A stretch of 64,000 nucleotides of DNA, from NCBI RefSeq assembly GCF_029626225.1, contig NZ_JARUBP010000001.1:3100001-3164000 (forward strand), read 5' to 3'. The DNA is from Asanoa sp. WMMD1127 (lineage in GTDB: Bacteria; Actinomycetota; Actinomycetes; Mycobacteriales; Micromonosporaceae). Position 1 is the stretch's first letter, and each line of letters opens with the position of its first letter. The position numbers and the translations under genes are program-made. The notes beneath the pieces are model-generated. The model searched no databases and had not been told where the DNA came from. It worked only from the letters and a program-made list of their open reading frames with translations. Shown in pieces: positions 1 through 64,000 of the stretch.

Positions 1-52
1 CACACCGTACTCGCAGGCAGCAGGCCCGGACGCAGCGGGCAGAATGGGGCCC

Positions 53-949
53 ATGCCTCTCCGGTTCGGCCTCTTCGGCACCGGCCCCTGGGCCACCGCC
101 ACCCAAGCGCCCGCGATCGCCGCCCACCCCGACGCGGAGCTCGTCGGCGTCTGGGGGCGCAACCCCGACAAGGCGGCCGGCCTGGCCGCCGAGACCGGTG
201 CCCGGGCCTACACCGACGTCGACGCGCTCCTGGCCGACGTCGACGCCATCGCCGTGGCGCTGCCGCCCGACGTGCAGGCCGAGATCGCCGAGCGGGCCGC
301 CAAGGCGGGCCGGCACCTGCTGCTCGACAAGCCGCTCGCGCTGACCGTCGAGGCGGCCGACCGGGTGGTCGAGGCTGTCGACGCGGCCGGGGTGGCCTCG
401 GTCGTGTTCTTCACCGCCCGGTTCCAGGACACCATCACCGCCGCGCTGCGCGAGATCACGGCCACCGGCGGCTGGCAGGGCGGCCGCGTGGCCCACCTCA
501 GTTCGATCTTCCAGCCCGGCAACCCGTACGGCGCGTCCCCGTGGCGCCGCACCCACGGCGGGCTGTGGGACGTCGGCCCGCACGCCCTCTCCCAGGTGCT
601 GCCGGTGCTGGGCCCGGTCGCCGAGGTGTCCGCCGTCGAGGGACCGCACCAGACGACCAACCTGTTGCTGCGGCACGCGTCAGGCGCGGTCAGCACGGTC
701 ACCCTGACCGTCGACGCCCCGCCGGCCGCGGTGCTGCGCGACATCACCTTCTTCGGCGATCACGGCGTCGTCTCCGTGCCGCGTGGTGAGGGTGAGGTCC
801 GGGACGCGTTCGCCGCGGCCGTCGACCTGCTGATCGCGGAGACCAAGGGCACCGCGCACGACGTCGGTGTCCACTTCGGACGCGACGTGGTCGCGGTGCT
901 GGCGGCGGCCGAGCGGTCGCGCGAGTCCGGCCGGGTGGTCGCGCTCTAG
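53..949 (+). CDS. Gfo/Idh/MocA family NAD(P)-dependent oxidoreductase
   Basis: A 298-residue cytoplasmic oxidoreductase. The N-terminus is a Rossmann fold with the dinucleotide loop GLFGTGPWA at residues 6-14. The family's conserved (E/D)KP appears as DKP at residues 92-94, and the C-terminal half is the usual alpha/beta substrate domain. Family members oxidise or reduce sugars, inositols or related polyols; the substrate cannot be read from sequence. An in-frame ATG at 44 would add three residues (MGP). I prefer 53 because the fold begins at once there, but no good ribosome site separates the two. The stop codon overlaps that of the convergent GGDEF-EAL gene. Only about 50 bases lie upstream, so operon context is unknown. 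Confidence 0.88.
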   Translation: MPLRFGLFGTGPWATATQAPAIAAHPDAELVGVWGRNPDKAAGLAAETGARAYTDVDALLADVDAIAVALPPDVQAEIAERAAKAGRHLLLDKPLALTVEAADRVVEAVDAAGVASVVFFTARFQDTITAALREITATGGWQGGRVAHLSSIFQPGNPYGASPWRRTHGGLWDVGPHALSQVLPVLGPVAEVSAVEGPHQTTNLLLRHASGAVSTVTLTVDAPPAAVLRDITFFGDHGVVSVPRGEGEVRDAFAAAVDLLIAETKGTAHDVGVHFGRDVVAVLAAAERSRESGRVVAL

Positions 950-3900
950 GCCGCGAGCTCCTTGCGGCGCAACCAGCGCAGCGCGTCGGGCAGCGGCATC
1001 GGTCGGGAGAAGAGGAAGCCCTGCCCGTACGGGCAACCGATCCGGCGCAGCAGGTCGCGTTCCTCGGTGGTCTCGATGCCCTCGGCGACCACCTCCAGGC
1101 CGAGCGTGTGCGCCAGCCGGACGATGCCGTCGACCAGCGCGCGCTGCTGCGTCGAGGTGGCCACCGTGCCCGTGAACAGCCGGTCGATCTTGAGGACGTC
1201 CAGCGGCACGTGCCGCAGGTAGCTCAGCGACGAGTAGCCGGTGCCGAAGTCGTCGATCGCCACCCGCACACCGAGGCGGCGCAGCTCGGCGAGGTCGTCC
1301 CAGACCTGGTCGTCGTCGCGCAGCAGCAGGCTCTCGGTGATCTCCAGCATCAGGCAGGACGCCGGCAGCCCGTGCCCGGCCAGCGCACCCCGGACCGTGC
1401 GGACGAAGCCCGGGGTGCGGAACTGCCGGGCGGAGACGTTGACGGCCACGTACGGCGCGGCGAACGGCTGCCGGCGGCGCCAGGTCGAGGCGGCCGCGAT
1501 CGCGGTCTTGAGCACCCACTCGCCGATCGGCACGACCAGCCCGGACTCCTCGGCCACGTCGATGAACGCGTCGGGGAGCAACCGCCCGCGGGTCGGGTGG
1601 TTCCACCGCAGCAGCGCCTCGAACCCGGCCGTGTGCCCGTCGTTGAGGCTGACGATCGGCTGGAACTCCAGCGCCAGCCCGCCGTCGTGGATCGCGTGGT
1701 CGAGCTCGGCCCGCAGCTCCAACCGTTCCACGAACGTCGTGTGCAGCTCCGGCTGGTAGCGCCGCCACTGCGCCTTGCCGGCCCCCTTGGCCACGTAGAG
1801 CGCGAGGTCGGCCTGGCGGAGCAGCTCCGGGCCGTCGGACGCGTCGGCCGTGGTGCCGATGCCGATGCTGGCCGAGCAGCTGACCAGCTCGCCGCTGACC
1901 GTGTAGGGCTCACGCAGGGTACGGGTGATCCGGTCCGCCGCGTCCTCGACGTCGGCCGGTTCGCCGGCGTCGTCGATCAGCACGGCGAACTCGTCACCGC
2001 CGAGGCGGGCGGCCGTGTCGTGCGGGCGCAGGGCGGCGCTGATCCGCTCGGCGACCGCCTTGAGCACCTGGTCGCCGCTGGCGTGCCCGAGGGTGTCGTT
2101 GACGACCTTGAAGTCGTCGAGGTCGATGAAGAGCACGCCGACGACGCCGCGGCGGGCCTCGATCGCCTTCTGCATCCGCTCGGCGAACAGCGCCCGGTTG
2201 GCCAGGCCGGTCAGCGCGTCGTGGTTGGCCCGGTGCGTCAGCTCGCGCTCGAGGCGGCGTTTGTCGGTCACGTCGCGGAGCGTGAAGACCAGCCCGCGTA
2301 CGGTCGGGTCGGCCCGCAGGTCGCGGACCGAGATCTCGACCTGCACCGCGGTGCCGTCGGGGCGGCGCAGGGTCCAGTCCGTGCTGCCCAGCGTGTCGGG
2401 TTCGACACTGCCGACCGGCCGGTCCTGGATCCGCCGGAACACCCGCTCTGCCCGGTCCCGCTCGGCCGGGTCGCCGTGGTCCAGCAGGTCCGTGCCGACG
2501 AGCTCCACCTCGCCGAACATCGCCTTCGCAGACGGGCTGGCGTACGCGATCCGGTCCTCGTTATCGACGATCAGGATGACGTCGGCGGCGTTGTGCACGA
2601 GCGCCCGGAAGTACTCCTCGCTGGTCCGCCGCCGTAGCTGCTCGTTGAGCGCCACCCGGTCGATGGCCAGCGCGGCCTGGGAGGCCAGCACCGCCAGCCG
2701 GTCCTGGGCCGACAGCAGCGCGCGCTCCTCGGCGGCGACCAGCATGGCGCCGGTCGGCTCGTCCTCGCCGACCGACAGCGGCAACGCCAGGGTGACGGGC
2801 TCGGGGCGGTGCCCGGTCGGTGGCTGGCCGGCGCCGAGGGCGTTCGCGATCGGCAGCGACAGCCGTCCCGTGCTGATCAGGCTCGGTTCGCGCAGCCGGG
2901 CGATCGCGTGGTGCGCGGACTCGGGCGGCACGGTGCCCATGTGGCGCCCGGGGGTGGCGTCGTCGGTGCCGTCGGTGAGCAGCAGGAAGCGGTAGTCGGT
3001 GCCGGTCGGCAGCACGCCGCGGATCCCGTCGTCGAGGGCGTCCGCGATGCCGTCGTTGTCGGCCGCGGCCACCAGCGCGGTGGTGACCGCCCGCAGCCCG
3101 CGTTCGCGGCCGATCTGCTCGCGCAGACGTTGGGCGAGGTTTACCAGGCGGGCCAGCACCAGCAGCAGGATGACCAGCGACGCGACCGCGATCACCTCGC
3201 CGTGGCGGACCGAACCGGAGCCGAGGGTCTCGAAGAGCAGGATGGCCGGCGGGATCATCGCCGACACCGACAGCAGCACCAGGCGCAACACCGTGGTCTC
3301 GCGCGGTCGCTGCGCCCGCCGCTCCGTGACCCCCCGCATCGACGGCACCAGGGCGGCGGCGCCCCAGCAGGCGTAGAGGGCGATGTAGCCCAGGTCCAGC
3401 GGAGTGCGCACCAGCCAGATGTCGTCGACCCGGCCGATCCGGAACAGGGCGTCGGCGACCACGTAGCCGACGATGCCCAGCGACAGCAGCAGCACCGCCG
3501 GCGAGAAGCGCACGACGATGACCAGGCGCGCCACGAGGCCGAGGATGATGATGTCCACCACCGGGTACGCGATCAGCAGCACGCCCGTGATCACGCCGAT
3601 GTGTGGCTGCTCGAAGCGCGCCTCGACCGTGAGCACCCAGGCCAGCAGACCCGTGCCCAGCACGAGCACGAGCGCGTCGATCAGCGCCGGCCGGTCCGGT
3701 CTCGGCTCCGCGGCCTTGGCGAACTTGGCGAGCGCGACGGCGACGAGGGCCATCCCGATCAGCAGGAGTATGTCGTCGGAGAGCGTGAGCGGCGGTCTGG
3801 ACGGCCCACCCGCGAACGTCAGGTTGAACGACAGGTCGGACGCGGCGTAGAACACGGTTCCGGCGAAGAAGAGCAGCCACGTGCCGGCCAACCGGGGACG

Positions 3901-4053
3901 GTTGAGCCGGATGCCGACCAGGATCGCCAGCACGCCGCTGGCGCTGATAGCCGCCCAGATCCCGGTGTGCCAGGACGGCGGTGCCACGTAGTAGACGACC
4001 GTCAGCACGGCCATCCACAGTCCGTACGCGGCCAGCCCGAGGCGCCGCGTCAT
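946..4053 (-). CDS. membrane GGDEF-EAL bifunctional cyclic-di-GMP enzyme
   Basis: A 1035-residue inner-membrane protein predicted to make and/or break cyclic di-GMP. About 320 N-terminal residues are hydrophobic helices, followed by a GAF-like stretch, a PAS domain (about 480-600), GGDEF (about 610-770) and EAL (about 785-1030). The active-site GGDEF is intact at 685-689, and an RxxD inhibitory site (RPHD) lies exactly five residues before it, so product inhibition is expected. The EAL motif (812-814), DDFGTG and EGIET metal and catalytic motifs are present, so both halves look competent. The start at 4053 has GGAG seven bases upstream; an ATG at 4077 gives an eight-residue longer form. About 215 bases separate it from the divergent fasciclin gene, and I see no clear promoter there. 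Confidence 0.93.
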   Translation of the reverse strand: MTRRLGLAAYGLWMAVLTVVYYVAPPSWHTGIWAAISASGVLAILVGIRLNRPRLAGTWLLFFAGTVFYAASDLSFNLTFAGGPSRPPLTLSDDILLLIGMALVAVALAKFAKAAEPRPDRPALIDALVLVLGTGLLAWVLTVEARFEQPHIGVITGVLLIAYPVVDIIILGLVARLVIVVRFSPAVLLLSLGIVGYVVADALFRIGRVDDIWLVRTPLDLGYIALYACWGAAALVPSMRGVTERRAQRPRETTVLRLVLLSVSAMIPPAILLFETLGSGSVRHGEVIAVASLVILLLVLARLVNLAQRLREQIGRERGLRAVTTALVAAADNDGIADALDDGIRGVLPTGTDYRFLLLTDGTDDATPGRHMGTVPPESAHHAIARLREPSLISTGRLSLPIANALGAGQPPTGHRPEPVTLALPLSVGEDEPTGAMLVAAEERALLSAQDRLAVLASQAALAIDRVALNEQLRRRTSEEYFRALVHNAADVILIVDNEDRIAYASPSAKAMFGEVELVGTDLLDHGDPAERDRAERVFRRIQDRPVGSVEPDTLGSTDWTLRRPDGTAVQVEISVRDLRADPTVRGLVFTLRDVTDKRRLERELTHRANHDALTGLANRALFAERMQKAIEARRGVVGVLFIDLDDFKVVNDTLGHASGDQVLKAVAERISAALRPHDTAARLGGDEFAVLIDDAGEPADVEDAADRITRTLREPYTVSGELVSCSASIGIGTTADASDGPELLRQADLALYVAKGAGKAQWRRYQPELHTTFVERLELRAELDHAIHDGGLALEFQPIVSLNDGHTAGFEALLRWNHPTRGRLLPDAFIDVAEESGLVVPIGEWVLKTAIAAASTWRRRQPFAAPYVAVNVSARQFRTPGFVRTVRGALAGHGLPASCLMLEITESLLLRDDDQVWDDLAELRRLGVRVAIDDFGTGYSSLSYLRHVPLDVLKIDRLFTGTVATSTQQRALVDGIVRLAHTLGLEVVAEGIETTEERDLLRRIGCPYGQGFLFSRPMPLPDALRWLRRKELAA

Positions 4054-4269
4054 CGACCAACTCCGTTCATTCGCCACAAGACGGGCAAATTAAACGGTAC
4101 GGCCGACCGCGCCGAGCGTCGAGGCGAGTGCGCTGTGCGGTCGGTCGCTTCGAGCGGACATTACGTACCGCTATGTCTCGATTACGTCAAGTCGCCTTCA
4201 TGGCATCACGCTGGCTGGTACGAATCTGTGTAAAGCACCTCAAAACCGACATGAGGGGATCTCAGCATC

Positions 4270-4971
4270 ATGCGTGTCTTCAGGACAGCGGGTCTCGCCG
4301 TCACGGTGGCCGCGATGGCCCTGGCCATGGCGGCGTGCGGCTCGGACACCAGCCCGTCCACTGCCCTTCAGCCCACCGGCGGCGCGACCGCCACCGGGGG
4401 ATCGTCGCCCGGTGGGGGTGCGACCCGCAGTCCGCAGCCTACGGGGACGGCGACGGCGGGCGGTGGCGGCCAGGTCTTCGGCCCCGGCTGCTCCTCGTTG
4501 CCGAGCTCCGGCGCCGGCAGCCTGTCGTCGATGGCATCGCAGCCGGTCGCCACCGCGGTGGCCAGCAACCCGCAGCTCTCGACGCTGGCGAACGCGATCA
4601 AGACGGCCGGGCTCACCGACACCCTCAACAACGCGCAGAACATCACCGTGTTCGCGCCCACCAACGACGCCTTCAACCAGGTCGGCCAGTCGCAGCTCAA
4701 CGCGCTGCTGGCCAACAGGACGCAGCTGACGCAGACCCTGGAGTACCACGTCGTGCCCCAGCGGCTGAGCCCGGACAACCTGGCCGGCACGCACCGGACC
4801 ATGGAAGGTCAGAACCTGACCGTGACGGGCAGCGGTGAGGACTTCACCGTCAACAACACCGCCAGCGTGGTCTGCGGCAACATCCAGACCCGCAACGCGA
4901 CCGTTTACCTGATCGACGCGGTGCTGACGCCGCCGGCCGGCTCGGCCTCGCCGTCGCCGAACGCCACCTGA
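4270..4971 (+). CDS. fasciclin-domain lipoprotein
   Basis: A 233-residue predicted exported lipoprotein. The signal peptide ends in a lipobox (AMAAC) with the lipidated cysteine at residue 23. A low-complexity Ser/Thr/Gly/Pro linker (about 25-75) follows, then one FAS1 domain with the typical TVFAPTNDAF-like box and the YHVVP-like box further on. FAS1 domains mediate surface adhesion or protein contacts; in actinobacteria such MPT70-like proteins sit at the cell envelope. GAGGGG upstream supports the ATG. A strong hairpin follows the stop. It is a single-gene unit, convergent with the ABC exporter genes. Confidence 0.92.
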   Translation: MRVFRTAGLAVTVAAMALAMAACGSDTSPSTALQPTGGATATGGSSPGGGATRSPQPTGTATAGGGGQVFGPGCSSLPSSGAGSLSSMASQPVATAVASNPQLSTLANAIKTAGLTDTLNNAQNITVFAPTNDAFNQVGQSQLNALLANRTQLTQTLEYHVVPQRLSPDNLAGTHRTMEGQNLTVTGSGEDFTVNNTASVVCGNIQTRNATVYLIDAVLTPPAGSASPSPNAT

Positions 4972-4987
4972 TCGAGCAGTTGACGAC

Positions 4988-5014
4988 GAGGGGCCCCGCG
5001 ACGCGGGGCCCCTC
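4988..5014. terminator. bidirectional hairpin terminator
   Basis: Perfect 12-bp GC stem (4988-4999 with 5003-5014) and a 3-nt loop, placed between the convergent fasciclin and ABC permease stop codons. There is no strong U-tract, as is common in GC-rich actinobacteria. It should serve both genes. Confidence 0.85.
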
Positions 5015-5023
5015 TCGCCTTGG

Positions 5024-6535
5024 TCAGCCCAGCTTCGCGAGCAGCTCCGGCCCGCGGCGGGCCAGCCGGTTGATCGCCAGCCGGCCCAGCCCCCAGGCCA
5101 GCGCGGCGCCGAGCACCAGCCCGACCGGGGTGGCCAGCCAGCGGAGCAGGTCGTCGTCGCGCATCGTGCCAACGATGAGCAGGGCCAGGGACGGCGACGA
5201 GACCAGCGCGGTGGTGAGCAGCGCGAGCCAGATGATCCCGGCCAGACCGCCGCCGTCGGCCCCCGGGTTCGCACCCCGCTTGTGCGGGTCGGCGATCCGC
5301 ACCGGCACGAACACCGAGATGAACACCAGCACGCCGGCGCCGCCGAGGAGCGCGATCGGCAGCAGGCCGGCCGCCCAGGGGACCATATCGGCCGCCCCGT
5401 GCCAGATCGCGCCGGTCACGGTCAGCCCGACCGCCGCCGGTCCGACCAGCAGCAGCCAGGCGCGCTGCCGGCCACGGACGTCGACCCGCTCGGCGCCGGG
5501 CAGCAGCAGCGTCTGCCACAGCGCCGTGCCGTCGGAGCTGTGCAGGTGCGCGCAACTGCCCACCGCGAACACCGCGAAGAACACGCCGGCCATCGGGAGG
5601 TAGTCGGTCACGTTGATCAGCAGCGGCAGCAGCACGTAGGTCAGCACGTAGACCAGCGCGAAAGCCAGGAAGTGGATCCGGACCAGGTCGCGGCTCCAGG
5701 TGCGCAGCTCCTTGCCGACCATGGCGGACAGCGGGGTCGCCGGCCGCCAGCCAGGCCGGCGGGCGCCACGGATCACGGTGGGGCTGACCGGACGGTGCAG
5801 CAACAGCGCCCACGCACCCAGGGCGAGCGCGATGCTCGCGATCAGGGCGGCGACCACGCCGAGGACCAGCGCCCAGTCGCCGCGCCCGGCCGCCTCCACT
5901 GCCACCACGGGCCAGCCCGACGGGGCCAGCCGCAGCTTGTCGGCGATGAACGGCGGCAGCGCCGTCTCCGGGCCGCCGGTGAGGGCCGCGATGATCACCC
6001 AACCCTGGGCGCCGAGGCAGACGAGCACGCCCCACGGCACGGCCATCAGCGCCGCGCTCAGCCTCGTGTTGAGCAGCCGCCCCACCAGTGCGACCACCAC
6101 GTTGGAGAGCGCCACCAGCAACAGGACGAAGAGCGCGAGGACCACAATGGACACCGGTATGGCGGCCAGGTTCCCGGTCGTGGCCGCGTACCAGACCAGC
6201 GCGCCGCCGGCGAGCAGCGTGACGGCCGGACCGACGGCGACCAGGGCGGCGGCGAAGAGGCCGGCGGCCTGCTGCCGGTCGGTCAGCGGGACGTGCCGCA
6301 GGTGCTCCCGGCGCAGGCCCGGGTCGACGCCGCCCATCATCGGCCCGACGATCCAGCCGACCAGCCACGACGCCATCGTGAGCAGCAGCGCCCCGCCGGC
6401 GCGGTCCGGGCCGGCCGCGACGGTGAGCCAGATCGTGCAGACCGCCGCCGCGACACCGGCCACCAGCCCGCTGGTCATCGTCGCGCGTTTGGTGCCGGTG
6501 AAGCTGTTGCGGAGGATCCGCCACTTCGTGCGCAT
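5024..6535 (-). CDS. ABC-2 type exporter permease
   Basis: A 503-residue polytopic membrane protein with about a dozen hydrophobic segments. It carries no ATP-binding motifs and acts as the partner of the ATPase encoded just upstream. The ATG at 6535 overlaps the ATPase stop in a TGATG arrangement, so the two are translationally coupled. This two-gene ATPase/permease layout is typical of actinobacterial drug or lipid exporters, but the substrate is unknown. Open reading continues in frame upstream of 6535, but that stretch is the out-of-frame shadow of the ATPase. Confidence 0.85.
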   Translation of the reverse strand: MRTKWRILRNSFTGTKRATMTSGLVAGVAAAVCTIWLTVAAGPDRAGGALLLTMASWLVGWIVGPMMGGVDPGLRREHLRHVPLTDRQQAAGLFAAALVAVGPAVTLLAGGALVWYAATTGNLAAIPVSIVVLALFVLLLVALSNVVVALVGRLLNTRLSAALMAVPWGVLVCLGAQGWVIIAALTGGPETALPPFIADKLRLAPSGWPVVAVEAAGRGDWALVLGVVAALIASIALALGAWALLLHRPVSPTVIRGARRPGWRPATPLSAMVGKELRTWSRDLVRIHFLAFALVYVLTYVLLPLLINVTDYLPMAGVFFAVFAVGSCAHLHSSDGTALWQTLLLPGAERVDVRGRQRAWLLLVGPAAVGLTVTGAIWHGAADMVPWAAGLLPIALLGGAGVLVFISVFVPVRIADPHKRGANPGADGGGLAGIIWLALLTTALVSSPSLALLIVGTMRDDDLLRWLATPVGLVLGAALAWGLGRLAINRLARRGPELLAKLG

Positions 6536-7293
6536 CAGGACGCCAACCACGACAGCTCCTCCTCCCCGGCGGTGCGGGCACCGACCAGCTCGACGAACAC
6601 CTCGTCGAGCGCGCGGCCGCCGCGTACCTCGTCGATCGGGCCGGCCGCGACGACCCGGCCCGCGTTCATCACCGCGACCGTGTCGCAGAGCTGCTCGACC
6701 AGCGCCATCACGTGGCTGGACAGCACCACCGAGCCGCCGCCGGCCACGAACCGGCGCAGGATCGAGCGGATGGTCAGCGCCGACACCGGGTCGACGGCCT
6801 CGAACGGCTCGTCGAGCACCAGCAGCCGCGGCGCCCCGAGCAGCGCGCTGGCCAGCGCGATCTTCTTGCGCATGCCGGCCGAGTAGCCCAGGATCAGCGT
6901 CCGGCCGGCGTCGGCGAGGTCCAGCACGGTGAGCAGCTCGTCGACCCGGTCCGCGACCACGCCGGCCGGCAGGCCGTGCAGCCGGCCCAGATAGGTGAGC
7001 ATCTCCCGCCCGGTCAGCCGCTCGGTCATCGCCATCGCGTCGGGCAGCACGCCGACCAGCCGCTTGGCCGCCGTCGGCTGCCGCCACACGTCGGTGCCGA
7101 AGATCTCCGCCGTGCCGGCGTCGGGGCGCAGCAGCCCGACCGCCATCGACAGCGCCGTCGTCTTGCCGGCGCCGTTGGGACCGACCAGGCCGAAGAACGA
7201 GCCGGCCGGGACGGTCAGGTCGACCCCGTCGACCGCCACCTTCTCGCCGAAGTGTTTGGCCAGTCCGGCCAACCGGAGTGCGTACGTCGTCAT
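6535..7293 (-). CDS. ABC transporter ATP-binding protein
   Basis: A 252-residue ABC ATPase of the exporter (ABC-2) class. Walker A GPNGAGKTT lies at 38-46, a YSAGM signature about residue 137, and Walker B LLVLDEPFEAVDP near 157, followed by the switch histidine (SSHVM). It should power the downstream coupled permease. A TAGCGT box seven bases before the ATG suggests a leaderless transcript. It is divergent from the two-component genes, and the 133-bp gap holds the promoters. Confidence 0.93.
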   Translation of the reverse strand: MTTYALRLAGLAKHFGEKVAVDGVDLTVPAGSFFGLVGPNGAGKTTALSMAVGLLRPDAGTAEIFGTDVWRQPTAAKRLVGVLPDAMAMTERLTGREMLTYLGRLHGLPAGVVADRVDELLTVLDLADAGRTLILGYSAGMRKKIALASALLGAPRLLVLDEPFEAVDPVSALTIRSILRRFVAGGGSVVLSSHVMALVEQLCDTVAVMNAGRVVAAGPIDEVRGGRALDEVFVELVGARTAGEEELSWLAS

Positions 7294-7300
7294 GCTTCAA

Positions 7301-7306
7301 ACGCTA
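7301..7306 (-). promoter_or_regulatory. leaderless-type -10 box (TAGCGT) for ABC ATPase
   Basis: On the minus strand TAGCGT ends 7 nt before the ATG at 7293, and there is no Shine-Dalgarno sequence. This spacing places the transcript start at or next to the start codon. Confidence 0.55.
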
Positions 7307-7426
7307 AAAATCCGCGGCGTCGGCCGGAATGTGTCCAGCCACCGACCGGGGTGGGGCTGGCTACACCCCCGCGGACGGCGTCTGGCCCCACTGCCCACGC
7401 CGGCCCGGTTCGGCGAAACTGTGGCC

Positions 7427-9334
7427 ATGACACGCCGAACGCGCGCCCTGGGGCACGGCCTGCTGCGCGGTTGCCACGCGATCGCGTCCGCCGTGCTGCT
7501 GGTCGCGCACGCCGTGCTCTTCGTGCCCGGTCTCGGGCTCGGCCTGGTCTTCCTCCTGCCGTGGCCGGTGGTTCGGATGCGCCGGGTCACCGACGCGGCG
7601 CGGCGGACCTCCGGGGTGCCGCGGCCCTACCGCGAGCACCCCGGCCCGCCGGTGCCCGAGGCGGACGGGCGCTACCGGCACGACCGGCGGCTCTACCGCA
7701 CGCCGTTCTGGCCGCGGCAGTTCGGCTACCTCGACTGGGCGCTGGGCGACCCGGCCACCTGGCGGGACGTCGCCTGGATGGCGACCAACCCGGTGGTCGG
7801 CGGCGTGCTGGGGTTCGGCCCGGCCGCGCTGGTGGTCGGCGGGATCGCGGTGGCCGTCGGCGCGGGGCGGGAGACGGCCTGGTGGATCCCGGTGGGGCTC
7901 GCCCTGTCGGTCCTCGGCTTCGCGGTCGCTCCGGCCGCGGTGCGGGCCCACGACGCCTGGGCCCGACGGATGCTCGCGCCGCGGGCCGAGCTCGGCTCAC
8001 TGAAGGTCTGGCTCGGCACGCGCTTCCTGACGCTGACCAAGCTGCTCGCACTCGGCGGGCTGACCGTGGTGAGCGTGGGGCTGGCCGTACTCTCCGCCAT
8101 CTGTCTCGCGCTCTTCTGCGTGGGAATCGTGGCGGCGCTGCCCGACGGGGCGGGAGCGGTCCGCGACATCACCCGGATCCGGCGGCGGCTGGCGGAGCAG
8201 TGGTCGGGTGTGCCGATCCAGACGCCGTACCGGCCTGAGCCGCCGCTGCCGGCGCGGCGGGCCGACGGCCTCTACGAGTTCGGCGACCAGCTCTACAAGT
8301 CGAAGGGCTGGACCCGGTTCTTCCAGCGCCTCGACTGGGTCTGGCACGACCCGGCGACCTGGCGCGATCTGTTGTGGACGGTCACGGATCCGATCGCGGG
8401 TGGCGCGCTGGTCGCCGGCTCGGTGGGCGCGCTGGTCTACGGCTTCGTCGGCATGGTGGTCCCGGCGCTGGCCGGGCTCACGGGCCTGGACGACGCGCCG
8501 GCGCTGCTGGTGCTGAGCGACCGGCCGGTGCTGGCCCTGCTGGTCGGCGTCGCACTGATGGTGGCCGGCACGCTGTTCGCGCCGACGGCGCTGCGCCTGC
8601 ACGGCCGGTGGACCGCGGTGCTGCTGGCCCCGACCACCAAGGCGCGGCTGGCGTTGCGGGTCGCGCAGCTCACCGAGAGCCGGGCGGACGCGACCTCGGC
8701 GCAGGCCGCCGAGCTGCGCCGGATCGAACGCGACCTGCACGACGGCGCGCAGGGGCGGCTGGTCGCCGTCGGGCTGGCGCTGGGCGCGGTCGAGGCGCTG
8801 ATCGACACCGACCCGGCGGCGGCCCGCCGGCTGGTCGTCGAGGCCCGCGAGAGCACGTCCCGCGCCCTGGCCGAGCTGCGGGACCTGGTCCGCGGCGTAC
8901 GCCCGCCGGTGCTCGCCGAACGCGGCCTGGTCGAGGCGATCCGCGCGCTGGCGCTGGACAGCCCGGTGCCGACCACGGTGACGGCGTCGCTGGCCGGTCG
9001 CGGGCCGGAGCCGGTCGAGGCCGCCGTCTACTTCGCGGTCAGCGAGGCGCTCGTCAACGCGGCCAAGCACGCCGCCGCCGCGACCGTGACGATCACCTTC
9101 GGGCACGCGGACGGCGTGCTCACCGCGGTCGTCACCGACGACGGCCGGGGCGGCGCCGACCCGGCGCTGGGCAGTGGGCTGCGGGGCATGCGACACCGGT
9201 TGTCGGCGTTCGACGGTACTGTCCGGGTGGTCAGCCCGGTCGGCGGACCGACCACCGTGACGCTGGAGGTGCCGTGCGCGTTGTCCTCGCCGAGGACCTC
9301 TACCTCCTCCGGGAGGGGCTCAAGCAGCTCCTGA
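7427..9334 (+). CDS. sensor histidine kinase with duplicated sensor domain
   Basis: A 635-residue membrane histidine kinase of the HisKA_3 (NarL-partner) type. The N-terminus carries two copies of the same membrane sensor module: each has a conserved 'F..LDW...DPATWRD...T(D/N)P..GG' block (about 90-125 and 290-330) followed by paired hydrophobic helices. The phospho-acceptor is His438 in RDLHDGAQGR. The ATPase domain shows ALVNAAKHAA (N box), DDGRGG and GSGLRGMRHR. Its last 61 bases overlap the response regulator gene, so translation is coupled. The C-terminal tail after the ATPase domain is Ser/Arg-rich and is encoded only within the overlap. The stimulus is unknown. Confidence 0.92.
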   Translation: MTRRTRALGHGLLRGCHAIASAVLLVAHAVLFVPGLGLGLVFLLPWPVVRMRRVTDAARRTSGVPRPYREHPGPPVPEADGRYRHDRRLYRTPFWPRQFGYLDWALGDPATWRDVAWMATNPVVGGVLGFGPAALVVGGIAVAVGAGRETAWWIPVGLALSVLGFAVAPAAVRAHDAWARRMLAPRAELGSLKVWLGTRFLTLTKLLALGGLTVVSVGLAVLSAICLALFCVGIVAALPDGAGAVRDITRIRRRLAEQWSGVPIQTPYRPEPPLPARRADGLYEFGDQLYKSKGWTRFFQRLDWVWHDPATWRDLLWTVTDPIAGGALVAGSVGALVYGFVGMVVPALAGLTGLDDAPALLVLSDRPVLALLVGVALMVAGTLFAPTALRLHGRWTAVLLAPTTKARLALRVAQLTESRADATSAQAAELRRIERDLHDGAQGRLVAVGLALGAVEALIDTDPAAARRLVVEARESTSRALAELRDLVRGVRPPVLAERGLVEAIRALALDSPVPTTVTASLAGRGPEPVEAAVYFAVSEALVNAAKHAAAATVTITFGHADGVLTAVVTDDGRGGADPALGSGLRGMRHRLSAFDGTVRVVSPVGGPTTVTLEVPCALSSPRTSTSSGRGSSSS

Positions 9335-9915
9335 CCGCGCACGGCTTCGAGATCGTGGCGGCCGTCGACAACGGCCCCGACCTGCTGCGCGCCCTGCTCA
9401 CCGAGCGGCCTGACGTCGCGGTGGTCGACGTGCGGCTGCCGCCGACCCAGACCGACGAAGGGCTGCAGGCCGCGCTGGCCGCTCGCCGCGAGGTGCCCGG
9501 CCTGCCGGTGCTGGTGCTCTCCCAGCATGTCGAGCGCCTCTACGCCCGCGAGCTGCTGGCCGACGGCACGGGCGGGGTCGGCTACCTGCTCAAGGACCGG
9601 GTGTTCAACGCCGAGCAGTTCGTCGACGCGGTGCGCCGGGTCGCCGCCGGCGGCACCGCCATGGACCCCGACGTGATCGCGAAGCTGTTCGCGACCGGCG
9701 ACCACAACGTCGGCCGGCTCACGCCCCGCGAACGCGAGGTGCTGGAGCTGATGGCGGAGGGGCGCTCCAACGCGGCGATCGGCCAGCGGCTCTTCCTGAG
9801 CGAGAGCGCGGTCGGCAAGCACACCGCGAACATCTTCGGCAAGCTCGGCCTGGCCGCCTCGGACGACGACAACCGCCGCGTGCTGGCCGTCCTCGCTTAC
9901 CTCGACGCGCGCTAG
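9274..9915 (+). CDS. LuxR/NarL family response regulator
   Basis: A 213-residue DNA-binding response regulator, partner of the kinase it overlaps. The receiver domain begins directly at the GTG start (VRVVLAED) with the acidic pair, phospho-acceptor Asp52 (VVDVRLP) and a switch lysine (LLKDR). A LuxR helix-turn-helix follows (LTPREREVLELMAEGRSN). Because the receiver fold starts at this GTG, the 61-bp overlap with the kinase gene looks real and not a start error. Its stop overlaps the convergent PIG-L gene by four bases. Confidence 0.93.
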   Translation: MRVVLAEDLYLLREGLKQLLTAHGFEIVAAVDNGPDLLRALLTERPDVAVVDVRLPPTQTDEGLQAALAARREVPGLPVLVLSQHVERLYARELLADGTGGVGYLLKDRVFNAEQFVDAVRRVAAGGTAMDPDVIAKLFATGDHNVGRLTPREREVLELMAEGRSNAAIGQRLFLSESAVGKHTANIFGKLGLAASDDDNRRVLAVLAYLDAR

Positions 9916-10655
9916 AAGAGGTTGATGGTGAAGACCTCGAAGGGCGCGGCGTAACGGGTGCCCAGGCGGGTGCCGGAGGCGCGACCGATGCCCTCCAGGA
10001 ACTCCTCCGGGTCGAAGGCGCCCTCGCCGAGGCCGCGCAGATAGGCCTCGTGCGCCTGCAGCGACTCCAGGCCGCGGTCGAACGTGCCGGTGATGTCGAC
10101 GGCGTGCCGGCCGGCGGGGGAGCCGGCCGCCCAGACCTGCCGGACCTTGCCCCACGGCTCGAGCCCGTCGGTCAGCTGCTCCCGGAAGATCCACCGGTTG
10201 CCCGCGTCGCGTACGGCGTCGAGCGTCGCCCGGCCCGTCGCCATGTGGTCGGCCTGGTTGAGTGCCTCGGCGCCGTCCCAGGTCTCGCGGAAGTTGTTGG
10301 TGATGACGATGTCGGGGCGGTGGCGGCGGACGACCTCGGTGATGGCGCGGCGCAGCGGCACGCCATATTCGAGGATGCCGTCCGGCAGGCCGAGGAACTC
10401 GACCTCGGAGACGCCGACCACGCCGGCCGAGGCTCGCTGCTCGGCCTCGCGGAGCACCCGCGCCTCGTCGGGGTCGAGCCCGTCGATGCCCGCCTCGCCG
10501 GAGGTGACGAGGCAGTAGACGATCTCCTTGCCCTGCGCGGTCCAGCGCGCCACAGCGGCCGCGGAGCCGAACTCCAGGTCGTCGGGGTGAGCGACGACGG
10601 CCAGCGCTCGCTGCCAGTCTTCGGGCAGCGACTCGTACGGCGCGATGTCGGACAC
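9912..10655 (-). CDS. PIG-L (LmbE-like) deacetylase
   Basis: A 247-residue zinc-dependent N-deacetylase fold. The metal motif AHPDD is at residues 22-26, with a third likely ligand histidine later (DHMATG). Relatives deacetylate GlcNAc derivatives, including mycothiol precursors and mycothiol conjugates; which one applies is not clear. The GTG start has AGGAG seven bases upstream, which decides it over longer frames. It lies 17 bp after the DUF2461 gene in the same direction and is probably co-transcribed. Confidence 0.88.
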   Translation of the reverse strand: MSDIAPYESLPEDWQRALAVVAHPDDLEFGSAAAVARWTAQGKEIVYCLVTSGEAGIDGLDPDEARVLREAEQRASAGVVGVSEVEFLGLPDGILEYGVPLRRAITEVVRRHRPDIVITNNFRETWDGAEALNQADHMATGRATLDAVRDAGNRWIFREQLTDGLEPWGKVRQVWAAGSPAGRHAVDITGTFDRGLESLQAHEAYLRGLGEGAFDPEEFLEGIGRASGTRLGTRYAAPFEVFTINLF

Positions 10656-10672
10656 GACAGGTCTCCTAGGGG

Positions 10673-11314
10673 TCAGTCGGCGTGGGGGATGCTCGGGCCG
10701 ACGTAGCTGGCGAGCCACTGGTTGAGCGGCGCCGACGCGCGGAGGAAGGCGGTCACCCGGCGCTTGGCCGCGGCGGTGCCCAGCCAGGGTGCCACCGGCC
10801 ACTCCTTCCAGGCGACGAGACCCTTGTGCCGCAGCAGGTCGGCGCGCGGATGGTCGGCCGGGTAGCCGCGCGGGATCCGCTTGAGCTGCTCGTGACCGTG
10901 GATCCGGACGCCGTCGTCGGCCGCCTCGGCGACGATCTCGGCCAGCCGGGCGCCGGTCTTGTCGTCGTCGACCGCCGCGCGGTAGCGGGCGAGCTGGTCG
11001 CGCTCCATGTGGTACATGCCGCTGCCGGCGGCCAGCCCGTCGGCGGAGAGGTGGAGGTAGCCGCCCCGCTCCAGCGTCGCCGCGATCGCCGTCTTGTAGG
11101 GCGACTTGTCGGCGCTGAACCGCACGTCGCGGTAGGGCCGGAAGATCCGCCCGCCGCCGAACTCGGGCTCGAGCTCGTCGAGCAGCGCCTGCATCGGGGC
11201 GCGCACCAGGTCGTCGTAAACGCTTTTGTGCGCCGTCCAGTAGGTCTTCGAGTTGTCGGCCGCGAGCCCTTCGTAGAACTCCAGCGCCTCACTCGGCCAG
11301 CCACGGAACGCCAC
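10673..11314 (-). CDS. DUF2461 (TIGR02453) family protein
   Basis: A 213-residue protein of the DUF2461 family, recognised by the N-terminal block ending NSKTYW and by FRPYRDVRFSADKSPYK. The family is widespread and cytoplasmic with no established biochemical function. It is full length. The GTG start lies six bases after a TAGGGT box and has no ribosome site, consistent with leaderless translation. The PIG-L gene follows at 17 bp. Confidence 0.88.
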   Translation of the reverse strand: MAFRGWPSEALEFYEGLAADNSKTYWTAHKSVYDDLVRAPMQALLDELEPEFGGGRIFRPYRDVRFSADKSPYKTAIAATLERGGYLHLSADGLAAGSGMYHMERDQLARYRAAVDDDKTGARLAEIVAEAADDGVRIHGHEQLKRIPRGYPADHPRADLLRHKGLVAWKEWPVAPWLGTAAAKRRVTAFLRASAPLNQWLASYVGPSIPHAD

Positions 11315-11320
11315 AGCACG

Positions 11321-11326
11321 ACCCTA
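11321..11326 (-). promoter_or_regulatory. leaderless-type -10 box (TAGGGT) for DUF2461 gene
   Basis: On the minus strand TAGGGT sits six bases before the GTG at 11314, within the 17-bp gap after the MBL-fold gene. It would let the DUF2461/PIG-L pair be transcribed independently. Confidence 0.5.
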
Positions 11327-11331
11327 TCCCC

Positions 11332-12066
11332 TTACGGCTCCCACACCTGGCCGCCGACGGCCATCTCGACCGGCCCGGCGTACGCCGAGCGGGCCGCGCC
11401 CAGCGCCCTCGTGGCCGGCAGGCCGGGCCAGAGGTGGGTGAGCAGCAGCCGGCCGGAGCCCGCGGTCGTGGCGGCCGCACCCGCGTCGAGCGCGCTGCTC
11501 AACCGGCCGGCGCTGTCGGCGGGCACCGCCTCCGGATAGGTCGCCTCCGCGATGAGCAGGTCCGCGGCCTCGGCGAGCCGGGCCAGCGCGGGCGCCGGCC
11601 CGCTGTCGCCCTGGTATGCGAGAGCCGCGCCGCCGGCCGCGATCCGCACCCCGTTGTTGGGCACGAAATGCGGCAGACCAGCGATGTCCACAGTGAACGG
11701 ACCGATCCGCAGCCGATCACCGTCACCGACCGGATGGAGCGCGTAGTGGAGCATTCCGGGCCGGTCCAGCGCGAGTACGGCGTCGAGCGCGCCGGGCGGC
11801 GCATAGATCGGCAGGGCCGGCGCGGGGTCGTCGGTGAGCGAGCGCGCCCGCAGCAGCGGGTTGAGGTCGACGCAGTGATCCGGGTGGCCGTGCGTGATCA
11901 GCGCGGCGTCGACGTCCGCCGCGGCGCAGTGGGCGAGCAGCCGGGGAAACGTCGCATAACCGGCGTCGAGCACCAACCGGAAGCCGTCGTGCTCGACGAG
12001 GAAGCCGCTGCAGGCGTCGCCCGCCTCGGGGAAGCCACCCCGGGCGCCGAGCACGGTCAGCCGCAC
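11332..12066 (-). CDS. MBL-fold metallo-hydrolase (RNase Z-like)
   Basis: A 244-residue metallo-beta-lactamase-fold hydrolase. The zinc motif THGHPDH is at 58-64, and further metal ligands are likely in YQGDSG and the late LLLTHLWPG. The length and the early 'LGARGGFP' resemble the tRNase Z / phosphodiesterase-like branch found in many actinomycetes. The substrate is not predictable. The GTG start has a TAGCCT box six bases upstream, which overlaps the divergent pirin promoter. Confidence 0.9.
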   Translation of the reverse strand: MRLTVLGARGGFPEAGDACSGFLVEHDGFRLVLDAGYATFPRLLAHCAAADVDAALITHGHPDHCVDLNPLLRARSLTDDPAPALPIYAPPGALDAVLALDRPGMLHYALHPVGDGDRLRIGPFTVDIAGLPHFVPNNGVRIAAGGAALAYQGDSGPAPALARLAEAADLLIAEATYPEAVPADSAGRLSSALDAGAAATTAGSGRLLLTHLWPGLPATRALGAARSAYAGPVEMAVGGQVWEP

Positions 12067-12072
12067 GGGTCG

Positions 12073-12082
12073 AGGCTACTCT
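12073..12082. promoter_or_regulatory. overlapping divergent -10 boxes (MBL gene / pirin gene)
   Basis: Plus strand TACTCT (12077-12082) lies 7 nt before the pirin GTG (12090). Minus strand TAGCCT (12078-12073) lies 6 nt before the MBL GTG (12066). The two boxes share the central TA. The start codons are only 23 bp apart, leaving no room for untranslated leaders. Confidence 0.55.
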
Positions 12083-12089
12083 CGGAAGG

Positions 12090-13043
12090 GTGAGCACTGA
12101 CGGCGCCGTCACCTTGGCCGGGTTGCCGGCCAGCGTCCTGCTGCCCGGGCACGACGTGCCGCTCGGGCGTTACACCACCGTGCGGCGGTTGTTGCCGCAG
12201 CGGCCGCGCCGGATGATCGGCGCGTGGTGCTTCGTCGACCAGTTCGGGCCCGACGACGTGGTCGGCAAGCCAGGCATGCAGGTGCCGCCGCATCCCCACA
12301 CCGGCCTCCAGACCGTCACCTGGCTGGTCGCCGGCGAGGTGCTGCACCGCGACAGCCTGGGCAGCCTGCAGACCATCCGGCCCGGCCAGCTCAACCTGAT
12401 GACCTCGGGGCACGGCATCTCGCACTCGGAGGAGTCGCCGGTCGAGCACCCGCCGCTGATGCACGGGCTGCAGCTGTGGGTGGCGCTGCCCGAGGAGGCG
12501 CGGCACCAGCCGGCCCGGTTCGAGCACCACGCGGACCTGCCCGCGGCCACCCGCGCCGGGGTGACCACCACCGTGGTCATCGGCGAGCTGGGTGAGCTGC
12601 GCTCGCCGGCCCGCGTGCACAGCCCGCTGCTCGGCGCCGAGCTGCTGTGCGAGCCCGGCGCCCGCGCGGAGCTGACCCTGCGGGCCGACTACGAATATGG
12701 CCTGCTCTCGCTTGACGGCGCCGCCGAGGTCGACGGGGCCGAGTTGACCCCGGGCGGCCTGCTCTACCTCGGCGAGGACCGCACGTCGGCCACGGTCACG
12801 ACCACCGACGGCGCGCGGCTGTTCCTGCTCGGCGGCGAGCCGTTCGAGGAGCCGCTGGTGATGTGGTGGAACTTCGTCGCGCGCAGCGACGCCGAGATCC
12901 GCCGGGCGCGGGAGGAGTGGACCTCCGGCGACCGGTTCGGCGTGGTGCGCGGCTACGCCGGCGAGGCGCTGCCGGCCCCGGCGCTGCCGACCACGAAGCT
13001 CAAGGTCCGCGACCGGCACGGCAACACGCTCAGCGGAGGATGA
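12090..13043 (+). CDS. pirin family protein
   Basis: A 317-residue bicupin of the pirin family. Metal-binding residues are visible in PPHPHTGLQ, VLHRDS and SGHGISHSEES. Bacterial pirins bind a metal ion and some have quercetinase-like or redox-regulatory activity; the exact role here is unknown. It starts at GTG, probably leaderless (TACTCT box 7 nt upstream). The stop overlaps the convergent DinB gene by 14 bp. Confidence 0.93.
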   Translation: MSTDGAVTLAGLPASVLLPGHDVPLGRYTTVRRLLPQRPRRMIGAWCFVDQFGPDDVVGKPGMQVPPHPHTGLQTVTWLVAGEVLHRDSLGSLQTIRPGQLNLMTSGHGISHSEESPVEHPPLMHGLQLWVALPEEARHQPARFEHHADLPAATRAGVTTTVVIGELGELRSPARVHSPLLGAELLCEPGARAELTLRADYEYGLLSLDGAAEVDGAELTPGGLLYLGEDRTSATVTTTDGARLFLLGGEPFEEPLVMWWNFVARSDAEIRRAREEWTSGDRFGVVRGYAGEALPAPALPTTKLKVRDRHGNTLSGG

Positions 13044-13545
13044 TCCCGCGCACGTAGGCGGCCTGGCCGACGTGTTGCAGGTCGTCGCCCAGCACGCTGA
13101 GCAGGCGTACGCCCATCGTCACCGGCGGGTCCCAGGAGCGGTCGACGATGCGGCTCAGGTCGTCCGCCGTCACGGCCTTGACCAGCGCCGCCGTGCGCTC
13201 GTGCACCGCCGCGTAGTAGTCGACCAGCACCTTGCCGCTGGCCGGCCGCACACCGAGGACCTCGTCGGGGCCGTGCGCGTACCCCGTGTCGTCGGGGTCA
13301 GGGTCGAGCGCGAAGCGGGGCGCCCATGGCCCGGTCACCCAGATCTGGTCGTCGCCGATCAGGTCGGCGACGTGGTGGTCCTGGATGCGGGTCAGGTGCC
13401 AGACCAGCCAGCCGACGGTGTTGGCGCCCGGCGCGGGCGGCCGGCGCAGCTGCTCGGCGTCGAGCCCGGCGACGGCGCCGCGGACCAGCGCCGGCAGGCG
13501 GCCGAAGGCGTCGCTCAACAGATCGTTGATGTCCACCCGCACCAT
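13030..13545 (-). CDS. DinB/DUF664 family protein
   Basis: A 171-residue four-helix-bundle protein of the DinB/DUF664 superfamily, in which histidines on the bundle bind a metal; the HLTRIQDHH block is the clearest. Actinobacterial relatives include thiol (mycothiol)-dependent transferases and hydrolases; the exact reaction is unknown. The ATG at 13545 follows a GGGGG ribosome site. Longer open reading upstream in the same frame is antisense to the crotonase gene and is not used. Confidence 0.87.
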   Translation of the reverse strand: MVRVDINDLLSDAFGRLPALVRGAVAGLDAEQLRRPPAPGANTVGWLVWHLTRIQDHHVADLIGDDQIWVTGPWAPRFALDPDPDDTGYAHGPDEVLGVRPASGKVLVDYYAAVHERTAALVKAVTADDLSRIVDRSWDPPVTMGVRLLSVLGDDLQHVGQAAYVRGIILR

Positions 13546-13560
13546 GATGCCCCCGTTGGT

Positions 13561-13566
13561 TAGCGT
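13561..13566 (+). promoter_or_regulatory. leaderless-type -10 box (TAGCGT) for crotonase gene
   Basis: TAGCGT ends six bases before the GTG at 13573; no ribosome site is visible. Confidence 0.5.
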
Positions 13567-13572
13567 CGGCGC

Positions 13573-14337
13573 GTGAACGACGACGGCACGGTCGAGCTGA
13601 CCCTCACGGGACAGACGGCGACCATCACGATCAACAACCCGCCCCGGCGCAACGCCCTCACGCCGGCGATGTGGCGGCGGCTGCCCGAGCTGCTGGACGC
13701 GGCCGCCGCCGACCCCGCGGTGCACGCTCTGGTGCTGACCGGCGCGGGCGGCACGTTCAGCGCGGGCGCCGACCTGACGGGCGTGCGCGACCTGGTGGGG
13801 CCGGACAGCCCGCCGACCCGCGCCGAGGAGCGGCTCGCGGCGTTCCCGAAACCGACGATCGCCCGGGTACGCGGTCACTGCGTCGGCGGCGGCTGCCAGC
13901 TCGCGGTGGCCTGCGATCTGCGGATCGCCGCGCGGGACGCCCGGTTCGCCGTGCCGCCGGCCCGGCTCGGCATCGCGTACCCGGGGCCGACCACGCGCCG
14001 GCTGCTCGGCCTGGTCGGTCCGGCGCGGGCCAAGTGGCTGCTGTTCACGGCCGACCAGATCGACGCGGACCGGGCGGCGGCGATCGGCCTCGTCGACGAG
14101 GTCGTGCCGATCGAGGAGCTCGACGCGCACGTGGCCCGGCTGGTCGACACGATCGCGCAGCGGTCGCAGCTGTCGATCGCGGCGGCCAAGGAGACCATCG
14201 ACCTGGCCGTGGCCGGTCGTCCGTCGGCGGAGCGGGACGCGTTCTGGCAGGCGGAGATGCTGCGCGCCGGCGATGTCGCGGAGGGTGCGGCGGCCTTCCT
14301 CGAACGGCGCCGCGCGAATTTCTCCTGGCGTCCGTGA
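13573..14337 (+). CDS. enoyl-CoA hydratase/isomerase (crotonase) family protein lacking the hydratase glutamates
   Basis: A 254-residue crotonase-fold protein. The CoA/oxyanion-hole segments are intact (GGTFSAGADL at 59-68, GHCVGGGCQL at 101-110). The two glutamates that catalyse hydration in mitochondrial crotonase appear replaced: GGGCEL is GGGCQL (Gln109), and QPEI aligns with VPPA (Pro129). A plain hydratase role is therefore doubtful; isomerase, thioesterase or another CoA chemistry is possible. Divergent from DinB with a 27-bp gap; GTG start, probably leaderless. Confidence 0.9.
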   Translation: MNDDGTVELTLTGQTATITINNPPRRNALTPAMWRRLPELLDAAAADPAVHALVLTGAGGTFSAGADLTGVRDLVGPDSPPTRAEERLAAFPKPTIARVRGHCVGGGCQLAVACDLRIAARDARFAVPPARLGIAYPGPTTRRLLGLVGPARAKWLLFTADQIDADRAAAIGLVDEVVPIEELDAHVARLVDTIAQRSQLSIAAAKETIDLAVAGRPSAERDAFWQAEMLRAGDVAEGAAAFLERRRANFSWRP

Positions 14338-14429
14338 GTCGCAACGCATTTATTGTTGCCAATGGCTTGTTGCATCATCCCGGTGGTATGACCTCGGCCT
14401 AATGGTCAGGATCGGTCGCCCGCAAAGCG

Positions 14430-14458
14430 TTGACGGCGATCTATTCGACTGGAAACAT
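14430..14458 (+). promoter_or_regulatory. possible promoter of secreted protease
   Basis: TTGACG at 14430-14435 and AAACAT at 14453-14458, spacing 17. The -35 is good and the -10 poor, so this is tentative. Confidence 0.3.
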
Positions 14459-14478
14459 GTCGGCAGATCGATGCCTCC

Positions 14479-14500
14479 GGATCGGCCGACCGGCCGATCC
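14479..14500. promoter_or_regulatory. 22-bp dyad upstream of protease gene
   Basis: Two 10-bp arms (GGATCGGCCG and its exact complement) separated by AC, ending about ten bases before the GGGAGG ribosome site. It may be an operator or a 5' hairpin controlling translation. Confidence 0.45.
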
Positions 14501-14519
14501 ACATCCCCCGGGAGGATCA

Positions 14520-15533
14520 GTGAGTATCACCCGTCGCGTCATGCTCTCCGCCACGGCCACGACCCTGGTGGCGGGAGCACTCCTCGGCGTTTCCCCGGCC
14601 CAAGCGGCGCAAACCCCGCTGGCCCTGGACGCCGCCAACACCCTCGCCGACTCCCTCGGCGCCGACCGCTCCGCCGGCACCTATGTCGACGCGTCCGGCG
14701 CGACCGTCGTCACGGTCACCGACGCCGCCGCTGCCAAGGCCGTCCAGGCCAAGGGTGGCAAGGCCCGCGTCGTCACGCGCAGCGCGGCCGACCTCAACGC
14801 GCTGAGCGCCAGCGTTGACAAGGGAGTGGTCGGCACCGCGATCTCGGTCGACCCGGTCGCCAACCAGGTCGTGGTCGAGGTCGACACCACCGTCACCGGC
14901 GCCAAGCTCGCCGCCCTCGAGACCGCTGTCGCGGCCAGCAAGGGCGCGGCCCGGATCGAGCGGCTCCCCGGCAAGCTCACCCGGACCATCTCCGGCGGCG
15001 ACGCCATCTACACCGGTGGCTCGCGTTGCTCGCTGGGCTTCAACGTGCGGTCCGGCAGCACCTACTACTTCCTGACCGCCGGCCACTGCACCAACGCCGG
15101 GACGACCTGGACCAACGGCAGCCAGACCCTCGGCACGCGGGCCGGCACCAGCTTCCCGGGCAACGACTACGGCATTGTCCGCTACACCAACACGTCGATC
15201 ACCATCTCCGGGACGGTGGGCAGCCAGGACATCACCGGCGCCCGCACGCCGAGCGTCGGCGAGACCGTCAACCGTCGCGGCAGCACGACCGGAACCCGAA
15301 GCGGCCAGGTGCTCGGCCTGAACGCGACTGTCCGCTACCCGCAGGGCACCGTCACCGGCATGATCCGCACGAGCGTCTGCGCCCAGCCCGGTGACAGCGG
15401 CGGCCCGCTCTACCGCGGCACTTCCGCCCTCGGTCTGACCTCTGGCGGCAGCGGCAACTGCAGCACCGGCGGCACGACCTACTTCCAGCCGGTCACCGAG
15501 GCGCTGAGCGCCTACGGGGTCTCGGTCTTCTAG
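14520..15533 (+). CDS. secreted S1 family serine protease (streptogrisin-like)
   Basis: A 337-residue preproenzyme. A Sec signal peptide (about 1-30, ending near AQA-AQ) is followed by an alpha-lytic-protease-type pro-region and a chymotrypsin-fold catalytic domain from about residue 165. The triad is visible: His189 (TAGHC), Asp216 (DYGIV) and Ser293 (PGDSGGP). Such enzymes are exported, self-process and degrade extracellular protein. The start is GTG, with GGGAGG eight bases before it. A hairpin terminator follows. The upstream 180 bp hold a dyad and a possible TTGACG promoter. Confidence 0.93.
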
Positions 15534-15552
15534 TCCTAGCCCTCCCCCTGTG

Positions 15553-15582
15553 ACGGCCCCCGGACCCCGAGCCGGGGGCCGT
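15553..15582 (+). terminator. hairpin terminator of protease gene
   Basis: Perfect 11-bp stem (15553-15563 with 15572-15582) and 8-nt loop, 20 bases after the protease stop. It ends before the next gene's -10 box. Confidence 0.85.
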
Positions 15583-15590
15583 CGCTTGTC

Positions 15591-15596
15591 TAGGGT
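15591..15596 (+). promoter_or_regulatory. leaderless-type -10 box (TAGGGT) for aminotransferase gene
   Basis: TAGGGT ends six bases before the GTG at 15603; no ribosome site is present. It lies just after the protease terminator. Confidence 0.5.
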
Positions 15597-15602
15597 TGGC
15601 CC

Positions 15603-16331
15603 GTGCGCATCGAGGTGAACGGCCGGCCGGCTCTGGCGGAGGACCTGTTCGGCACCTACGGGCATTTCACCGCGATGCAGGTACGCGGCGGCGGCGCCCA
15701 GGGCCTCGCCAACCACCTCGACCGCCTCGATGCCGCCAACCGGGAGCTGTTCGACGAACCGCTCGACCCGGATCGCGTGCGGGGGCTGATCCGGCGGGCG
15801 CTGGCCGGCGATGCCGACGCGGCCGTCCGGGTCGCCGTGCGGGAGCCGGGCAAGGTGGCGGTCTCGGTCGCGCCGCCGACCCCGCCGGTGGCCGGGCCGC
15901 AGCGCCTGCGCTCGGTGCCCTACCTGCGGCCGTTCCCGCATATCAAGCACCTCGGCGGCTTCGCGCAGGGCGAGTGGGCCCGCCGGGTCCGGCGGGACGG
16001 CTACGACGACGCGTTGCTCACCGCCGCCGACGGCGCCTTCTCCGAGTCCTCGATCGCCAACATCGGGTTCTTCGCGGCCGACGGCGCGGTGGTGTGGCCT
16101 CACCCGCCCTGGCTGCACGGCACCGCGATGCGCCTGGTCGAGGACCACCGCCCGACCATCCGGCGGCGGATCACCCTGGCCGACGTGTCCGGCTTCCACG
16201 GCGCGTTCCTGGTCAACTCGATCGGCACCGTCGCGGTCGCGTCGATCGACGACGTCCCGTGCCGCCCGGATCCGCCCCTGATGGACGGTCTCGACGCGCT
16301 GCTGGCCGCCGTACCGTGGGATCCGATCTAA
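15603..16331 (+). CDS. class IV (branched-chain/ADCL type) PLP aminotransferase family protein
   Basis: A 242-residue fold-type IV PLP enzyme. The Schiff-base lysine is most likely Lys115 (PHIKHLGG), and the cofactor-phosphate region is ESSIANIG from Glu148, the usual 'E..xxN' pair of this class. It is shorter than BCAT (about 300-360) and close to aminodeoxychorismate lyase / D-amino acid transaminase size, so the substrate stays open. The GTG start is probably leaderless. The AlaRS-like gene follows in the same direction after 237 bp. Confidence 0.88.
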   Translation: MRIEVNGRPALAEDLFGTYGHFTAMQVRGGGAQGLANHLDRLDAANRELFDEPLDPDRVRGLIRRALAGDADAAVRVAVREPGKVAVSVAPPTPPVAGPQRLRSVPYLRPFPHIKHLGGFAQGEWARRVRRDGYDDALLTAADGAFSESSIANIGFFAADGAVVWPHPPWLHGTAMRLVEDHRPTIRRRITLADVSGFHGAFLVNSIGTVAVASIDDVPCRPDPPLMDGLDALLAAVPWDPI

Positions 16332-16372
16332 AGCAGTTGTCGCTGACCCGGTCACTGGTCATCATTGACGAC

Positions 16373-16438
16373 ATGCGCGTGGGTGTGCGGCGAGCTAGTC
16401 GCGCCGGGTCGATCGTCGGGGACGCCGTCCTCGCCTGA
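16373..16438 (+). other. possible leader-peptide ORF upstream of AlaRS-like gene
   Basis: ATG to TGA, 21 residues, Arg/Ala/Val-rich, inside the 237-bp gap before the AlaRS-like gene. Downstream there is a 7-bp stem (GACCCCG with CGGGGTC) near 16504-16527. No ribosome site is obvious. It may be chance; attenuation is speculative. Confidence 0.2.
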
Positions 16439-16568
16439 TCCTCGGTGCCGACTCGGCGTGCCCGACTCAACCGATCCACGCGCTCGCGACGTCTCGCGGT
16501 GAGGACCCCGCTTCGACAGCCGGGGTCGTGAGCGTGTTCGCGCTGTCCTCCCGAAACGGCGACAGATC

Positions 16569-17804
16569 ATGCGATCCGACCAGATACGCACGACGTTCCT
16601 CGACTACTTCCGCGGCCTCGACCATCTCGAGCTGCCGCCCGGTCCGCTCGTCACCGACGAACGCGACCTGCTCTTCACCAACGCGGGCATGGTGCAGTTC
16701 AAGCCCTACTTCATCGGCCGGTCCCGGCCCCCGCATGCGCGGCTGATGACGGCGCAGCGCTGCGTGCGCACGGTCGACATCGACCGGATCGGGCTGACCG
16801 ACCGGCACGCGACCGGGTTCGAGATGCTCGGCAACTTCGCGTTCGGCGACTACTTCAAGCGCGAGTCGATGGTCTGGGCCCTGGAGCTGCTCACGGACGG
16901 CTTCGGGCTCGACCGCGACCGGCTCTGGATGACGGTCCTGCGCGGCGACGAGGAGAGCGTCGACCTGTGGCGCTCGCTCGGCGTGCCGGAGAGCCGGATC
17001 CAGCGGCTCGGGCCGGACGACAACTTCTGGAGCATGGACATGCCCGGGCCGAGCGGGCCGACCTCGGAGATCTTCTGGGACCGGGGCCCGGCGGTCGGCC
17101 GCGACGGTGGTCCGGCGGTCGACAGTGAGCGCTTCGTGGAGCTGTGGAACCTGGTGTTCATGCAGTACCTGCGCGGCGACAGCGACGAGGAGATCCTCGG
17201 CGACCTGCCGGGCCGGCACATCGACACCGGGTTGGGCCGCGACCGGCTCGCGATGGTGCTGCAGGGCGTCGACAACCTGCAGGAGACCGACCTCGTGCGG
17301 CCGACGCTGGAGGCGGTCCGCGACGCGACGGGCCGCGACGACGAGCCGGCCGGACACCGGCTGGTCACCGACCACGTCCGCACGGCGGTCTTCCTGATCT
17401 CGGCGGGTGTCCGGCCGGGCAACGAGGGCCGGGGGTACGTCGTGCGCCGCCTGCTCCGCCGGGCGGTGCGCCGGCTCGTCTTGCTCGGCGTCGACGAGCC
17501 GGTGCTCGGGCCGATCGCGGACAGCGTGACCGAGGTGCCGCCGGGCGGCGCGGGTCGCTCGGTGGTGGAGCGGGAGGAGCAGGCCTTCCGCCGGACGCTG
17601 CGGGCGGGCAGCCGGCTCCTCGACACCGAGTTGCGGCAGGGCCCGTTGCGCGGTGAGACGGTGTTCAAGCTGCACGACACGTACGGGTTCCCGGTCGACC
17701 TCACCGTCGAGATCGCGCGGGAGTCCGGGGTGGCCGTCGACACCGAGGGGTTCGCGCGGCTGATGCGCGAGCATCGCGAACGCAGCCGCGCGGGCCGCCC
17801 CTAG
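16569..17804 (+). CDS. free-standing alanyl-tRNA synthetase catalytic-core paralogue
   Basis: A 411-residue protein that matches the N-terminal half of alanyl-tRNA synthetase and then stops. Class II motif 1 region, motif 2 (RLMTAQRCVRT and GNFAFGDYFKRES) and motif 3 (DTGLGRDRLAMVL, 219-231) are present, followed by the tRNA-recognition helices (NEGRGYVVRRLLRRAV) and DTYGFPVDLT. It ends where canonical AlaRS enters its editing domain; the editing and C-Ala domains are absent and are not encoded downstream. Canonical AlaRS is about 880 residues. It is therefore a paralogue, not the housekeeping enzyme; it may aminoacylate without proofreading or serve specialised amino-acid activation. Convergent stop overlap with the PPOX gene. 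Confidence 0.88.
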   Translation: MRSDQIRTTFLDYFRGLDHLELPPGPLVTDERDLLFTNAGMVQFKPYFIGRSRPPHARLMTAQRCVRTVDIDRIGLTDRHATGFEMLGNFAFGDYFKRESMVWALELLTDGFGLDRDRLWMTVLRGDEESVDLWRSLGVPESRIQRLGPDDNFWSMDMPGPSGPTSEIFWDRGPAVGRDGGPAVDSERFVELWNLVFMQYLRGDSDEEILGDLPGRHIDTGLGRDRLAMVLQGVDNLQETDLVRPTLEAVRDATGRDDEPAGHRLVTDHVRTAVFLISAGVRPGNEGRGYVVRRLLRRAVRRLVLLGVDEPVLGPIADSVTEVPPGGAGRSVVEREEQAFRRTLRAGSRLLDTELRQGPLRGETVFKLHDTYGFPVDLTVEIARESGVAVDTEGFARLMREHRERSRAGRP

Positions 17805-18412
17805 TACAGGTTCTTCGCGTAGTCCGGGCCGTAGTGCCGGTCGAGATCCGCCAGGGTGTCGGCCGGCCGCTCGACCTCCTTGATCAGCACCGCGCGGCGC
17901 GGCAGCGCGTCCGGCTGCCAGGTGTCGGGCTTCCACAGCTCCGAGCGGAGGAACGCCTTGGCGCAGTGGTAGAAGATCTGCTCGATCTCGACCCGCAGGG
18001 CGAACTGCGGGCGGTGGCCCTTGACGGCCAGCTCGTCGAACCACGGCGCGTCGGCCAGGATCGTCGCTCGGCCGTTGATCCGCAGGGTGTCGGTGCGGCC
18101 CGGGATCAGATAGATCAGCCCGACGTGCGGGTTGTCGATGATGTTGTGGAAGCCGTCGGCGCGCTTGTTGCCCGGGCGTTCCGGGATGGCGATCGTCGTG
18201 TCGTCGAGCACCAGCGTGAAGCCGGCCGGGTCGCCCTTGGGCGAGACGTCGCAGCTGCCGTCGGCGCCGGCCGTGGCGATCAGGCAGAACGGCGCCGCCG
18301 CCAGCCAGTCGCGGTCGAGTTGGTGCAGCTCTTTGCGGTCCTTCTCGGCCGCCCTCTTCGCCGGCTCGCCGAGCAGCGCCCGGAGCTGTTCGTGTGACGT
18401 CACCGCGGTCAT
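17801..18412 (-). CDS. pyridoxamine 5'-phosphate oxidase family (MSMEG_1061-like) flavoprotein
   Basis: A 203-residue split-barrel flavin-binding protein. The family is recognised by the block DVSPKGDPAGF, by the late stretch QIFYHCAKAFLRSELW and by the full length near 200. Related proteins bind FMN or F420 and reduce or protect against small molecules; the substrate is unknown. The start at 18412 has GGGGAGGGG upstream. It is divergent from the kdp operon, and the stop overlaps the AlaRS-like gene. Confidence 0.88.
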   Translation of the reverse strand: MTAVTSHEQLRALLGEPAKRAAEKDRKELHQLDRDWLAAAPFCLIATAGADGSCDVSPKGDPAGFTLVLDDTTIAIPERPGNKRADGFHNIIDNPHVGLIYLIPGRTDTLRINGRATILADAPWFDELAVKGHRPQFALRVEIEQIFYHCAKAFLRSELWKPDTWQPDALPRRAVLIKEVERPADTLADLDRHYGPDYAKNLY

Positions 18413-18535
18413 TCGCCCCTCCCCGTGGGTCGATCCCGCTGCTGACCCTAGGCGATTGCGGCAAAGTCCCGCGCGCCGATTATTCGCGCGGTTTCATATG
18501 AGAGGAGGTTTTAGTCCGATTCGGAGGGCTGCCCG

Positions 18536-18619
18536 GTGCAGGACGTGGCGTACATCTTGATCACGGTCGCGCTCTTCGTCGCGCTCGCGGTCATCGTGCG
18601 CCTGGTGCAGCGGCTGTGA
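18536..18619 (+). CDS. 27-residue membrane peptide heading the kdp operon
   Basis: GTG start with GGAGGG seven bases upstream. It encodes 27 residues (MQDVAYILITVALFV then ALAVIVRLVQRL), one transmembrane helix with a basic C-terminus. Its TGA overlaps the GTG of kdpF, so it is translationally coupled to the K+-ATPase genes. It is a good candidate for a small Kdp accessory or regulatory peptide, but its function is unknown. Its size makes it easy to miss. Confidence 0.65.
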   Translation: MQDVAYILITVALFVALAVIVRLVQRL

Positions 18620-18705
18620 ACGCGGTCAACCTGGCCGGGTTGATCATCGCGTTCCTGGTGGTGCTCTTCCTGGTCGTCGCGCTGCTGTACCCGGAGCGGT
18701 TCTAG
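18616..18705 (+). CDS. kdpF: KdpF, small subunit of K+-transporting ATPase
   Basis: A 29-residue peptide (MNAVNLAGLIIAFLVV then LFLVVALLYPERF). The single helix ending in YPERF is the hallmark of KdpF, which stabilises the KdpABC complex in the membrane. The GTG start overlaps the preceding peptide's stop (GTGA), and its TAG is directly followed by the kdpA ATG. Confidence 0.88.
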   Translation: MNAVNLAGLIIAFLVVLFLVVALLYPERF

Positions 18706-20361
18706 ATGTCGACCACGATCGCCGGCGTCGTCTTCGTGCTGTCGCTCGTGCTGTTCGTCGCGCTCGCGTACCGCTTCTTCGGCGACTATCTCTTCCGGGT
18801 CGTCACCGGCACCCGGCACTCCGCGGTCGAGCGCCTCGTCTACCGGGCGGTCGGCGTCAACCCGGCGGGCGAGCAGAGTTGGCCCGCCTACGCCCGCAGC
18901 GTGTTCGCCTTCTCACTGATGTCGCTGCTGTTCCTCTATGGCTTCACCCGGTTGCAGAGCAAGTTGCCGCTCTCGCTCGGGCTGCCCGGGATGTCACCGC
19001 ACCAGGGCTGGAACACCGCGGCCAGCTTCGTGACCAACACCAACTGGCAGTCGTACGCGGGTGAGTCGACTCTCGGCCACCTCGTGCAGATGTCCGGGCT
19101 GGCGGTGCAGAACTTCGTCTCGGCGGCCGTCGGCATCGCGGTCTCCGTGGCGTTCGTCCGTGGCTTCGCCCGCAGCCGCACGCAGGTGCTGGGCAACTTC
19201 TGGGTCGACCTGACCCGGATCACGCTGCGGGTCCTGCTGCCGGTGGCGATCGTCGGCGCGATCGTGCTGATCGCCGGCGGGGTGGTGCAGAACCTCTCCG
19301 GTGGCACCGACGTCAGCACGCTGGCCGGCGCGACCCAGCACCTCTCGGGCGGCCCGGTGGCCAGCCAGGAAGTGATCAAGGAGCTCGGCACCAACGGCGG
19401 CGGCTTCTACAACGCCAACAGCGCGCACCCCTTCGAGAACCCGACGCCGTGGACCAACTGGTTCGAGATCTTCCTGATCCTGCTGATCCCGTTCGCGATG
19501 CCCCGAGTGTTCGGGCGGATGGTCGGCGACACCCGGCAGGGGCACGCGATCCTGGCCGTGATGGCCGTGCTCGCGGTGGCCAGCGTCATCCTGGTCAACA
19601 CGTTCGAGCTGCTGCACAACGGGACCGTGCCGCACGCCGTGCACGCCGCCACCGAGGGCAAGGAGGTGCGCTTCGGCGTCTCCGACTCGGCCACGTTCGC
19701 GGCGGCGACGACGCTGACCTCGACGGGGGCGGTCAACTCGTTCCTCGACTCGTACACCGCGCTCGGTGGCATGGTTCCGATGGTCAACATGATGCTCGGC
19801 GAGGTCGCGCCCGGCGGCGTTGGCTCCGGCCTCTACGGGATCCTTATGCTGGCGGTCATCACCGTGTTCGTGGCCGGGCTGATGGTCGGCCGCACGCCGG
19901 AGTACCTCGGCAAGAAGATCTCCGCCCGCGAGATCAAGTTCGCGTCGCTCTATTTCCTCGTCACGCCCGCGGTCGTGCTGATCGGCATGGCGACCGCGAT
20001 GGCCACGAAGAACCGCGAGACCATGCTCAACGTCGGACCGCACGGCTTCTCGGAGGTGCTCTACGCGTTCACCTCGGCCGGCAACAACAACGGCTCGGCG
20101 TTCGCGGGGATCACCGTCAACGACCAGTGGTGGGACACCGCGACCGGGCTGTGCATGGTGATCGGCCGGTTCCTGCCCATGGTGTTCGTGCTGGCGCTGG
20201 CCGGATCGTTGGCTCGCCAGCGGCCCGTGCCCGCCTCGGCCGGCACGCTGCCGACCCACCGGCCGCTGTTCATCGGGATGGTGGTCGGCGTCGTGATCAT
20301 CCTGATCGCGCTCACCTTCCTGCCGGTGCTCGCGCTGGGTCCCCTGGCCGAGGGGCTGTGA
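18706..20361 (+). CDS. kdpA: K+-transporting ATPase subunit KdpA
   Basis: A 551-residue polytopic subunit that binds and translocates K+. The selectivity-filter-type repeats are visible ([18 protein letters not shown] and [12 protein letters not shown]), and the length fits the family (about 560). It forms the high-affinity K+ uptake complex with KdpB, KdpC and KdpF, normally induced by K+ limitation or osmotic stress. The ATG abuts the kdpF stop; kdpB starts one base after its stop. Confidence 0.97.
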
Positions 20362-20362
20362 G

Positions 20363-22513
20363 GTGGCGGTGACCGGCGGGGCCGTCGAGCAGCCGGGCCG
20401 GATCGGGGGTGGGTTGCTCGACCCGCGCCAGCTGGTGCGGTCGCTGCCGGACGCGGTGCGCAAGCTCAACCCGGCCACGCTGTGGCGCAACCCGGTGATG
20501 TTCATCGTGGAGCTCGGCGCGCTGTTCACCACCGCGCTGTCCATACAGGACTCCTCGACGTTCGCCTGGCTGATCACGGTCTGGCTGTGGCTGACCGTGC
20601 TGTTCGCGAACCTGGCGGAGGCCGTCGCCGAAGGGCGCGGCAAGGCGCAGGCCGCGACGCTGCGGCGGGCCCGGCGCGAGACGGTGGCCCGGCGGCTTCT
20701 CGACTGGACGCCCGGGCAGGCCGATCCGCATGAGGAGACCGTCGACGCGGTCGAGCTGCGGCAGAACGACGTCGTGGTGGTCGAGGCGGGTCAGGTGATC
20801 CCGGGCGACGGAGACGTGGTCGAGGGCGTCGCCAGCGTCGACGAGTCGGCGATCACGGGCGAGTCGGCCCCGGTGATCCGCGAGTCCGGTGGCGACCGCA
20901 GCGCGGTCACGGGTGGCACGAAGGTGCTCTCGGACCGGATCGTCGTCCAGATCACGCAGAAGCCGGGGGAGAGCTTCATCGACCGGATGATCGGGCTGGT
21001 CGAGGGAGCGTCGCGGCAGAAGACGCCCAACGAGATCGCCCTCAACATCCTGCTGGCCGCGCTGAGCATCATCTTTCTGCTGGCGGTGGTGACGCTGCAG
21101 CCGGTGGCCATCTTCTCCAAGGCGTTCCAGGGCGCGGCGCCCGACGGGCCGACCATCAACGAGCACGGCGTGACCGGGATCGTGCTCGTCTCGCTGCTGG
21201 TGGCGCTGATCCCGACCACGATCGGCGCGCTGCTGTCGGCCATCGGCATCGCGGGCATGGACCGGCTGGTGCAGCGCAACGTGCTGGCGATGTCGGGCCG
21301 CGCGGTGGAGGCGGCCGGCGACGTCAACACCCTGCTGCTCGACAAGACCGGCACCATCACCCTCGGCAACCGGCAGGCGACCGAGTTCCTTCCGGTCAGC
21401 GGAGTGGCGGCCGGCGAGCTGGCGGACGCCGCGCAGCTGTCGAGCCTGGCCGACCAGACGCCCGAGGGCCGCTCGATCGTGGTGCTGGCCAAGCAGGAGC
21501 ACGGCCTGCGCGAGCGCGACGAGGGCGTCATCCCGTCGGCGCGGTTCGTGCCGTTCAGCGCCGAGACGCGCATGTCCGGTGTGGACATCGAGGGTGCCGG
21601 CGGCCAGCCGGAGCGGCGGATCCGCAAGGGGGCCGCGGCCGCGGTGATGCGCTGGGTGCGGGAGAACGGCGGTCACCCCACCGAAGAGGTCGGCGGCGTG
21701 GTCGACGGCATCTCGGCCACCGGCGGCACCCCGCTGGTCGTCGCGACGCACGTCGACGGTCAGCCGGCTCGGGCGCTCGGGGTGGTGCACCTCAAGGACG
21801 TGGTCAAGAGCGGCATGCGCGAGCGCTTCGACGAGATGCGGCGCATGGGCATCCGGACGATCATGATCACGGGGGACAACCCGTTGACCGCGCGGGCGAT
21901 CGCGGAGGAGGCGGGCGTCGACGACTTCCTGGCCGAGGCCAAGCCCGAGGACAAGATGGCGCTGATCCGCCACGAGCAGGAGGGTGGCCGGCTGGTCGCG
22001 ATGACGGGCGACGGCACCAACGACGCGCCGGCGTTGGCCCAGGCGGACGTCGGGGTGGCGATGAACACCGGCACGTCGGCCGCGAAGGAGGCCGGCAACA
22101 TGGTCGACCTCGACTCGGACCCGACGAAGCTGATCGAGATCGTCGAGATCGGCAAGCAGCTGTTGATCACCCGGGGCGCGCTGACGACGTTCTCGATCGC
22201 CAACGACATCGCGAAGTACTTCGCGATCATCCCGGCCATGTTCGCGGTGATCTACCCGAGCCTCGACAGCCTCAACATCATGCGGCTCAGCTCGCCGGCG
22301 TCCGCCATCACGTCGGCGATCATATTCAACGCCCTGGTGATCGTCGTGCTGATCCCGCTCGCCCTGCGCGGAGTGCGCTACCGGCCGAGCAGCGCGTCGA
22401 AGTTGCTGAGCCGCAACCTCCTGCTGTACGGCCTCGGCGGCATCGTGGCGCCGTTCGCCGGCATCAAGGTGCTCGACATCGCCATCGTGCAGTGGATTCC
22501 GGGGATCTCCTGA
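20363..22513 (+). CDS. kdpB: K+-transporting P-type ATPase subunit KdpB
   Basis: A 716-residue P-type ATPase catalytic subunit. The actuator TGES motif, phosphorylation site DKTGT (Asp327), nucleotide-binding KGAAAAV and hinge [17 protein letters not shown] are intact. It energises K+ transport through KdpA. The start is GTG. The stop overlaps the kdpC ATG as TGATG. The length is slightly above the usual 680-690 owing to N-terminal residues. Confidence 0.97.
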
Positions 22514-23370
22514 TGCGGCTACCCAACTGGCTCAGCCAGCACCTGGCGGCGTTCCGGGCGGTGCTGGTGTTCACCGTCCTGCTCGGGATCGCGTACCCCC
22601 TGCTGCTCGTCGGGATCGGTCTGTTGCCGGGCCTGCACCACCGCGCGACCGGGTCGCTGCTCTCCTCCGGCGGCCGCGACGTGGGCAGCAGCCTGATCGG
22701 GCAGAGCTTCCTCGACGCTGACGGCGAGCCGATCCCGCGCTACTTCCAGTCGCGACCGTCGGCGGCCGGCGACGGCTACGACCCGACGGCGAGCGGGGCG
22801 AGCAACCTCGGTCCGGAGAGCGTCGAGGACGAGCTGGCCGACGGCAGCGAGTCGCTGCTCACCCAGGTCTGCGCCCGCAGCCTGGCGGTCGGCCGGCTGG
22901 AGGGCGTCTCGGGCGCGCGGCCGTTCTGCACCGCCGACGGCGTGGGCGCGGTGCTGCGGGTGTTCCGTCGCGACGGGCTGACCGGGCCGGCGACCCGGGT
23001 CGTCAGCGTCAACCAGACGGGCACGCCGTTCCTGGCCACGTTCGAGGGCGTCCGGGTCGAGAGCGCGGTGCCGGGCGAGGACTACAGCGGGGGAGTGCTC
23101 ACGCCGGTCCGCGGCGCCGCGCCGGCCGTGCCCGCGGTGCCGGCGGACGCGGTGACGGCCAGCGGTTCGGGACTGGATCCGCACATCTCACCGGCGTACG
23201 CGGCGTTGCAGGTGCCCCGGGTGGCCCGCGAGCGCGGTGCCAGCGAGGCGGCGATCCGTGGCCTCGTCGCCGACAACACGGCCGGGCGGTCGGTCGGCTT
23301 CATGGGCGCGAGCCGGGTCAACGTCGTGCGCCTCAACCTGGACCTCGATCAGCGGTTCCCGGTGGGCTGA
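22513..23370 (+). CDS. kdpC: K+-transporting ATPase subunit KdpC (long actinobacterial form)
   Basis: A 285-residue subunit with one N-terminal membrane helix (about 15-38) and the conserved family blocks QSFLDADGEPIPRYFQSRPS, VTASGSGLDPHISPAYA and late NVVRLNLDLD. Classical KdpC is near 190 residues. Here about 90 extra residues lie between the SNLGPES block and VTASGSGLD, including two cysteines (QVC, PFC) that could form a disulfide outside the membrane. I believe similar long forms occur in other actinomycetes. No kdpD or kdpE gene follows; GntR genes come next on the other strand. Confidence 0.94.
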   Translation: MRLPNWLSQHLAAFRAVLVFTVLLGIAYPLLLVGIGLLPGLHHRATGSLLSSGGRDVGSSLIGQSFLDADGEPIPRYFQSRPSAAGDGYDPTASGASNLGPESVEDELADGSESLLTQVCARSLAVGRLEGVSGARPFCTADGVGAVLRVFRRDGLTGPATRVVSVNQTGTPFLATFEGVRVESAVPGEDYSGGVLTPVRGAAPAVPAVPADAVTASGSGLDPHISPAYAALQVPRVARERGASEAAIRGLVADNTAGRSVGFMGASRVNVVRLNLDLDQRFPVG

Positions 23371-23389
23371 TGGGGACCTTGCGCTGCTT

Positions 23390-23413
23390 CCACGGGCGCA
23401 TCACGGCCCGTGG
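23390..23413. terminator. hairpin between kdpC and GntR gene
   Basis: 8-bp stem (CCACGGGC with GCCCGTGG) and 8-nt loop, 20 bases after the kdpC stop and 56 bases before the convergent GntR stop. Likely the operon terminator. Confidence 0.55.
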
Positions 23414-23468
23414 TGGCGTTGCGCCCGTCAAACCAGACTAGGGCCGCGCCGCGCCGCGGTGGCCGCGG

Positions 23469-24134
23469 TCAGGCCGTCAGGAGGAGGTCGAGGGTGCGTT
23501 GGAGGTGTGCGGCGACGAGCTTCGCGGCCGTGTCGGCGTCGCGGCCGGCGAGCGCGTCGACGACCGCGCGGTGCTCGGCGGTGGCTTCGGCGAGCCGCTC
23601 CGGGTGGGCCTTCATCGACTCGCCGACGTAGCGGGCGGTGCTGCCCTGTGTGCTGGTGACCAAGGAGAAGAGGCGCGGTGAGCGAGACGCCCGACCGAGC
23701 AGAGCGTGAAAGGCCCAGTTCAGTTCCAACCAGGCGGCCGGGTCCGTCTCCTGGTCCATCCGGTCCAGCAGGTCGCCGGCCGCAGCCAGTTCGTCGGCCG
23801 TGATGTGCCGGGCCGCGCGCCGGATCACCAGTGGTTCGAGGGCGGCCCGGATCTCGTGGATCTCGCGCAGGTCGTCGGGGTCGAGATCGTGCACGACGGC
23901 GCCGCGGTGCGGGTCGATGCGGATCAGCCCGTCGGCGGCGAGGTCGCGCAGGGCCTCCCGGACGGGGGTGGTGCTGACCGCGAGCTGGGTGGCGATCTCG
24001 GCCTGACCGAGGTGGGTGCCGCCGGTCAGCAGGCCGCTGAAGATCGCCCTGCGTAGGGTGTCACGGACCAGCTCGTGCGCGGTCCGCCGCTGCGGCGCGG
24101 GCGCGAGCTTCGCTAGGTCCAGCCCGTCAAGCAC
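23469..24134 (-). CDS. GntR family transcriptional regulator (FadR/FCD type), first of a tandem pair
   Basis: A 221-residue regulator. The N-terminal winged helix (VSTTPVREALRDLAADGLI) binds DNA, and the C-terminal all-helical FCD domain (about 90-215) binds an organic-acid-like ligand through a metal site. I choose GTG 24134 and not ATG 24161 because a TAGGGT box lies seven bases before it and the tandem paralogue has a similar N-terminus. The target is unknown. It is clearly paralogous to the next gene, which precedes it in the same direction with a 45-bp gap. Confidence 0.88.
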   Translation of the reverse strand: MLDGLDLAKLAPAPQRRTAHELVRDTLRRAIFSGLLTGGTHLGQAEIATQLAVSTTPVREALRDLAADGLIRIDPHRGAVVHDLDPDDLREIHEIRAALEPLVIRRAARHITADELAAAGDLLDRMDQETDPAAWLELNWAFHALLGRASRSPRLFSLVTSTQGSTARYVGESMKAHPERLAEATAEHRAVVDALAGRDADTAAKLVAAHLQRTLDLLLTA

Positions 24135-24141
24135 ACCGGAG

Positions 24142-24147
24142 ACCCTA
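24142..24147 (-). promoter_or_regulatory. leaderless-type -10 box (TAGGGT) for GntR gene
   Basis: On the minus strand TAGGGT ends seven bases before the GTG at 24134, in the 45-bp gap between the two GntR genes. Confidence 0.45.
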
Positions 24148-24179
24148 ACAGCCGTGCACATTGCAGGGTCGATTATGTA

Positions 24180-24836
24180 TTAGCGCACGGCGCCTTCGAC
24201 CGTCTGCAGGGTCTGGTGGAGATGATCGACTGCCAACTTGGCCGCGCTGTCACCGTCGCCGTCGCGGCACGCCTCGAGCAGCTGGTGGTGGTAGCGGTTC
24301 GTGGTGTCGAGATGATCGGCCTCGGTCGCCCGCAACGCCATGTTGACGTAGACGGCGACGTTGTCGTCGAGGTGGTTGAGGATCTCGGCGAGCCGGTGCA
24401 GACCGCCGGCGCTGTTGAGCAGGCGGTGGAACTCGCGGTTGAGGGCGATCCAGCGGGCGGGGTCGCGGGTGGCGTCGAGGTCGGTCTGCAGCCGCTCCAG
24501 GGCGGCGAGCGTCTCAGGGGTCAGGGAGAGGGCGGCCTGCCGGACCGCCTCGGGCTCGAGCAGGCGGCGGATCAGGTAGATCTCGCGGACCTCGTGGACG
24601 CTCGTCTCCCGCACGACCGCGCCACGGTGGGCGTCGAGCCGGATCAGCCCTTCGGACGCGAGGTCACGCAGCGCCTCCCGCACGGGCGTGGTGCTGACCC
24701 GCAGCCGGGCGGCGATGTCGGCCTGGACGAGCCGGGAACCCGCGGGCAGCGTGCCGTCGAGGATCGCCCTGCGCAGCGAGTCGCGCACCATCTGGTGAGC
24801 GGTGCGCCGTTCACCGGGGATGAGCTGCGCCTCCAC
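24180..24836 (-). CDS. GntR family transcriptional regulator (FadR/FCD type), second of a tandem pair
   Basis: A 218-residue FCD-type GntR repressor or activator with winged helix VSTTPVREALRDLASEGLI and an FCD effector domain. GTG 24836 is chosen over the upstream in-frame codon at 24869 because AAGGAG lies six to seven bases before it. A 14-bp dyad (CACAAT-N2-ATTGTG) typical of FCD-GntR operators lies 31 bases upstream, so it probably controls itself. Both GntR genes look like an old duplication. Confidence 0.9.
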   Translation of the reverse strand: MEAQLIPGERRTAHQMVRDSLRRAILDGTLPAGSRLVQADIAARLRVSTTPVREALRDLASEGLIRLDAHRGAVVRETSVHEVREIYLIRRLLEPEAVRQAALSLTPETLAALERLQTDLDATRDPARWIALNREFHRLLNSAGGLHRLAEILNHLDDNVAVYVNMALRATEADHLDTTNRYHHQLLEACRDGDGDSAAKLAVDHLHQTLQTVEGAVR

Positions 24837-24866
24837 GACCTGCTCCTTTGAGGGTGGGGCATCAAG

Positions 24867-24880
24867 CACAATACATTGTG
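24867..24880. promoter_or_regulatory. candidate GntR operator CACAAT-N2-ATTGTG
   Basis: Perfect 6-bp inverted arms with a 2-bp spacer, resembling the ATTGT-ACAAT sites of FCD-type GntR regulators, just upstream of the GntR start. Confidence 0.5.
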
Positions 24881-25373
24881 TACGACCTGATGCCTGACGT
24901 TCGTCACCTGACCCGCGCCATTGCGGGCCGTGGTGACCATCAATTTCCCAAGCAGGTTATACCAATAGGCCATTTTCCGTTCGTTGGTGTATGGCTGGGC
25001 ACAATGTCGGCAACTGGCTTGCGCGTGCCACGGTCTGGTGTGGAGCTTTGCTCTGCAGCCAAATACGCAACACCTTCGCGCCGGGGTGTTGCGTATTTGG
25101 CTGCAGAGCAAAGCCGCCGTGCGAGGGTGCCCCGCGGGGAGGGGAACTAACGCGGGGAACCGGTACGCACCGCGGGCGGCGGCGCGGAGCCGTCGCGGTG
25201 GGCGGGCGGGCGCTGGCTCGTCCTTATCCGAGCGGCGCTCGGGACCGGAGCACCCACAGGTCGGTTGGTGGCATTCCAACGGTCGCTGCGGCGCGGAGCG
25301 GCCTGGTTGGCGGCAGGACGCCTGGCGATCGCTTCGGCGCAGGCTGCCGCGAGGTCCGGCGGATAGGGGTCGG
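24881..25373. other. gene-free gap carrying an inverted repeat
   Basis: The GntR gene and the hypothetical gene at 25374 are 537 bp apart, the longest gap in the window. Apart from the 30-bp inverted repeat at 25045-25114 and the GntR operator at its left edge, I see no tRNA-like fold, transposase fragment or credible small gene. The right part (25148-25373) is very GC-rich and featureless. Confidence 0.5.
25045..25114. repeat. 30-bp perfect inverted repeat with 10-nt loop
   Basis: Left arm 25045-25074 (begins GCTTTGCTCTGCAGCC, ends ACGCAACACC) is the exact complement of right arm 25085-25114; the loop is TTCGCGCCGG. It is less GC-rich than its surroundings. It is far longer than terminators elsewhere in the window, and no gene ends close to it. 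It may be a mobile palindromic element, an RNA hairpin or a structural site. Confidence 0.9.
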
Positions 25374-25847
25374 TCAGCGGAGGGCGCCGGCCAGGCCGGC
25401 GGGGAGTTTGGCCAGGAGGTCCCAGAGGTGGGGTTGGGCGGTCGCGGCGTCGGCGATCACCGGGTCCGTCGTGGCGAGTAGGGCCAGGTGGCGGGCGGCG
25501 TGTGCGGCTACCGCCTCCGCGTCGACGCGTGGGGGTGACGGCGCCAGTGCGGCGCCGCCGATGACCATGCGGTCGGGGGACAGCGGCCGCGTCGAGACCG
25601 GCGCGGGATCGGGTAGGGCCGCGTAGGTCAGCACCACCGACTCGTCGGCGAAGCGCCAGCTCGTCGAGTGGAGGGTCGCGCCGGGGGTGCACAGGGTCAG
25701 GCCCGACAGGTGTAGGGCCAGGTCGTCCGGGTGCACCGCCGCGGGCAGCGCGGCGGACAGCGTGCGGTAGCGCAGCGCGCCGTCGGCCGCCGAGAGGAGG
25801 ACCACCTCCACGATCGTCACGTGTTGCATCTTCGCGGTTGTTGCCAC
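25374..25847 (-). CDS. conserved hypothetical protein
   Basis: Up to 157 residues; an ATG at 25829 (MQHVTIVEVVLL) is an equally good start. There is no signal peptide or membrane helix. The sequence has good actinobacterial codon bias and reads as a compact alpha/beta domain followed by an Ala-rich helical tail with several histidines (AAHAARHLALL). I do not recognise a domain of known function. It is divergent from the ECF42-like sigma gene; a dyad lies between the two starts. Confidence 0.6.
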   Translation of the reverse strand: MATTAKMQHVTIVEVVLLSAADGALRYRTLSAALPAAVHPDDLALHLSGLTLCTPGATLHSTSWRFADESVVLTYAALPDPAPVSTRPLSPDRMVIGGAALAPSPPRVDAEAVAAHAARHLALLATTDPVIADAATAQPHLWDLLAKLPAGLAGALR

Positions 25848-25860
25848 AGTTGTGCAACAA
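25838..25860. promoter_or_regulatory. dyad between hypothetical gene and sigma gene
   Basis: TTGTTGC (25838-25844) and its exact complement GCAACAA (25854-25860) with a 9-nt spacer. The right arm lies about ten bases before the sigma gene's TAGGTT box. Possible operator. Confidence 0.35.
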
Positions 25861-25869
25861 GACAGGCGA

Positions 25870-25875
25870 TAGGTT
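25870..25875 (+). promoter_or_regulatory. leaderless-type -10 box (TAGGTT) for sigma factor gene
   Basis: TAGGTT ends seven bases before the GTG at 25883; no ribosome site is visible. Confidence 0.5.
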
Positions 25876-25882
25876 GGTCGGC

Positions 25883-27160
25883 GTGGCGGCGGAGACTGAG
25901 GTGGGTCGCACGGTCGAGGCGGTCTGGCGGATCGAGGCGCCGCGCCTGATCGCGGGGCTCGCCGGGATGATGCGCGACGTCGGCGTGGCCGAGGAGCTCG
26001 CGCAGGACGCCCTGGTCGCCGCGCTCGAGCAGTGGCCGGCCGAGGGGATTCCGCGCAACCCGGGCGCCTGGCTGATGACCGTGGCCAAGCGGCGGGCGGT
26101 CGACCTGGTGCGGCGCAACGAGCGCTATTCCCGCAAGCTGCGGGAGATCGGCCGGACGCTGCCGGAGGTCGTCGACGACGAGATCGAGCCCGACCGGATC
26201 GAGGACGACCTGCTGCGGCTCACGTTCGTCGCCTGCCATCCGGTGCTGGCGCCCGAGGCTCGGGTCGCCCTCACGCTGCGGCTGCTGGGCGGGCTGACAA
26301 CGGCCGAGATCGCGCGGGCGTTCCTCGTCGCCGAGCCGACCGTGGCGCAGCGGATCGTCCGGGCCAAGCGCGTCCTCGCCGACGCGGGGGTGCCGTTCGA
26401 GGTGCCCGAGCCGGCCGAGCGACCGGCGCGGCTGGCCTCCGTACTCGAAGTGATCTATCTGATCTTCAACGAGGGCTACACCGCGACCGCCGGTGACGAC
26501 TGGGTGCGGCCCGCCCTGTGTGAGGACGCGCTGCGGCTCGGGCGCGTGCTGGCCGGGCTCATGCCGGGCGAGTCCGAGGTGCACGGGCTGGTGGCGCTGA
26601 TGGAGTTCCAGGCGTCCCGGCTGCGGGCCCGGGTCGGTGCCGGCGGCGAGGCGATCCGCCTGGTCGACCAGGACCGCACGCGCTGGGACCCGCTGCTCAT
26701 CCGCCGCGGGTTCGCCGCCCTCGCCCGGGTGGAGGAGATCGGCGGCGAGCCCGGCCCGTACGCGCTGCAAGCCGCCATCGCCGCCTGCCACGCCCGGTCG
26801 CGCAGCCCGGAGGAGACCGACTGGAAGCGGATCGCGGCGCTCTACGACGCCCTGGCGCCGCTGGCCCAGTCGGCCGTCGTCGAGCTCAACCGGGCGGTCG
26901 CGGTCGGCATGGCCGACGGCCCGGCCGCCGGTCTCGCCCTGGTCGACGCGATCGTCGCGGAAGGCCTGCTGCCGACCTATCACCTGCTCCCGGCCGTACG
27001 CGGCGACCTGCTCGCCCAGCTCGGCCGGACCGACGAGGCCCGGGCGGAGTTCACCCGGGCCGCGTCGTTGACCGCCAACGCCCGCGAGCGCGCCGTCCTG
27101 GAAAGCCGCGCTAGCGACCCAGGTGGAACTTCTCGGCCTGCGCCGCCTGCTCCTCGTTGA
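25883..27160 (+). CDS. ECF42-like RNA polymerase sigma factor with C-terminal TPR-type extension
   Basis: A 425-residue sigma factor, about twice the length of a basic ECF sigma. Region 2 lies at about 10-80 (AEELAQDALVAALEQWP), region 4 at about 110-175 (LTTAEIARAFLVAEPTVAQRI), then a long helical extension (IYLIFNEGYTATAGDDW and the AALYDALAPL block) with TPR-like character. This architecture defines ECF42, which is controlled through the extension and not by an anti-sigma factor and is found next to DGPF (YCII) proteins. The DGPF gene is convergent and overlaps the last 50 bases. The start at GTG 25883 is probably leaderless. Confidence 0.9.
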   Translation: MAAETEVGRTVEAVWRIEAPRLIAGLAGMMRDVGVAEELAQDALVAALEQWPAEGIPRNPGAWLMTVAKRRAVDLVRRNERYSRKLREIGRTLPEVVDDEIEPDRIEDDLLRLTFVACHPVLAPEARVALTLRLLGGLTTAEIARAFLVAEPTVAQRIVRAKRVLADAGVPFEVPEPAERPARLASVLEVIYLIFNEGYTATAGDDWVRPALCEDALRLGRVLAGLMPGESEVHGLVALMEFQASRLRARVGAGGEAIRLVDQDRTRWDPLLIRRGFAALARVEEIGGEPGPYALQAAIAACHARSRSPEETDWKRIAALYDALAPLAQSAVVELNRAVAVGMADGPAAGLALVDAIVAEGLLPTYHLLPAVRGDLLAQLGRTDEARAEFTRAASLTANARERAVLESRASDPGGTSRPAPPAPR

Positions 27161-27533
27161 TCGTCGTGATCTCGACCGGCTCGGCCACCTGGCGCACCTC
27201 GACGACGGCCTCCCAGTCGGCGCCTGGCGGGATCGCCCGGTCGACCGGACAGCGCCGGGCCCACTCGATCGCCTCGTCGAGCGACTTGACGTCGATCAGG
27301 TAGAAGCCCGCGATCAGCTCCTTGGCCTCGGTGAACGGCCCGTCGACGACGGTCCGCGCGCCCTTGGCGTAGATCACCCGGGCTCCCTTGGAGCTGTCCC
27401 AGAGCCCTTCGGCCGCGAGCAGGACGCCCGCCTTCTCCAGCTCGACGTCGTATTCGTGCATCGCCTGGACCAGCTCCGGCGGGGGCATGGCACCGGGCGG
27501 CGGGTCACCCTTGAGCATCAGCATGAAACGCAT
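27111..27533 (-). CDS. YCII-related DGPF-domain protein
   Basis: A 140-residue protein of the YCII/DGPF family. It begins MRFMLMLKGDPPP and contains the defining DGPF motif (VVDGPFTEAKE). These small alpha/beta proteins are partners or targets of ECF42 sigma factors; a catalytic role is unproven. AGGAGAG seven bases before the ATG fixes the start. An ECF42-like promoter lies upstream. The 3' end overlaps the convergent sigma gene by 50 bp. Confidence 0.9.
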   Translation of the reverse strand: MRFMLMLKGDPPPGAMPPPELVQAMHEYDVELEKAGVLLAAEGLWDSSKGARVIYAKGARTVVDGPFTEAKELIAGFYLIDVKSLDEAIEWARRCPVDRAIPPGADWEAVVEVRQVAEPVEITTINEEQAAQAEKFHLGR

Positions 27534-27578
27534 CAAAACTCTCCTGTCCGTCGCGACCATTCTGGTCGTCACCCACGC

Positions 27579-27605
27579 GTCGCACGAGCCCGCCGCTATT
27601 CGACA
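27579..27605 (-). promoter_or_regulatory. candidate ECF42 promoter for the DGPF gene
   Basis: On the minus strand TGTCGA (27605-27600) is followed after 17 nt by CGAC (27582-27579). This matches the target motif described for ECF42 (TGTCGA at -35, CGA/TC at -10). The distance to the DGPF ATG is about 45 bases, leaving room for the leader and ribosome site. Confidence 0.6.
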
Positions 27606-27653
27606 GCGGCCACCAAGAAAATTTGACAGCCGCGCTGACGACGCGGCATCCTT

Positions 27654-27681
27654 AACCAAGCTGTTCTAAAACAGATTGGTT
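27654..27681. promoter_or_regulatory. 28-bp dyad before ArsR gene
   Basis: AACCAA-N-CTGTT then CTAA then AACAG-N-TTGGTT: eleven of twelve arm positions pair. It ends four bases before the ArsR ATG (27686), where a bound dimer would block expression. TTGACA at 27623-27628 could be the -35. Strong candidate ArsR operator. Confidence 0.6.
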
Positions 27682-27685
27682 ATCA

Positions 27686-28009
27686 ATGCCCACCGACCAG
27701 CTCAGCGCCGTCTTCGGGGCACTCGCCGACCCGACGCGCCGCGCGATCCTCGAGCGACTCACCCAAGGCGACGCGACCGTGGGCGAGATCTGTGCGCCGT
27801 TCGCGATGTCGCAGCCGGCGATCTCCCGCCACCTGCGGGTTCTGGAGGAGGCGGGCCTGATCTCCCGGAGCCGAAAGGCGACCGCGCGCCTCAGCCACCT
27901 CGAGGCCGAGCCGCTGCGGGCGGCCACGGGCTGGCTCGTGGCCTACCGCGACTACTGGGCCAGGAGCTACGACCGGCTCGACGAGCTGCTGGCCAGGATG
28001 GAGGACTAG
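27686..28009 (+). CDS. ArsR family transcriptional regulator
   Basis: A 107-residue winged-helix repressor (FGALADPTRRAILERL, then the recognition helix MSQPAISRHLRVLEEAG). It has no clear metal-binding cysteines, as in the ArsR branch that travels with SRPBCC (AHSA1) proteins. It heads a three-gene operon with the SRPBCC and SDR genes. A 28-bp dyad directly before the start suggests autorepression. Confidence 0.92.
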   Translation: MPTDQLSAVFGALADPTRRAILERLTQGDATVGEICAPFAMSQPAISRHLRVLEEAGLISRSRKATARLSHLEAEPLRAATGWLVAYRDYWARSYDRLDELLARMED

Positions 28010-28011
28010 CC

Positions 28012-28476
28012 ATGGAGATCGTCGCCGAGCCCGGCGTGCCGCAGGTGGTGGTGACCCGCGAGTTCGCGGCGCCGGCCCGCAAGCTCCTGCGCGCGCACAC
28101 CGAGCCCGACCTGCTGGCGCGGTGGCTCGGTCCGGACTGGCTCAAGATCACTGTGGACGTGCTGGAGCCGCGGGACGGCGGTCGGTGGCGCTACACGCAC
28201 ACCGACCCGTCGGGCGAGCGCTATGCGTTCTTCGGCCTCTACCACGGCACGCCGACGACCGAGCGGATCGTGCAGACCTACGAGTTCGACCACCAGCCCG
28301 GCGTCGTCTACCTCAACATCATCACGTTCGACGAGCGGGGCGACCGCACCGTGCTGCGGCAGAACACCGTCTTCCCGTCTGTCGAAGACCGCGACTACTA
28401 CGTGCGATCCGGCATGGAGAAGGGCCTGCGACCGTCGTGGGACCGGCTGGCCACGCTCGTCACCGAAGGGATCTGA
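28012..28476 (+). CDS. SRPBCC (AHSA1/START-like) domain protein
   Basis: A 154-residue single-domain START-like fold of the AHSA1 (activator of Hsp90 ATPase homologue) type, with the landmark ARWLGP and DGGRWRY blocks. These proteins bind hydrophobic ligands. The pairing ArsR-SRPBCC is common in actinobacteria and the ligand is unknown. The start is two bases after the ArsR stop; the SDR gene begins one base after its own stop. Confidence 0.9.
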   Translation: MEIVAEPGVPQVVVTREFAAPARKLLRAHTEPDLLARWLGPDWLKITVDVLEPRDGGRWRYTHTDPSGERYAFFGLYHGTPTTERIVQTYEFDHQPGVVYLNIITFDERGDRTVLRQNTVFPSVEDRDYYVRSGMEKGLRPSWDRLATLVTEGI

Positions 28477-28477
28477 C

Positions 28478-29233
28478 ATGTTGCTCCAAGGAAAGAACAC
28501 CATCGTGTACGGCGGCGCCGGCGCGATCGGCGGCGCGGCGGCAAGGGCGTTCGCCCGCGAGGGCGCCACGGTGCACCTGGTCGGCCGCACGCGCGCCACG
28601 CTGGACGAGGTCGCCGGCGACATCCGGTCGGCCGGCGGCGCCGCCGAGGTCGCCGCGTTCGACGTCTTCGACGAGTCGGCGGTCGACGCCCACGCGCAAT
28701 CGGTGGTCGACGGCTTCGGCAGCCTCGACGTCTCGTTCAACGCGATCGCCCACCCCTACGCGTTCGGCAAGCCCGTGGTCGAGATGGACTACGCCGACCT
28801 TGAGCGCGACGTCACGAGCCGGCTCCGGGCGTTCTGGCTGACCACCAAGGCGGCCGCGCCGCACATGATCCGGCAGGGCGCCGGCGTGGTGCTCGCGTTC
28901 GGTGGCGACGGGCCGCCTACGCCGAACCTCGGTGGCCTGCAGGTGTCGCTCGGCGCCGTGGAGATGCTGCGCCGGATCCTGGCCTGTGAGCTGGGACCAC
29001 AGGGCATCCGGGTGCTCACGCTGCAGACCGGCGGCGTGCCGGAGTCGTTGCCTGGCGACATGCCCCAGGAGGCGCGCGAGGAGATCGCCCGCGGCCTGGT
29101 CGAGCCGACGATGCTGGGTCGGGCCGCGACCCTCGCCGACGTGGGCAACGCGGCGGCCTTCGCGGCCTCCGACTGGGCCCGCGCGCTGACTGCGACCAAG
29201 CTCAACCTGACCGTCGGCGCGGTCGTCGACTAG
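28478..29233 (+). CDS. SDR-fold protein lacking the catalytic Tyr/Lys
   Basis: A 251-residue short-chain dehydrogenase-like Rossmann protein. The nucleotide loop is present (GGAGAIGGAAARAF, 12-25), as is an NA(I/G)-type strand (FNAIAHP). The usual YxxxK active site aligns with LQVSL (154-158), so both the tyrosine and the lysine are missing. It may bind NAD(P) or a ligand without classic dehydrogenase chemistry. It is third in the ArsR-SRPBCC-SDR operon; the stop overlaps the convergent IclR gene. Confidence 0.88.
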   Translation: MLLQGKNTIVYGGAGAIGGAAARAFAREGATVHLVGRTRATLDEVAGDIRSAGGAAEVAAFDVFDESAVDAHAQSVVDGFGSLDVSFNAIAHPYAFGKPVVEMDYADLERDVTSRLRAFWLTTKAAAPHMIRQGAGVVLAFGGDGPPTPNLGGLQVSLGAVEMLRRILACELGPQGIRVLTLQTGGVPESLPGDMPQEAREEIARGLVEPTMLGRAATLADVGNAAAFAASDWARALTATKLNLTVGAVVD

Positions 29234-30015
29234 GAGACGCGGCGGGTGGCGGCCGGGAGGTCCGCGGAGATGCGGGCCGCAGCGGCGAGCAGCGGGGGCA
29301 CCAGGTCGCGGCGGATGGCCTCGAGCGTGGTGCGGCTGGCGGCGGTCGACACGTTCACCGCCGCCACCACCCGGCCGGCGCGGTCGCGGATCGGCGCCGC
29401 CACCGCCCGCAGGCCCTCCTCCAGCTCCTGGTCGACCAGGGCCCAGCCCTGGGCGCGTACGCGTTGCAGCTCGGTCCGCAGCGCCGTCACCCCGCTGATC
29501 GTGCGCGGCGTGAGCCGGCCGATGGCCACGGTGTCGAGATAGGCCGCCAGCTCGTCGTCGGGCAGGCCGGCCAGGAGGACCCGACCCATCGAGGTCGCGT
29601 ACGCCGGGAAGCGGGTGCCCACGTTGATCGCCACGGTCATGATGCGGGACGTCGGCACCCGGGCCACGTAGACCACGTCCGGTCCGTCGAGGACCGACAC
29701 CGACGACGACTCGTTGACCTCGGCGACCAGCGCCTCGAGGTGCACCTCGGCCACCTCGGGCAGGGACAGGCTCGACAGGTACGCGTAGCCGAGCTCCAGC
29801 ACCCGCGGGCTCAGCGAGAACAGCCGCCCGTCGGTGCGCACGTACCCGAGGTCCATCAGGGTCAGCAGGAACCGGCGCGCGGCCGCCCGGGTCACGCCGG
29901 TGGCCGCGGCGACCTCGCTGAGCGTCAGCTCCGGGTGGGCGCGGTCGAAGGCCCGGATCACCGCCAGGCCGCGTTCGAGCGACTGCACGAAGTCCGCCGA
30001 CCGCACCGTCGTCAC
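29230..30015 (-). CDS. IclR family regulator of the protocatechuate cluster (PcaR/PobR-like)
   Basis: A 261-residue IclR protein: N-terminal winged helix (LTLSEVAAATGVTRAAARRFL, about 30-50) and a C-terminal effector domain that in PcaR/PcaU/PobR relatives binds beta-ketoadipate, protocatechuate or 4-hydroxybenzoate. It is the last gene of the leftward pca operon, with a GTGA overlap with pcaC and GAGGAGG as ribosome site. It probably acts at the two 17-bp palindromes in the 34.35-34.54 kb control region and so governs both divergent operons. Confidence 0.9.
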   Translation of the reverse strand: MTTVRSADFVQSLERGLAVIRAFDRAHPELTLSEVAAATGVTRAAARRFLLTLMDLGYVRTDGRLFSLSPRVLELGYAYLSSLSLPEVAEVHLEALVAEVNESSSVSVLDGPDVVYVARVPTSRIMTVAINVGTRFPAYATSMGRVLLAGLPDDELAAYLDTVAIGRLTPRTISGVTALRTELQRVRAQGWALVDQELEEGLRAVAAPIRDRAGRVVAAVNVSTAASRTTLEAIRRDLVPPLLAAAARISADLPAATRRVS

Positions 30016-30389
30016 GACGCCTCCTCGAGGCCGAGCTCCGCCAGTACGCGCTGGGCGGTCGCGAACGCGGTGTTGGCGGCCGGTGCGCCGGCGTAGACCG
30101 CGGTGTGCAGCAGCACCTCGCGGATCTCCGTCGGCGTGACGCCCTGGCCGATCGCGGCCCGCACGTGCATCGCCAGCTCGGCCGACGCGTGCTGGCTGGC
30201 CAGCAGCGCGATGGTGACCAGGCAGCGGGTGCGCCGGTCGAGCTCCGGGCGGCTCCACACCGCGCCCCAGGCGTGCGCGGTGACGTGCTCCTGCCAGGGC
30301 GCGCTGAACGCGGTCGCCGCCGCGGCGGCCCGGTCGACGTGCGCGTCGCCGAGCACGGCGCGGCGCACCGCGGCGCCGTCGTCAGCCAT
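30012..30389 (-). CDS. pcaC: 4-carboxymuconolactone decarboxylase
   Basis: A 125-residue AhpD-like all-helical enzyme that decarboxylates gamma-carboxymuconolactone to beta-ketoadipate enol-lactone. Diagnostic stretches are WGAVWSRPELDRRTR and the late GVTPTEIREVLLHTAVYAG. Many actinobacteria fuse PcaC to PcaD as PcaL; here PcaC stands alone, and no pcaD is present in the window. It overlaps pcaB by 8 bp and iclR by 4 bp. Confidence 0.93.
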   Translation of the reverse strand: MADDGAAVRRAVLGDAHVDRAAAAATAFSAPWQEHVTAHAWGAVWSRPELDRRTRCLVTIALLASQHASAELAMHVRAAIGQGVTPTEIREVLLHTAVYAGAPAANTAFATAQRVLAELGLEEAS

Positions 30390-31551
30390 CGGTCCTCCGG
30401 GACGTGTGTCGGGCCAGCGCCAGGTCGACGAAGTGGCCGGCGTTGCCCACCGGATCGACGGCGCCGGGTTCGGCCTGCCAGCCGGCCCGGTCGAGGTTGG
30501 CCCGCATCACATCGGGGCGCACCACCAGGCCGGACAGGCAGGCATCGAGCGCGGCGGCGGCCGAGCCGACCGCGACCAGCAGCTCGCGCAGGGGCCACCA
30601 CTCGGCCTGCCAGCCGCCGGCGCCCCGCTGGTGCTCCTGCACGGCGCCGGCCAGCAGCGTCGCGACGAGGCCGGGCGCCTGCGCGGCGGCCGCGAGCGCG
30701 CTGACGGCGGCGACCGGGTTCTGCTTGTGGGGCATGGCGCTCGAGCCGCCTGGTGCGCCCTCCGCGACCTCGCCGACCTCGTTCTGGGCGAGCAGGGTGA
30801 CGTCGCGGGCCGGTTTGCCGAGCGCGCCGGCCGTCACGCCGAGCGTGCCCGCGAGGAGGCCGATCCGGCTGCGTTCGGTGTGCCACGGCAGCTCGGGCGC
30901 GTGCAGGCCGAGCCGGTCGGCGAAGTCGGCCAGCGCCGCCGGAGGCAGCCCGGCCAGCGTGCCCACCGGCCCGCCGAGCTGCGCGGTGGGGGCGAAACCG
31001 GCCAGCGCGGCGGCGGCCGCGTCGAGCCCGGTCAGCCAGCCGGCCGCGGTCAGCCCGAACGTGGTCGGCAGGGCCTGCTGGAGCAGCGTACGGCCGATCA
31101 TCGGGGTGTCCCGGTGCCGCCGGGCCAGCTCGGCGGCGGCGTCGGCCGCGCCGTCCACATCGGACGAAATCGCGGCCACCGCCCGGCGGGCGACGAGCAT
31201 CGTGGCCGTGTCGAGCACGTCCTGGCTGGTGGCGCCGGCGTGCACGTGCGGGCGGACGGCCTCCGGCAGGGCGGCCCGGATCGCGGCGACCAGCGGCACG
31301 ACCGGGGTCGCGTGCGCGGCGGCGGCCCGGCCCAGCTCGGCCGGGTCGGGGTCGAGGTCGGCGCAGGCCGCCGCGATGGCCGCGGCCGAAGAGGCGGGGA
31401 TGACGCCCGCGGCCGCGCCGGCGTCGGCCAGCGCCGCCTCGGTGTCGAGCATCGCCCGCACCCAGGCGTCGTCGGCGACCGTGGCGGGGACCGCCCCGCG
31501 GGCGAGGATCCCGTCGAACAAGCCCTCAGAAGGTGAAGAAGACGGTCTCAT
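30382..31551 (-). CDS. pcaB: 3-carboxy-cis,cis-muconate cycloisomerase
   Basis: A 389-residue member of the fumarase/aspartase superfamily, converting 3-carboxymuconate to gamma-carboxymuconolactone. The superfamily signature GGSSAMPHKQNPV is intact. The ATG at 31551 lies within the last codons of pcaG (26-bp overlap). Family length is usually 350-450, so it is complete. Confidence 0.93.
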   Translation of the reverse strand: MRPSSSPSEGLFDGILARGAVPATVADDAWVRAMLDTEAALADAGAAAGVIPASSAAAIAAACADLDPDPAELGRAAAAHATPVVPLVAAIRAALPEAVRPHVHAGATSQDVLDTATMLVARRAVAAISSDVDGAADAAAELARRHRDTPMIGRTLLQQALPTTFGLTAAGWLTGLDAAAAALAGFAPTAQLGGPVGTLAGLPPAALADFADRLGLHAPELPWHTERSRIGLLAGTLGVTAGALGKPARDVTLLAQNEVGEVAEGAPGGSSAMPHKQNPVAAVSALAAAAQAPGLVATLLAGAVQEHQRGAGGWQAEWWPLRELLVAVGSAAAALDACLSGLVVRPDVMRANLDRAGWQAEPGAVDPVGNAGHFVDLALARHTSRRTDG

Positions 31552-32080
31552 CGTCGCCCTGCAGCGTGATGTCGAAGGCGTAGCCGTCGGCGGTCTCCTT
31601 CGCCACCAGGGTCGCCTGCCGCACCGGGTCGATGCGGACCAGCACCGGGTCCTCGGCGTTGGCGGGCTCGTCCGGGAAGTAGACCCGGGTGACCAACCGG
31701 TCGAGCAGGCCGCGGGCGAGCACGGTGACGTCGATGTGCGGCGCCTGCGGGACGCCGTCGGGACCCGGCACGCGGCCGGGCCGGACCGTGCGGATCGCGT
31801 AGCGGCCGTCGGCGTCGGTCGGGCAGCGGGCGAAGCCACGGAACCCCGGCGTCCGCCGGGCGCCGCGTGGGTCGTCCGGATGGTCGAACCGCCCGTCCGG
31901 GTCGGCCTGCCACGTCTCCACGAGCGCGTCGGGCACCGGATCGCCGGCCCCGTCGACGATCACGCCGCGCAGCCAGAACGCGCCGGGCGTGCCCTCGCCG
32001 ACGGCGTCGGGGCCGTCGGCCCACGGCAGGCCGAGGCCCAGGAAGGGCCCGACCGTCTGGGACGGTGTGCAGCCGATCAT
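31526..32080 (-). CDS. pcaG: protocatechuate 3,4-dioxygenase alpha subunit
   Basis: A 184-residue structural subunit of the intradiol dioxygenase. It begins TPSQTVGPFLGLGLPW and shares the intradiol beta-sandwich with PcaH but lacks the full iron-ligand set, as expected for alpha. With PcaH it opens protocatechuate to 3-carboxymuconate. The ATG overlaps the pcaH stop (ATGA). Confidence 0.93.
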   Translation of the reverse strand: MIGCTPSQTVGPFLGLGLPWADGPDAVGEGTPGAFWLRGVIVDGAGDPVPDALVETWQADPDGRFDHPDDPRGARRTPGFRGFARCPTDADGRYAIRTVRPGRVPGPDGVPQAPHIDVTVLARGLLDRLVTRVYFPDEPANAEDPVLVRIDPVRQATLVAKETADGYAFDITLQGDDETVFFTF

Positions 32081-32793
32081 TCGTCCTCCATCGGCGTCGC
32101 CGCGCGCCCGCGCAGCACGATGTCGAAACGGTAGGCCAGCGACCACTCGGGCGTCGTCGCGTCGAGGTCGAAGGCAGCCACCATGCGTTGCCGGGCGGCC
32201 GGATCCCGGACCGAGTTGAAGATGGGGTCCTGGCCGAACAGCGGGTCGTTCGGGAAGTACATCTGGGTCACCAGGCGCTGCGTGAACGCCACGCCGAACA
32301 GCGAGAAGTGGATGTGCGCGGGGCGCCACGCGTTGTGGTGGTTGCGCCACGGGTACGCGCCGGGCTTGATCGTGACGAACCGGTAGCGCCCCTCGCCGTC
32401 GGTCATCGCCCTCCCCACCCCGGTGAAGTTGGGGTCCAGTGGCGCGGGGTGGCGGTCGACGGCGTGCCGGTAGCGGCCGGCCGCGTTGGTCTGCCAGATC
32501 TCGACGAGCGTGTCGCGCACGGGCCGCCCGTCACCGTCGAGCACGCGGCCGAACACCTCGATCCGCTCGCCCTGTGGCTCGCCCTCGTGCTGGCGGGTCA
32601 GGTCGTGGTCGAGCGGGCCGACGCGGTCATGGCCGAGCACGGGCCCGGTCAGCTCGGTGAGCCCCTGCGGCAGCACGAGCAGCGGCTGGCGCGGGCTGCG
32701 CAGCCGGGTCGAGCCGTACTCCGCCGACGCGAGCGGGGGTTGCTCGTGCTCGGGATGGCTCCGGTACGGCGCGAGTGGCTTCCAGTCAGGCAA
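32077..32793 (-). CDS. pcaH: protocatechuate 3,4-dioxygenase beta subunit
   Basis: A 238-residue catalytic subunit holding the non-haem Fe(III). The ligand regions are visible: tyrosines in RYRF...PGAYPW and the two histidines in RPAHIHFSLFG. It cleaves the ring of protocatechuate between the two hydroxyl-bearing carbons. It overlaps pcaJ by 8 bp and pcaG by 4 bp. Confidence 0.95.
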   Translation of the reverse strand: MPDWKPLAPYRSHPEHEQPPLASAEYGSTRLRSPRQPLLVLPQGLTELTGPVLGHDRVGPLDHDLTRQHEGEPQGERIEVFGRVLDGDGRPVRDTLVEIWQTNAAGRYRHAVDRHPAPLDPNFTGVGRAMTDGEGRYRFVTIKPGAYPWRNHHNAWRPAHIHFSLFGVAFTQRLVTQMYFPNDPLFGQDPIFNSVRDPAARQRMVAAFDLDATTPEWSLAYRFDIVLRGRAATPMEDE

Positions 32794-33550
32794 CGCCGCC
32801 TCCTTTCAGACGCGTGAGCGACCGCAGCGCGGTCAGCTCGGCGGTGGTGGGTGGCTCCGTGACGGCCGGGTCGGCACGGACCGCCAACGGCCAGCCGGTC
32901 GCGGCGATGACGTCCGGCACGCGTACGCCCGGGTGGATGCTGGTCAGCGTCAGCTCGCAGGTCTCGGGGTCGGGCTCGAGCACGCCGAGGTCGGTGATCA
33001 CCCGGGTCGGCCCACGGCCGCGCAGACCGAGCGACGCCCGGTGGCCGGGACCGTCGCCGAAGCCCAGCGAGGTGACGAACGCGAGCCGGTCGACCAGGAT
33101 GCGCGGCCGATGCCGGACGATCACGATGGTCTCCCGGCAGGACGCGGCGATCTCCGGTGCGCCGCCCGCGCCCGGCAGCCGCACGGTCGGGTTGCGGTAG
33201 TCGCCGATCACGGTCGTGTTGATGTTGCCGTGCCGGTCGAGCTGCGCCGCGCCCAGGAAGCCGACGTCGACCCGGCCGGGCTGCAGCCAGTAGTTGAAGA
33301 TCTCGGGGACGCCGACCACCGCGTCGGCCGTCTCACCCAGCTCACCGTCGCCTATGGACAGTGGCAGCGAGCTCGGCTTGGCGCCGATCGTCCCGGACTC
33401 GTAGATCAGCGACAGGTCGGGGGAGCAGGTCCGGCGGGCGAGGTTGGCCGCGGTGCTGGGCAGGCCGATGCCGACGAAGCACGACGTGCGGCCGGCCAGC
33501 GCCCGGGCGGCGGTGACGGTCATGATCTCGTCGGCGGTCCAGTCGCTCAT
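32786..33550 (-). CDS. pcaJ: 3-oxoadipate CoA-transferase subunit B (CatJ/PcaJ type)
   Basis: A 254-residue CoA-transferase beta subunit. The ESGTIG catalytic-glutamate stretch (YESGTIGAKP) and GNINTTVIGDY are present. With the preceding subunit it transfers CoA from succinyl-CoA to beta-ketoadipate. The pair resembles the CatI/CatJ (glutaconate-CoA-transferase-like) enzymes more than short classical PcaI/PcaJ. Coupled by ATGA to subunit A. Confidence 0.9.
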   Translation of the reverse strand: MSDWTADEIMTVTAARALAGRTSCFVGIGLPSTAANLARRTCSPDLSLIYESGTIGAKPSSLPLSIGDGELGETADAVVGVPEIFNYWLQPGRVDVGFLGAAQLDRHGNINTTVIGDYRNPTVRLPGAGGAPEIAASCRETIVIVRHRPRILVDRLAFVTSLGFGDGPGHRASLGLRGRGPTRVITDLGVLEPDPETCELTLTSIHPGVRVPDVIAATGWPLAVRADPAVTEPPTTAELTALRSLTRLKGGGVA

Positions 33551-34350
33551 GCGGCGGTCACCTCGTCGAGCCAGCGCCCGAACGTCTCCCGGTCGCGACT
33601 GATCGGGTCCCAGGCCTGGTAGTAGTCGTTGTCGCGGTCGTAGTAGCCCTGCGCGTAGGACGGGTGGGCGCCGCGCGGCACCTGGGCGACGGCGGTGACC
33701 ACCCAGCTGGGCAGCACGGTCGCGCCGGGCCGGGGGTCGAGCTCGTCGACGATCTCCTCGACCGTGACCAGCGACCGGCGGGCGGCCAGCACCGCCTCCT
33801 TCTGCACGCCGGTGATGCCCCACAGCTGCACGTTGCCCCGCCGGTCGGCCCGCTGCGCGTGGATCACCGCGACGTCCGGGTTGAGCGCGGCGACGGCGGT
33901 GAGCACCTCGCCGGTGAACGGGCAGGTGACCGTGCTGACCGTGGTGGTGTGCCGGGCGATGTCGGTGCCGACGTAGCCGCGCAGCACCGCGAACGGCAAC
34001 CCGGAGGCGCCGGCGACGTAGCGGTTGGCCATGCCGGCGTGGCTGTGCTCCTCGATCTCGATCGGCCGGGGCCAGCCGTGCTCGACGGCGTCGCGGAACC
34101 GGTGCAGCGAGCCGACGCCGGGGTTGCCACCCCAGGAGAACACCAGGCGGGCCGCGCAGCCGGCGCCGATCAGCTGGTCGTAGACGATGTCCGGAGTCAT
34201 CCGGATCAGCGTCAGATCGCGGCGGCCCTGGCGGATGATCTCGTGGCCGGCCGCAACCGGGATGAGATGGGTGAAGCCCTCCAACGCGACCGCGTCGCCG
34301 TCGTGGACCAGCTCCGTCACACCCTCGGCGAGGCTGACGAGTTCGGCCAT
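33547..34350 (-). CDS. pcaI: 3-oxoadipate CoA-transferase subunit A (CatI/PcaI type)
   Basis: A 267-residue CoA-transferase alpha subunit and first gene of the leftward pca operon. Blocks ALEGFTHLIPVAAGHEI, DLTLIRMTPDIVYDQLIGAG and FSWGGNPGVGSLHRFRDA match what I know of CatI. It works with subunit B on beta-ketoadipate. The start at 34350 is about 39 bases from the inferred transcript start, and a palindromic operator sits in the leader. Confidence 0.9.
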   Translation of the reverse strand: MAELVSLAEGVTELVHDGDAVALEGFTHLIPVAAGHEIIRQGRRDLTLIRMTPDIVYDQLIGAGCAARLVFSWGGNPGVGSLHRFRDAVEHGWPRPIEIEEHSHAGMANRYVAGASGLPFAVLRGYVGTDIARHTTTVSTVTCPFTGEVLTAVAALNPDVAVIHAQRADRRGNVQLWGITGVQKEAVLAARRSLVTVEEIVDELDPRPGATVLPSWVVTAVAQVPRGAHPSYAQGYYDRDNDYYQAWDPISRDRETFGRWLDEVTAA

Positions 34351-34361
34351 GCGGCTCCCAG

Positions 34362-34380
34362 TCTGTGCGCTATGCGAACA
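34362..34380. promoter_or_regulatory. candidate IclR operator, pca side
   Basis: TCTGTGCGCTATGCGAACA. The inner 17 bp (TGTGCGC-TAT-GCGAACA) are a palindrome with one mismatch. Located just downstream of the leftward promoter; a second copy at 34479-34497 differs at one base. Confidence 0.7.
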
Positions 34381-34395
34381 ACCGTTCAGCGACTC

Positions 34396-34425
34396 AGCCT
34401 AGGAACCGCAGCGCATGAGCGTCAA
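34396..34425 (-). promoter_or_regulatory. sigma-70-type promoter of leftward pca operon
   Basis: On the minus strand TTGACG (34425-34420), 18-nt spacer, TAGGCT (34401-34396). The expected start near 34389 lies about 9 bases before the palindromic operator. Confidence 0.65.
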
Positions 34426-34437
34426 CAACGAGAAGCA

Positions 34438-34467
34438 TTGACGTAGGGCGTCGCGCGGTTCTAGGTT
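34438..34467 (+). promoter_or_regulatory. sigma-70-type promoter of rightward transport/pobA operon
   Basis: TTGACG (34438-34443), 18-nt spacer, TAGGTT (34462-34467). A mirror image of the leftward promoter; the two -35 boxes are 12 bp apart. The operator copy begins about 5 bases after the expected start. Confidence 0.65.
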
Positions 34468-34478
34468 TCCCGAGTACA

Positions 34479-34497
34479 TCTGTGCGCTATCCGAACA
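34479..34497. promoter_or_regulatory. candidate IclR operator, transporter side
   Basis: TCTGTGCGCTATCCGAACA, identical to the 34362 copy except one base and in the same orientation. It lies downstream of the rightward promoter and before the binding-protein gene. Confidence 0.7.
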
Positions 34498-34541
34498 CTC
34501 TCGCCCCCTCTCCGCTCACCCCTGACGTGGATGGAGTTCTG

Positions 34542-35507
34542 ATGCGTCGCCCCTTGCTTGCCCTGCTCACCGCGGCCGCCTTACTGGCCACCGCCGCCTG
34601 CGGTGACTCGTCCGACGACAACACCGCGCAGCCCGGCGGGGCCGCGCAGCCCGACAAGGTCAACGCCGGCGTCATCGCGATCCTCGATGTCGCGCCCATC
34701 TACCTCGGCAAGGAGAAGGGCTTCTTCAGCAAGCGCAACATCGACCTGACGCTGACCACCGCGCAGGGCGGCGCCGCGATCGTGCCGGCCGTGCTCTCCG
34801 GCGAATACCAGTTCGGCTTCAGCAACGCGGTCTCGCTGCTGCTGGCCAAGTCGCAGAACGCGCCGCTGAAGGTGGTCTGCAACGGCAACAACTCGACGGG
34901 CGTCGCGGAGGACTTCGCCGGCCTGTTCGTCAAGCCCGACAGCCCGATCCAGTCGCCCAAGGACCTCGCCGGCAAGACGGTCGCGGCCAACACGCTGAAG
35001 AACATCGTGGACACCAGCGTGCGCGCGTCGGTGAAGAAGGACGGCGGCGACCCCGCGGCCGTCAAGTTCACCGAGCTTCCGTTCCCGGAGCAGGTCGGCG
35101 CGCTGCAGGCGGGCCGGGTCGACGCCATCTTCGTGGTCGAGCCGTTCCAGCAGGCCGCCGTGGCCGCGGGCATGCGCAAGATCGCGTCCAGCTACGTCGA
35201 CGCCGCGCCGAACCTGACCGTCGCGATGTACTTCACCTCCACCAAGCTGGCCGGCGAGAACCCCGACCTCGTCGCGCGGTTCACCGAGGCGATGAAGGAG
35301 TCGCTGGCGTACGCCGACGCGCACAGCGACGAGGTGCGCGACATCATCGGCACGTACACGAAGATCGAGGAACCGGTGCGGGCGAAGATGACGCTGCCCA
35401 AGTGGCCGGCCGAGATCAACACGGCGGCGGTCGACGCGCTGGCCGAAGCCGCGGTCGCCGACGGCCTATTGACCCAGAAGCCGGACGTGGCGGGGCTGCT
35501 GCCCTGA
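34542..35507 (+). CDS. NitT/TauT-type ABC transporter substrate-binding lipoprotein
   Basis: A 321-residue lipoprotein with lipobox and lipidated Cys20 (LLATAAC), then an NMT1/THI5-like periplasmic-binding fold (about 40-320). It should capture an organic acid for import; given its neighbours, an aromatic acid such as 4-hydroxybenzoate or a substituted benzoate is the best guess. I start at ATG 34542, where GGAG lies eight to nine bases upstream, not at 34482. The TGA overlaps the first permease ATG. Confidence 0.9.
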   Translation: MRRPLLALLTAAALLATAACGDSSDDNTAQPGGAAQPDKVNAGVIAILDVAPIYLGKEKGFFSKRNIDLTLTTAQGGAAIVPAVLSGEYQFGFSNAVSLLLAKSQNAPLKVVCNGNNSTGVAEDFAGLFVKPDSPIQSPKDLAGKTVAANTLKNIVDTSVRASVKKDGGDPAAVKFTELPFPEQVGALQAGRVDAIFVVEPFQQAAVAAGMRKIASSYVDAAPNLTVAMYFTSTKLAGENPDLVARFTEAMKESLAYADAHSDEVRDIIGTYTKIEEPVRAKMTLPKWPAEINTAAVDALAEAAVADGLLTQKPDVAGLLP

Positions 35508-36322
35508 TGGTCGCTGTCGCGGCGCGCGCTCCTCGGGTGACCGGCCGGCGGTTCCGGTCGGTCACCCTGGGCGTGCTCGGCCTGCTGGGGTTCGCGCTGC
35601 TGCTAGAGGTGGCGCCGCGGGTCGGCGTGGTGCCGATCGAGTTCGCGCCGCCCACCAGCCAGATCCTGGTCACCCTGGCCGAGCAGCTCGGCCAGTCGTC
35701 GTTCTGGGCGGCGCTGGTCGACACCCTGACCACCTGGGCCTACGGGCTGCTGATCGCGGTGGTCGCCGGCACCGTCGTCGGCGTGCTGCTCGGCTCGGTG
35801 CCCGTCCTGCGCACCGCGACCGCCACGACCATCGAGTTCCTGCGGCCGATCCCGTCGGTCGCGCTGATCCCGCTGGTCATCGTCCTCTATGGACCGACGA
35901 TCCGGTCGACGCTGGTGCTGGTCGTCTACGCCGCGTTCTGGCAGATGCTCATCCAGGTGGTGCACGGCGTCGTCGACGTCGACCCGATCGCCCGCGACAC
36001 CGCCCGGTCGTTCCGGCTCGGCCCGTGGGCCCGCATCCGTTACGTGATCTGGCCCAGCGCCCTGCCCTACGTGATGACCGGCCTGCGGCTGGCCGCGGCG
36101 GTCGCGCTGATCCTGACGATCACCGGCGAGCTGGTCATCGGCTCACCCGGTCTCGGCAAGGAGATCGACAACGCACAGCAGAGCAACGCGGTCCGCATCG
36201 TGTACGCCCTGATCGTGGTCACCGGCATCCTCGGCGTCCTGATCAACGTCGTCATCCGGCAGGTCGAACGCCGCGTGCTGGCCTGGCATCCGGCCGCCCG
36301 AGCCGAGACGGTCGTGCGATGA
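35507..36322 (+). CDS. ABC transporter permease (SsuC/TauC type) 1
   Basis: A 271-residue permease with about six membrane helices and the binding-protein-dependent loop (DTARSFRLGPWARIRYVIWP). It forms, probably as a heterodimer with the next gene product, the membrane channel of the aromatic-cluster importer. Coupled TGATG start and ATGA end. Confidence 0.9.
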   Translation: MVAVAARAPRVTGRRFRSVTLGVLGLLGFALLLEVAPRVGVVPIEFAPPTSQILVTLAEQLGQSSFWAALVDTLTTWAYGLLIAVVAGTVVGVLLGSVPVLRTATATTIEFLRPIPSVALIPLVIVLYGPTIRSTLVLVVYAAFWQMLIQVVHGVVDVDPIARDTARSFRLGPWARIRYVIWPSALPYVMTGLRLAAAVALILTITGELVIGSPGLGKEIDNAQQSNAVRIVYALIVVTGILGVLINVVIRQVERRVLAWHPAARAETVVR

Positions 36323-37092
36323 GGGTCGTCTGGCGGGTGCTGCTCACGGTCGGTCTGCCGATCGTGCTCGTGGCGGCGTGGTGGTTCGGCTCGGCCGGCA
36401 GCCAGGACTTCTACTGGCCGTCGCTGTCGACCATCGTCGACGCCGCCGTGCGCACCTGGACGTGGGAGATGCTCCAGCAGCAGGTGCTCCCGTCCCTCTG
36501 GCGGCTGCTGGTGGGCTACGCCGTCGCGGTCGTCGTGGGCGTCGCCCTCGGCGTGCTGATCGGCACGTTCCGCTCGGTCCGGTCGCTGCTGGAGCCCGTG
36601 CTGGAGTTCCTGCGCGCGTTCCCACCGCCGGTGCTCGTGCCGGCCGCCATCCTGCTCGCCGGGATCGGCGACCGCACCAAGATCCTGGTCATCGTCTTCG
36701 GCTGCGTCTGGCCGGTGCTGCTCAACACCATCGAGGGCGTACGCGGCCGTGACGAGGTGCTCAGCGACACGTGCCGCACCTACCGCGTCACCGGGCTGCT
36801 CCGGCTGCGCCACCTCGTGCTGCGCGCCGCCAGCCCGCAGATCGTCACCGGTGCCCGGCAGGCCCTGCCGCTGGCCATCATCCTGATGGTGATCAGCGAG
36901 ATGATGGCCGCCAACGAGGGCCTCGGCTTCACGGTCCTGCAGTTCCAGCGGGGTTTCCAGATCCCCGAGATGTGGAGCGGCGTGCTCCTGCTCGGGCTGA
37001 TCGGCATTGTGCTCTCCCTGCTGTTCAGAGTGGCCGAGCGGTCGCTGCTCGGCTGGTACCACGGTCAGCGCGCCGGACAACGGGAGTGGTGA
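36319..37092 (+). CDS. ABC transporter permease (SsuC/TauC type) 2
   Basis: A 257-residue permease paralogous to the previous one, with about six helices and the EAA-type loop near SDTCRTYRVTGLLRLRHLVL. The presence of two different permeases suggests a heterodimer; single-permease NitT/TauT systems are more usual. The ATG overlaps the preceding stop, and its TGA overlaps the ATPase ATG. Confidence 0.9.
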   Translation: MRVVWRVLLTVGLPIVLVAAWWFGSAGSQDFYWPSLSTIVDAAVRTWTWEMLQQQVLPSLWRLLVGYAVAVVVGVALGVLIGTFRSVRSLLEPVLEFLRAFPPPVLVPAAILLAGIGDRTKILVIVFGCVWPVLLNTIEGVRGRDEVLSDTCRTYRVTGLLRLRHLVLRAASPQIVTGARQALPLAIILMVISEMMAANEGLGFTVLQFQRGFQIPEMWSGVLLLGLIGIVLSLLFRVAERSLLGWYHGQRAGQREW

Positions 37093-37880
37093 TGCTCGAA
37101 GTCAGGAACCTGCACAAGGTGTACGACGGGCACGGCCGGCGGGTGACCGCGGTCGGGGACCTCACCTTCACCGTCCCCGAGGGACAGTTCGCCTGCGTGG
37201 TCGGGCCGTCCGGCTGCGGCAAGACCACGCTGCTGCGGGTGCTGGCCGGGCTGCTGCCGGCGACCTCGGGCGAGGTCAACGTGCGGGGCAAGCCCGTCAC
37301 CGCGCCGCCGCCCGACCTGGCCGTGGTGTTCCAGGAGTACGGCCGGAGCCTGTTCCCCTGGTTGCGGGTCCGGGCCAACGTCGAGCTGCCGCTGAAGGCA
37401 CAGGGGATGGGTCGGGCGCAACGGCGGACGCTGGCCACCGAGGCGCTGGCCGCCGTGGGACTGTCCGATGTCGACAACGCGTACCCGTGGCAGCTGTCCG
37501 GTGGCATGCAGCAGCGGGTCGCGATCGCGCGGGCCATCGCGTACCAGCCGAAGGTGCTGTTGATGGACGAGCCGTTCGCGGCGGTCGACGCGCAGACCCG
37601 GGCCGACCTCGAAGACCTGATCCGGTCGGTCTGGCAGCGGCTGGGCGTGACGCTGCTGTTCGTTACGCACGACATCGACGAGGCGGTCTATCTCGGCCAG
37701 CGGGTGATCGTGTTGTCCGCGTCGCCGACCACGGTCGCCGAGGACCTGACCATCGACCTGCCCGCCGATCGCGACCAGTTGAGCACGCGGTCCGACCCGC
37801 GGTTCACCGAGTTGCGCGGCCAGGTCTACGCCCGCATCCAGAAGGTGAAGACACCGGCTTCGGAGGGAGCACCGGCATGA
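37092..37880 (+). CDS. ABC transporter ATP-binding protein (SsuB/TauB type)
   Basis: A 262-residue importer ATPase: Walker A GPSGCGKTT (38-46), Q-loop VFQEYG, signature LSGGMQQR, Walker B VLLMDEPFAAVD and switch THDIDEAV. It energises the two permeases encoded just before it. Coupled TGATG start; stop overlaps the aldehyde dehydrogenase ATG. Confidence 0.94.
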   Translation: MLEVRNLHKVYDGHGRRVTAVGDLTFTVPEGQFACVVGPSGCGKTTLLRVLAGLLPATSGEVNVRGKPVTAPPPDLAVVFQEYGRSLFPWLRVRANVELPLKAQGMGRAQRRTLATEALAAVGLSDVDNAYPWQLSGGMQQRVAIARAIAYQPKVLLMDEPFAAVDAQTRADLEDLIRSVWQRLGVTLLFVTHDIDEAVYLGQRVIVLSASPTTVAEDLTIDLPADRDQLSTRSDPRFTELRGQVYARIQKVKTPASEGAPA

Positions 37881-39334
37881 CGTTCTTCGACCCCGCCGCC
37901 TGGGACGGCAAGGTTTTCACCGGTGACTGGTCCACGCCGTCCGGCGGGTCCACGCCGATCCTGGAGAAGGCGACCGGCGAGGCGCTGGGCCGCACGGGAG
38001 TGGCCGACGCGGCCGACGTCGCCGGGGCCGCCGCGCTCGCCGCCGCCGCACAGCGCCCTTGGGCGGCCACCTCGTTCGAGGAGCGGGCCGCCGTGCTGCG
38101 CCGGGCCGGCCAGCTGATCGAGGCCAATGCGGCCGAGCTGCGCGACTGGGTGGTCCGCGAGACCGGCGCCGTGCCGGGGCTGGGCGACTTCGCGGTCGGC
38201 GTGGCGACCCAGGAGTGCTACGAGGCGGCCGCGTTGGCGCACCGGCCGGCGGGCGAGATCCTGCAGAGCAACCAGCCCCGGCTGAGCCTGCTCAAGCGGG
38301 TCCCGGTCGGCGTGGTCGGCGTCATCTCGCCGTTCAACGTGCCGCTGATCCTGTCGATCCGTTCGGTCGCGCCGGCCCTGGCGCTGGGCAACGCGGTCGT
38401 GCTCAAGCCCGACGTGCGTACGCCGGTCAGTGGTGGGTTCGCCATCGCCCGGGTGTTCGCCGAGGCCGGCCTCCCGCCCGGGTTGCTGCACGTGCTGCCC
38501 GGCGAGGCCGAGGCGGGCGCCGCGCTCGTGGCCGAGCCGGCGATCCGCGTGGTCTCGTTCACCGGCTCCAGCGCCACCGGGCGCCGGGTGGCGGAGCTGG
38601 CCGCGCGGCACCTCAAGCGCGTCCACCTGGAGCTGGGCGGCAACTCGGCGCTGATCGTGCTCGACGACGCCGACCTCGAGCGGGCGGTCTCCGCCGGCGC
38701 CTGGGGCTCGTTCCTCCACCAGGGCCAGATCTGCATGACCGCCGGGCGGCACCTCGTCCACGAGCGGATCGCCGACGACTACGTGGCCGCGCTGGCCGCG
38801 CACGCCGACCACCTGCCGGTCGGCGACCCGTTCACCGGTCAGGTGGCGCTCGGGCCGCTGGTCGACGAGGGCCAGCGCGACAAGGTGCACGCGCTGGTCA
38901 CCGCGACGGTCGACGCGGGCGCCAAGCTCGCCGCGGGCGGCACGCACGAGGGGCTGTTCTACCGGCCGACGGTGCTCGACGAGGTGCGCACCGACATGCC
39001 GGCGTACGCCGAAGAGGTGTTCGGTCCGGTCGCGCCGGTCGTCCGGTTCGGCTCGGTGGACGAGGCCGCCGCGCTGGCCGCCGACACGGGCTACGGCCTG
39101 TCGCTGAGCATCCTGACCGGCGACGCGATGCGCGGGCTCGCGCTGGCCGAGCGGATCCCGACGGGCATCGTGCACATCAACGACCAGACGGTCAACGACG
39201 AGGCGGTGGCCCCGTTCGGCGGGGTCCTCGACTCCGGCACCGGCGCGCGGTTCGGCGGCGCCGGCAACCTCGACGCGTTCACCGAGCAGCGCTGGATCAC
39301 GCTGCGCGGTGACATCCCGGCCTACCCGTTCTGA
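37877..39334 (+). CDS. aldehyde dehydrogenase, benzaldehyde dehydrogenase type
   Basis: A 485-residue NAD(P)-dependent aldehyde dehydrogenase. Catalytic Cys286 (GQICMTA) and general-base Glu252 (ELGGNSA) are intact, and the length and VGVVGVISPFNVPL block match the benzaldehyde/vanillin dehydrogenase group. It would oxidise an aromatic aldehyde to the benzoate that PobA uses, for example 4-hydroxybenzaldehyde. ATGA coupling to the ABC ATPase gene. Confidence 0.9.
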   Translation: MTFFDPAAWDGKVFTGDWSTPSGGSTPILEKATGEALGRTGVADAADVAGAAALAAAAQRPWAATSFEERAAVLRRAGQLIEANAAELRDWVVRETGAVPGLGDFAVGVATQECYEAAALAHRPAGEILQSNQPRLSLLKRVPVGVVGVISPFNVPLILSIRSVAPALALGNAVVLKPDVRTPVSGGFAIARVFAEAGLPPGLLHVLPGEAEAGAALVAEPAIRVVSFTGSSATGRRVAELAARHLKRVHLELGGNSALIVLDDADLERAVSAGAWGSFLHQGQICMTAGRHLVHERIADDYVAALAAHADHLPVGDPFTGQVALGPLVDEGQRDKVHALVTATVDAGAKLAAGGTHEGLFYRPTVLDEVRTDMPAYAEEVFGPVAPVVRFGSVDEAAALAADTGYGLSLSILTGDAMRGLALAERIPTGIVHINDQTVNDEAVAPFGGVLDSGTGARFGGAGNLDAFTEQRWITLRGDIPAYPF

Positions 39335-39354
39335 CCCCCTGTGAGGTGCGAAAG

Positions 39355-40476
39355 ATGACGTTGCGCGACACGCCGCCGTTCCGGGCCGATCACGTGGGCA
39401 GCCTGCTGCGCCCGGAGCGCCTGCTGAAGGCGCGGGCCGACCGGGCCGCGGGGACCATCTCGGCGCAGGAGCTGCGGGCCGTCGAGGACGACGCGATCCG
39501 CGAGGTCGTGCGGATGCAGCGCGACGTCGGGCTCCGGTCGGCCACCGACGGCGAGTTCCGGCGTACGTCCTGGCACATGGACTTCATCTACCAGCTCGGT
39601 GGCATCCACAGCACCGACGAGAAGATCCGGGTGCACTTCCACAACAAGGAGGGCGACCTCGACTTCACCTCGGCGGCGCTGGCCGTCGACGGACCGGTGC
39701 GCCTCGAGAAGACCATCTTCGGTGACGACTTCGCCTTCTTGAAGTCCACGGTGGACGACGACGTGACCGCGAAGCTGACCATCCCGTCACCGAGCATGGT
39801 GCACTACCGGGGCGGCAAGGCGTCCATCGACCCGGCCGTCTATCCCGACGAGGAGCAGTTCTGGACCGACCTGTCGGGCGCGTACGCCGCCCAGGTCGCC
39901 GCCGTCGCCGAGCTCGGCTGCCGCTACCTCCAGCTCGACGACACCAGCCTGGCCTACCTCAACGACCCCGAGCAGCGCCGGCAGCTCACCGAGCGCGGCG
40001 ACGACGCGGAGCACCAGCACCTGCGCTACATCAAGCAGATCAACGCCGCGATCCAGGACCGGCCGGCGAGCCTGTCGGTCACCACGCACATGTGCCGCGG
40101 CAACTTCCGGTCGTCGTGGGCGGCCGAGGGTGGCTACGACTTCGTCGCCGAGGCGCTCTTCTCCGAGCTCGCCGTCGACGGTTTCTTCTGCGAGTTCGAC
40201 GACGAGCGCTCCGGCGGCTTCGCGCCGCTGCGGTTCGTGCCGCCCGGCAAGATGGTCGTCCTCGGGCTGGTCACCACCAAGCGGGGCCAACTGGAGTCCA
40301 AGGACGCGCTGAAGCGGCGGATCGACGAGGCGGCCAAATATGTGCCGCTGGAGCAGCTCTGCCTCTCACCGCAGTGCGGCTTCTCGTCGACGGTCGAGGG
40401 CAACGCGCTCAGCTACGACGAAGAGGTGGCCAAGCTCCGGCTGATCGTCGAGACCGCGGAAGAGGTGTGGGGCTGA
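39355..40476 (+). CDS. MetE C-terminal-like (cobalamin-independent methionine synthase II) methyltransferase
   Basis: A 373-residue TIM-barrel protein like the catalytic half of MetE. The thiol-activating zinc ligands are visible: His245 and Cys247 (THMCRGN) and Cys341 (SPQCGFSS). It lacks the N-terminal half of true MetE, so housekeeping methionine synthesis is unlikely. In this operon it may take a methyl group from an O-methylated aromatic or methyl donor to a thiol, or handle a thiol adduct; this is inference. A start at GTG 39346 is possible. It sits 20 bp after the aldehyde dehydrogenase gene and 2 bp before pobA. Confidence 0.85.
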   Translation: MTLRDTPPFRADHVGSLLRPERLLKARADRAAGTISAQELRAVEDDAIREVVRMQRDVGLRSATDGEFRRTSWHMDFIYQLGGIHSTDEKIRVHFHNKEGDLDFTSAALAVDGPVRLEKTIFGDDFAFLKSTVDDDVTAKLTIPSPSMVHYRGGKASIDPAVYPDEEQFWTDLSGAYAAQVAAVAELGCRYLQLDDTSLAYLNDPEQRRQLTERGDDAEHQHLRYIKQINAAIQDRPASLSVTTHMCRGNFRSSWAAEGGYDFVAEALFSELAVDGFFCEFDDERSGGFAPLRFVPPGKMVVLGLVTTKRGQLESKDALKRRIDEAAKYVPLEQLCLSPQCGFSSTVEGNALSYDEEVAKLRLIVETAEEVWG

Positions 40477-40478
40477 CC

Positions 40479-41648
40479 GTGGAGACGCGCACGCAGGTCG
40501 GCATCATCGGGGCCGGCCCGGCCGGCCTGGTGCTCGCCCACCTGCTGCGGCAGCGCGGCATCGACTGTGTCGTGCTGGAGCGCCAGTCCCGGTCCTATGT
40601 GGAAGCCCGGATCCGGGCCGGGGTGCTCGAGCACGGCACGGTCGACCTGCTCACCTCGCTCGGGCTGGCCGACCGCCTGCACCGTCAGCGGATGGTGCAC
40701 CACGGCATCGAGCTGCTCTTCGCGGGCGAGGCCCACCGGATCCCGCTGACGGAGCTGGCCGGTCGGGAGATCACCATCTACGGGCAGCACGAGGTCGTCA
40801 AGGATCTGATCGCCGCCTGGGACGGGCCGCTGCACTTCTCGGTCTCCGACGTCCAGCTGGCCGACCTCACGGGCGAGCCGATCATCTCCTATGTGGACGT
40901 CGACGGCGTCGCGCGGCGGCTGCGGTGCGACGTGGTGGCGGGGTGCGACGGGTTCCACGGCGTGTCCCGGGCCGCTATCCCGGCCGGCGTGCTCACGGCG
41001 CACGAGCGCGACTATCCGCACGCCTGGTTGGGCATCCTGGCCGACGCGCCGCCTTCGTCCGAGGAGCTGATCTACGCGCACAGCTCCCGGGGCTTCGCGC
41101 TGCACAGCATGCGCTCGCCCACGGTGACCCGGATGTATCTCCAGGTGCGGCCCGACGAGAACCTCGACGAGTGGCCCGACGACCGGATCTGGGCCGAGCT
41201 GCGGGCCCGGCTCGCCCGGTCCGACGCCGGCTGGCAGCTCGCCGACGGCCCGATCCTCGAACGGTCCGTGGCGGCCATGCGCAGCTTCGTCGTCTCGCCG
41301 ATGCAGCACGGTCAGCTGTTCCTGGCCGGCGACGCGGCCCACATCGTGCCGCCGACCGGCGCCAAGGGGCTCAACCTGGCGGTGGCCGACGTCAAGGTGC
41401 TGGCCGACGCGCTCACCGGCTGGTACGCGACCGGCGACCGCTCCGGCCTCGACGCCTACTCCGAGACCTGCCTGCGCCGGGTGTGGCGGGTCCAGCACTT
41501 CTCGTGGTGGATGACCTCGATGCTGCACCCGACCGGCGACGACCCGTTCGACCTGGCGTTGCAGCTCTCCCAGCTGCGCTACGTCACCTCCTCGCGCGCC
41601 GCGGCGACCTCGCTGGCGGAGAACTACGTGGGTTTCCCGTTCCCGTGA
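40479..41648 (+). CDS. pobA: 4-hydroxybenzoate 3-monooxygenase
   Basis: A 389-residue single-component FAD monooxygenase that hydroxylates 4-hydroxybenzoate to protocatechuate, the substrate of PcaGH encoded divergently. FAD-binding GAGPAGLVLAHLL is at the N-terminus, and GDAAHIVPPTGAKGLNLAVAD is the conserved second FAD motif of this family. The length equals the family norm (about 390). The GTG start is two bases after the preceding stop; GTGA overlap with the MFS gene. Confidence 0.94.
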   Translation: METRTQVGIIGAGPAGLVLAHLLRQRGIDCVVLERQSRSYVEARIRAGVLEHGTVDLLTSLGLADRLHRQRMVHHGIELLFAGEAHRIPLTELAGREITIYGQHEVVKDLIAAWDGPLHFSVSDVQLADLTGEPIISYVDVDGVARRLRCDVVAGCDGFHGVSRAAIPAGVLTAHERDYPHAWLGILADAPPSSEELIYAHSSRGFALHSMRSPTVTRMYLQVRPDENLDEWPDDRIWAELRARLARSDAGWQLADGPILERSVAAMRSFVVSPMQHGQLFLAGDAAHIVPPTGAKGLNLAVADVKVLADALTGWYATGDRSGLDAYSETCLRRVWRVQHFSWWMTSMLHPTGDDPFDLALQLSQLRYVTSSRAAATSLAENYVGFPFP

Positions 41649-42865
41649 CGGGTCGCCTGCGCACCGCCGGCTGGCTGGCCGCCGTCCTGCTCGCCGCGCT
41701 CAACATGCGGCCCGCCATCGCGTCCGTGCCACCGATCGTCGACGCCGTGCGCGACGCCCTCGGGCTCTCCTCCTCCGCCGCCGGCGTGCTCACCTCCGTG
41801 CCGGTCGTCTGCATGGGGCTGTTCGCGCCGGCCGCGGCGTGGGCGGCGGCCCGCTGGGGCACGGGGCGGACGATGGCGCTCGCGCTGGCGCTGCTGGCCG
41901 TGGCCACCACCGTGCGGCCGCTGGCCGGGGTGGGCGTGCTCTACACCGCGACCGTGCTCGCCGGCGTCGCCATCGCGGTCGGCGGCGCGCTGATGCCGGC
42001 GCTCGTGCGGTCCCGCTTCCCGGACCGGGTCGGTCCCGTCACCGGTCTCTACACGACCGCGCTGATCTCCGGCGCGCTGATCGGGGCCGGTGGCACCGAG
42101 CCGCTGCGGGCCTGGCTCGGTGACTCGTGGCGGGCGGCGCTGGCGATCTGGGCCCTGCTGGCCGTGCTGGCGCTGGTTCTCTGGCTCGTGGTGCGGCCGG
42201 CAGGGCCCGGTGCCCTGTCGCCGGCCGCCGGCCCCGCCGTGGCGGGTGGTTGGTCGCCCTGGCGGGATCGCGGCGCCTGGATGGTCACCCTCTACATGGG
42301 AGGGCAGTCGCTGCTCTACTACGCCCCGTTGGCCTGGCTCGCCGCGCGCTACACGGAGCTCGGCTGGTCGGCGGCGCGGGCCGGCGGGCTGCTCGCCCTG
42401 TTCAGCGCCACCCAGGTCGTCTCCGCGCTGGTGGCGCCGGCCCTGGCCCGGCGTGACCCGCGGCCGGCGATCGTCGTCAGTTTGCTGGTCGCGGTCGCCT
42501 GCCTCGGACTGATCGGCGTGGCTCCGCTGGCGGCGCCGGAGCTGTGGGCGGCCTTGCTCGGGGTCGGCGTCGGCGCCAACTTCTCGCTCGCGCTGACCGT
42601 GGTCGGCCAGATCGCGCCGACGCCCGCGGACACGCCGCGGGCGTCCGGGATGGCGTTCTTCGTCGGCTACCTGCTGGCCGCGGCGGGACCGGTCGCGGTG
42701 GGCTTCCTGCACGACCTGACGGGTGGCTTCCGGGCGCCGTTCCTGGCCCTGGTCGGCTTCGGCGTCGCCGTGCTCGCATTCGGCTGGGCCGCCGGCTCCG
42801 CCGTAAAGGAACGGTCCGTTCCTATCGCTTTCCGCATAGGAACGGACCGTTCCCAACACGCCTAA
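41645..42865 (+). CDS. MFS transporter (CynX/NimT type)
   Basis: A 406-residue major facilitator with about twelve hydrophobic helices, of the cyanate/nitroimidazole-like branch. As last gene of the aromatic operon it may import or export an aromatic acid. The final 20 residues (VKERSVPIAFRIGTDRSQHA) are encoded by a doubled DNA palindrome and look unlike a transporter tail, which suggests the original 3' end was altered. GTGA coupling to pobA; 4-bp convergent overlap with crcB. Confidence 0.88.
   Translation: MTGRLRTAGWLAAVLLAALNMRPAIASVPPIVDAVRDALGLSSSAAGVLTSVPVVCMGLFAPAAAWAAARWGTGRTMALALALLAVATTVRPLAGVGVLYTATVLAGVAIAVGGALMPALVRSRFPDRVGPVTGLYTTALISGALIGAGGTEPLRAWLGDSWRAALAIWALLAVLALVLWLVVRPAGPGALSPAAGPAVAGGWSPWRDRGAWMVTLYMGGQSLLYYAPLAWLAARYTELGWSAARAGGLLALFSATQVVSALVAPALARRDPRPAIVVSLLVAVACLGLIGVAPLAAPELWAALLGVGVGANFSLALTVVGQIAPTPADTPRASGMAFFVGYLLAAAGPVAVGFLHDLTGGFRAPFLALVGFGVAVLAFGWAAGSAVKERSVPIAFRIGTDRSQHA
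42808..42853. repeat. doubled TetR-like palindrome forming an 18-bp inverted repeat
   Basis: GGAACGGTCCGTTCCTAT (42808-42825), 10-nt loop, then its exact complement (42836-42853). Each arm itself holds a 15-bp near-palindrome GGAACGG-T-CCGTTCC, of the kind bound by TetR-family dimers. It lies inside the end of the MFS gene, between convergent genes, and could also act as a terminator hairpin. Confidence 0.75.
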
Positions 42866-43227
42866 CGCCAGACGGCGGTGCCGATCGCGACGCCGGCGAA
42901 CGCAGCACCGAGGCCGGCGGCGATGCTTACCGCCGCGTTGGCCAGCGCGCGGCGGGGCGCCCGCTGCTCGAGCAGCCGGACGGTTTCGTAGCCGAAGGTG
43001 GAATAGGTCGTCAGCGCGCCGCAGAAGCCGAGGCCGACCAGCGCGTACACCCCGGTCGTGGTGGTCGTGCCGCCGGCCGCGAGGCCCAGGATCAGCGAGC
43101 CGACGACGTTGACGGTCAGGGTGCCGAACGGGAAGTGGCCGCGGTGCAGGCGCTGGATCGCCCGGTCGGTCAGGTAGCGGGCGGGCGCGCCGACCGCCGC
43201 GCCGAGCGCCACGAACAGCAGGGTCAC
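42862..43227 (-). CDS. crcB: fluoride ion channel CrcB (Fluc), subunit 1
   Basis: A 121-residue four-helix membrane protein of the CrcB/Fluc family, which exports fluoride as a dual-topology dimer. The central Asn-bearing helix (TLTVNVVGSLILG) and the ALTTYSTFGYET phenylalanine/threonine box are present. Paired genes like this form heterodimers. The ATG overlaps the second crcB stop. The downstream end overlaps the MFS stop by 4 bp. Confidence 0.92.
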   Translation of the reverse strand: MTLLFVALGAAVGAPARYLTDRAIQRLHRGHFPFGTLTVNVVGSLILGLAAGGTTTTTGVYALVGLGFCGALTTYSTFGYETVRLLEQRAPRRALANAAVSIAAGLGAAFAGVAIGTAVWR

Positions 43228-43697
43228 GACTTCCCCCGCCAGGCCACGAAGCGGGCCGCGGTCATGCCGACGAAGACCGCGGCACAGGTGGCGAGCAGCG
43301 TGCCCACCAGGTAGGCCGCGGCGGTGCCGGGCGCGCCTGCCGTGATCAGGTCACGGCTCTCGACGGCGTACGTGGAGAAGGTCGTGTAGCCGCCGAGGAC
43401 GCCCACGCCGAGGAACGGGCGGAGCAGGCGTTGGCCGGTCAGGATGTCGGTGACGACCACCATGAGCGCCCCGACGAGGAGGCAGCCGGTGACGTTGATC
43501 ACGAATGTGGCCCATGGGAAACCGCCGAGCGGGGCGGGCCAGGCGTGCCCGATTCCATAGCGGGCGAGGGCGCCGAGGACTCCGCCGGAGGACACCGCGA
43601 CCAACACCGGCCACTGCTTCTCGCGGCGTTGAGCGGGAATTTCGAGGTCGACGTCGGAGTCGGTCGGCAGGCCCGGCTCGGGTCGCGAAAACCTCAT
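43224..43697 (-). CDS. crcB: fluoride ion channel CrcB (Fluc), subunit 2
   Basis: A 157-residue second Fluc subunit with a 30-residue hydrophilic N-terminal extension before the first helix. Motifs ALARYGIGH, TFVINVTGCLLVGAL and GGYTTFSTYAVES are intact. First gene of the crcB pair; GGGGAG lies six bases before ATG 43697. No fluoride riboswitch pattern is evident in the 93-bp upstream gap, though I cannot fold it. Confidence 0.92.
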   Translation of the reverse strand: MRFSRPEPGLPTDSDVDLEIPAQRREKQWPVLVAVSSGGVLGALARYGIGHAWPAPLGGFPWATFVINVTGCLLVGALMVVVTDILTGQRLLRPFLGVGVLGGYTTFSTYAVESRDLITAGAPGTAAAYLVGTLLATCAAVFVGMTAARFVAWRGKS

Positions 43698-43760
43698 GAA
43701 TCTCCCCCCGCCGACGGTCACGATGGTAATGGGAATGTCGCACCCGGCGGTTAGAACAGA

Positions 43761-43774
43761 CGGGACACGTCCCG
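43761..43774. promoter_or_regulatory. short dyad CGGGAC-AC-GTCCCG
   Basis: Perfect 6-bp arms in the 93-bp divergent gap between crcB and the FAD oxidoreductase gene, 17 bases before the latter's ATG. Possible operator. Confidence 0.3.
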
Positions 43775-43790
43775 CCAACGGAGGAGCGCC

Positions 43791-45134
43791 ATGACTTCCA
43801 CCCTGTCGGCACAGGTAACGGGCCCGGTGCTGGCCCCTTACGACGAGGGCTACGCCGACGAGGTCGCCGCCTGGAACCGGGTGGCCACGCACACGCCTGA
43901 CCTCGTGGTCGGCGCCGCGTCGGCCGACGACGTCGCCGCCGCCGTCCGCTACGCCCGCGACCACGGCCTGCACGTCACGGTCCAGGGCACCGGCCACGGC
44001 GCCGAGGCGTCCGTCACCTCGGGCCTGATGATCACCACCAAGCGGCTCGACACGCTCACGATCGACCCCGCCACCCGCACCGCCACCATCGGCGCGGGCC
44101 AGCAGTGGGGCAACGTGGTCGCGGCGGCGGCCGAGCACGGGCTGCTGCCGATCTCGGGCGCGGCCTCCACTGTGGGCGTCGTCGGCCTGCTGGTCGGTGG
44201 CGGCCTGGGCCCGCTGGCCCGCAGCCACGGCTACGCCTCCGACTACGTCGAGAGCTTCACCGTCGTCACCGGGCAGGGCGAGGTCGTCGAGGCCAGTGGC
44301 ACCGACCACGCCGACCTGTACTGGGCGCTGCGCGGCGGCAAGTGGGGCCTGGGCATCGTGACGGAGGTGCGGGTCCGGCTGGTCGAGCTGACCCGGCTCT
44401 ACGCCGGCTCGCTGATGTTCGAGGGCGCCGCGATCGAGCCGGCCTTCCGGGCCTGGGTCGACTACACGGCCACCGCCGACGACCAGGTGTCGACCAGCGC
44501 CGCGATCATCCGGATGCCGCCGTTCGAGCAGGTGCCCGAGCCGCTGCGCGGGCGCACGCTGCTGACCGTGCGGTTCGCCTACCCGGGCGACGTCGACCGC
44601 GGCGCCTCGCTCGCCGCCCCGCTGCGGGCCGCGGCGCCGGTCTATCTCGACGGGCTCGGGGAGCTCCCGGCCGGGCAGATCGCCCGGATCCACAACGACC
44701 CGACCGAGCCGGGCGCCAGCCAGGTCTACGGCCTGCTGCTAGACCCGGTCGACCAGGACTTCGCGACCGCGTTCCTGGCGGCCTTCGGCCCGGAGGCGGA
44801 GACCCCGTTCGTCTCGGCCGAGCTGCGCCACCTCGGGGGAGCGGCCGCGCGTGACGTCGAGGGCGGGTCGGCGGTGGCCGGCCGCGCGGGCAGCTTCGCC
44901 TGCTCGCTGGTCGGTGTGCGGCCCGACTTCTTCGACAAGGTGCTGCCCGACGCCGCCTACGACTGGCAGGAGGCGACCGCCCGGTGGGTGCGCGCCGACG
45001 GCAACGCCAACCTGATGGGCCTGCCCGTCACGGCGGAGCGGCTGGCCACCATGTGGTCCGAGGGCGCCAACATCCGGCTCGGCGAGGTCCGCTGGCGTTA
45101 CGACCCCGACGGCGTCTTCGCCAAGCCGGCCTGA
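43791..45134 (+). CDS. FAD-linked oxidoreductase (berberine-bridge/PCMH family)
   Basis: A 447-residue flavoprotein with a PCMH-type FAD-binding half (TVQGTGHGAEA with a possible flavin-anchoring histidine; GVVGLLVGGGLGPLARSHGY) and a C-terminal BBE-like segment with NANLMG. The second cysteine attachment point of bicovalent relatives is not seen. Family members oxidise sugars, alcohols or natural products. GGAGGAG before the ATG is a strong ribosome site. A terminator hairpin follows. Confidence 0.9.
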   Translation: MTSTLSAQVTGPVLAPYDEGYADEVAAWNRVATHTPDLVVGAASADDVAAAVRYARDHGLHVTVQGTGHGAEASVTSGLMITTKRLDTLTIDPATRTATIGAGQQWGNVVAAAAEHGLLPISGAASTVGVVGLLVGGGLGPLARSHGYASDYVESFTVVTGQGEVVEASGTDHADLYWALRGGKWGLGIVTEVRVRLVELTRLYAGSLMFEGAAIEPAFRAWVDYTATADDQVSTSAAIIRMPPFEQVPEPLRGRTLLTVRFAYPGDVDRGASLAAPLRAAAPVYLDGLGELPAGQIARIHNDPTEPGASQVYGLLLDPVDQDFATAFLAAFGPEAETPFVSAELRHLGGAAARDVEGGSAVAGRAGSFACSLVGVRPDFFDKVLPDAAYDWQEATARWVRADGNANLMGLPVTAERLATMWSEGANIRLGEVRWRYDPDGVFAKPA

Positions 45135-45142
45135 GCCGGTTG

Positions 45143-45173
45143 CCGGGGTGCCCGCCGCCGGCGGGCACCCCGG
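45143..45173. terminator. bidirectional hairpin terminator
   Basis: Perfect 14-bp stem (45143-45156 with 45160-45173) and a 3-nt loop, between the convergent FAD oxidoreductase and SRPBCC stops. Confidence 0.88.
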
Positions 45174-45179
45174 GCGCGC

Positions 45180-46010
45180 TCAGGCCGGCAGGAAGATCTG
45201 CGGCCGGCCAGGGTGCTCGTGGAAGCGGCGCAGGCCCGCGACACCGGAGAGCACACCACCCCAGGCCGCGTACGGCGGGTTGGCGGTGTCGAAGCCGCTC
45301 TGCACGAGGGTGATCCGCGTCCGGCCACCGGAGCCGGCCAGCTCCCAGGTGCCGACGCCGCCCGGGCCCCAGTCGACCGAGAGCCGCGTGTCGGGCACCA
45401 GCTCCAGGATCTTCGCCGGGCTGGGGTTGTTGTCGAGCCCGCCCATCGCGAACCGGCCGCCCTCCCAGGGCTCGATGCCGACCGGGAAGCCGAACCACTC
45501 GCTCGCCTGCGCGGAGTCGGTCAGCGACGCGAAGACCCGTTCCGCCGGCGCGCCGACCTCGAACTCGGCGCGGAGGTCGGCCGAGGTGAAGTCGACCTTG
45601 GGGGTCAACGCCCGCCCCTCCAGGTGGTCGGCCAGGTTGGCGATCGCCAGCGCCCAGAAGGTCTGCAGCACGCCGCGGATGTTGCCGCTCATCACGTCGG
45701 CGAAGTCGAAGTGGCTCTGGTCGACGGCGACGATCGTGCTGTCGTCGCCCTCGGCCTCGAGCGTGATGTCGGTGGTGGTGTCGACGCCGTCGAGGTGCCA
45801 GGTGAACGCGACTCCGGTGTCGTCGGCCCGGATCGGCCGCTGGTGGGGCGCATCGCCCTCGGGCGTGTAGCGACCCCAGAACTGGTAGCGCCCCGGCAGG
45901 TCGACCTCGGCGTGCTCGGCCAGCCACATCCGCAGCTGGGCGGCGTCGGTGAGCGCCTGGTGCACCTGCTTGATCGGTGCGTTGACCCGGGCCTTGGCGA
46001 TGACGGTCAT
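45180..46010 (-). CDS. tandem SRPBCC (AHSA1-like) domain protein
   Basis: A 276-residue protein made of two START-like domains (about 1-140 and 148-270), each beginning with a ligand-pocket strand and a W(L/F)-type helix (LRMWLAEHAE; ASEWFGFPVG). It binds hydrophobic ligands by family analogy. The ATG overlaps the upstream ArsR-like gene stop (ATGA), so regulator and binding protein form an operon. Confidence 0.88.
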   Translation of the reverse strand: MTVIAKARVNAPIKQVHQALTDAAQLRMWLAEHAEVDLPGRYQFWGRYTPEGDAPHQRPIRADDTGVAFTWHLDGVDTTTDITLEAEGDDSTIVAVDQSHFDFADVMSGNIRGVLQTFWALAIANLADHLEGRALTPKVDFTSADLRAEFEVGAPAERVFASLTDSAQASEWFGFPVGIEPWEGGRFAMGGLDNNPSPAKILELVPDTRLSVDWGPGGVGTWELAGSGGRTRITLVQSGFDTANPPYAAWGGVLSGVAGLRRFHEHPGRPQIFLPA

Positions 46011-46561
46011 GCTTCTTCCCCCTTGGGATAGGTGGCCACGACGAGCTTGAAGGCGTCGCCTTCGGCTCCGCCGTAGCGGGTGAACAGCGCCTGCAGCGTC
46101 GACTGCAGGTCGTCGAGGAACTCCTTGCGCCGCTCGGGGCGGATGCGGATCTCACCGGAGAGGCCGATGGACGGCAGCTCCGGCGCGGTGCGGTCCAGCG
46201 CGCCGATGTCGGCCTGGACCTCTTCCATCAGGTCGAGCAGGTAGCCGAGGCTCAGCTCGTCCTGGGCCTTGCGCAGGCCGATCCGCCCGACCAGCCGCGG
46301 CGACAGCCAGTAGGACCGGGCGCCGGCCTGGTAGATCCCCTCGCTGATGCCGCGCACCTTGCGCTCCGACACCTGCGTGGCGAGGCCGGCTTCGACCAGC
46401 CGTTTGACGTGGTAGTAGACCCGCTGCGGGGTCTGGCCGAGCGCCGTCGCGACCTCGGTGCAGGTGCGGGGCTCGGCGAGCTGCCGCAGCACCTCGATCC
46501 GCTGCGGCTTGAGCAGTGCCTCGGCCTGCTCGATCTGCTCCAGGTACAGGACATCTCTCAT
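46007..46561 (-). CDS. ArsR-like winged-helix regulator
   Basis: A 184-residue regulator: N-terminal winged helix (LLKPQRIEVLRQLAEPRTC, recognition helix TPQRVYYHVKRLVEAG) and a helical C-terminal domain of about 100 residues. It heads the two-gene operon with the tandem SRPBCC gene. A TTTACGTAAA palindrome 15 bases before the ATG, downstream of a TTGACA box, is a likely self-operator. Confidence 0.88.
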   Translation of the reverse strand: MRDVLYLEQIEQAEALLKPQRIEVLRQLAEPRTCTEVATALGQTPQRVYYHVKRLVEAGLATQVSERKVRGISEGIYQAGARSYWLSPRLVGRIGLRKAQDELSLGYLLDLMEEVQADIGALDRTAPELPSIGLSGEIRIRPERRKEFLDDLQSTLQALFTRYGGAEGDAFKLVVATYPKGEEA

Positions 46562-46575
46562 AGCGAAAACGAGTC

Positions 46576-46585
46576 TTTACGTAAA
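46576..46585. promoter_or_regulatory. candidate ArsR operator TTTACGTAAA
   Basis: Perfect 10-bp palindrome within an AT-rich patch, unusual for this genome, between a minus-strand TTGACA (46600-46595) and the regulator ATG at 46561. Confidence 0.45.
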
Positions 46586-46732
46586 AGAAGATTTTGTCAA
46601 TAGGCTCGGTGGTGCCGCTGAGCTGGGCGTTTTTGGCGATACGCCAGCTTTCAGACGTGAGTGCTTCTTATGGTGATTCCGCAGCTTCCGTCGTGACGCC
46701 CGTGCAGGGCGTGTTTCGTGAGGAGTAGCCCC

Positions 46733-47272
46733 ATGTACAGACGCGTCACTCTGATGTCCGTCGTGGCGGCCGCCGCCGCCATGGTGGGGATCGGCGCCGC
46801 GCCCGCTGTGGCCGCGCCCGGACCCACCGCCACCACCGGCATCACCTTCCAGATCACCGCCGGCGGCCTGACCATCACCGCACCGGCCAGCGTCAACCTC
46901 GGCTCGGGGGTGACCGGCGGCACCGTCAGCGGCGCCATCGGTCCGGTCCAGGTCGTCGACCAGCGCGGTCTGCTGGTCGCCGCGTGGACCGCCACCGTCT
47001 CGTCGACCGCCTACACCACCGGCGGTGGCACCGCGCCCGAGACGATCGCGGCGTCGGCGGCCACGTACACCCCTGGTCTCCCGACCGCGACCACCGGCGT
47101 GCCGGTCCCGGTCGCGGGCCTGCCCGGGACGCTGGGCGCGCCGCGCACCGCCTACACCGCCACGGCGGTCGGGTCGAACTCCGTGACCTGGAACCCGAAC
47201 CTCTCCATCGCCATCCCGGCGGCCGCGGTCGCGGGCACCTACTCGGGAACGGTGACCCATTCGGTGGCGTGA
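46733..47272 (+). CDS. secreted WxL-like surface protein
   Basis: A 179-residue exported protein: Sec signal peptide (about 1-27, ending AVA-AP) and a beta-rich Thr/Ala/Val/Gly body without cysteines. Two stretches resemble the paired motifs of WxL domains: AAWTATVSS in the middle and GTYSGTVTHSVA at the very end; the leucine/tryptophan positions are diverged. The next gene encodes a WxL-interacting-like membrane protein, which supports the assignment. AGGAG ribosome site. Confidence 0.7.
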   Translation: MYRRVTLMSVVAAAAAMVGIGAAPAVAAPGPTATTGITFQITAGGLTITAPASVNLGSGVTGGTVSGAIGPVQVVDQRGLLVAAWTATVSSTAYTTGGGTAPETIAASAATYTPGLPTATTGVPVPVAGLPGTLGAPRTAYTATAVGSNSVTWNPNLSIAIPAAAVAGTYSGTVTHSVA

Positions 47273-47288
47273 CCGGTTCCACCTGGCA

Positions 47289-48314
47289 GTGGCGATCGCG
47301 GCCCTCGTGGCCGCGGTCGTCATTCCGTCGTCCTCGTCCGCCGCGGTCCCGGCGGCGCCTCCGCTCCCGGCCGCGGCCGGGGCGACCGGCGAGGACAACC
47401 AGGTGGGCATCCGGCTTCTCGAAGCGCCCGTGGCACGGCGGGACGACCCGCGGGCACACATGTACATCGTGGACCATCTGGCGCCCGGCACCCGGATCAG
47501 CCGGCGCTTCGAGGTGGTCAACCGCACCGACGAGGCGCGGGAGTTCGAGATCTACCCCGGCGCGGCGACGGTCGAGAACGACGAGTTCGTCTTCGGCACG
47601 GACCGCGAGACCAATGAGCTGAGCTCGTGGACGAAGGTCTCCGTCGACCGGGCCGCGTTGCAGGCCGGCGAGAGCATCGAGGTCGACGCGCTCATCGAGG
47701 TGCCGAAGCAGGCGTCGCGCGGCGAGCGCTACGCGGTGCTGTGGGCGGAGACCCGCGCCGCGCCGGACAAGAAGGGCAACATCGGCGCGATCCGGCGGGC
47801 CGGCATCCGGGTCTACCTCAGCGTCGGCCCGGGCGGCGAGCCGATCTCCAGCTTCGACATCGGTGACGTCACGGCGAGCCGGGGCGACGACGGCGTGCCG
47901 CGCATCTCGGCGGTCGTGCACAACACCGGCGAGCGGGCGCTGGACATCAACGGGACGCTGAAGCTCGAGGACGGACCGGGCAGCATGCGGGCGGGCCCGT
48001 ACCAGCTGGCCACCGTGACCACCCTCGCGCCCGGCGCCAGTGGCATCGTCGTCGCCGCACTCGACGCGAAGCTGCCCGACGGCGCGTGGCGGCTCGAGTT
48101 GGAGCTGGCCAGCGGCACGGTCAAGCGCCACCTCGACCTGGCCGTGACGCTGCAGCCGCCGGGCCTGAGCATGGTCGCCACGGTGATCGAGAACTGGTGG
48201 GGCTGGATCGGCGGCGCCGTGGCGGCGCTGGTGGCCTTCGCCCTGGTCGCCCTGCTCCTTTTGCGCCGGCGCCGGCCGGCCACCGCCACGACCTATCGGC
48301 CGCGGCACCTCTGA
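47289..48314 (+). CDS. membrane-anchored DUF916/WxL-interacting-type protein
   Basis: A 341-residue envelope protein: short signal sequence, two immunoglobulin-like beta domains (about 40-165 and 170-280), one C-terminal membrane helix (about 295-322) and a basic tail (LLLLRRRRR-type). The order matches the DUF916-DUF3324 proteins that anchor WxL proteins in Gram-positives. GTG 47289 gives an unusually short leader; no better start exists because TGA lies in frame upstream. It follows the WxL-like gene by 16 bp. Confidence 0.75.
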   Translation: MAIAALVAAVVIPSSSSAAVPAAPPLPAAAGATGEDNQVGIRLLEAPVARRDDPRAHMYIVDHLAPGTRISRRFEVVNRTDEAREFEIYPGAATVENDEFVFGTDRETNELSSWTKVSVDRAALQAGESIEVDALIEVPKQASRGERYAVLWAETRAAPDKKGNIGAIRRAGIRVYLSVGPGGEPISSFDIGDVTASRGDDGVPRISAVVHNTGERALDINGTLKLEDGPGSMRAGPYQLATVTTLAPGASGIVVAALDAKLPDGAWRLELELASGTVKRHLDLAVTLQPPGLSMVATVIENWWGWIGGAVAALVAFALVALLLLRRRRPATATTYRPRHL

Positions 48315-48349
48315 TCCCGCGTGACCCGGGGCCCTTCGCGGCCCTGGGC

Positions 48350-48811
48350 CTACGCGCGCTCCATCACGATCTCGGCGGGATCTTCCGGACTCGGTCCGAT
48401 GTGGACGAAACCGGCGCGTTCGTAGAGGCGGATGGCGGCCGCGTTGTCCTTGCGGACGGACAGCTGGACCCGGGTGGCGCCGCGCGCGGTGGCCCAGGCG
48501 GCCAGGTCGGCGATGAGCGCGTCGCCCACCCCGTGCCCGCGGCCCGCCGGGCTGACCCAGACCGAGATGACCTCGATCGCCCCGTCGCCGGCCGGCACGC
48601 CCGTGGCCATCCCGACCGGGGCTCCGTCACGATAGGCGACCAGGTCGCGGGCGCCCGGGATCCGCAGCCGGTCGCGCCACTGCTCCTCGCTCGCGTCCTG
48701 CCAGCCGGCCAGCGTCGACCCGAACGCGTAGGGCGCCTCGGCCAGCGCCGCGAGCCGCAGGTCGCGCCACAGCTTCCAGTCGTCCTCGGACAGCACGCGC
48801 AGATCAACCAT
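48350..48811 (-). CDS. GNAT family N-acetyltransferase
   Basis: A 153-residue acetyltransferase with the acetyl-CoA pyrophosphate loop (SPAGRGHGVGDALI) and the C-terminal NAAAIRLYERAGF motif. It probably acetylates an amine on a small molecule or protein; the acceptor is unknown. ATG 48811 is preferred; the longer frame lacks support. It is divergent from ridA. Confidence 0.9.
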   Translation of the reverse strand: MVDLRVLSEDDWKLWRDLRLAALAEAPYAFGSTLAGWQDASEEQWRDRLRIPGARDLVAYRDGAPVGMATGVPAGDGAIEVISVWVSPAGRGHGVGDALIADLAAWATARGATRVQLSVRKDNAAAIRLYERAGFVHIGPSPEDPAEIVMERA

Positions 48812-48897
48812 GGCGAGCAGGATGCCGTGCCGGCGCGCCGTCCGCCACCGGATTCGGTGATACGCCGAAACGTTCGCGCCCGCCCCGGCCGCCCGCC

Positions 48898-48903
48898 TAG
48901 CGT
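48898..48903 (+). promoter_or_regulatory. leaderless-type -10 box (TAGCGT) for RidA gene
   Basis: TAGCGT followed by CGGC as at 13561; it ends eight bases before the ATG at 48912. No ribosome site is visible. Confidence 0.4.
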
Positions 48904-48911
48904 CGGCCGCC

Positions 48912-49301
48912 ATGACCTACGCGATCGAACAGCTCAACCCCGCGATCCTGCCCGAGCGGACCGGCGCCTACACCCACGGCACCGTCGTCACCGGCGCCCG
49001 CCGCACGGTCTTCGTCAGCGGTCAGGTGCCCTGGGCCGAGCAGGGTGTCGTCCCGCCGGACTTCGCCGACCAGTGCCGGCTCACCTGGCGCAACGTCCTG
49101 GCCGTCCTGGCCGAGGCCGGCATGGGCGTGCCGAACCTCGCCCAGGTGACGACCTACCTGTCCGACCGGGCCTACCGCGAGGAGAACGGCCGCATCCGCC
49201 ACGAGGTGCTCGGCGACCATCGACCGGCGATCACCATCATCATCACGGACATCTACGCGCCCGAATGGCTCCTGGAGATCGAGGCCGTCGCGGTCGACTA
49301 G
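48912..49301 (+). CDS. RidA/YjgF family protein
   Basis: A 129-residue trimer-forming YjgF-fold protein, with FVSGQVPW and the late EIEAVAVD. RidA members hydrolyse reactive enamine/imine intermediates, but the conserved catalytic arginine region is modified here, so it could be a related subgroup. It is convergent with the ArsR-like pseudogene (4-bp overlap). Confidence 0.88.
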   Translation: MTYAIEQLNPAILPERTGAYTHGTVVTGARRTVFVSGQVPWAEQGVVPPDFADQCRLTWRNVLAVLAEAGMGVPNLAQVTTYLSDRAYREENGRIRHEVLGDHRPAITIIITDIYAPEWLLEIEAVAVD

Positions 49302-50282
49302 GCGATGAACGTTTCCAGCAGCTGCCAGCCGAGGGGGCTGGGCTCGTGCCGCGCGCGGCGGGCCTCGCGGACCGTCACCACCAGACCGGCGCGGCGGAGG
49401 TGGGCGACCTGCGCCGAGGCGGTCGAGGGGGCGACGCCCAGCGCCGCGGCCAGGTCGCCGGTGCCACAGCCCGGCCGGGTCGCGATGGTCCGCAGCACCG
49501 CGGCCCGCCGTGCGCCGATCGGGTCGGCCAGGCGCCCGCCGGGGTCGCCCGGGTTCCGCCAGAACGCGCCGGCGGTGCGGGCCGGGTAGAAGAGCATCGG
49601 CTGTTGCCGGTCGTTGAGCTGCCGATGGACGCCGTCGGTGAGGAACATGCTCGGCACGAGCACCAGCCCGCGCCCGTGCAGCGGGTAGTCGGGCTCGGGC
49701 GGGCCCGCGTACTCCAGGAAGGGGTGGTGCCAGCGCACCAGGTCGGGGTTCAGCGTCGCCAGCATCGTCTCGACACCGTGCCGGGCGGCCAGCCGCGCCC
49801 GATGCGCCACGTCGGCCGCGAGCTGCGCGTGCAACCGTGGCCAGTCCTCGGCCAGCAGGGCCCGGTGCAGGGCCGCGAACGACGTAGCGAGCGTGCGCCG
49901 TCCGCGGTCCGGATGCGCCACCAGGTCGTCGACCACCCGCACGCGGGTACGCAGGACGGCGCCGAACGCGACCGTGTCGGCCACCACCGGCGCTCCCGGA
50001 TCGTCGAGCGCGGCCGCGAGCTCCTCGGCGAAGGTGCGCGCGACGCGGGGCGGCTCAGGCGTCAGGAAATCGGGCATGTGGCGCGGATGAGCCCCGCACA
50101 GCGCGAGCGCGGGAGCGGCGGCCGCGGGCAGGACCCGCCGTGCCGCGTGCCGCCACGCGGCCAGCCCCGGGCGGTGCCTGCCGCAGTCCCAGACCGCGGG
50201 CGGCCTTCAACGTCTCCTGGAACGGCAGGACGGCGAACCGGATCCGGCCCAGATCCGGCCCGGAGAGCACGAGGCGCGGCAT
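49298..50282 (-). pseudogene. DUF5937/ArsR-like regulator, frameshifted
   Basis: Two reading frames together spell one protein. Frame one starts at ATG 50282 (MPRLVLSGPDLGRIRFAVLP...KAARGL). At the GGG run at 50188-50190 a single extra base breaks it; skipping one G gives DCGRHRPGLAAWRH... running through MPDFLTPEPP (ATG 50077) to the stop at 49298. The intact protein would be about 327 residues with a C-terminal winged helix (TGDLAAALGVAPSTASAQ). The 49298-50077 part (259 residues) could still be made alone. True mutation and sequencing error cannot be told apart here. Confidence 0.75.
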
Positions 50283-50288
50283 CGCGCC

Positions 50289-50294
50289 ACGATA
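50289..50294 (-). promoter_or_regulatory. leaderless-type -10 box (TATCGT) for the frameshifted regulator
   Basis: On the minus strand TATCGT ends six bases before ATG 50282, in the 13-bp gap after the MFS gene. It supports 50282 as the original start. Confidence 0.45.
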
Positions 50295-50295
50295 G

Positions 50296-51543
50296 CTAGC
50301 CCACGTTGGCCGGTGCGGTGGCGTCGCGTTGGGCGGGTATGCGGGCCGGCGCGCGCAGGCGGCGGACCTCCGGGGCGAGCAGGGCGCCGGCGGTGGCCAG
50401 CACGACCAGGGCGGCGCAGCCCAGGAGGGCGGCGGGCGTGCCGGTCGCACCGGCGATCGGGCCGGCGACCAGCAGGCCGAGCGGCGCGAACGAGAGCGAC
50501 CCGAGCAGGTCCCACGAGCTGACCCGGGACAGCGCCTCGGCCGGCACCTCGCGCTGCAGCGTGGTCGACCAGAGCACCCCGAACACGTCGCCCGCGACGC
50601 CCGCGAGGAAGGCCGCCGTGACCACCACGAGCAGCGGTGCCGCGACCGCGAGGAGCACCATCGGCAGCGCCGCGGTCGCGGTCACCAGGGCGGCCACCAG
50701 GATCGGCCGGCGCGGGTGGACGCGGACCGCGATGCCGACGCCAAGAAAGGTGCCGGCCGCCTGGGCCGCCGTGATGGCCGACCAGGCGGGCGCGCCGCCG
50801 AGCCGGTCCACGGACAGGAGCGGACCGAAGACGCCGACGTACGCGTTGATCGCCGCGACCACGAACGCGTACTGCCCGACCACCGCCCACAGCCACTGCC
50901 GCGACGCGAACTCCCGCCAGCCGCGGCGCAGCTCCGACCAGACCGAGGCGGGCACCCGGGCGACCGCCGGCACCCGCGGCATCACGGCGATCAGCAATGC
51001 CGAGGCGAAGAACGACGCCGCGTTGAGCGCGACCGCCCAGCCGGCGCCGACCAGCGCCACCGTGGTGCCCGCCAGCGCCAGGCCCAGGATCAGGCCGAGG
51101 TTGAAACCGATCCGGAGGAGGCCGTTGGCGGACTGCCGGCGCTCCGGCGGCACCAGGTCCGGCAAGATCCCGTCGTACGCCGGGAGGAAGACGGCGCTCG
51201 CGACCCCGGCCAGCGCCGCGAAGACGCCGACGGCCACGAGCGGCGCGTGGCCGGTCAGGAACATCAGCGTCAGGCCGGTCCAGGCGACGCCCGCGAACAG
51301 CTCCGCGGCGAGCAGCACCCGGCGCCGGGGGAACCGGTCGCCGATGACGCCGCCGGCCAGGATCAGCACCAGCTGGGGGAGGGCCTGGCAGGCCAGCACG
51401 ACCGAGAGCGTGACCGGCGACGAGCCGGGCAGCGCCAGCACCGCGAAGGCCAGCGCCACCCGGCCGAAGCCGGTGCCCAGCACCGAGATCGTGCGGGCGG
51501 TGAACAGGAGGGCGAACGGCCGGTCGGCCAGCAGGGCACGCAT
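50296..51543 (-). CDS. MFS transporter
   Basis: A 415-residue major facilitator with about twelve helices, of the enterobactin-exporter-like/MFS_3 group (GDRFPRRRVLLAAEL between helices 2 and 3). Probably a drug or metabolite exporter. It precedes the frameshifted regulator by 13 bp. The ATG at 51543 is nine bases after a TAGAGT box. The RibD-C gene upstream ends 12 bp away. Confidence 0.88.
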   Translation of the reverse strand: MRALLADRPFALLFTARTISVLGTGFGRVALAFAVLALPGSSPVTLSVVLACQALPQLVLILAGGVIGDRFPRRRVLLAAELFAGVAWTGLTLMFLTGHAPLVAVGVFAALAGVASAVFLPAYDGILPDLVPPERRQSANGLLRIGFNLGLILGLALAGTTVALVGAGWAVALNAASFFASALLIAVMPRVPAVARVPASVWSELRRGWREFASRQWLWAVVGQYAFVVAAINAYVGVFGPLLSVDRLGGAPAWSAITAAQAAGTFLGVGIAVRVHPRRPILVAALVTATAALPMVLLAVAAPLLVVVTAAFLAGVAGDVFGVLWSTTLQREVPAEALSRVSSWDLLGSLSFAPLGLLVAGPIAGATGTPAALLGCAALVVLATAGALLAPEVRRLRAPARIPAQRDATAPANVG

Positions 51544-51555
51544 CGGCCCCGGACT

Positions 51556-52095
51556 CTAGCCAACCGCGTACCGGTGGTGGGTGACGCCGGACCGGAACAC
51601 GTCGCATTTCTCCAGCGTCAACTGGACCCGCGGCCCCTCGTCCTCGAACAGCCGCTGGCCGCCGCCGACCACCAGCGGGTGGACGAACAGGCTGAGTCGG
51701 TCGACCAGTCCGGCGCGGAGCAGCAGCCGGACCACCGAGATGCTGCCGACCACCGAGATCGGGCCGCCCGGCGCGGCTTTCAGCTCCGCGACCCGCTCCG
51801 CCACGTCACCCGCCGGCAGCAGGCGCGAGTTGCGCCAGGCGAGCGATGACAGCGAGCGGGACACCACGAGCTTCTCGGGTTGGTTCATCCGCGCGCCGAG
51901 CGGGTCGTCGTCGGTCAGGTGCGCGAACGCCCCGGCGAAGGTCTCGTAGGTGACCCGGCCCAGCAGCATCGTGTCGGCCGGCTCGGACCACATCGCGGTC
52001 ATCATCTCCTCGTCGACGTACGACATGTGCCATTTCTCCGGCGCCTCGACGACACCGTCCAGCGAGACGAACTGACCCACCGTGATCGTGCGCAT
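51556..52095 (-). CDS. dihydrofolate reductase-like (RibD C-terminal) protein
   Basis: A 179-residue DHFR-fold reductase of the RibD-C group: starts RTITVGQFVSLDGVVEAP, has MLLGRVTYE and the NADPH-site SVVGSISVVRLLL. It is often found with YCII/DGPF proteins and ECF sigma factors; here it is divergent from such a pair. The substrate is unknown. GGGAG is the ribosome site. Confidence 0.9.
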   Translation of the reverse strand: MRTITVGQFVSLDGVVEAPEKWHMSYVDEEMMTAMWSEPADTMLLGRVTYETFAGAFAHLTDDDPLGARMNQPEKLVVSRSLSSLAWRNSRLLPAGDVAERVAELKAAPGGPISVVGSISVVRLLLRAGLVDRLSLFVHPLVVGGGQRLFEDEGPRVQLTLEKCDVFRSGVTHHRYAVG

Positions 52096-52183
52096 TGGTT
52101 GCTCCCGACAACTCCAGGGGGCGGCGAGTTCCGCCCGACACCTGTTCCGCGATCGGCGGCGGCGGTTTTCGACACGGACCCGC

Positions 52184-52189
52184 TAGATT
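52184..52189 (+). promoter_or_regulatory. leaderless-type -10 box (TAGATT) for DGPF/sigma operon
   Basis: TAGATT ends six bases before the GTG at 52196. No ECF42-like TGTCGA-N17-CGA element was found on the plus strand here, unlike the first module. Confidence 0.5.
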
Positions 52190-52195
52190 TCTCGG

Positions 52196-52522
52196 GTGCG
52201 CTTTCTGATGACCCTCAACGCCCCCGTGCGCCCGCCCGACCAGCAGCTCTACGCCGAGATGGGCCGGTTCGTCGACGAGCTCGCCCAGGCCGGCGTGCTG
52301 GTCGCCACCGGCGGGCTGGCGATGGACGGCACCCACGTCTCGGCCCGGGACGGCAAGGTGACCGTGGTCGACGGCCCCTACCCCGAGACCAAGGAGACGA
52401 TCATCAGCTTCGCCCTGGTCGACGTGGCCAGCAAGGACGAGGCGATCGAGCTCAGCCGCCGGTTCTTCGGGATCACCGGCGACGGCGAGGGCGACCTGCG
52501 CCAGGTGTTCGGTCCGGAGTAA
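52196..52522 (+). CDS. YCII-related DGPF-family protein (DGPY variant)
   Basis: A 108-residue YCII-family protein starting MRFLMTLNAPVRPP, with the motif as DGPY (VVDGPYPETKE) in place of DGPF. It is shorter than its paralogue at 27.1 kb. It forms an operon with the following sigma gene through a TAATG overlap. Probable partner of that sigma factor. Confidence 0.88.
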   Translation: MRFLMTLNAPVRPPDQQLYAEMGRFVDELAQAGVLVATGGLAMDGTHVSARDGKVTVVDGPYPETKETIISFALVDVASKDEAIELSRRFFGITGDGEGDLRQVFGPE

Positions 52523-53760
52523 TGGACCCGCGGTCCACCGTCGAGGCGGTCTGGAAGCAGGAGTCGGCGCGAATCGTGGCGGCCCTGCACCGGCTGGTCC
52601 GCGACGTCGGGCTGGCCGAGGACCTGGCCCAGGACGCGTTGCTCGCCGCGCTGGAGGAGTGGCCGGTCAAGGGTGTGCCGGCCAACCCGGGCGGTTGGCT
52701 GATGCTGACCGCCAAGCACCGGGCGATCGACCGGCTGCGGCGCGACGACCGGCTCCGCGCCAACCTGGCCGAGCTGGGCCGGGCCGCGCAGCGGGAGACC
52801 GGCCCCGACGAGTTCGCGGCGGTGCTCGACGACGGCGCGGGCATCGACGACGACGTGCTCCGCCTGATCTTCATCGCCTGCCACCCGGTGCTGTCCCGCG
52901 AGTCGAGCGTGGCGCTCACCCTCCGGATGATCGGCGGCCTGACGACGGGTGAGATCGCGCGCGCGTTCCTGGTGCCCGAGCCGACGATCGGGCAGCGGAT
53001 CTCCCGGGCCAAGCGGACCATCGGCGACCGGAAGATCCCCTTCGAGGTGCCGCCGCCGGCCGATCGGGCGGAGCGCCTCGCCGCGGTCCTCGAAACCATT
53101 TACCTGATCTTCAACGAGGGGTACGCCGCGACGGCGGGCGACGACTGGATGCGCCCGGCCCTGGCGCACGAGGCCGTCCGGCTCGGCCGGATGCTGGCCG
53201 GCCTGGCGCCGACGGAGCCCGAAGCGCACGGCCTGGTCGCGCTGATGGAGCTGCACGCGTCCCGGATGGCGGCCCGGCTGGGCCCGGACGGCCAACCCGT
53301 CCCGCTGCTCGAGCAGGATCGCGGGGCCTGGGACCAGGAGCTGATCCGCAGCGGGTTCGCGGCCCTGCTGCGGGCGCAGGAGGCCGGCGGACCACCCGGC
53401 CCGTACGTGCTGCAGGCCGCGATCGCGGCGAACCACGCGCGGGCGGCGGAAGCCGGCGACACCGACTGGGTCGGCATCGCCGGGCTCTACGAGCTGCTCG
53501 TGCGGCGCACGCCGACCCCGGTGGTCGAGCTGAACCGGGCCGTGGCGGTGGCCATGGCGTACGGCCCCGAGCGCGGGCTCGCGATCGTCGACGGGCTGGC
53601 CGACTCGCTGCGCGACTATCACCTGCTGCCGGCCGTCCGCGGTGACCTTCTGCGCCGGCTGGGCCGCGAGGCGGAGGCCCGGGCCGAGTTCGCCCGCGCG
53701 GCGGAGCTGGCGCGCAACGCCGCGGAGCGGGACGTGCTGCTGGCGCGCGCCGCGATGTAG
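52522..53760 (+). CDS. ECF42-like RNA polymerase sigma factor with C-terminal TPR-type extension
   Basis: A 412-residue sigma factor of the same architecture as the one at 25.9 kb: region 2 (AEDLAQDALLAALEEWP), region 4 (LTTGEIARAFLVPEPTIGQRI) and a long helical extension (IYLIFNEGYAATAGDDWMRP, later LPAVRGDLLRRLGR). The two proteins are clear paralogues. Its ATG overlaps the DGPY gene stop, so the pair is translationally coupled. No anti-sigma gene is near, as expected for ECF42. Confidence 0.9.
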   Translation: MDPRSTVEAVWKQESARIVAALHRLVRDVGLAEDLAQDALLAALEEWPVKGVPANPGGWLMLTAKHRAIDRLRRDDRLRANLAELGRAAQRETGPDEFAAVLDDGAGIDDDVLRLIFIACHPVLSRESSVALTLRMIGGLTTGEIARAFLVPEPTIGQRISRAKRTIGDRKIPFEVPPPADRAERLAAVLETIYLIFNEGYAATAGDDWMRPALAHEAVRLGRMLAGLAPTEPEAHGLVALMELHASRMAARLGPDGQPVPLLEQDRGAWDQELIRSGFAALLRAQEAGGPPGPYVLQAAIAANHARAAEAGDTDWVGIAGLYELLVRRTPTPVVELNRAVAVAMAYGPERGLAIVDGLADSLRDYHLLPAVRGDLLRRLGREAEARAEFARAAELARNAAERDVLLARAAM

Positions 53761-53827
53761 CCGGAGTTTCCCATCAATCTATCTATACGTATCGACATGT
53801 TGGCGGGGATCGGGTCGACTGACTTCC

Positions 53828-55060
53828 GTGAGCGGACATGACCACACCCACACCCACAGCCATGACCACGGCCACGGCCTCAGCCGGCGCGGCCTGCTCG
53901 CCGGCGCCGGCGCCGGCGGCCTCCTCCTGCTGACCGCGACGCCGGGCACCGCGCAGGCGGCCCGCGTCCAGGTCGCGCCCGGCCTCGCCGCCGGCGCGGA
54001 CCGCGCGTCCCGGATCACCACGGGCACGACCCTGGTGCACGGCGACATGCACAACCACACGCTGATGTCCGACGGCGACGGCAACCCCGACCTCGTCTTC
54101 GGCTCGATGCGCGACGCCGGCCTCGACGTCGCCGCCCTCACCGACCACACCACGCTCTTCGCGATCGAAGGGCTCAGCCGGTCGGAGTGGAACCGGGCCG
54201 GGGCGCTCGCCGACGCCGCCAACACCCCGGGCGCCTACACCGCCATCCGCGGCTTCGAGTGGAGCCACCCGCTGCTGGGCCACGCCAACGTCTGGTTCAG
54301 CAACAACTACGTCGACCTGGGCGGCGCCAGCAACATGGGCCGCTTCTTCTCGTGGCTGACCGGGTCCGGCGGCGTCGCCGGCTTCAACCACCCGGGCCGC
54401 GAGATCCTGCGGTTCGACAACTTCAGCTTCAACAGCGGCGCCCGCGAGCAGATGGTCAGCATGGAGATCTTCAACCGGGGCGACGACTACCTGTTCGACG
54501 GGTGGTCCGATACCGGTTCGTCGCCGCTGGTCGCCTGCCTCAACGCCGGCTGGCGCACGGGTCTCATCGGCGTGACCGACGAGCACGGGACCAACTGGGG
54601 CTTCCAGGAAGGGCTGGGCCGGGCCGGCCTCTGGGTCACCGGCAACACCCGCAACGAGGTGCTGGCGGCCATGCGGGCCCGCCGGTTCTTCGCCACGCGG
54701 GTGAGCGGCTTCCGCCTCGACGCCACCGCCGGCGGTGTCCGGATGGGCGGCGTGCTCGGCATCACCTCGGGCGCGGTGCAGTTCCAGGTCGACCTCGACC
54801 GGGGCGCCGAGTGGGTCGGCAAGCCGCTGCACATCCAGGTGCTGCGGCCCGACAGCCGGGCGCCGCGGGTGGTCGACGTGATCGAGACGACCGCCGGCGC
54901 GGTCGCCACGTTCACCGTGCCGCTCAACGTGGCCGACGGCAACTGGGTGGTGCTGCGGGTCTCGGACCCGACCCAGCCCAACCCGTCACCGGGCCCGGCC
55001 AACCACCCCTGCAACGACTTCGGCGTCGCGTACTCCAGCCCGTGGTGGCTGCAGCCCTGA
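53828..55060 (+). CDS. Tat-exported PHP-domain metallohydrolase (CehA/McbA-like)
   Basis: A 410-residue secreted metallo-phosphoesterase-fold protein. The N-terminus carries a histidine-rich stretch (seven His between residues 4 and 16), then a twin-arginine signal (LSRRGLLAG, 18-25) and a hydrophobic segment. The PHP domain follows with metal ligands in MHNHTLMSDGDG (about 74-85), LTDHT and FNHPGRE. A C-terminal beta domain (about 310-410) resembles the CehA/McbA carbamate hydrolase group. The substrate is unknown. The GTG start has only a weak ribosome site. A hairpin terminator follows. Confidence 0.88.
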   Translation: MSGHDHTHTHSHDHGHGLSRRGLLAGAGAGGLLLLTATPGTAQAARVQVAPGLAAGADRASRITTGTTLVHGDMHNHTLMSDGDGNPDLVFGSMRDAGLDVAALTDHTTLFAIEGLSRSEWNRAGALADAANTPGAYTAIRGFEWSHPLLGHANVWFSNNYVDLGGASNMGRFFSWLTGSGGVAGFNHPGREILRFDNFSFNSGAREQMVSMEIFNRGDDYLFDGWSDTGSSPLVACLNAGWRTGLIGVTDEHGTNWGFQEGLGRAGLWVTGNTRNEVLAAMRARRFFATRVSGFRLDATAGGVRMGGVLGITSGAVQFQVDLDRGAEWVGKPLHIQVLRPDSRAPRVVDVIETTAGAVATFTVPLNVADGNWVVLRVSDPTQPNPSPGPANHPCNDFGVAYSSPWWLQP

Positions 55061-55077
55061 CCATCGCACCACAGTGG

Positions 55078-55105
55078 AGCGTCCGCCGGGTCCCCGGCGG
55101 ACGCT
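55078..55105 (+). terminator. hairpin terminator of PHP gene
   Basis: 13-bp complementary arms (55078-55090 with 55093-55105) and minimal loop, 18 bases after the stop codon. The rest of the 241-bp gap up to 55301 shows no further gene. Confidence 0.8.
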
Positions 55106-55301
55106 TCCGTCTGCACCGATCTCCAGCGGGCTGGTCGACGACACCAAGGTCACGCCGGCCGTGATCTTCGGCGGTCTGGCCGCCACGTTGGCGCAACAGG
55201 GTCGACCGGCTGAACGCCTGGCGAACCGGCGGGTGGTGCAACGTTGCCGGCACGGATACCGTGAAGGTGCCGAAACAGCGGGCCGACCCGGAGGTATCCC
55301 C

Positions 55302-55628
55302 GTGGGTACGGTGCTCGTCACGGAGCGCGACAATCTAGGTGTCGTCGTCATCGAGGTGCGCGGCGACGTGGGCTCCACCGCCGCAGCCGAGCTGCGGGCG
55401 GCACTAGTGCGTGCGATCCGCCACACCGGTCCGGTGCGGCTCGTCATCGATCTGCGCGATGCCGGCCACATCGAGCCGGAGGGCATCGGCGCGGTGGTCG
55501 CCAGCGCCGACGTGGCCAGCGACAGCGGGGTCGCGATGACCGTCCGCGACGCCGCGCCCGAGGTGGCCGAGGAACTCCTGGTCGCGGGCCTGCCCCGCGC
55601 TCAGGTGACCACCGCCGCACCGGTCTGA
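55302..55628 (+). CDS. STAS domain (anti-sigma factor antagonist-like) protein
   Basis: A 108-residue single STAS domain: strand VVVIEVRGDVGSTAAAELRAAL, then LVIDLRDAGHIEPEGIGAVV where SpoIIAA-type proteins carry the phosphorylatable Ser/Thr. Here that region reads AGHIEPEG, so the usual serine is replaced and phospho-switching is doubtful. GGAGG seven bases before GTG 55302 fixes the start; longer frames are not supported. No anti-sigma kinase gene is adjacent. Confidence 0.85.
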   Translation: MGTVLVTERDNLGVVVIEVRGDVGSTAAAELRAALVRAIRHTGPVRLVIDLRDAGHIEPEGIGAVVASADVASDSGVAMTVRDAAPEVAEELLVAGLPRAQVTTAAPV

Positions 55629-55666
55629 GGCCGCATATCGCCCCTGGAGCGGGGTAGGACTGATGT

Positions 55667-57154
55667 ATGCGGACGGTGCTGGAGCGCGAGCGGAAATACG
55701 AGAGCCCGGCCGACTTCCGGCTGCCGGACCTGGTCGGTGACGGCGTCGCGGCGGTGGACGAGCCGACCGTGACCACCCTCGATGCGACCTACTACGACAC
55801 GCCCGAGCTGCGGCTGGTGCGGGCCGCCCTGGCCCTGCGGCGCCGCACGGGTGGGGCCGACGCCGGCTGGCACCTCAAGGTCGGCGCCGCGGGCGGGGCC
55901 CGCACCGAGCACCAGCGCGCCCTCACCTCCGGCACGACTCCGCCCCGCGACCTGATGCAGCTCGTCAAGGCCGCGGCCCGGGGCGCCCCGGTGGAGCCGG
56001 TGGCGCGCATCGAGACCCGCCGCCGCGAGTGGCGGCTGCTCGGCGGTGACGGTGCCGTGCTGGCCACGCTGGCCGACGACACCGTGGTCGGGCACGACCT
56101 GGTGGAGGGCCGCCGGATCGCCTGGCACGAGGTCGAGGTCGAGCTGGTCGACGGCGACGAGAAGCTGCTCGACGGTGTCGAGCAGCGGTTGCGCGCGGCT
56201 GGGGCCAGCGCGGGCTCGCCCGCGAAGATCCGCCGAGTGCTGGACGAGCGGCTGCGCGAGCTGACCGAGATCGACGCCGGCCCCGCGACCCCGGTGCTGG
56301 CCTACGCCGCCGCGACCCGCGACGACCTGGTGGCGCACGACCCCGCCGCGCGCGACGGCGACGTCGACGGCGTGCACGACATGCGGGTCGCCGTGCGCCG
56401 GCTGCGCAGCACCTTCCGTACCTTCCGCAAGCTCTGGGACCGCGAACGCGTCGACGCCGTGCGGGCCGAGCTGAAGTGGCTGGGCGAGCAGCTCGGCGGC
56501 GTGCGCGACGCCCAGGTGATGGGGCCCCGGCTGGCCAAGGCGGTGCGCCGGGCACCCGATGAGCTGGTGCTCGGCCCGGTCGCCGCCGACCTCGCGCAGC
56601 ACTTCGCCGCCGAGGAGGCCGCCGCGCTGACCCGCCTCCGCCGGGCGCTCAGCTCCCGGCGCTACGTCGAGCTGCTGTCCATGTTGGACCAGCTGGTCGA
56701 GGTCACGCCCGCCGTGGACGTTCGGCGCCGCTGGGTCGACCGCCGGATCCACCGGGCGGTGCGACGGGCCGACGGCCTGCTCGACACGGCGCTCGAGCGG
56801 CAGGCCGAGAAGGGTGCCAGCGACGACGACCCGGCGCTGCACGAGGCGCGCAAGGCATACAAGCGCGGCCGGTACGCGGTGGAGGTGCGCAAGCTCGCGG
56901 GTGACAAGCGGGCCAAGCGGCTCGTCCGCGGCCTCAAGGGCCTCCAGGACCTGCTCGGCGACCACCAGGACTCGGTGATCACCCGGCAGGTGCTCAAGGA
57001 CCAGGGCGTGCGGGCGTACGGCCGTAGGGCCAACACGTTCACCTACGGCATGCTCTATGCCGAGCAGGTGGCCCACGGGCGGGCGCTGGTGCGCGACCTC
57101 CCCGCCGCACAGCGCGCAGCCCGCCGCCGCAAGCTCCGCAAGTGGCTCGGGTGA
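55667..57154 (+). CDS. CYTH and CHAD domain protein
   Basis: A 495-residue protein. The N-terminal CYTH (triphosphate tunnel) domain has ExExK as ERERK at 6-10 and basic pocket residues; the C-terminal CHAD domain (about 205-490) is helical, with repeated conserved histidines (DVDGVHDMRVAVRRLR, LHEARKAYKRGRYAVE). CYTH enzymes act on triphosphates, and CHAD domains bind polyphosphate, so a polyphosphate role is likely. It ends one base before the convergent methyltransferase stop. Start probably leaderless (TAGGAC 6 nt upstream). Confidence 0.92.
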   Translation: MRTVLERERKYESPADFRLPDLVGDGVAAVDEPTVTTLDATYYDTPELRLVRAALALRRRTGGADAGWHLKVGAAGGARTEHQRALTSGTTPPRDLMQLVKAAARGAPVEPVARIETRRREWRLLGGDGAVLATLADDTVVGHDLVEGRRIAWHEVEVELVDGDEKLLDGVEQRLRAAGASAGSPAKIRRVLDERLRELTEIDAGPATPVLAYAAATRDDLVAHDPAARDGDVDGVHDMRVAVRRLRSTFRTFRKLWDRERVDAVRAELKWLGEQLGGVRDAQVMGPRLAKAVRRAPDELVLGPVAADLAQHFAAEEAAALTRLRRALSSRRYVELLSMLDQLVEVTPAVDVRRRWVDRRIHRAVRRADGLLDTALERQAEKGASDDDPALHEARKAYKRGRYAVEVRKLAGDKRAKRLVRGLKGLQDLLGDHQDSVITRQVLKDQGVRAYGRRANTFTYGMLYAEQVAHGRALVRDLPAAQRAARRRKLRKWLG

Positions 57155-57155
57155 G

Positions 57156-58055
57156 TCAGACCCTGGTGGCCAGCGCCAGGAACCGGTGCGGGGCGTCGTC
57201 GTAACGGTCCAGCCGCCAGCCCGCGGCAGCGGTGCCAGCCGTCAGCGGGCCCTCGGAGAGGGGCTCGTCTGGGCGCACCGTGCGGCCGTGCCGGGTGGCC
57301 AGCGCGACCCGGCCCGACGGATGGAAGATCACCAGACGGCCGCCGGGTCGGGTGATGCGGGCCAGCTCCCGCAGGCCCTCGGTCGGGTCCGGGAGGTGGG
57401 CGACCAGCCCGGCCGCGAAGACGGCGTCGGCCGTGGCCGCGCGCAGCGGCAGGCGGCGGGCGTCGCCCAGCACGAGGGCGGCGCGGCCGGGACCCGATCG
57501 CTCAGCCGCCACCGCCAGCATCTCGGGCGTGAGGTCGACGCCGAGCACGTGCCCGGTCGGCCCGACCGCGGCGCGCAACGCGGGCAGCGCGCGGCCGGTG
57601 CCGCAGCCGACGTCGACCGCCGTCCCACCGGTCGGCAAACCGGCCTCGGCCACCGCGGCCGCGTACGCCGGGAGGTCGTCGCCGAACCGCGTGTCCCAGG
57701 TGGCCGCCCGGACGGCGAAGAAGGCGCGGCTCTCCGGCAGGTACCACCGCGTGCGGTCGGCCAGCCGGGCGTCGACGTGCCGGATCACCGGCCACTCCGG
57801 GTCGTGCAGGTCGATCACCACGTCGGCCTGCTGCTCCGCGCTGTCGGCCGAGCGCCTCCCCACCCGCAGCCAGACCAGCACGTCCGGGCGGGTCGCGCGC
57901 CAGTGCGGGCCGGCGGTCACCCGCGGGCCGACCGCCGCCGTCAGCCGGTCGGTCACCGCGGCGTTGTGCGCGTCGGCGCCGTCGACCACCACGGTGGCCG
58001 GAGCCGGCGGCAGCACCCCGACCAGATTGCCGATCATCTCGTCCCACCGGGTCAC
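57156..58055 (-). CDS. methyltransferase with degenerate nucleoside-kinase-like N-terminus
   Basis: A 299-residue protein. The C-terminal half is a class I SAM methyltransferase (motif I VDVGCGTGR about 147, then LGVDLTPEML and FAAGLVAHLPDPTEGL). Residues 1-135 resemble actinobacterial uridine-kinase-like proteins (MIGNLVGVLPPAPATVVVDG, later ADVVIDLHDPEWPV), but the P-loop is lost: DGADAHNA stands where GKT/S would be. So the N-terminus is probably a relic or binding domain. GTG 58055 is four bases after the MFS stop; third gene of an ArsR-MFS-methyltransferase operon. Confidence 0.8.
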   Translation of the reverse strand: MTRWDEMIGNLVGVLPPAPATVVVDGADAHNAAVTDRLTAAVGPRVTAGPHWRATRPDVLVWLRVGRRSADSAEQQADVVIDLHDPEWPVIRHVDARLADRTRWYLPESRAFFAVRAATWDTRFGDDLPAYAAAVAEAGLPTGGTAVDVGCGTGRALPALRAAVGPTGHVLGVDLTPEMLAVAAERSGPGRAALVLGDARRLPLRAATADAVFAAGLVAHLPDPTEGLRELARITRPGGRLVIFHPSGRVALATRHGRTVRPDEPLSEGPLTAGTAAAGWRLDRYDDAPHRFLALATRV

Positions 58056-58059
58056 CGCC

Positions 58060-59337
58060 CTATCCTGCCGGGTGAGCGGGCAGGTCGCGAACCGTCCGGA
58101 TCGGTCCACACAGGAGGATCAGGCCCGCGACGACGACCGCCGCCATGGTGAGCCAGATGGTCGGGCGCGGGCCGAGGGTGGCGCCGAGCGCGCCCGCGAT
58201 CACCGCGCCGAGCGGGATCGTCCCGTAGTTGAGCAGCTGCATGCTCACCGTCACCCGACCGAGCAACTGATGCGGCACGTACGCCTGGCGGAAGCTGCCC
58301 TTGATGACGTTGCCCGCGCTGACACCGGCCACCAGCACGGCGACCCCGGCGATTCCCAGCGCGAGCCGCGGACCGGGCGCGGCCAGCGGCAGCAGCAACC
58401 CGAACGGCGGAGTGACGAGCGCGCAGAGGAGCAGGGCGCGGGCGGTGCCGAGCCGGCGGCCGAGCGCGCTGCCGCCGGCCGCGCCGAGCACGCCACCCAG
58501 GCTGGTCGCCGCGACGAGCCCGCCGACGACGCCGGGCGCGACGCCGACCTCACGGATCAGGAAGACCACGAGCACCGCCTGGTAGCCGATCAGCGCGAGG
58601 TTGGCGGCGGCGCCGTTGAGGGTCATGACCCGCAGGTACGGGTCGCGGGCGACGAACCGCAGCCCTTCGGCGACCTCGGCCCGCAGCGGGCGGCGCTGTC
58701 CACGATGGAGCTTCTCGGGAGTGCGGATGCGCCACAGGCACAGCGCCGAGACCAGGAAGGTGACCGCGTCGACGAGCAGGCCGGCGACCGCGCCCGCGAG
58801 CTGCGTGACGATACCGGCCACGCCCGGGCCCGCGACGTGGGCGGCCGACTCGCTGCTCTGGAGCCGGGCGTTGCCGCCGGGCAGCTCGCGCGGCGCCAGC
58901 AGGGACGGCAGGAAGACCTGGTAGGCCGTTTGCAGGAAGACGCCGGCGGCGCCGGTGACCAGGGCCGCGACGAACAGGTGGGTGAGCGTCAGCGTGCCGA
59001 GCCACCAGGCCAGCGGGACGCTGACGAACACGGCGAGGCAGAGCAGGTCACAGACGATCATCAGGGGACGGCGGGGGAGGCGGTCGACCCAGGCCCCGGC
59101 CGGCAGGCCGATCAGCAGCCAGGGCAGCCAGGAGAAGGCGGCCAGCAGGGCGACCTGGAACGTGCTGGCCTGCAGGGTGGCCACGGCCACCAGCGGGAGG
59201 GCGACCGAGCTGACGCTGCTGCCCAGCTTGGAGGTCGTCTGGCCGAGCCAGAACAGGCGGAAGTCGCGCCCGGCCGTCGTGCGCTCGTCGGCCGGCGGGT
59301 GGTCGAGGGCCGCGGTCGTGCGGTGGGTGACGGTCAT
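58060..59337 (-). CDS. MFS transporter
   Basis: A 425-residue major facilitator with about twelve helices, similar in type to actinobacterial macrolide/tetracenomycin-like exporters (FWLGQTTSKLGSSVSSVALP; VDRLPRRPLMIVCDL). It is translationally coupled to the preceding ArsR gene (ATGA), suggesting drug- or ligand-induced export. Confidence 0.9.
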   Translation of the reverse strand: MTVTHRTTAALDHPPADERTTAGRDFRLFWLGQTTSKLGSSVSSVALPLVAVATLQASTFQVALLAAFSWLPWLLIGLPAGAWVDRLPRRPLMIVCDLLCLAVFVSVPLAWWLGTLTLTHLFVAALVTGAAGVFLQTAYQVFLPSLLAPRELPGGNARLQSSESAAHVAGPGVAGIVTQLAGAVAGLLVDAVTFLVSALCLWRIRTPEKLHRGQRRPLRAEVAEGLRFVARDPYLRVMTLNGAAANLALIGYQAVLVVFLIREVGVAPGVVGGLVAATSLGGVLGAAGGSALGRRLGTARALLLCALVTPPFGLLLPLAAPGPRLALGIAGVAVLVAGVSAGNVIKGSFRQAYVPHQLLGRVTVSMQLLNYGTIPLGAVIAGALGATLGPRPTIWLTMAAVVVAGLILLCGPIRTVRDLPAHPAG

Positions 59338-59909
59338 GGCGTGGCCGGCACGCCGTGCGCGAACACGAAGACCGGGCGGCGGTCGGGGTCGGTCGCCGGC
59401 GCCTCGCGGGCGGACCACCGGTCGAGCAGCGCGACGACGTCGCGGCTCAGCTCGGCCAGCTCCGCCGGGGTGAGGTGCAGCCAGCGGTCGGCCGCGAACG
59501 CCGACTCGCCCCAGACCGCCTGCTGGTCGTCGCCCTGCCCGTACCACTCCCGGACCAGCGCGACCTGGCGGTCGAGGTTGAGCGACTCGGCGGCGTGCAG
59601 GACGGCCGCCTCGGCGGGGTCGTCGGCGAAGTCTTTGCCGGACCAGCGCAGGCCGGCGGAGACGGGCCGCCACCACCGCTCGCGGCGGTCGCGGGCCCGG
59701 TCGGGCGCCTCCTCGACCAGGCCGGCGTCGCGGAGCACCTTCATGTGGTGGCTGACGTTGGCCGGCGCCTGGGCGGTGTGCTCGGCGAGGGCGCCGACCG
59801 GCTGGGGGCCATAGACCGCGAGCACGTCGAGGAGCCGGCGGCGGAGGGGATGGGACATCGCGGCGAGCACCCGCGAGTCGGTGACCTGACGGACATGACG
59901 TTCTGCCAT
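59334..59909 (-). CDS. ArsR family regulator of the MFS operon
   Basis: A 191-residue winged-helix regulator (AAMSHPLRRRLLDVLAVYG, recognition helix QAPANVSHHMKVLRDAG) with a longer helical C-terminus than classic ArsR. ATG 59909 is preferred over an upstream TTG at 59930. It heads the ArsR-MFS-methyltransferase operon. TTGCGCAA-type repeats 27-49 bases upstream are probable self-operators. Confidence 0.9.
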   Translation of the reverse strand: MAERHVRQVTDSRVLAAMSHPLRRRLLDVLAVYGPQPVGALAEHTAQAPANVSHHMKVLRDAGLVEEAPDRARDRRERWWRPVSAGLRWSGKDFADDPAEAAVLHAAESLNLDRQVALVREWYGQGDDQQAVWGESAFAADRWLHLTPAELAELSRDVVALLDRWSAREAPATDPDRRPVFVFAHGVPATP

Positions 59910-59935
59910 GCGGACAGCGTCGCATTGCAAGAAGT

Positions 59936-59958
59936 ATTGCGCAATGTCCCTTGCGCAA
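59936..59958. promoter_or_regulatory. candidate ArsR operators (ATTGCGCAAT and TTGCGCAA)
   Basis: Perfect 10-bp palindrome at 59936-59945 and an 8-bp palindrome TTGCGCAA at 59951-59958, with a related ATTGCAA at 59924-59930. They occupy the gap between the ArsR start and the end of the SDR gene. Confidence 0.55.
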
Positions 59959-59966
59959 CTGCCGTT

Positions 59967-60794
59967 TCAGAAATCCGTCGAGCGGGACACGTCGGCCCAC
60001 CTGGCCAGCTCGTCGGCCAGCGCCCGGTTGTGCTCCTCGGCGAGGCCCAACGCGTCCGAGCCGAGCGGCAGCCGTTGCGGTGGGTCGTCCAGCTCGACGA
60101 CGTCGATCAGCACCCGCGCCGCACGGGCGGGGTCGCCGGGAGCCTGGCCGGCGCTCTCGGCGCGGTAGCGGGCCATGAAGCCCACGGTTTCCGCGTATTC
60201 CGGTCCGCCGTCGTCCATCCCCATCGAGGCGCCCGCCCAGTCGGTGCGGAAGCCGCCCGGCTCGACGATCGTCACCTTGACGCCGAACGGCGCGAGCTCG
60301 GCGCCCAGCACGAGCGAGAAGCCCTCGACGCCGAACTTCGCCGCCTGGTAGGGCGCGATGCCCGGCGTGCCGCCCACCCGGCCGCCGATCGACGAGAACT
60401 GCAGGTAGTGCCCGGCGCGCTGAGCTTTGAGCACCGGCAGCGCCGCCTTCGAGACGTAGATGACGCCCATCAGGTTGGCCTCGATCTGCCGGCGGAACTC
60501 GTCGAGCGAGGTGTGCTCGATCGGCGCGGTGTTGGCCTGGCCGGCGTTGTTGGCTACCACGTCGAGCCGGCCGAACGCCTCGACCGCCACGCCGACCGCG
60601 TCCTCCGCCGCCGCGGGGTCGCTGACGTCGAGCGGCACCGCCCGTACCCGGGTGGGATCGCGCGCGACCAGGTCGTCCAGGTCGGCCGGGCGGCGAGCGG
60701 TCGCCACCACGTTGTCGCCGTGGTCGAGCACGGCTTCGCAGATCGCCCGCCCGATGCCGCGCGAGCTTCCGGTGACCAGCCAGGTTCTGGGCAT
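59967..60794 (-). CDS. short-chain dehydrogenase/reductase
   Basis: A 275-residue classical SDR with NADP-type loop TGSSRGIGRAI near the start, NNAGQ, and the intact active site S..Y(QAA)K in FSSIGG and PYQAAKFG. Probably an oxidoreductase acting on a carbonyl or alcohol; substrate unknown. ATG 60794 has GGGG about eight bases upstream. Divergent from the beta-lactamase-fold gene through overlapping -10 boxes. Confidence 0.92.
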   Translation of the reverse strand: MPRTWLVTGSSRGIGRAICEAVLDHGDNVVATARRPADLDDLVARDPTRVRAVPLDVSDPAAAEDAVGVAVEAFGRLDVVANNAGQANTAPIEHTSLDEFRRQIEANLMGVIYVSKAALPVLKAQRAGHYLQFSSIGGRVGGTPGIAPYQAAKFGVEGFSLVLGAELAPFGVKVTIVEPGGFRTDWAGASMGMDDGGPEYAETVGFMARYRAESAGQAPGDPARAARVLIDVVELDDPPQRLPLGSDALGLAEEHNRALADELARWADVSRSTDF

Positions 60795-60822
60795 CGTGGC
60801 ACCCCTGCCGTCAACGGTACGC

Positions 60823-60832
60823 ACGCTAACGT
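60823..60832. promoter_or_regulatory. overlapping divergent -10 boxes (SDR gene / serine hydrolase gene)
   Basis: Minus strand TAGCGT (60828-60823) and plus strand TAACGT (60827-60832) share the central TA. The plus box is six bases before ATG 60839, giving a leaderless transcript; the minus box leaves a short leader before ATG 60794. Same layout as at 12073-12082. Confidence 0.55.
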
Positions 60833-60838
60833 CGGCGC

Positions 60839-62011
60839 ATGTTGTCGACGATGCGGCTGCGGCGGTTGCGGGACGTGCTCACCGGATATGTCGAACGGGG
60901 CGACGTGCCCGGGCTGGTGGCGCTCGTCAGCCGGCGCGGGCAGACCCAGGTCGAGACGATCGGCACCACGGCGTACGACGGTGGGCGCCCGATGAGTGCC
61001 GACACCGTCTTCCGGGTCAGCTCGATGAGCAAACTGGTCACCGCGGCCGCCACCATGCTGCTGGTCGAGGAGTGCCGGATCCGGCTCGACGACCCCGTCG
61101 ACCCGCTGCTCCCCGAGCTGGCCGGCCGTCGGGTGCTGCGCAGCCTCGGCGCGGGCCTGCACGACACCGTTCCCGCGTACCGCCCGATCACCGTGCGGGA
61201 TCTGCTGACGTTCACCTGGGGCTTCGGCCAGCTGCTGGCGCCGCCCGACGCGTACCCCGTGTTGAAGGCGGCCGTGGACCTCGGCATCGGCATGGCGGAG
61301 CCGCGCCCGCGCGCCATGGCCGACCAGGACGAGTGGCTCAAGCGGCTGGGGTCGCTGCCGCTGATGGCGCAGCCGGGGGAGCGGTGGTTCTATCACACGG
61401 GCTCGGATGTGCTCGGCGTGCTGCTGTCGCGGGCGACCGGAATGTCCTACGCGGACCTGCTGCGGGAGCGGGTGTTCGCGCCGCTGCGCATGTCCGACAC
61501 CGGTTTCGCCGTGCCGGCCGAGTCGCTCGTGCGGCTGGCCCACGGCTACTGGGGCGACCCGCCGACCCCGTTGGACACGCAGGAGGAGTGGGCCGTGCCA
61601 CCGCCGTTCCTTTCCGGCGCCGGCGGACTGGTGTCCACTGTGGAAGATTTCTTCGCGTTCGGGCGGATGATGCTCCGCGCGGGCGACCGTCGCCTGCTGT
61701 CGCGGCCGGCGCTGGAGACCATGATGGCCGACCACCTGACGCCCGCGCAGAAGGTGCTGCCGCACTGGGCGGCCGACGAGTTCGAGGCGTCCGGGTGGGG
61801 CTTCGGCGGCAAGGTGACCACCCGGCGGCACACGATCGCCGACACGCCCGGGCGCTACGGCTGGGACGGCGGCCTCGGCACCTCGTGGCGGGTCGACCCC
61901 GAGGAAGAGATGATCACCATCTTGATGACCCAGCGGGCCTGGCTCTCACCGTCGCCGCCGCCGATCCTGCGCGACTTCTGGACGCTGGCCTACCAGGCGA
62001 TCGACGACTAG
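60839..62011 (+). CDS. serine hydrolase, class C beta-lactamase/DD-peptidase fold
   Basis: A 390-residue beta-lactamase-fold enzyme without a signal peptide, so probably cytoplasmic esterase or peptidase-like and not a resistance enzyme. Catalytic SxxK is Ser62-Met-Ser-Lys65 (SSMSKL), the second motif is Tyr185 in YHTGS, and a late GGLGT-type stretch (WDGGLGTSW) fills the third motif. Leaderless start. Its stop overlaps the convergent sigma factor gene. Confidence 0.9.
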   Translation: MLSTMRLRRLRDVLTGYVERGDVPGLVALVSRRGQTQVETIGTTAYDGGRPMSADTVFRVSSMSKLVTAAATMLLVEECRIRLDDPVDPLLPELAGRRVLRSLGAGLHDTVPAYRPITVRDLLTFTWGFGQLLAPPDAYPVLKAAVDLGIGMAEPRPRAMADQDEWLKRLGSLPLMAQPGERWFYHTGSDVLGVLLSRATGMSYADLLRERVFAPLRMSDTGFAVPAESLVRLAHGYWGDPPTPLDTQEEWAVPPPFLSGAGGLVSTVEDFFAFGRMMLRAGDRRLLSRPALETMMADHLTPAQKVLPHWAADEFEASGWGFGGKVTTRRHTIADTPGRYGWDGGLGTSWRVDPEEEMITILMTQRAWLSPSPPPILRDFWTLAYQAIDD

Positions 62012-62838
62012 AGATATTCGATCTCCATGCCTTCGAGCTCGGCCTGGTCGGCGCGGAGGTCGATGGCGGTGACGTGGCCGGCCGCGTCAACGGTGAAGCG
62101 GAACACGACCTGCGGCCGGCCGCCCTTGGCCCACACCGCGCCGACCTGGCCGTCGACGAGGGCGATCCGGGCGGCCTCGGCGCGCCCGCAGAACGTGCGG
62201 GCCACCGCGTCGGCGCCGAGCACCGGCTCCGCGCCCTCGGCGCGTACCACCGCGCCCGGGTCGAGCAGCGCCAGCAGTCCCTCGAACTCGCCGTTGCGGG
62301 CCGCGGCGAGGAAGGCTGTGACGACCGTGCGTTGCCGTTGCTGGTCGGCGTCGAGCGGCTCCTGACCGCGGACCCGCCGGCGGGCGCGGCTGGCCAGCTG
62401 CCGGGTGGCCGCGGGCGACCGGCCCACGATCGACGCGACCTCCTCGAACGGCACCGCGAACAGGTCGTGCAGCACGAACGCGAGCCGCTCCGCCGGGCTG
62501 AGGCTGTCCAGCACGACCAGCAGGGCCGGCCCGACCGCGTCGGCGAGCAGCGCCTCCTGCTCAGGATCGGGCTGGGTCGCCGGGGCCGGCCCGTCGAGGG
62601 GCTCCTCCCGGCGCGCCCGGCGGCTGCGCAGCATGTCGAGGCAGATCCGGCCGACCACGGTGGTCAACCAGCCGCCCAGGTTGTCGACCTCGGCGGTGTC
62701 GGTGCGCCGCAGCCGCAGCCAGGTCTCCTGCACCGCGTCGTCGGCCTCGGCGGCCGATCCGAGCATCCGGTAGGCCACCGCGCGCAGGTGCGCCCGGTTC
62801 TCCTCGAAGCTGGCCGCCAGCAAGTCCATCTCCGCCAC
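62008..62838 (-). CDS. ECF sigma factor with SnoaL-like C-terminal domain
   Basis: A 276-residue sigma factor (SigJ/ECF41-like). Region 2 at about 10-75 (AEADDAVQETWLRLRR), region 4 at about 110-165 (VPFEEVASIVGRSPAATRQLASRAR), then a SnoaL/NTF2-like domain (about 170-276) that in this group tunes sigma activity in place of an anti-sigma factor. The WLPEP linker typical of ECF41 is not present, so it may belong to a related SnoaL-tailed group. An alternative start is ATG 62829. It has no COE-type partner gene nearby. Confidence 0.9.
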   Translation of the reverse strand: MAEMDLLAASFEENRAHLRAVAYRMLGSAAEADDAVQETWLRLRRTDTAEVDNLGGWLTTVVGRICLDMLRSRRARREEPLDGPAPATQPDPEQEALLADAVGPALLVVLDSLSPAERLAFVLHDLFAVPFEEVASIVGRSPAATRQLASRARRRVRGQEPLDADQQRQRTVVTAFLAAARNGEFEGLLALLDPGAVVRAEGAEPVLGADAVARTFCGRAEAARIALVDGQVGAVWAKGGRPQVVFRFTVDAAGHVTAIDLRADQAELEGMEIEYL

Positions 62839-62902
62839 CCGTCACATTCTCGTCGACGCCTGTCACCGTCCTGACGGATCGCGCCGGTGGGATGTGACGG
62901 GG

Positions 62903-63946
62903 TCAGCGCACCCGGCGGCCGCGCAGGACGACGGCGGTGGGCTTGTCGAGCTGGCCGAGGTCGGCGCGCGGGTCCTCGGCGTAGACGACCGCGTCGGCGG
63001 GCGCGCCCTCCGCCAGGCCGGGCAGCCCCAGGTAGTCGCGGGCCGACCAAGAGCCCGCGGCCAGCGCCTCGTGCGCCGGCACGCCGGCCGCCGCCAGCGC
63101 GCGGACCTCGTCGGCGACCCGGCCGTGCGGGCGCGAGTCGGTGCCGGCCAACAGCGTCACCCCGGCCTCGGCGGCGGCGGCGACGAGGCCGGGATGTTGG
63201 GTGGCGCCGCCGACGTACCACCGGTTGCGCGGGGTGTCCGGTGCGTCCCGCCGGCGCTGGAGGGAACTGGTCATCACCGCCAGGGTCGGGGTCAGCGCGG
63301 TGCCCTGGGCCGCCATCGTGGCGAGCAGCGCCGGGTCGAGCCACATGCCGTGCTCGAGCGAGTCGACACCGGCGGCGACCGCCACCGCACAACCCTCGGC
63401 GTTCATCGCGTGCACCGCGACCCGGCCGCCGGCGCGGTGCACGGCCCCGACGACGTCGCGCAGCACCGGCTCGGGGAACGGCGGGTCGCCGGGGAACCAG
63501 TCACCGATCAGCTTGACCCAGCCGGTCGCGGCCGCCTGGGCCCCGGCCAGGGCGGGCAGGTCGGCGTGGCTCGGCCGGCGGCCCCAGGCGTCGAAGAACT
63601 GGCCCTCCTGCGCGAACCAGGGACCGGCGTGCACGGCCCGGGGCAGGTCGGGGTCGGTGCCGAACCAGGCCGGCGGGTGGTCGGCGAGCCCGGGCGCGCG
63701 GATCAGCGTCACGCCGCTCTCGGCGTGCTGGCGCAGGTGGGCCCGGAGCACGTCGTCGTCGAGCGGGTCGCCCAGCTCCTCGGTGCCCGGGTGGGTGTGC
63801 GCGTCGACCAGGCCGGGCAGGAGCCAGCCCTCGGCCACGAGCTCGGCGCCGGGCACCGGGTCGGTGGTCCACCGGTCGCCGTCGGCGTAGAGGTCGACCA
63901 TCTCGCCACTCGGCAACGCTTGCCCGCGGATCCGCAGCACGCCCAT
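62903..63946 (-). CDS. amidohydrolase family protein
   Basis: A 347-residue metal-dependent amidohydrolase of the imidazolonepropionase-like subgroup: HxH at 50-52 (DAHTHPG), a candidate lysine (WVKLIGDW), histidines in VHAMN and SLEHGMW and a late aspartate (AGTDSRP). It probably hydrolyses a cyclic amide, imine or ester; the substrate is unknown. ATG 63946 lies eight bases after a TAGTGT box; an in-frame GTG at 63958 adds four residues. Confidence 0.9.
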   Translation of the reverse strand: MGVLRIRGQALPSGEMVDLYADGDRWTTDPVPGAELVAEGWLLPGLVDAHTHPGTEELGDPLDDDVLRAHLRQHAESGVTLIRAPGLADHPPAWFGTDPDLPRAVHAGPWFAQEGQFFDAWGRRPSHADLPALAGAQAAATGWVKLIGDWFPGDPPFPEPVLRDVVGAVHRAGGRVAVHAMNAEGCAVAVAAGVDSLEHGMWLDPALLATMAAQGTALTPTLAVMTSSLQRRRDAPDTPRNRWYVGGATQHPGLVAAAAEAGVTLLAGTDSRPHGRVADEVRALAAAGVPAHEALAAGSWSARDYLGLPGLAEGAPADAVVYAEDPRADLGQLDKPTAVVLRGRRVR

Positions 63947-63954
63947 GTTCCGGG

Positions 63955-63960
63955 ACACTA
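63955..63960 (-). promoter_or_regulatory. leaderless-type -10 box (TAGTGT) for amidohydrolase
   Basis: On the minus strand TAGTGT ends eight bases before ATG 63946; no ribosome site is seen. Confidence 0.4.
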
Positions 63961-63990
63961 CGCCGTCCGGGAAATGTCGTACGCCGGCGT

Positions 63991-63996
63991 TAGCGT
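63991..63996 (+). promoter_or_regulatory. leaderless-type -10 box (TAGCGT) at window edge
   Basis: TAGCGT followed by TCCCG-like bases to the window end. By the pattern seen elsewhere, a rightward gene would start just beyond 64000, probably near 64003. Confidence 0.3.
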
Positions 63997-64000
63997 CCCG

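Follow-up and report, generated by a model that had tools for sequence, protein, structure and literature searches.

Predicted PcaR operators and back-to-back promoters in the divergent control region between the pca and uptake/pobA operons of Asanoa

PcaU and PobR of Acinetobacter activate transcription from upstream positions. For PcaR of C. glutamicum, the motif GTTCGC-N3-GCGAAC has been described (PMC8222616). PcaR of R. opacus represses the pcaH and pcaI promoters, and the same source counts some IclR proteins as activators, two of R. opacus among them (PMC9582017). Here, we analyzed a region in which a pca operon and an uptake/pobA operon diverge. The whole 64-kb stretch of DNA analyzed is referred to as the window, and coordinates are given within it. 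The sequence comparisons described below suggest that this region serves a PcaR regulon as its divergent control region, in which PcaR would repress both promoters until a pathway intermediate releases it; we give this reading a probability of roughly 85%. Most likely, one PcaR-type repressor would hold both back-to-back promoters shut. No description of this arrangement was found in the literature titles and abstract openings that were searched.

The intergenic region (34351-34541) is bounded by the start of pcaI at 34350 on the minus strand and by the ATG of a binding-protein gene at 34542 on the plus strand. The genes concerned are the following.

30012-34350, minus strand: pca operon, in the order pcaI, pcaJ, pcaH, pcaG, pcaB, pcaC, then pcaR (NCBIfam profiles)
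29230-30015, minus strand: pcaR, which closes the pca operon and encodes an IclR-type regulator (TIGR02431, 339.1 bits, cut-off 284.75)
34542-42865, plus strand: divergent operon for an NMT1-like binding protein, two permeases, an ATPase, an aldehyde dehydrogenase, a MetE-like protein, PobA and an MFS transporter (Pfam/NCBIfam)
27686-28009, plus strand: ArsR-type regulator, about 0.5 kb from the sigma-factor-like gene
25838-27160, plus strand: sigma-factor-like protein with a DUF6596 domain

The pcaR gene is placed with beta-ketoadipate pathway genes, directly after pcaIJHGBC, and its probable GTG start codon overlaps the stop codon of pcaC. According to the NCBIfam profiles, pcaH and pcaG were above their cut-offs, and pcaB (352.9 versus 355.75) and pcaC (152.7 versus 155.7) were narrowly under theirs. 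Since pcaI (42.7 bits) and pcaJ (32.8 bits) gave weak family matches far under the NCBIfam cut-off, these two names rest on such matches together with the operon context. PobA, a 4-hydroxybenzoate 3-monooxygenase, was over the cut-off of PRK08243 and under that of TIGR02360. When the reading frames of the rightward operon were checked, the gaps between genes did not exceed 11 nt; because these gaps are small, 34542-42865 was taken to be one operon. The window belongs to a genome of 7.97 Mb, and the nearest named loci were those of Asanoa hainanensis and A. siamensis, with 94% identical PcaI. The order of the pca genes was identical in two loci (L025 and L026) and largely kept in many further ones. 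The MetE-like protein, of the PRK06520 subfamily, is encoded at 39346-40476, between the aldehyde dehydrogenase gene and pobA, and its gene adjoins pobA also in L025, L026, L030 and L096. In the window, pcaC overlaps the end of pcaB at 30382-30389; in relatives, L030 and L044 for example, the pcaB and pcaC matches are separated by several hundred bases to about 1 kb. Because pcaB and pcaC overlap here and the best pcaD candidate is 1.27 Mb off, the operon may have lost its lactonase gene.

Within the intergenic region, two copies of a 19-mer were found on the plus strand, TCTGTGCGCTATGCGAACA at 34362-34380 and TCTGTGCGCTATCCGAACA at 34479-34497. At up to 3 mismatches, the 19-mer had 2 matches in the whole 64 kb, with 0.03 expected, and 2 matches were obtained in none of 100 shuffles. 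The inner 17 bp had been described in an earlier note on this DNA as an imperfect palindrome present in two copies, and both positions and pairing were verified, with pairing by eye at 6 of 8 positions for the left copy and at 5 of 8 for the right one. The same note called the control region a mirror image, which is true of the promoters only, the operators being direct repeats, 117 bp apart.

34364-34380, minus strand: inner palindrome of the predicted PcaR operator at the pcaI promoter (TGTTCGCATAGCGCACA in the pcaI direction), 25.7 bits
34481-34497, plus strand: inner palindrome of the predicted PcaR operator at the uptake/pobA operon, 23.1 bits

These scores come from a symmetric matrix of 17 bp, made from 80 loci minus Asanoa (78 loci, 66 of which gave a site). 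Training used the pcaI side only, and divergent-side copies lay outside the training region. With this matrix, the window copies ranked first (25.7 bits) and second (23.1 bits) in the 64 kb, and the next place had 14.3 bits; none of the 653 other 191-nt stretches of the window reached 20 bits. Both GTTCGCATAGCGCAC and GTTCGGATAGCGCAC fit the operator consensus GTNCG-N5-6-CGNAC that PMC8222616 gives for the IclR group. That the repeated 19-mer arose by chance, or was recently copied and has no function, is extremely improbable, as its half-sites are conserved across many genera while the middle bases vary freely; no evidence in favor of that reading was found.

The two predicted promoters lie back to back between the operators, at the places given in the earlier note.

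34420-34425, minus strand: -35 box TTGACG of the leftward (pcaI) promoter; TTGAC is conserved in pcaI-side units
34396-34401, minus strand: -10 box TAGGCT of the leftward promoter, at operator offset -21 to -16, where relatives mostly have TACGTT
34438-34443, plus strand: -35 box TTGACG of the rightward promoter; TTGAC is conserved in divergent-side units
34462-34467, plus strand: -10 box TAGGTT of the rightward promoter; CTAGGTT occurs in the other 5 distinct genus loci too

Thus, TTGACG-N18-TAGGCT reads leftward and TTGACG-N18-TAGGTT rightward, with an 18-nt spacer in both and a 12-bp gap (34426-34437) between the -35 boxes. From the -10 box to the 17-mer, there are 15 nt on the left and 13 nt on the right. 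A generic sigma-70 scan detected neither promoter, and each -10 box fits TATAAT at 3 of 6 positions only. For comparison of operators, TTGAC and spacing, 168 distinct loci were used after the removal of 21 duplicates from 189. In 97 of 148 pcaI-side units and 68 of 82 divergent-side units, the inner operator had TTGAC 42-47 nt ahead of it; the remaining 51 and 14, respectively, showed no exact TTGAC at this distance. In 11 control windows of equal width, which leave out offsets -48 to -53, the counts were 0-5 on the pcaI side and 0 on the divergent side. Among units with TTGAC, the commonest sequence at offset -21 to -16 was TACGTT on the pcaI side (57/97); on the divergent side, AACGTT (26/68) and TACGTT (16/68) were found. 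Because these -35 and -10 elements are conserved in relatives, both promoters are supported despite the miss in the generic scan. The PcaR model is also supported, because the near-fixed distance from -35 box to operator is kept on both sides.

Each operator is preceded by a conserved half-site, which the earlier note overlooked.

34384-34387, minus strand: GAAC, the extra half-site on the pcaI side, shared by all 6 distinct genus loci
34474-34477, plus strand: GTAC, the extra half-site on the rightward side, shared by all 6 distinct genus loci

This offset was the only one of 56 tested per side at which all six genus loci carried G[ATC]AC. The same motif was present there in 92 of 97 pcaI-side units and 67 of 68 divergent-side units with TTGAC. 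With a conserved external G(A/T)AC beside each palindrome, these sites may resemble the PcaU/PobR-type operator. In many relatives, a second, outer palindrome is located 19 bp upstream of the inner one, and its upstream arm overlaps the -10 box. An outer palindrome of at least 5 bits was found in 84 of 97 pcaI-side and 60 of 68 divergent-side units with TTGAC. The outer 17-mers of the window had -12.9 and -14.2 bits, and two complete tandem palindromes at 18-22 nt were not present. The outer palindrome thus appears to have decayed in the window's genus, its downstream arm being the half-site that remains on each side. Because this arm persists beside the inner palindrome, there are three half-sites per promoter in the window. 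We also considered a broader scheme, whose chances we judge to be even. Family-wide, the -10 box would lie within the outer predicted operator arm (TACGTTCG) at both promoters, forming a four-palindrome switch embedded in the promoters; in Asanoa, with the outer palindromes decayed to single half-sites, the -10 boxes would have become TAGGCT and TAGGTT, the promoter would have been uncoupled from the operator, and PcaR would act on a three-half-site operator at each promoter.

Conservation was surveyed in 300 genomes of the window's bacterial family. A PcaI match was found in 114 of them, and 109 loci were used (the window and 108 others); five matches at 57-60% identity and a second match in genome G091 were dropped. 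The 109 loci were counted with duplicates, and some are from the same species as loci that trained the matrix. A site of at least 10 bits was located within 180 nt of pcaI in 100 of the 109. The 17-mer, whose absence from orthologous regions the earlier note had held to speak against its proposal, was therefore present there, beside pca operons. The full divergent double unit, defined as two sites of at least 5 bits that are separated by 80-200 bp and are both preceded, at a distance of 42-47 nt, by an exact TTGAC, was found in 61 of the 109 loci. Among the nine loci without a near site, six carry a tandem pair roughly 1.2 kb upstream, ahead of a pobA that itself precedes pcaI. No operator site was detected within 1.7 kb in the family loci L143, L185 and L212. 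In seven loci (L113, L127, L135, L137, L152, L169 and L197), pobA is upstream of pcaI in the same direction, and in the last six of these, the operator pair is found before pobA and not before pcaI.

The IclR protein encoded at the end of the pca operon belongs to the PcaR/PcaU/PobR family TIGR02431, with 339.1 bits against a cut-off of 284.75, and the operators fit the group consensus; the earlier note had named an IclR protein and IclR-like operators. Its view that this was the only local regulator does not stand, since the ArsR-type and sigma-factor-like genes are nearby, though outside both operons. Three arginines of the recognition helix (42, 46 and 47) were invariant in 63 of 63 PcaR sequences, a set that includes the window and may hold duplicates. 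By spacing alone, they would match Arg56, Arg60 and Arg61 of PobR, which PMC8222616 reports as important for DNA binding or function.

We then compared the presence of a PcaR of at least 55% identity with that of a site near pcaI in 72 loci, 8 of 80 having been dropped because they showed no PcaR and their contig ended no more than 7 kb downstream. Both were present in 57 loci and neither in 6; PcaR alone was found in 5 and the site alone in 4. The association was significant (Fisher p = 0.0005, with shared ancestry ignored), and 9 of the 72 loci were discordant. All five loci with PcaR only carry a site of at least 15 bits further upstream. In L042, L076, L079 and L095, the site is present and there is no PcaR of 55% identity in the stretch covered. 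These data bear on whether a different IclR protein of the genome, and not the local PcaR, binds both sites. The genome has nine TIGR02431 matches including the local PcaR, and a second strong PcaR-like protein reaches 271.6 bits, under the cut-off. Such a binder is very unlikely, given that the local PcaR alone exceeds the family cut-off and is encoded within the operon concerned, and that site and local PcaR tend to co-occur.

In the model that we favor, PcaR made from the last pca operon gene would bind, at each promoter, the inner palindrome together with the half-site just upstream, spanning about +1 to +26 of each transcript. Bound PcaR would prevent RNA polymerase from settling at, or escaping from, both promoters. 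On release of PcaR by a pathway intermediate, both sides would be turned on together, the rightward operon providing uptake, aldehyde oxidation and 4-hydroxybenzoate hydroxylation and the leftward one protocatechuate cleavage and CoA transfer. PcaR would also restrain its own production, its gene being part of the leftward operon. Position +1 is conventionally seven bases past the -10 box, which places the expected starts near 34389 and 34474. Measured from these, the three half-sites cover about +3 to +26 at the leftward promoter and about +1 to +24 at the rightward one. The earlier note had put an operator just past each expected start, and the comparison with relatives supports this; it had also proposed a roadblock at both start sites. 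A polymerase at the promoter covers the start region that the half-sites overlap. Because of this overlap, we infer that exclusion of RNA polymerase, or blocked escape, is likelier than a roadblock to elongation and fits the geometry better.

As to membership among the actinobacterial PcaR repressors, the operator position is the one feature that speaks for a repressor role of the window PcaR. Activators usually bind further upstream. The operators, in units with a conserved -35 box (97/148 and 68/82), lie over or downstream of the -10 box, and this makes it quite unlikely that PcaR is an activator in the manner of Acinetobacter PcaU and PobR, or has a dual role, at both promoters. The PcaR family does include activators, and the motifs of PcaU, PobR and HmgR also bear an extra half-site (PMC8222616); R. 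opacus PcaR, on the other hand, represses (PMC9582017).

Looping of the promoters by PcaR tetramers that contact both operators at once is likewise unlikely, although less so. IclR proteins are able to bind in tetrameric form (PMC8222616), and the 117 bp between the window operators correspond to 11.14 turns. A Rayleigh test at 10.5 bp gave p = 0.012 on 47 sequence clusters, which are not independent, and p was 0.27 on 29 unique distances; periods from 10.0 to 11.0 bp did about as well or better in the cluster test. The operator distance ranged from 110 to 179 across 66 distinct loci, a set outside which L053, L064 and L069 (103 bp) fall, and it is 140 bp, or 13.33 turns, in another Asanoa genome. 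Looping by helical phase was set aside, the phasing tests having given no convincing support.

To return to repression by PcaR at both promoters, its extent was examined in the whole genome with the strict pattern TGTKCGN5CGMACA. Three places were found, two of which are the window operators. The third is C1:5648382-5648398 (L003 1501-1517), with 25.5 bits; because the reversed control pattern also matched once per strand, this place was treated as unproven. Inspection of the reading frames beside it revealed no link to the pathway, and one of them may encode a member of the enolase superfamily. A wider PcaR regulon was not retained, since the strict pattern adds this one unproven place only. 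The best pcaD candidate (C1:4401990, over the cut-off) and the best pcaF candidate (C1:6349117, under it) are both far away, and in the 3.7-4.2 kb around them, no convincing operator was found, the scores being 6.3 bits for pcaD and 10.4 and 6.5 bits for pcaF. Around the PcaR-like genes (L214-L221, 3.6-3.7 kb each), there was no site of at least 9 bits in 6 of 8; L219 has sites of 11.1 and 13.6 bits, and L221 has one of 14.9 bits. The proposal that one regulator governs uptake, hydroxylation and cleavage is supported by the comparison with relatives. Probably only part of the pathway is under the switch, because the pcaD and pcaF candidates lie elsewhere without a convincing operator.

The array is a real and well-conserved operator-promoter arrangement, and the control is of a standard, known kind; the modest new part is its predicted anatomy, with three half-sites here and the -10 box inside the operator in relatives. 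If the model is true, a single regulator would govern the uptake of aromatic acids together with hydroxylation and cleavage of their ring throughout a large family of soil actinobacteria, and dozens of natural variants would be available for comparing promoter, operator and spacing. The array can then serve regulon annotation and aromatic-acid sensors, and it leaves the general picture of IclR protein action unchanged.

Compared with known systems, the locus resembles that of C. glutamicum PcaR in having an IclR regulator of pca genes and an operator of the GTTCGC-N3-GCGAAC type (PMC8222616), and that of R. opacus PcaR in that the regulator gene is inside the operon controlled (PMC9582017). 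It shares with Acinetobacter PcaU and PobR a palindrome of the GTNCG-N5-CGNAC type and may also share their additional half-site (PMC8222616); unlike theirs, the window sites lie at and past the expected start. As in the tandem IclR operators for which PMC8222616 gives 18-22 nt between centres, many relatives have outer and inner palindromes 19 bp apart, whereas the window's genus retains one outer half-site per side. In contrast to C. glutamicum and R. opacus PcaR, the divergent partner here is an ABC-uptake/aldehyde dehydrogenase/pobA operon with its own predicted operator, and because of this operator, uptake and hydroxylation would be joined to ring cleavage.
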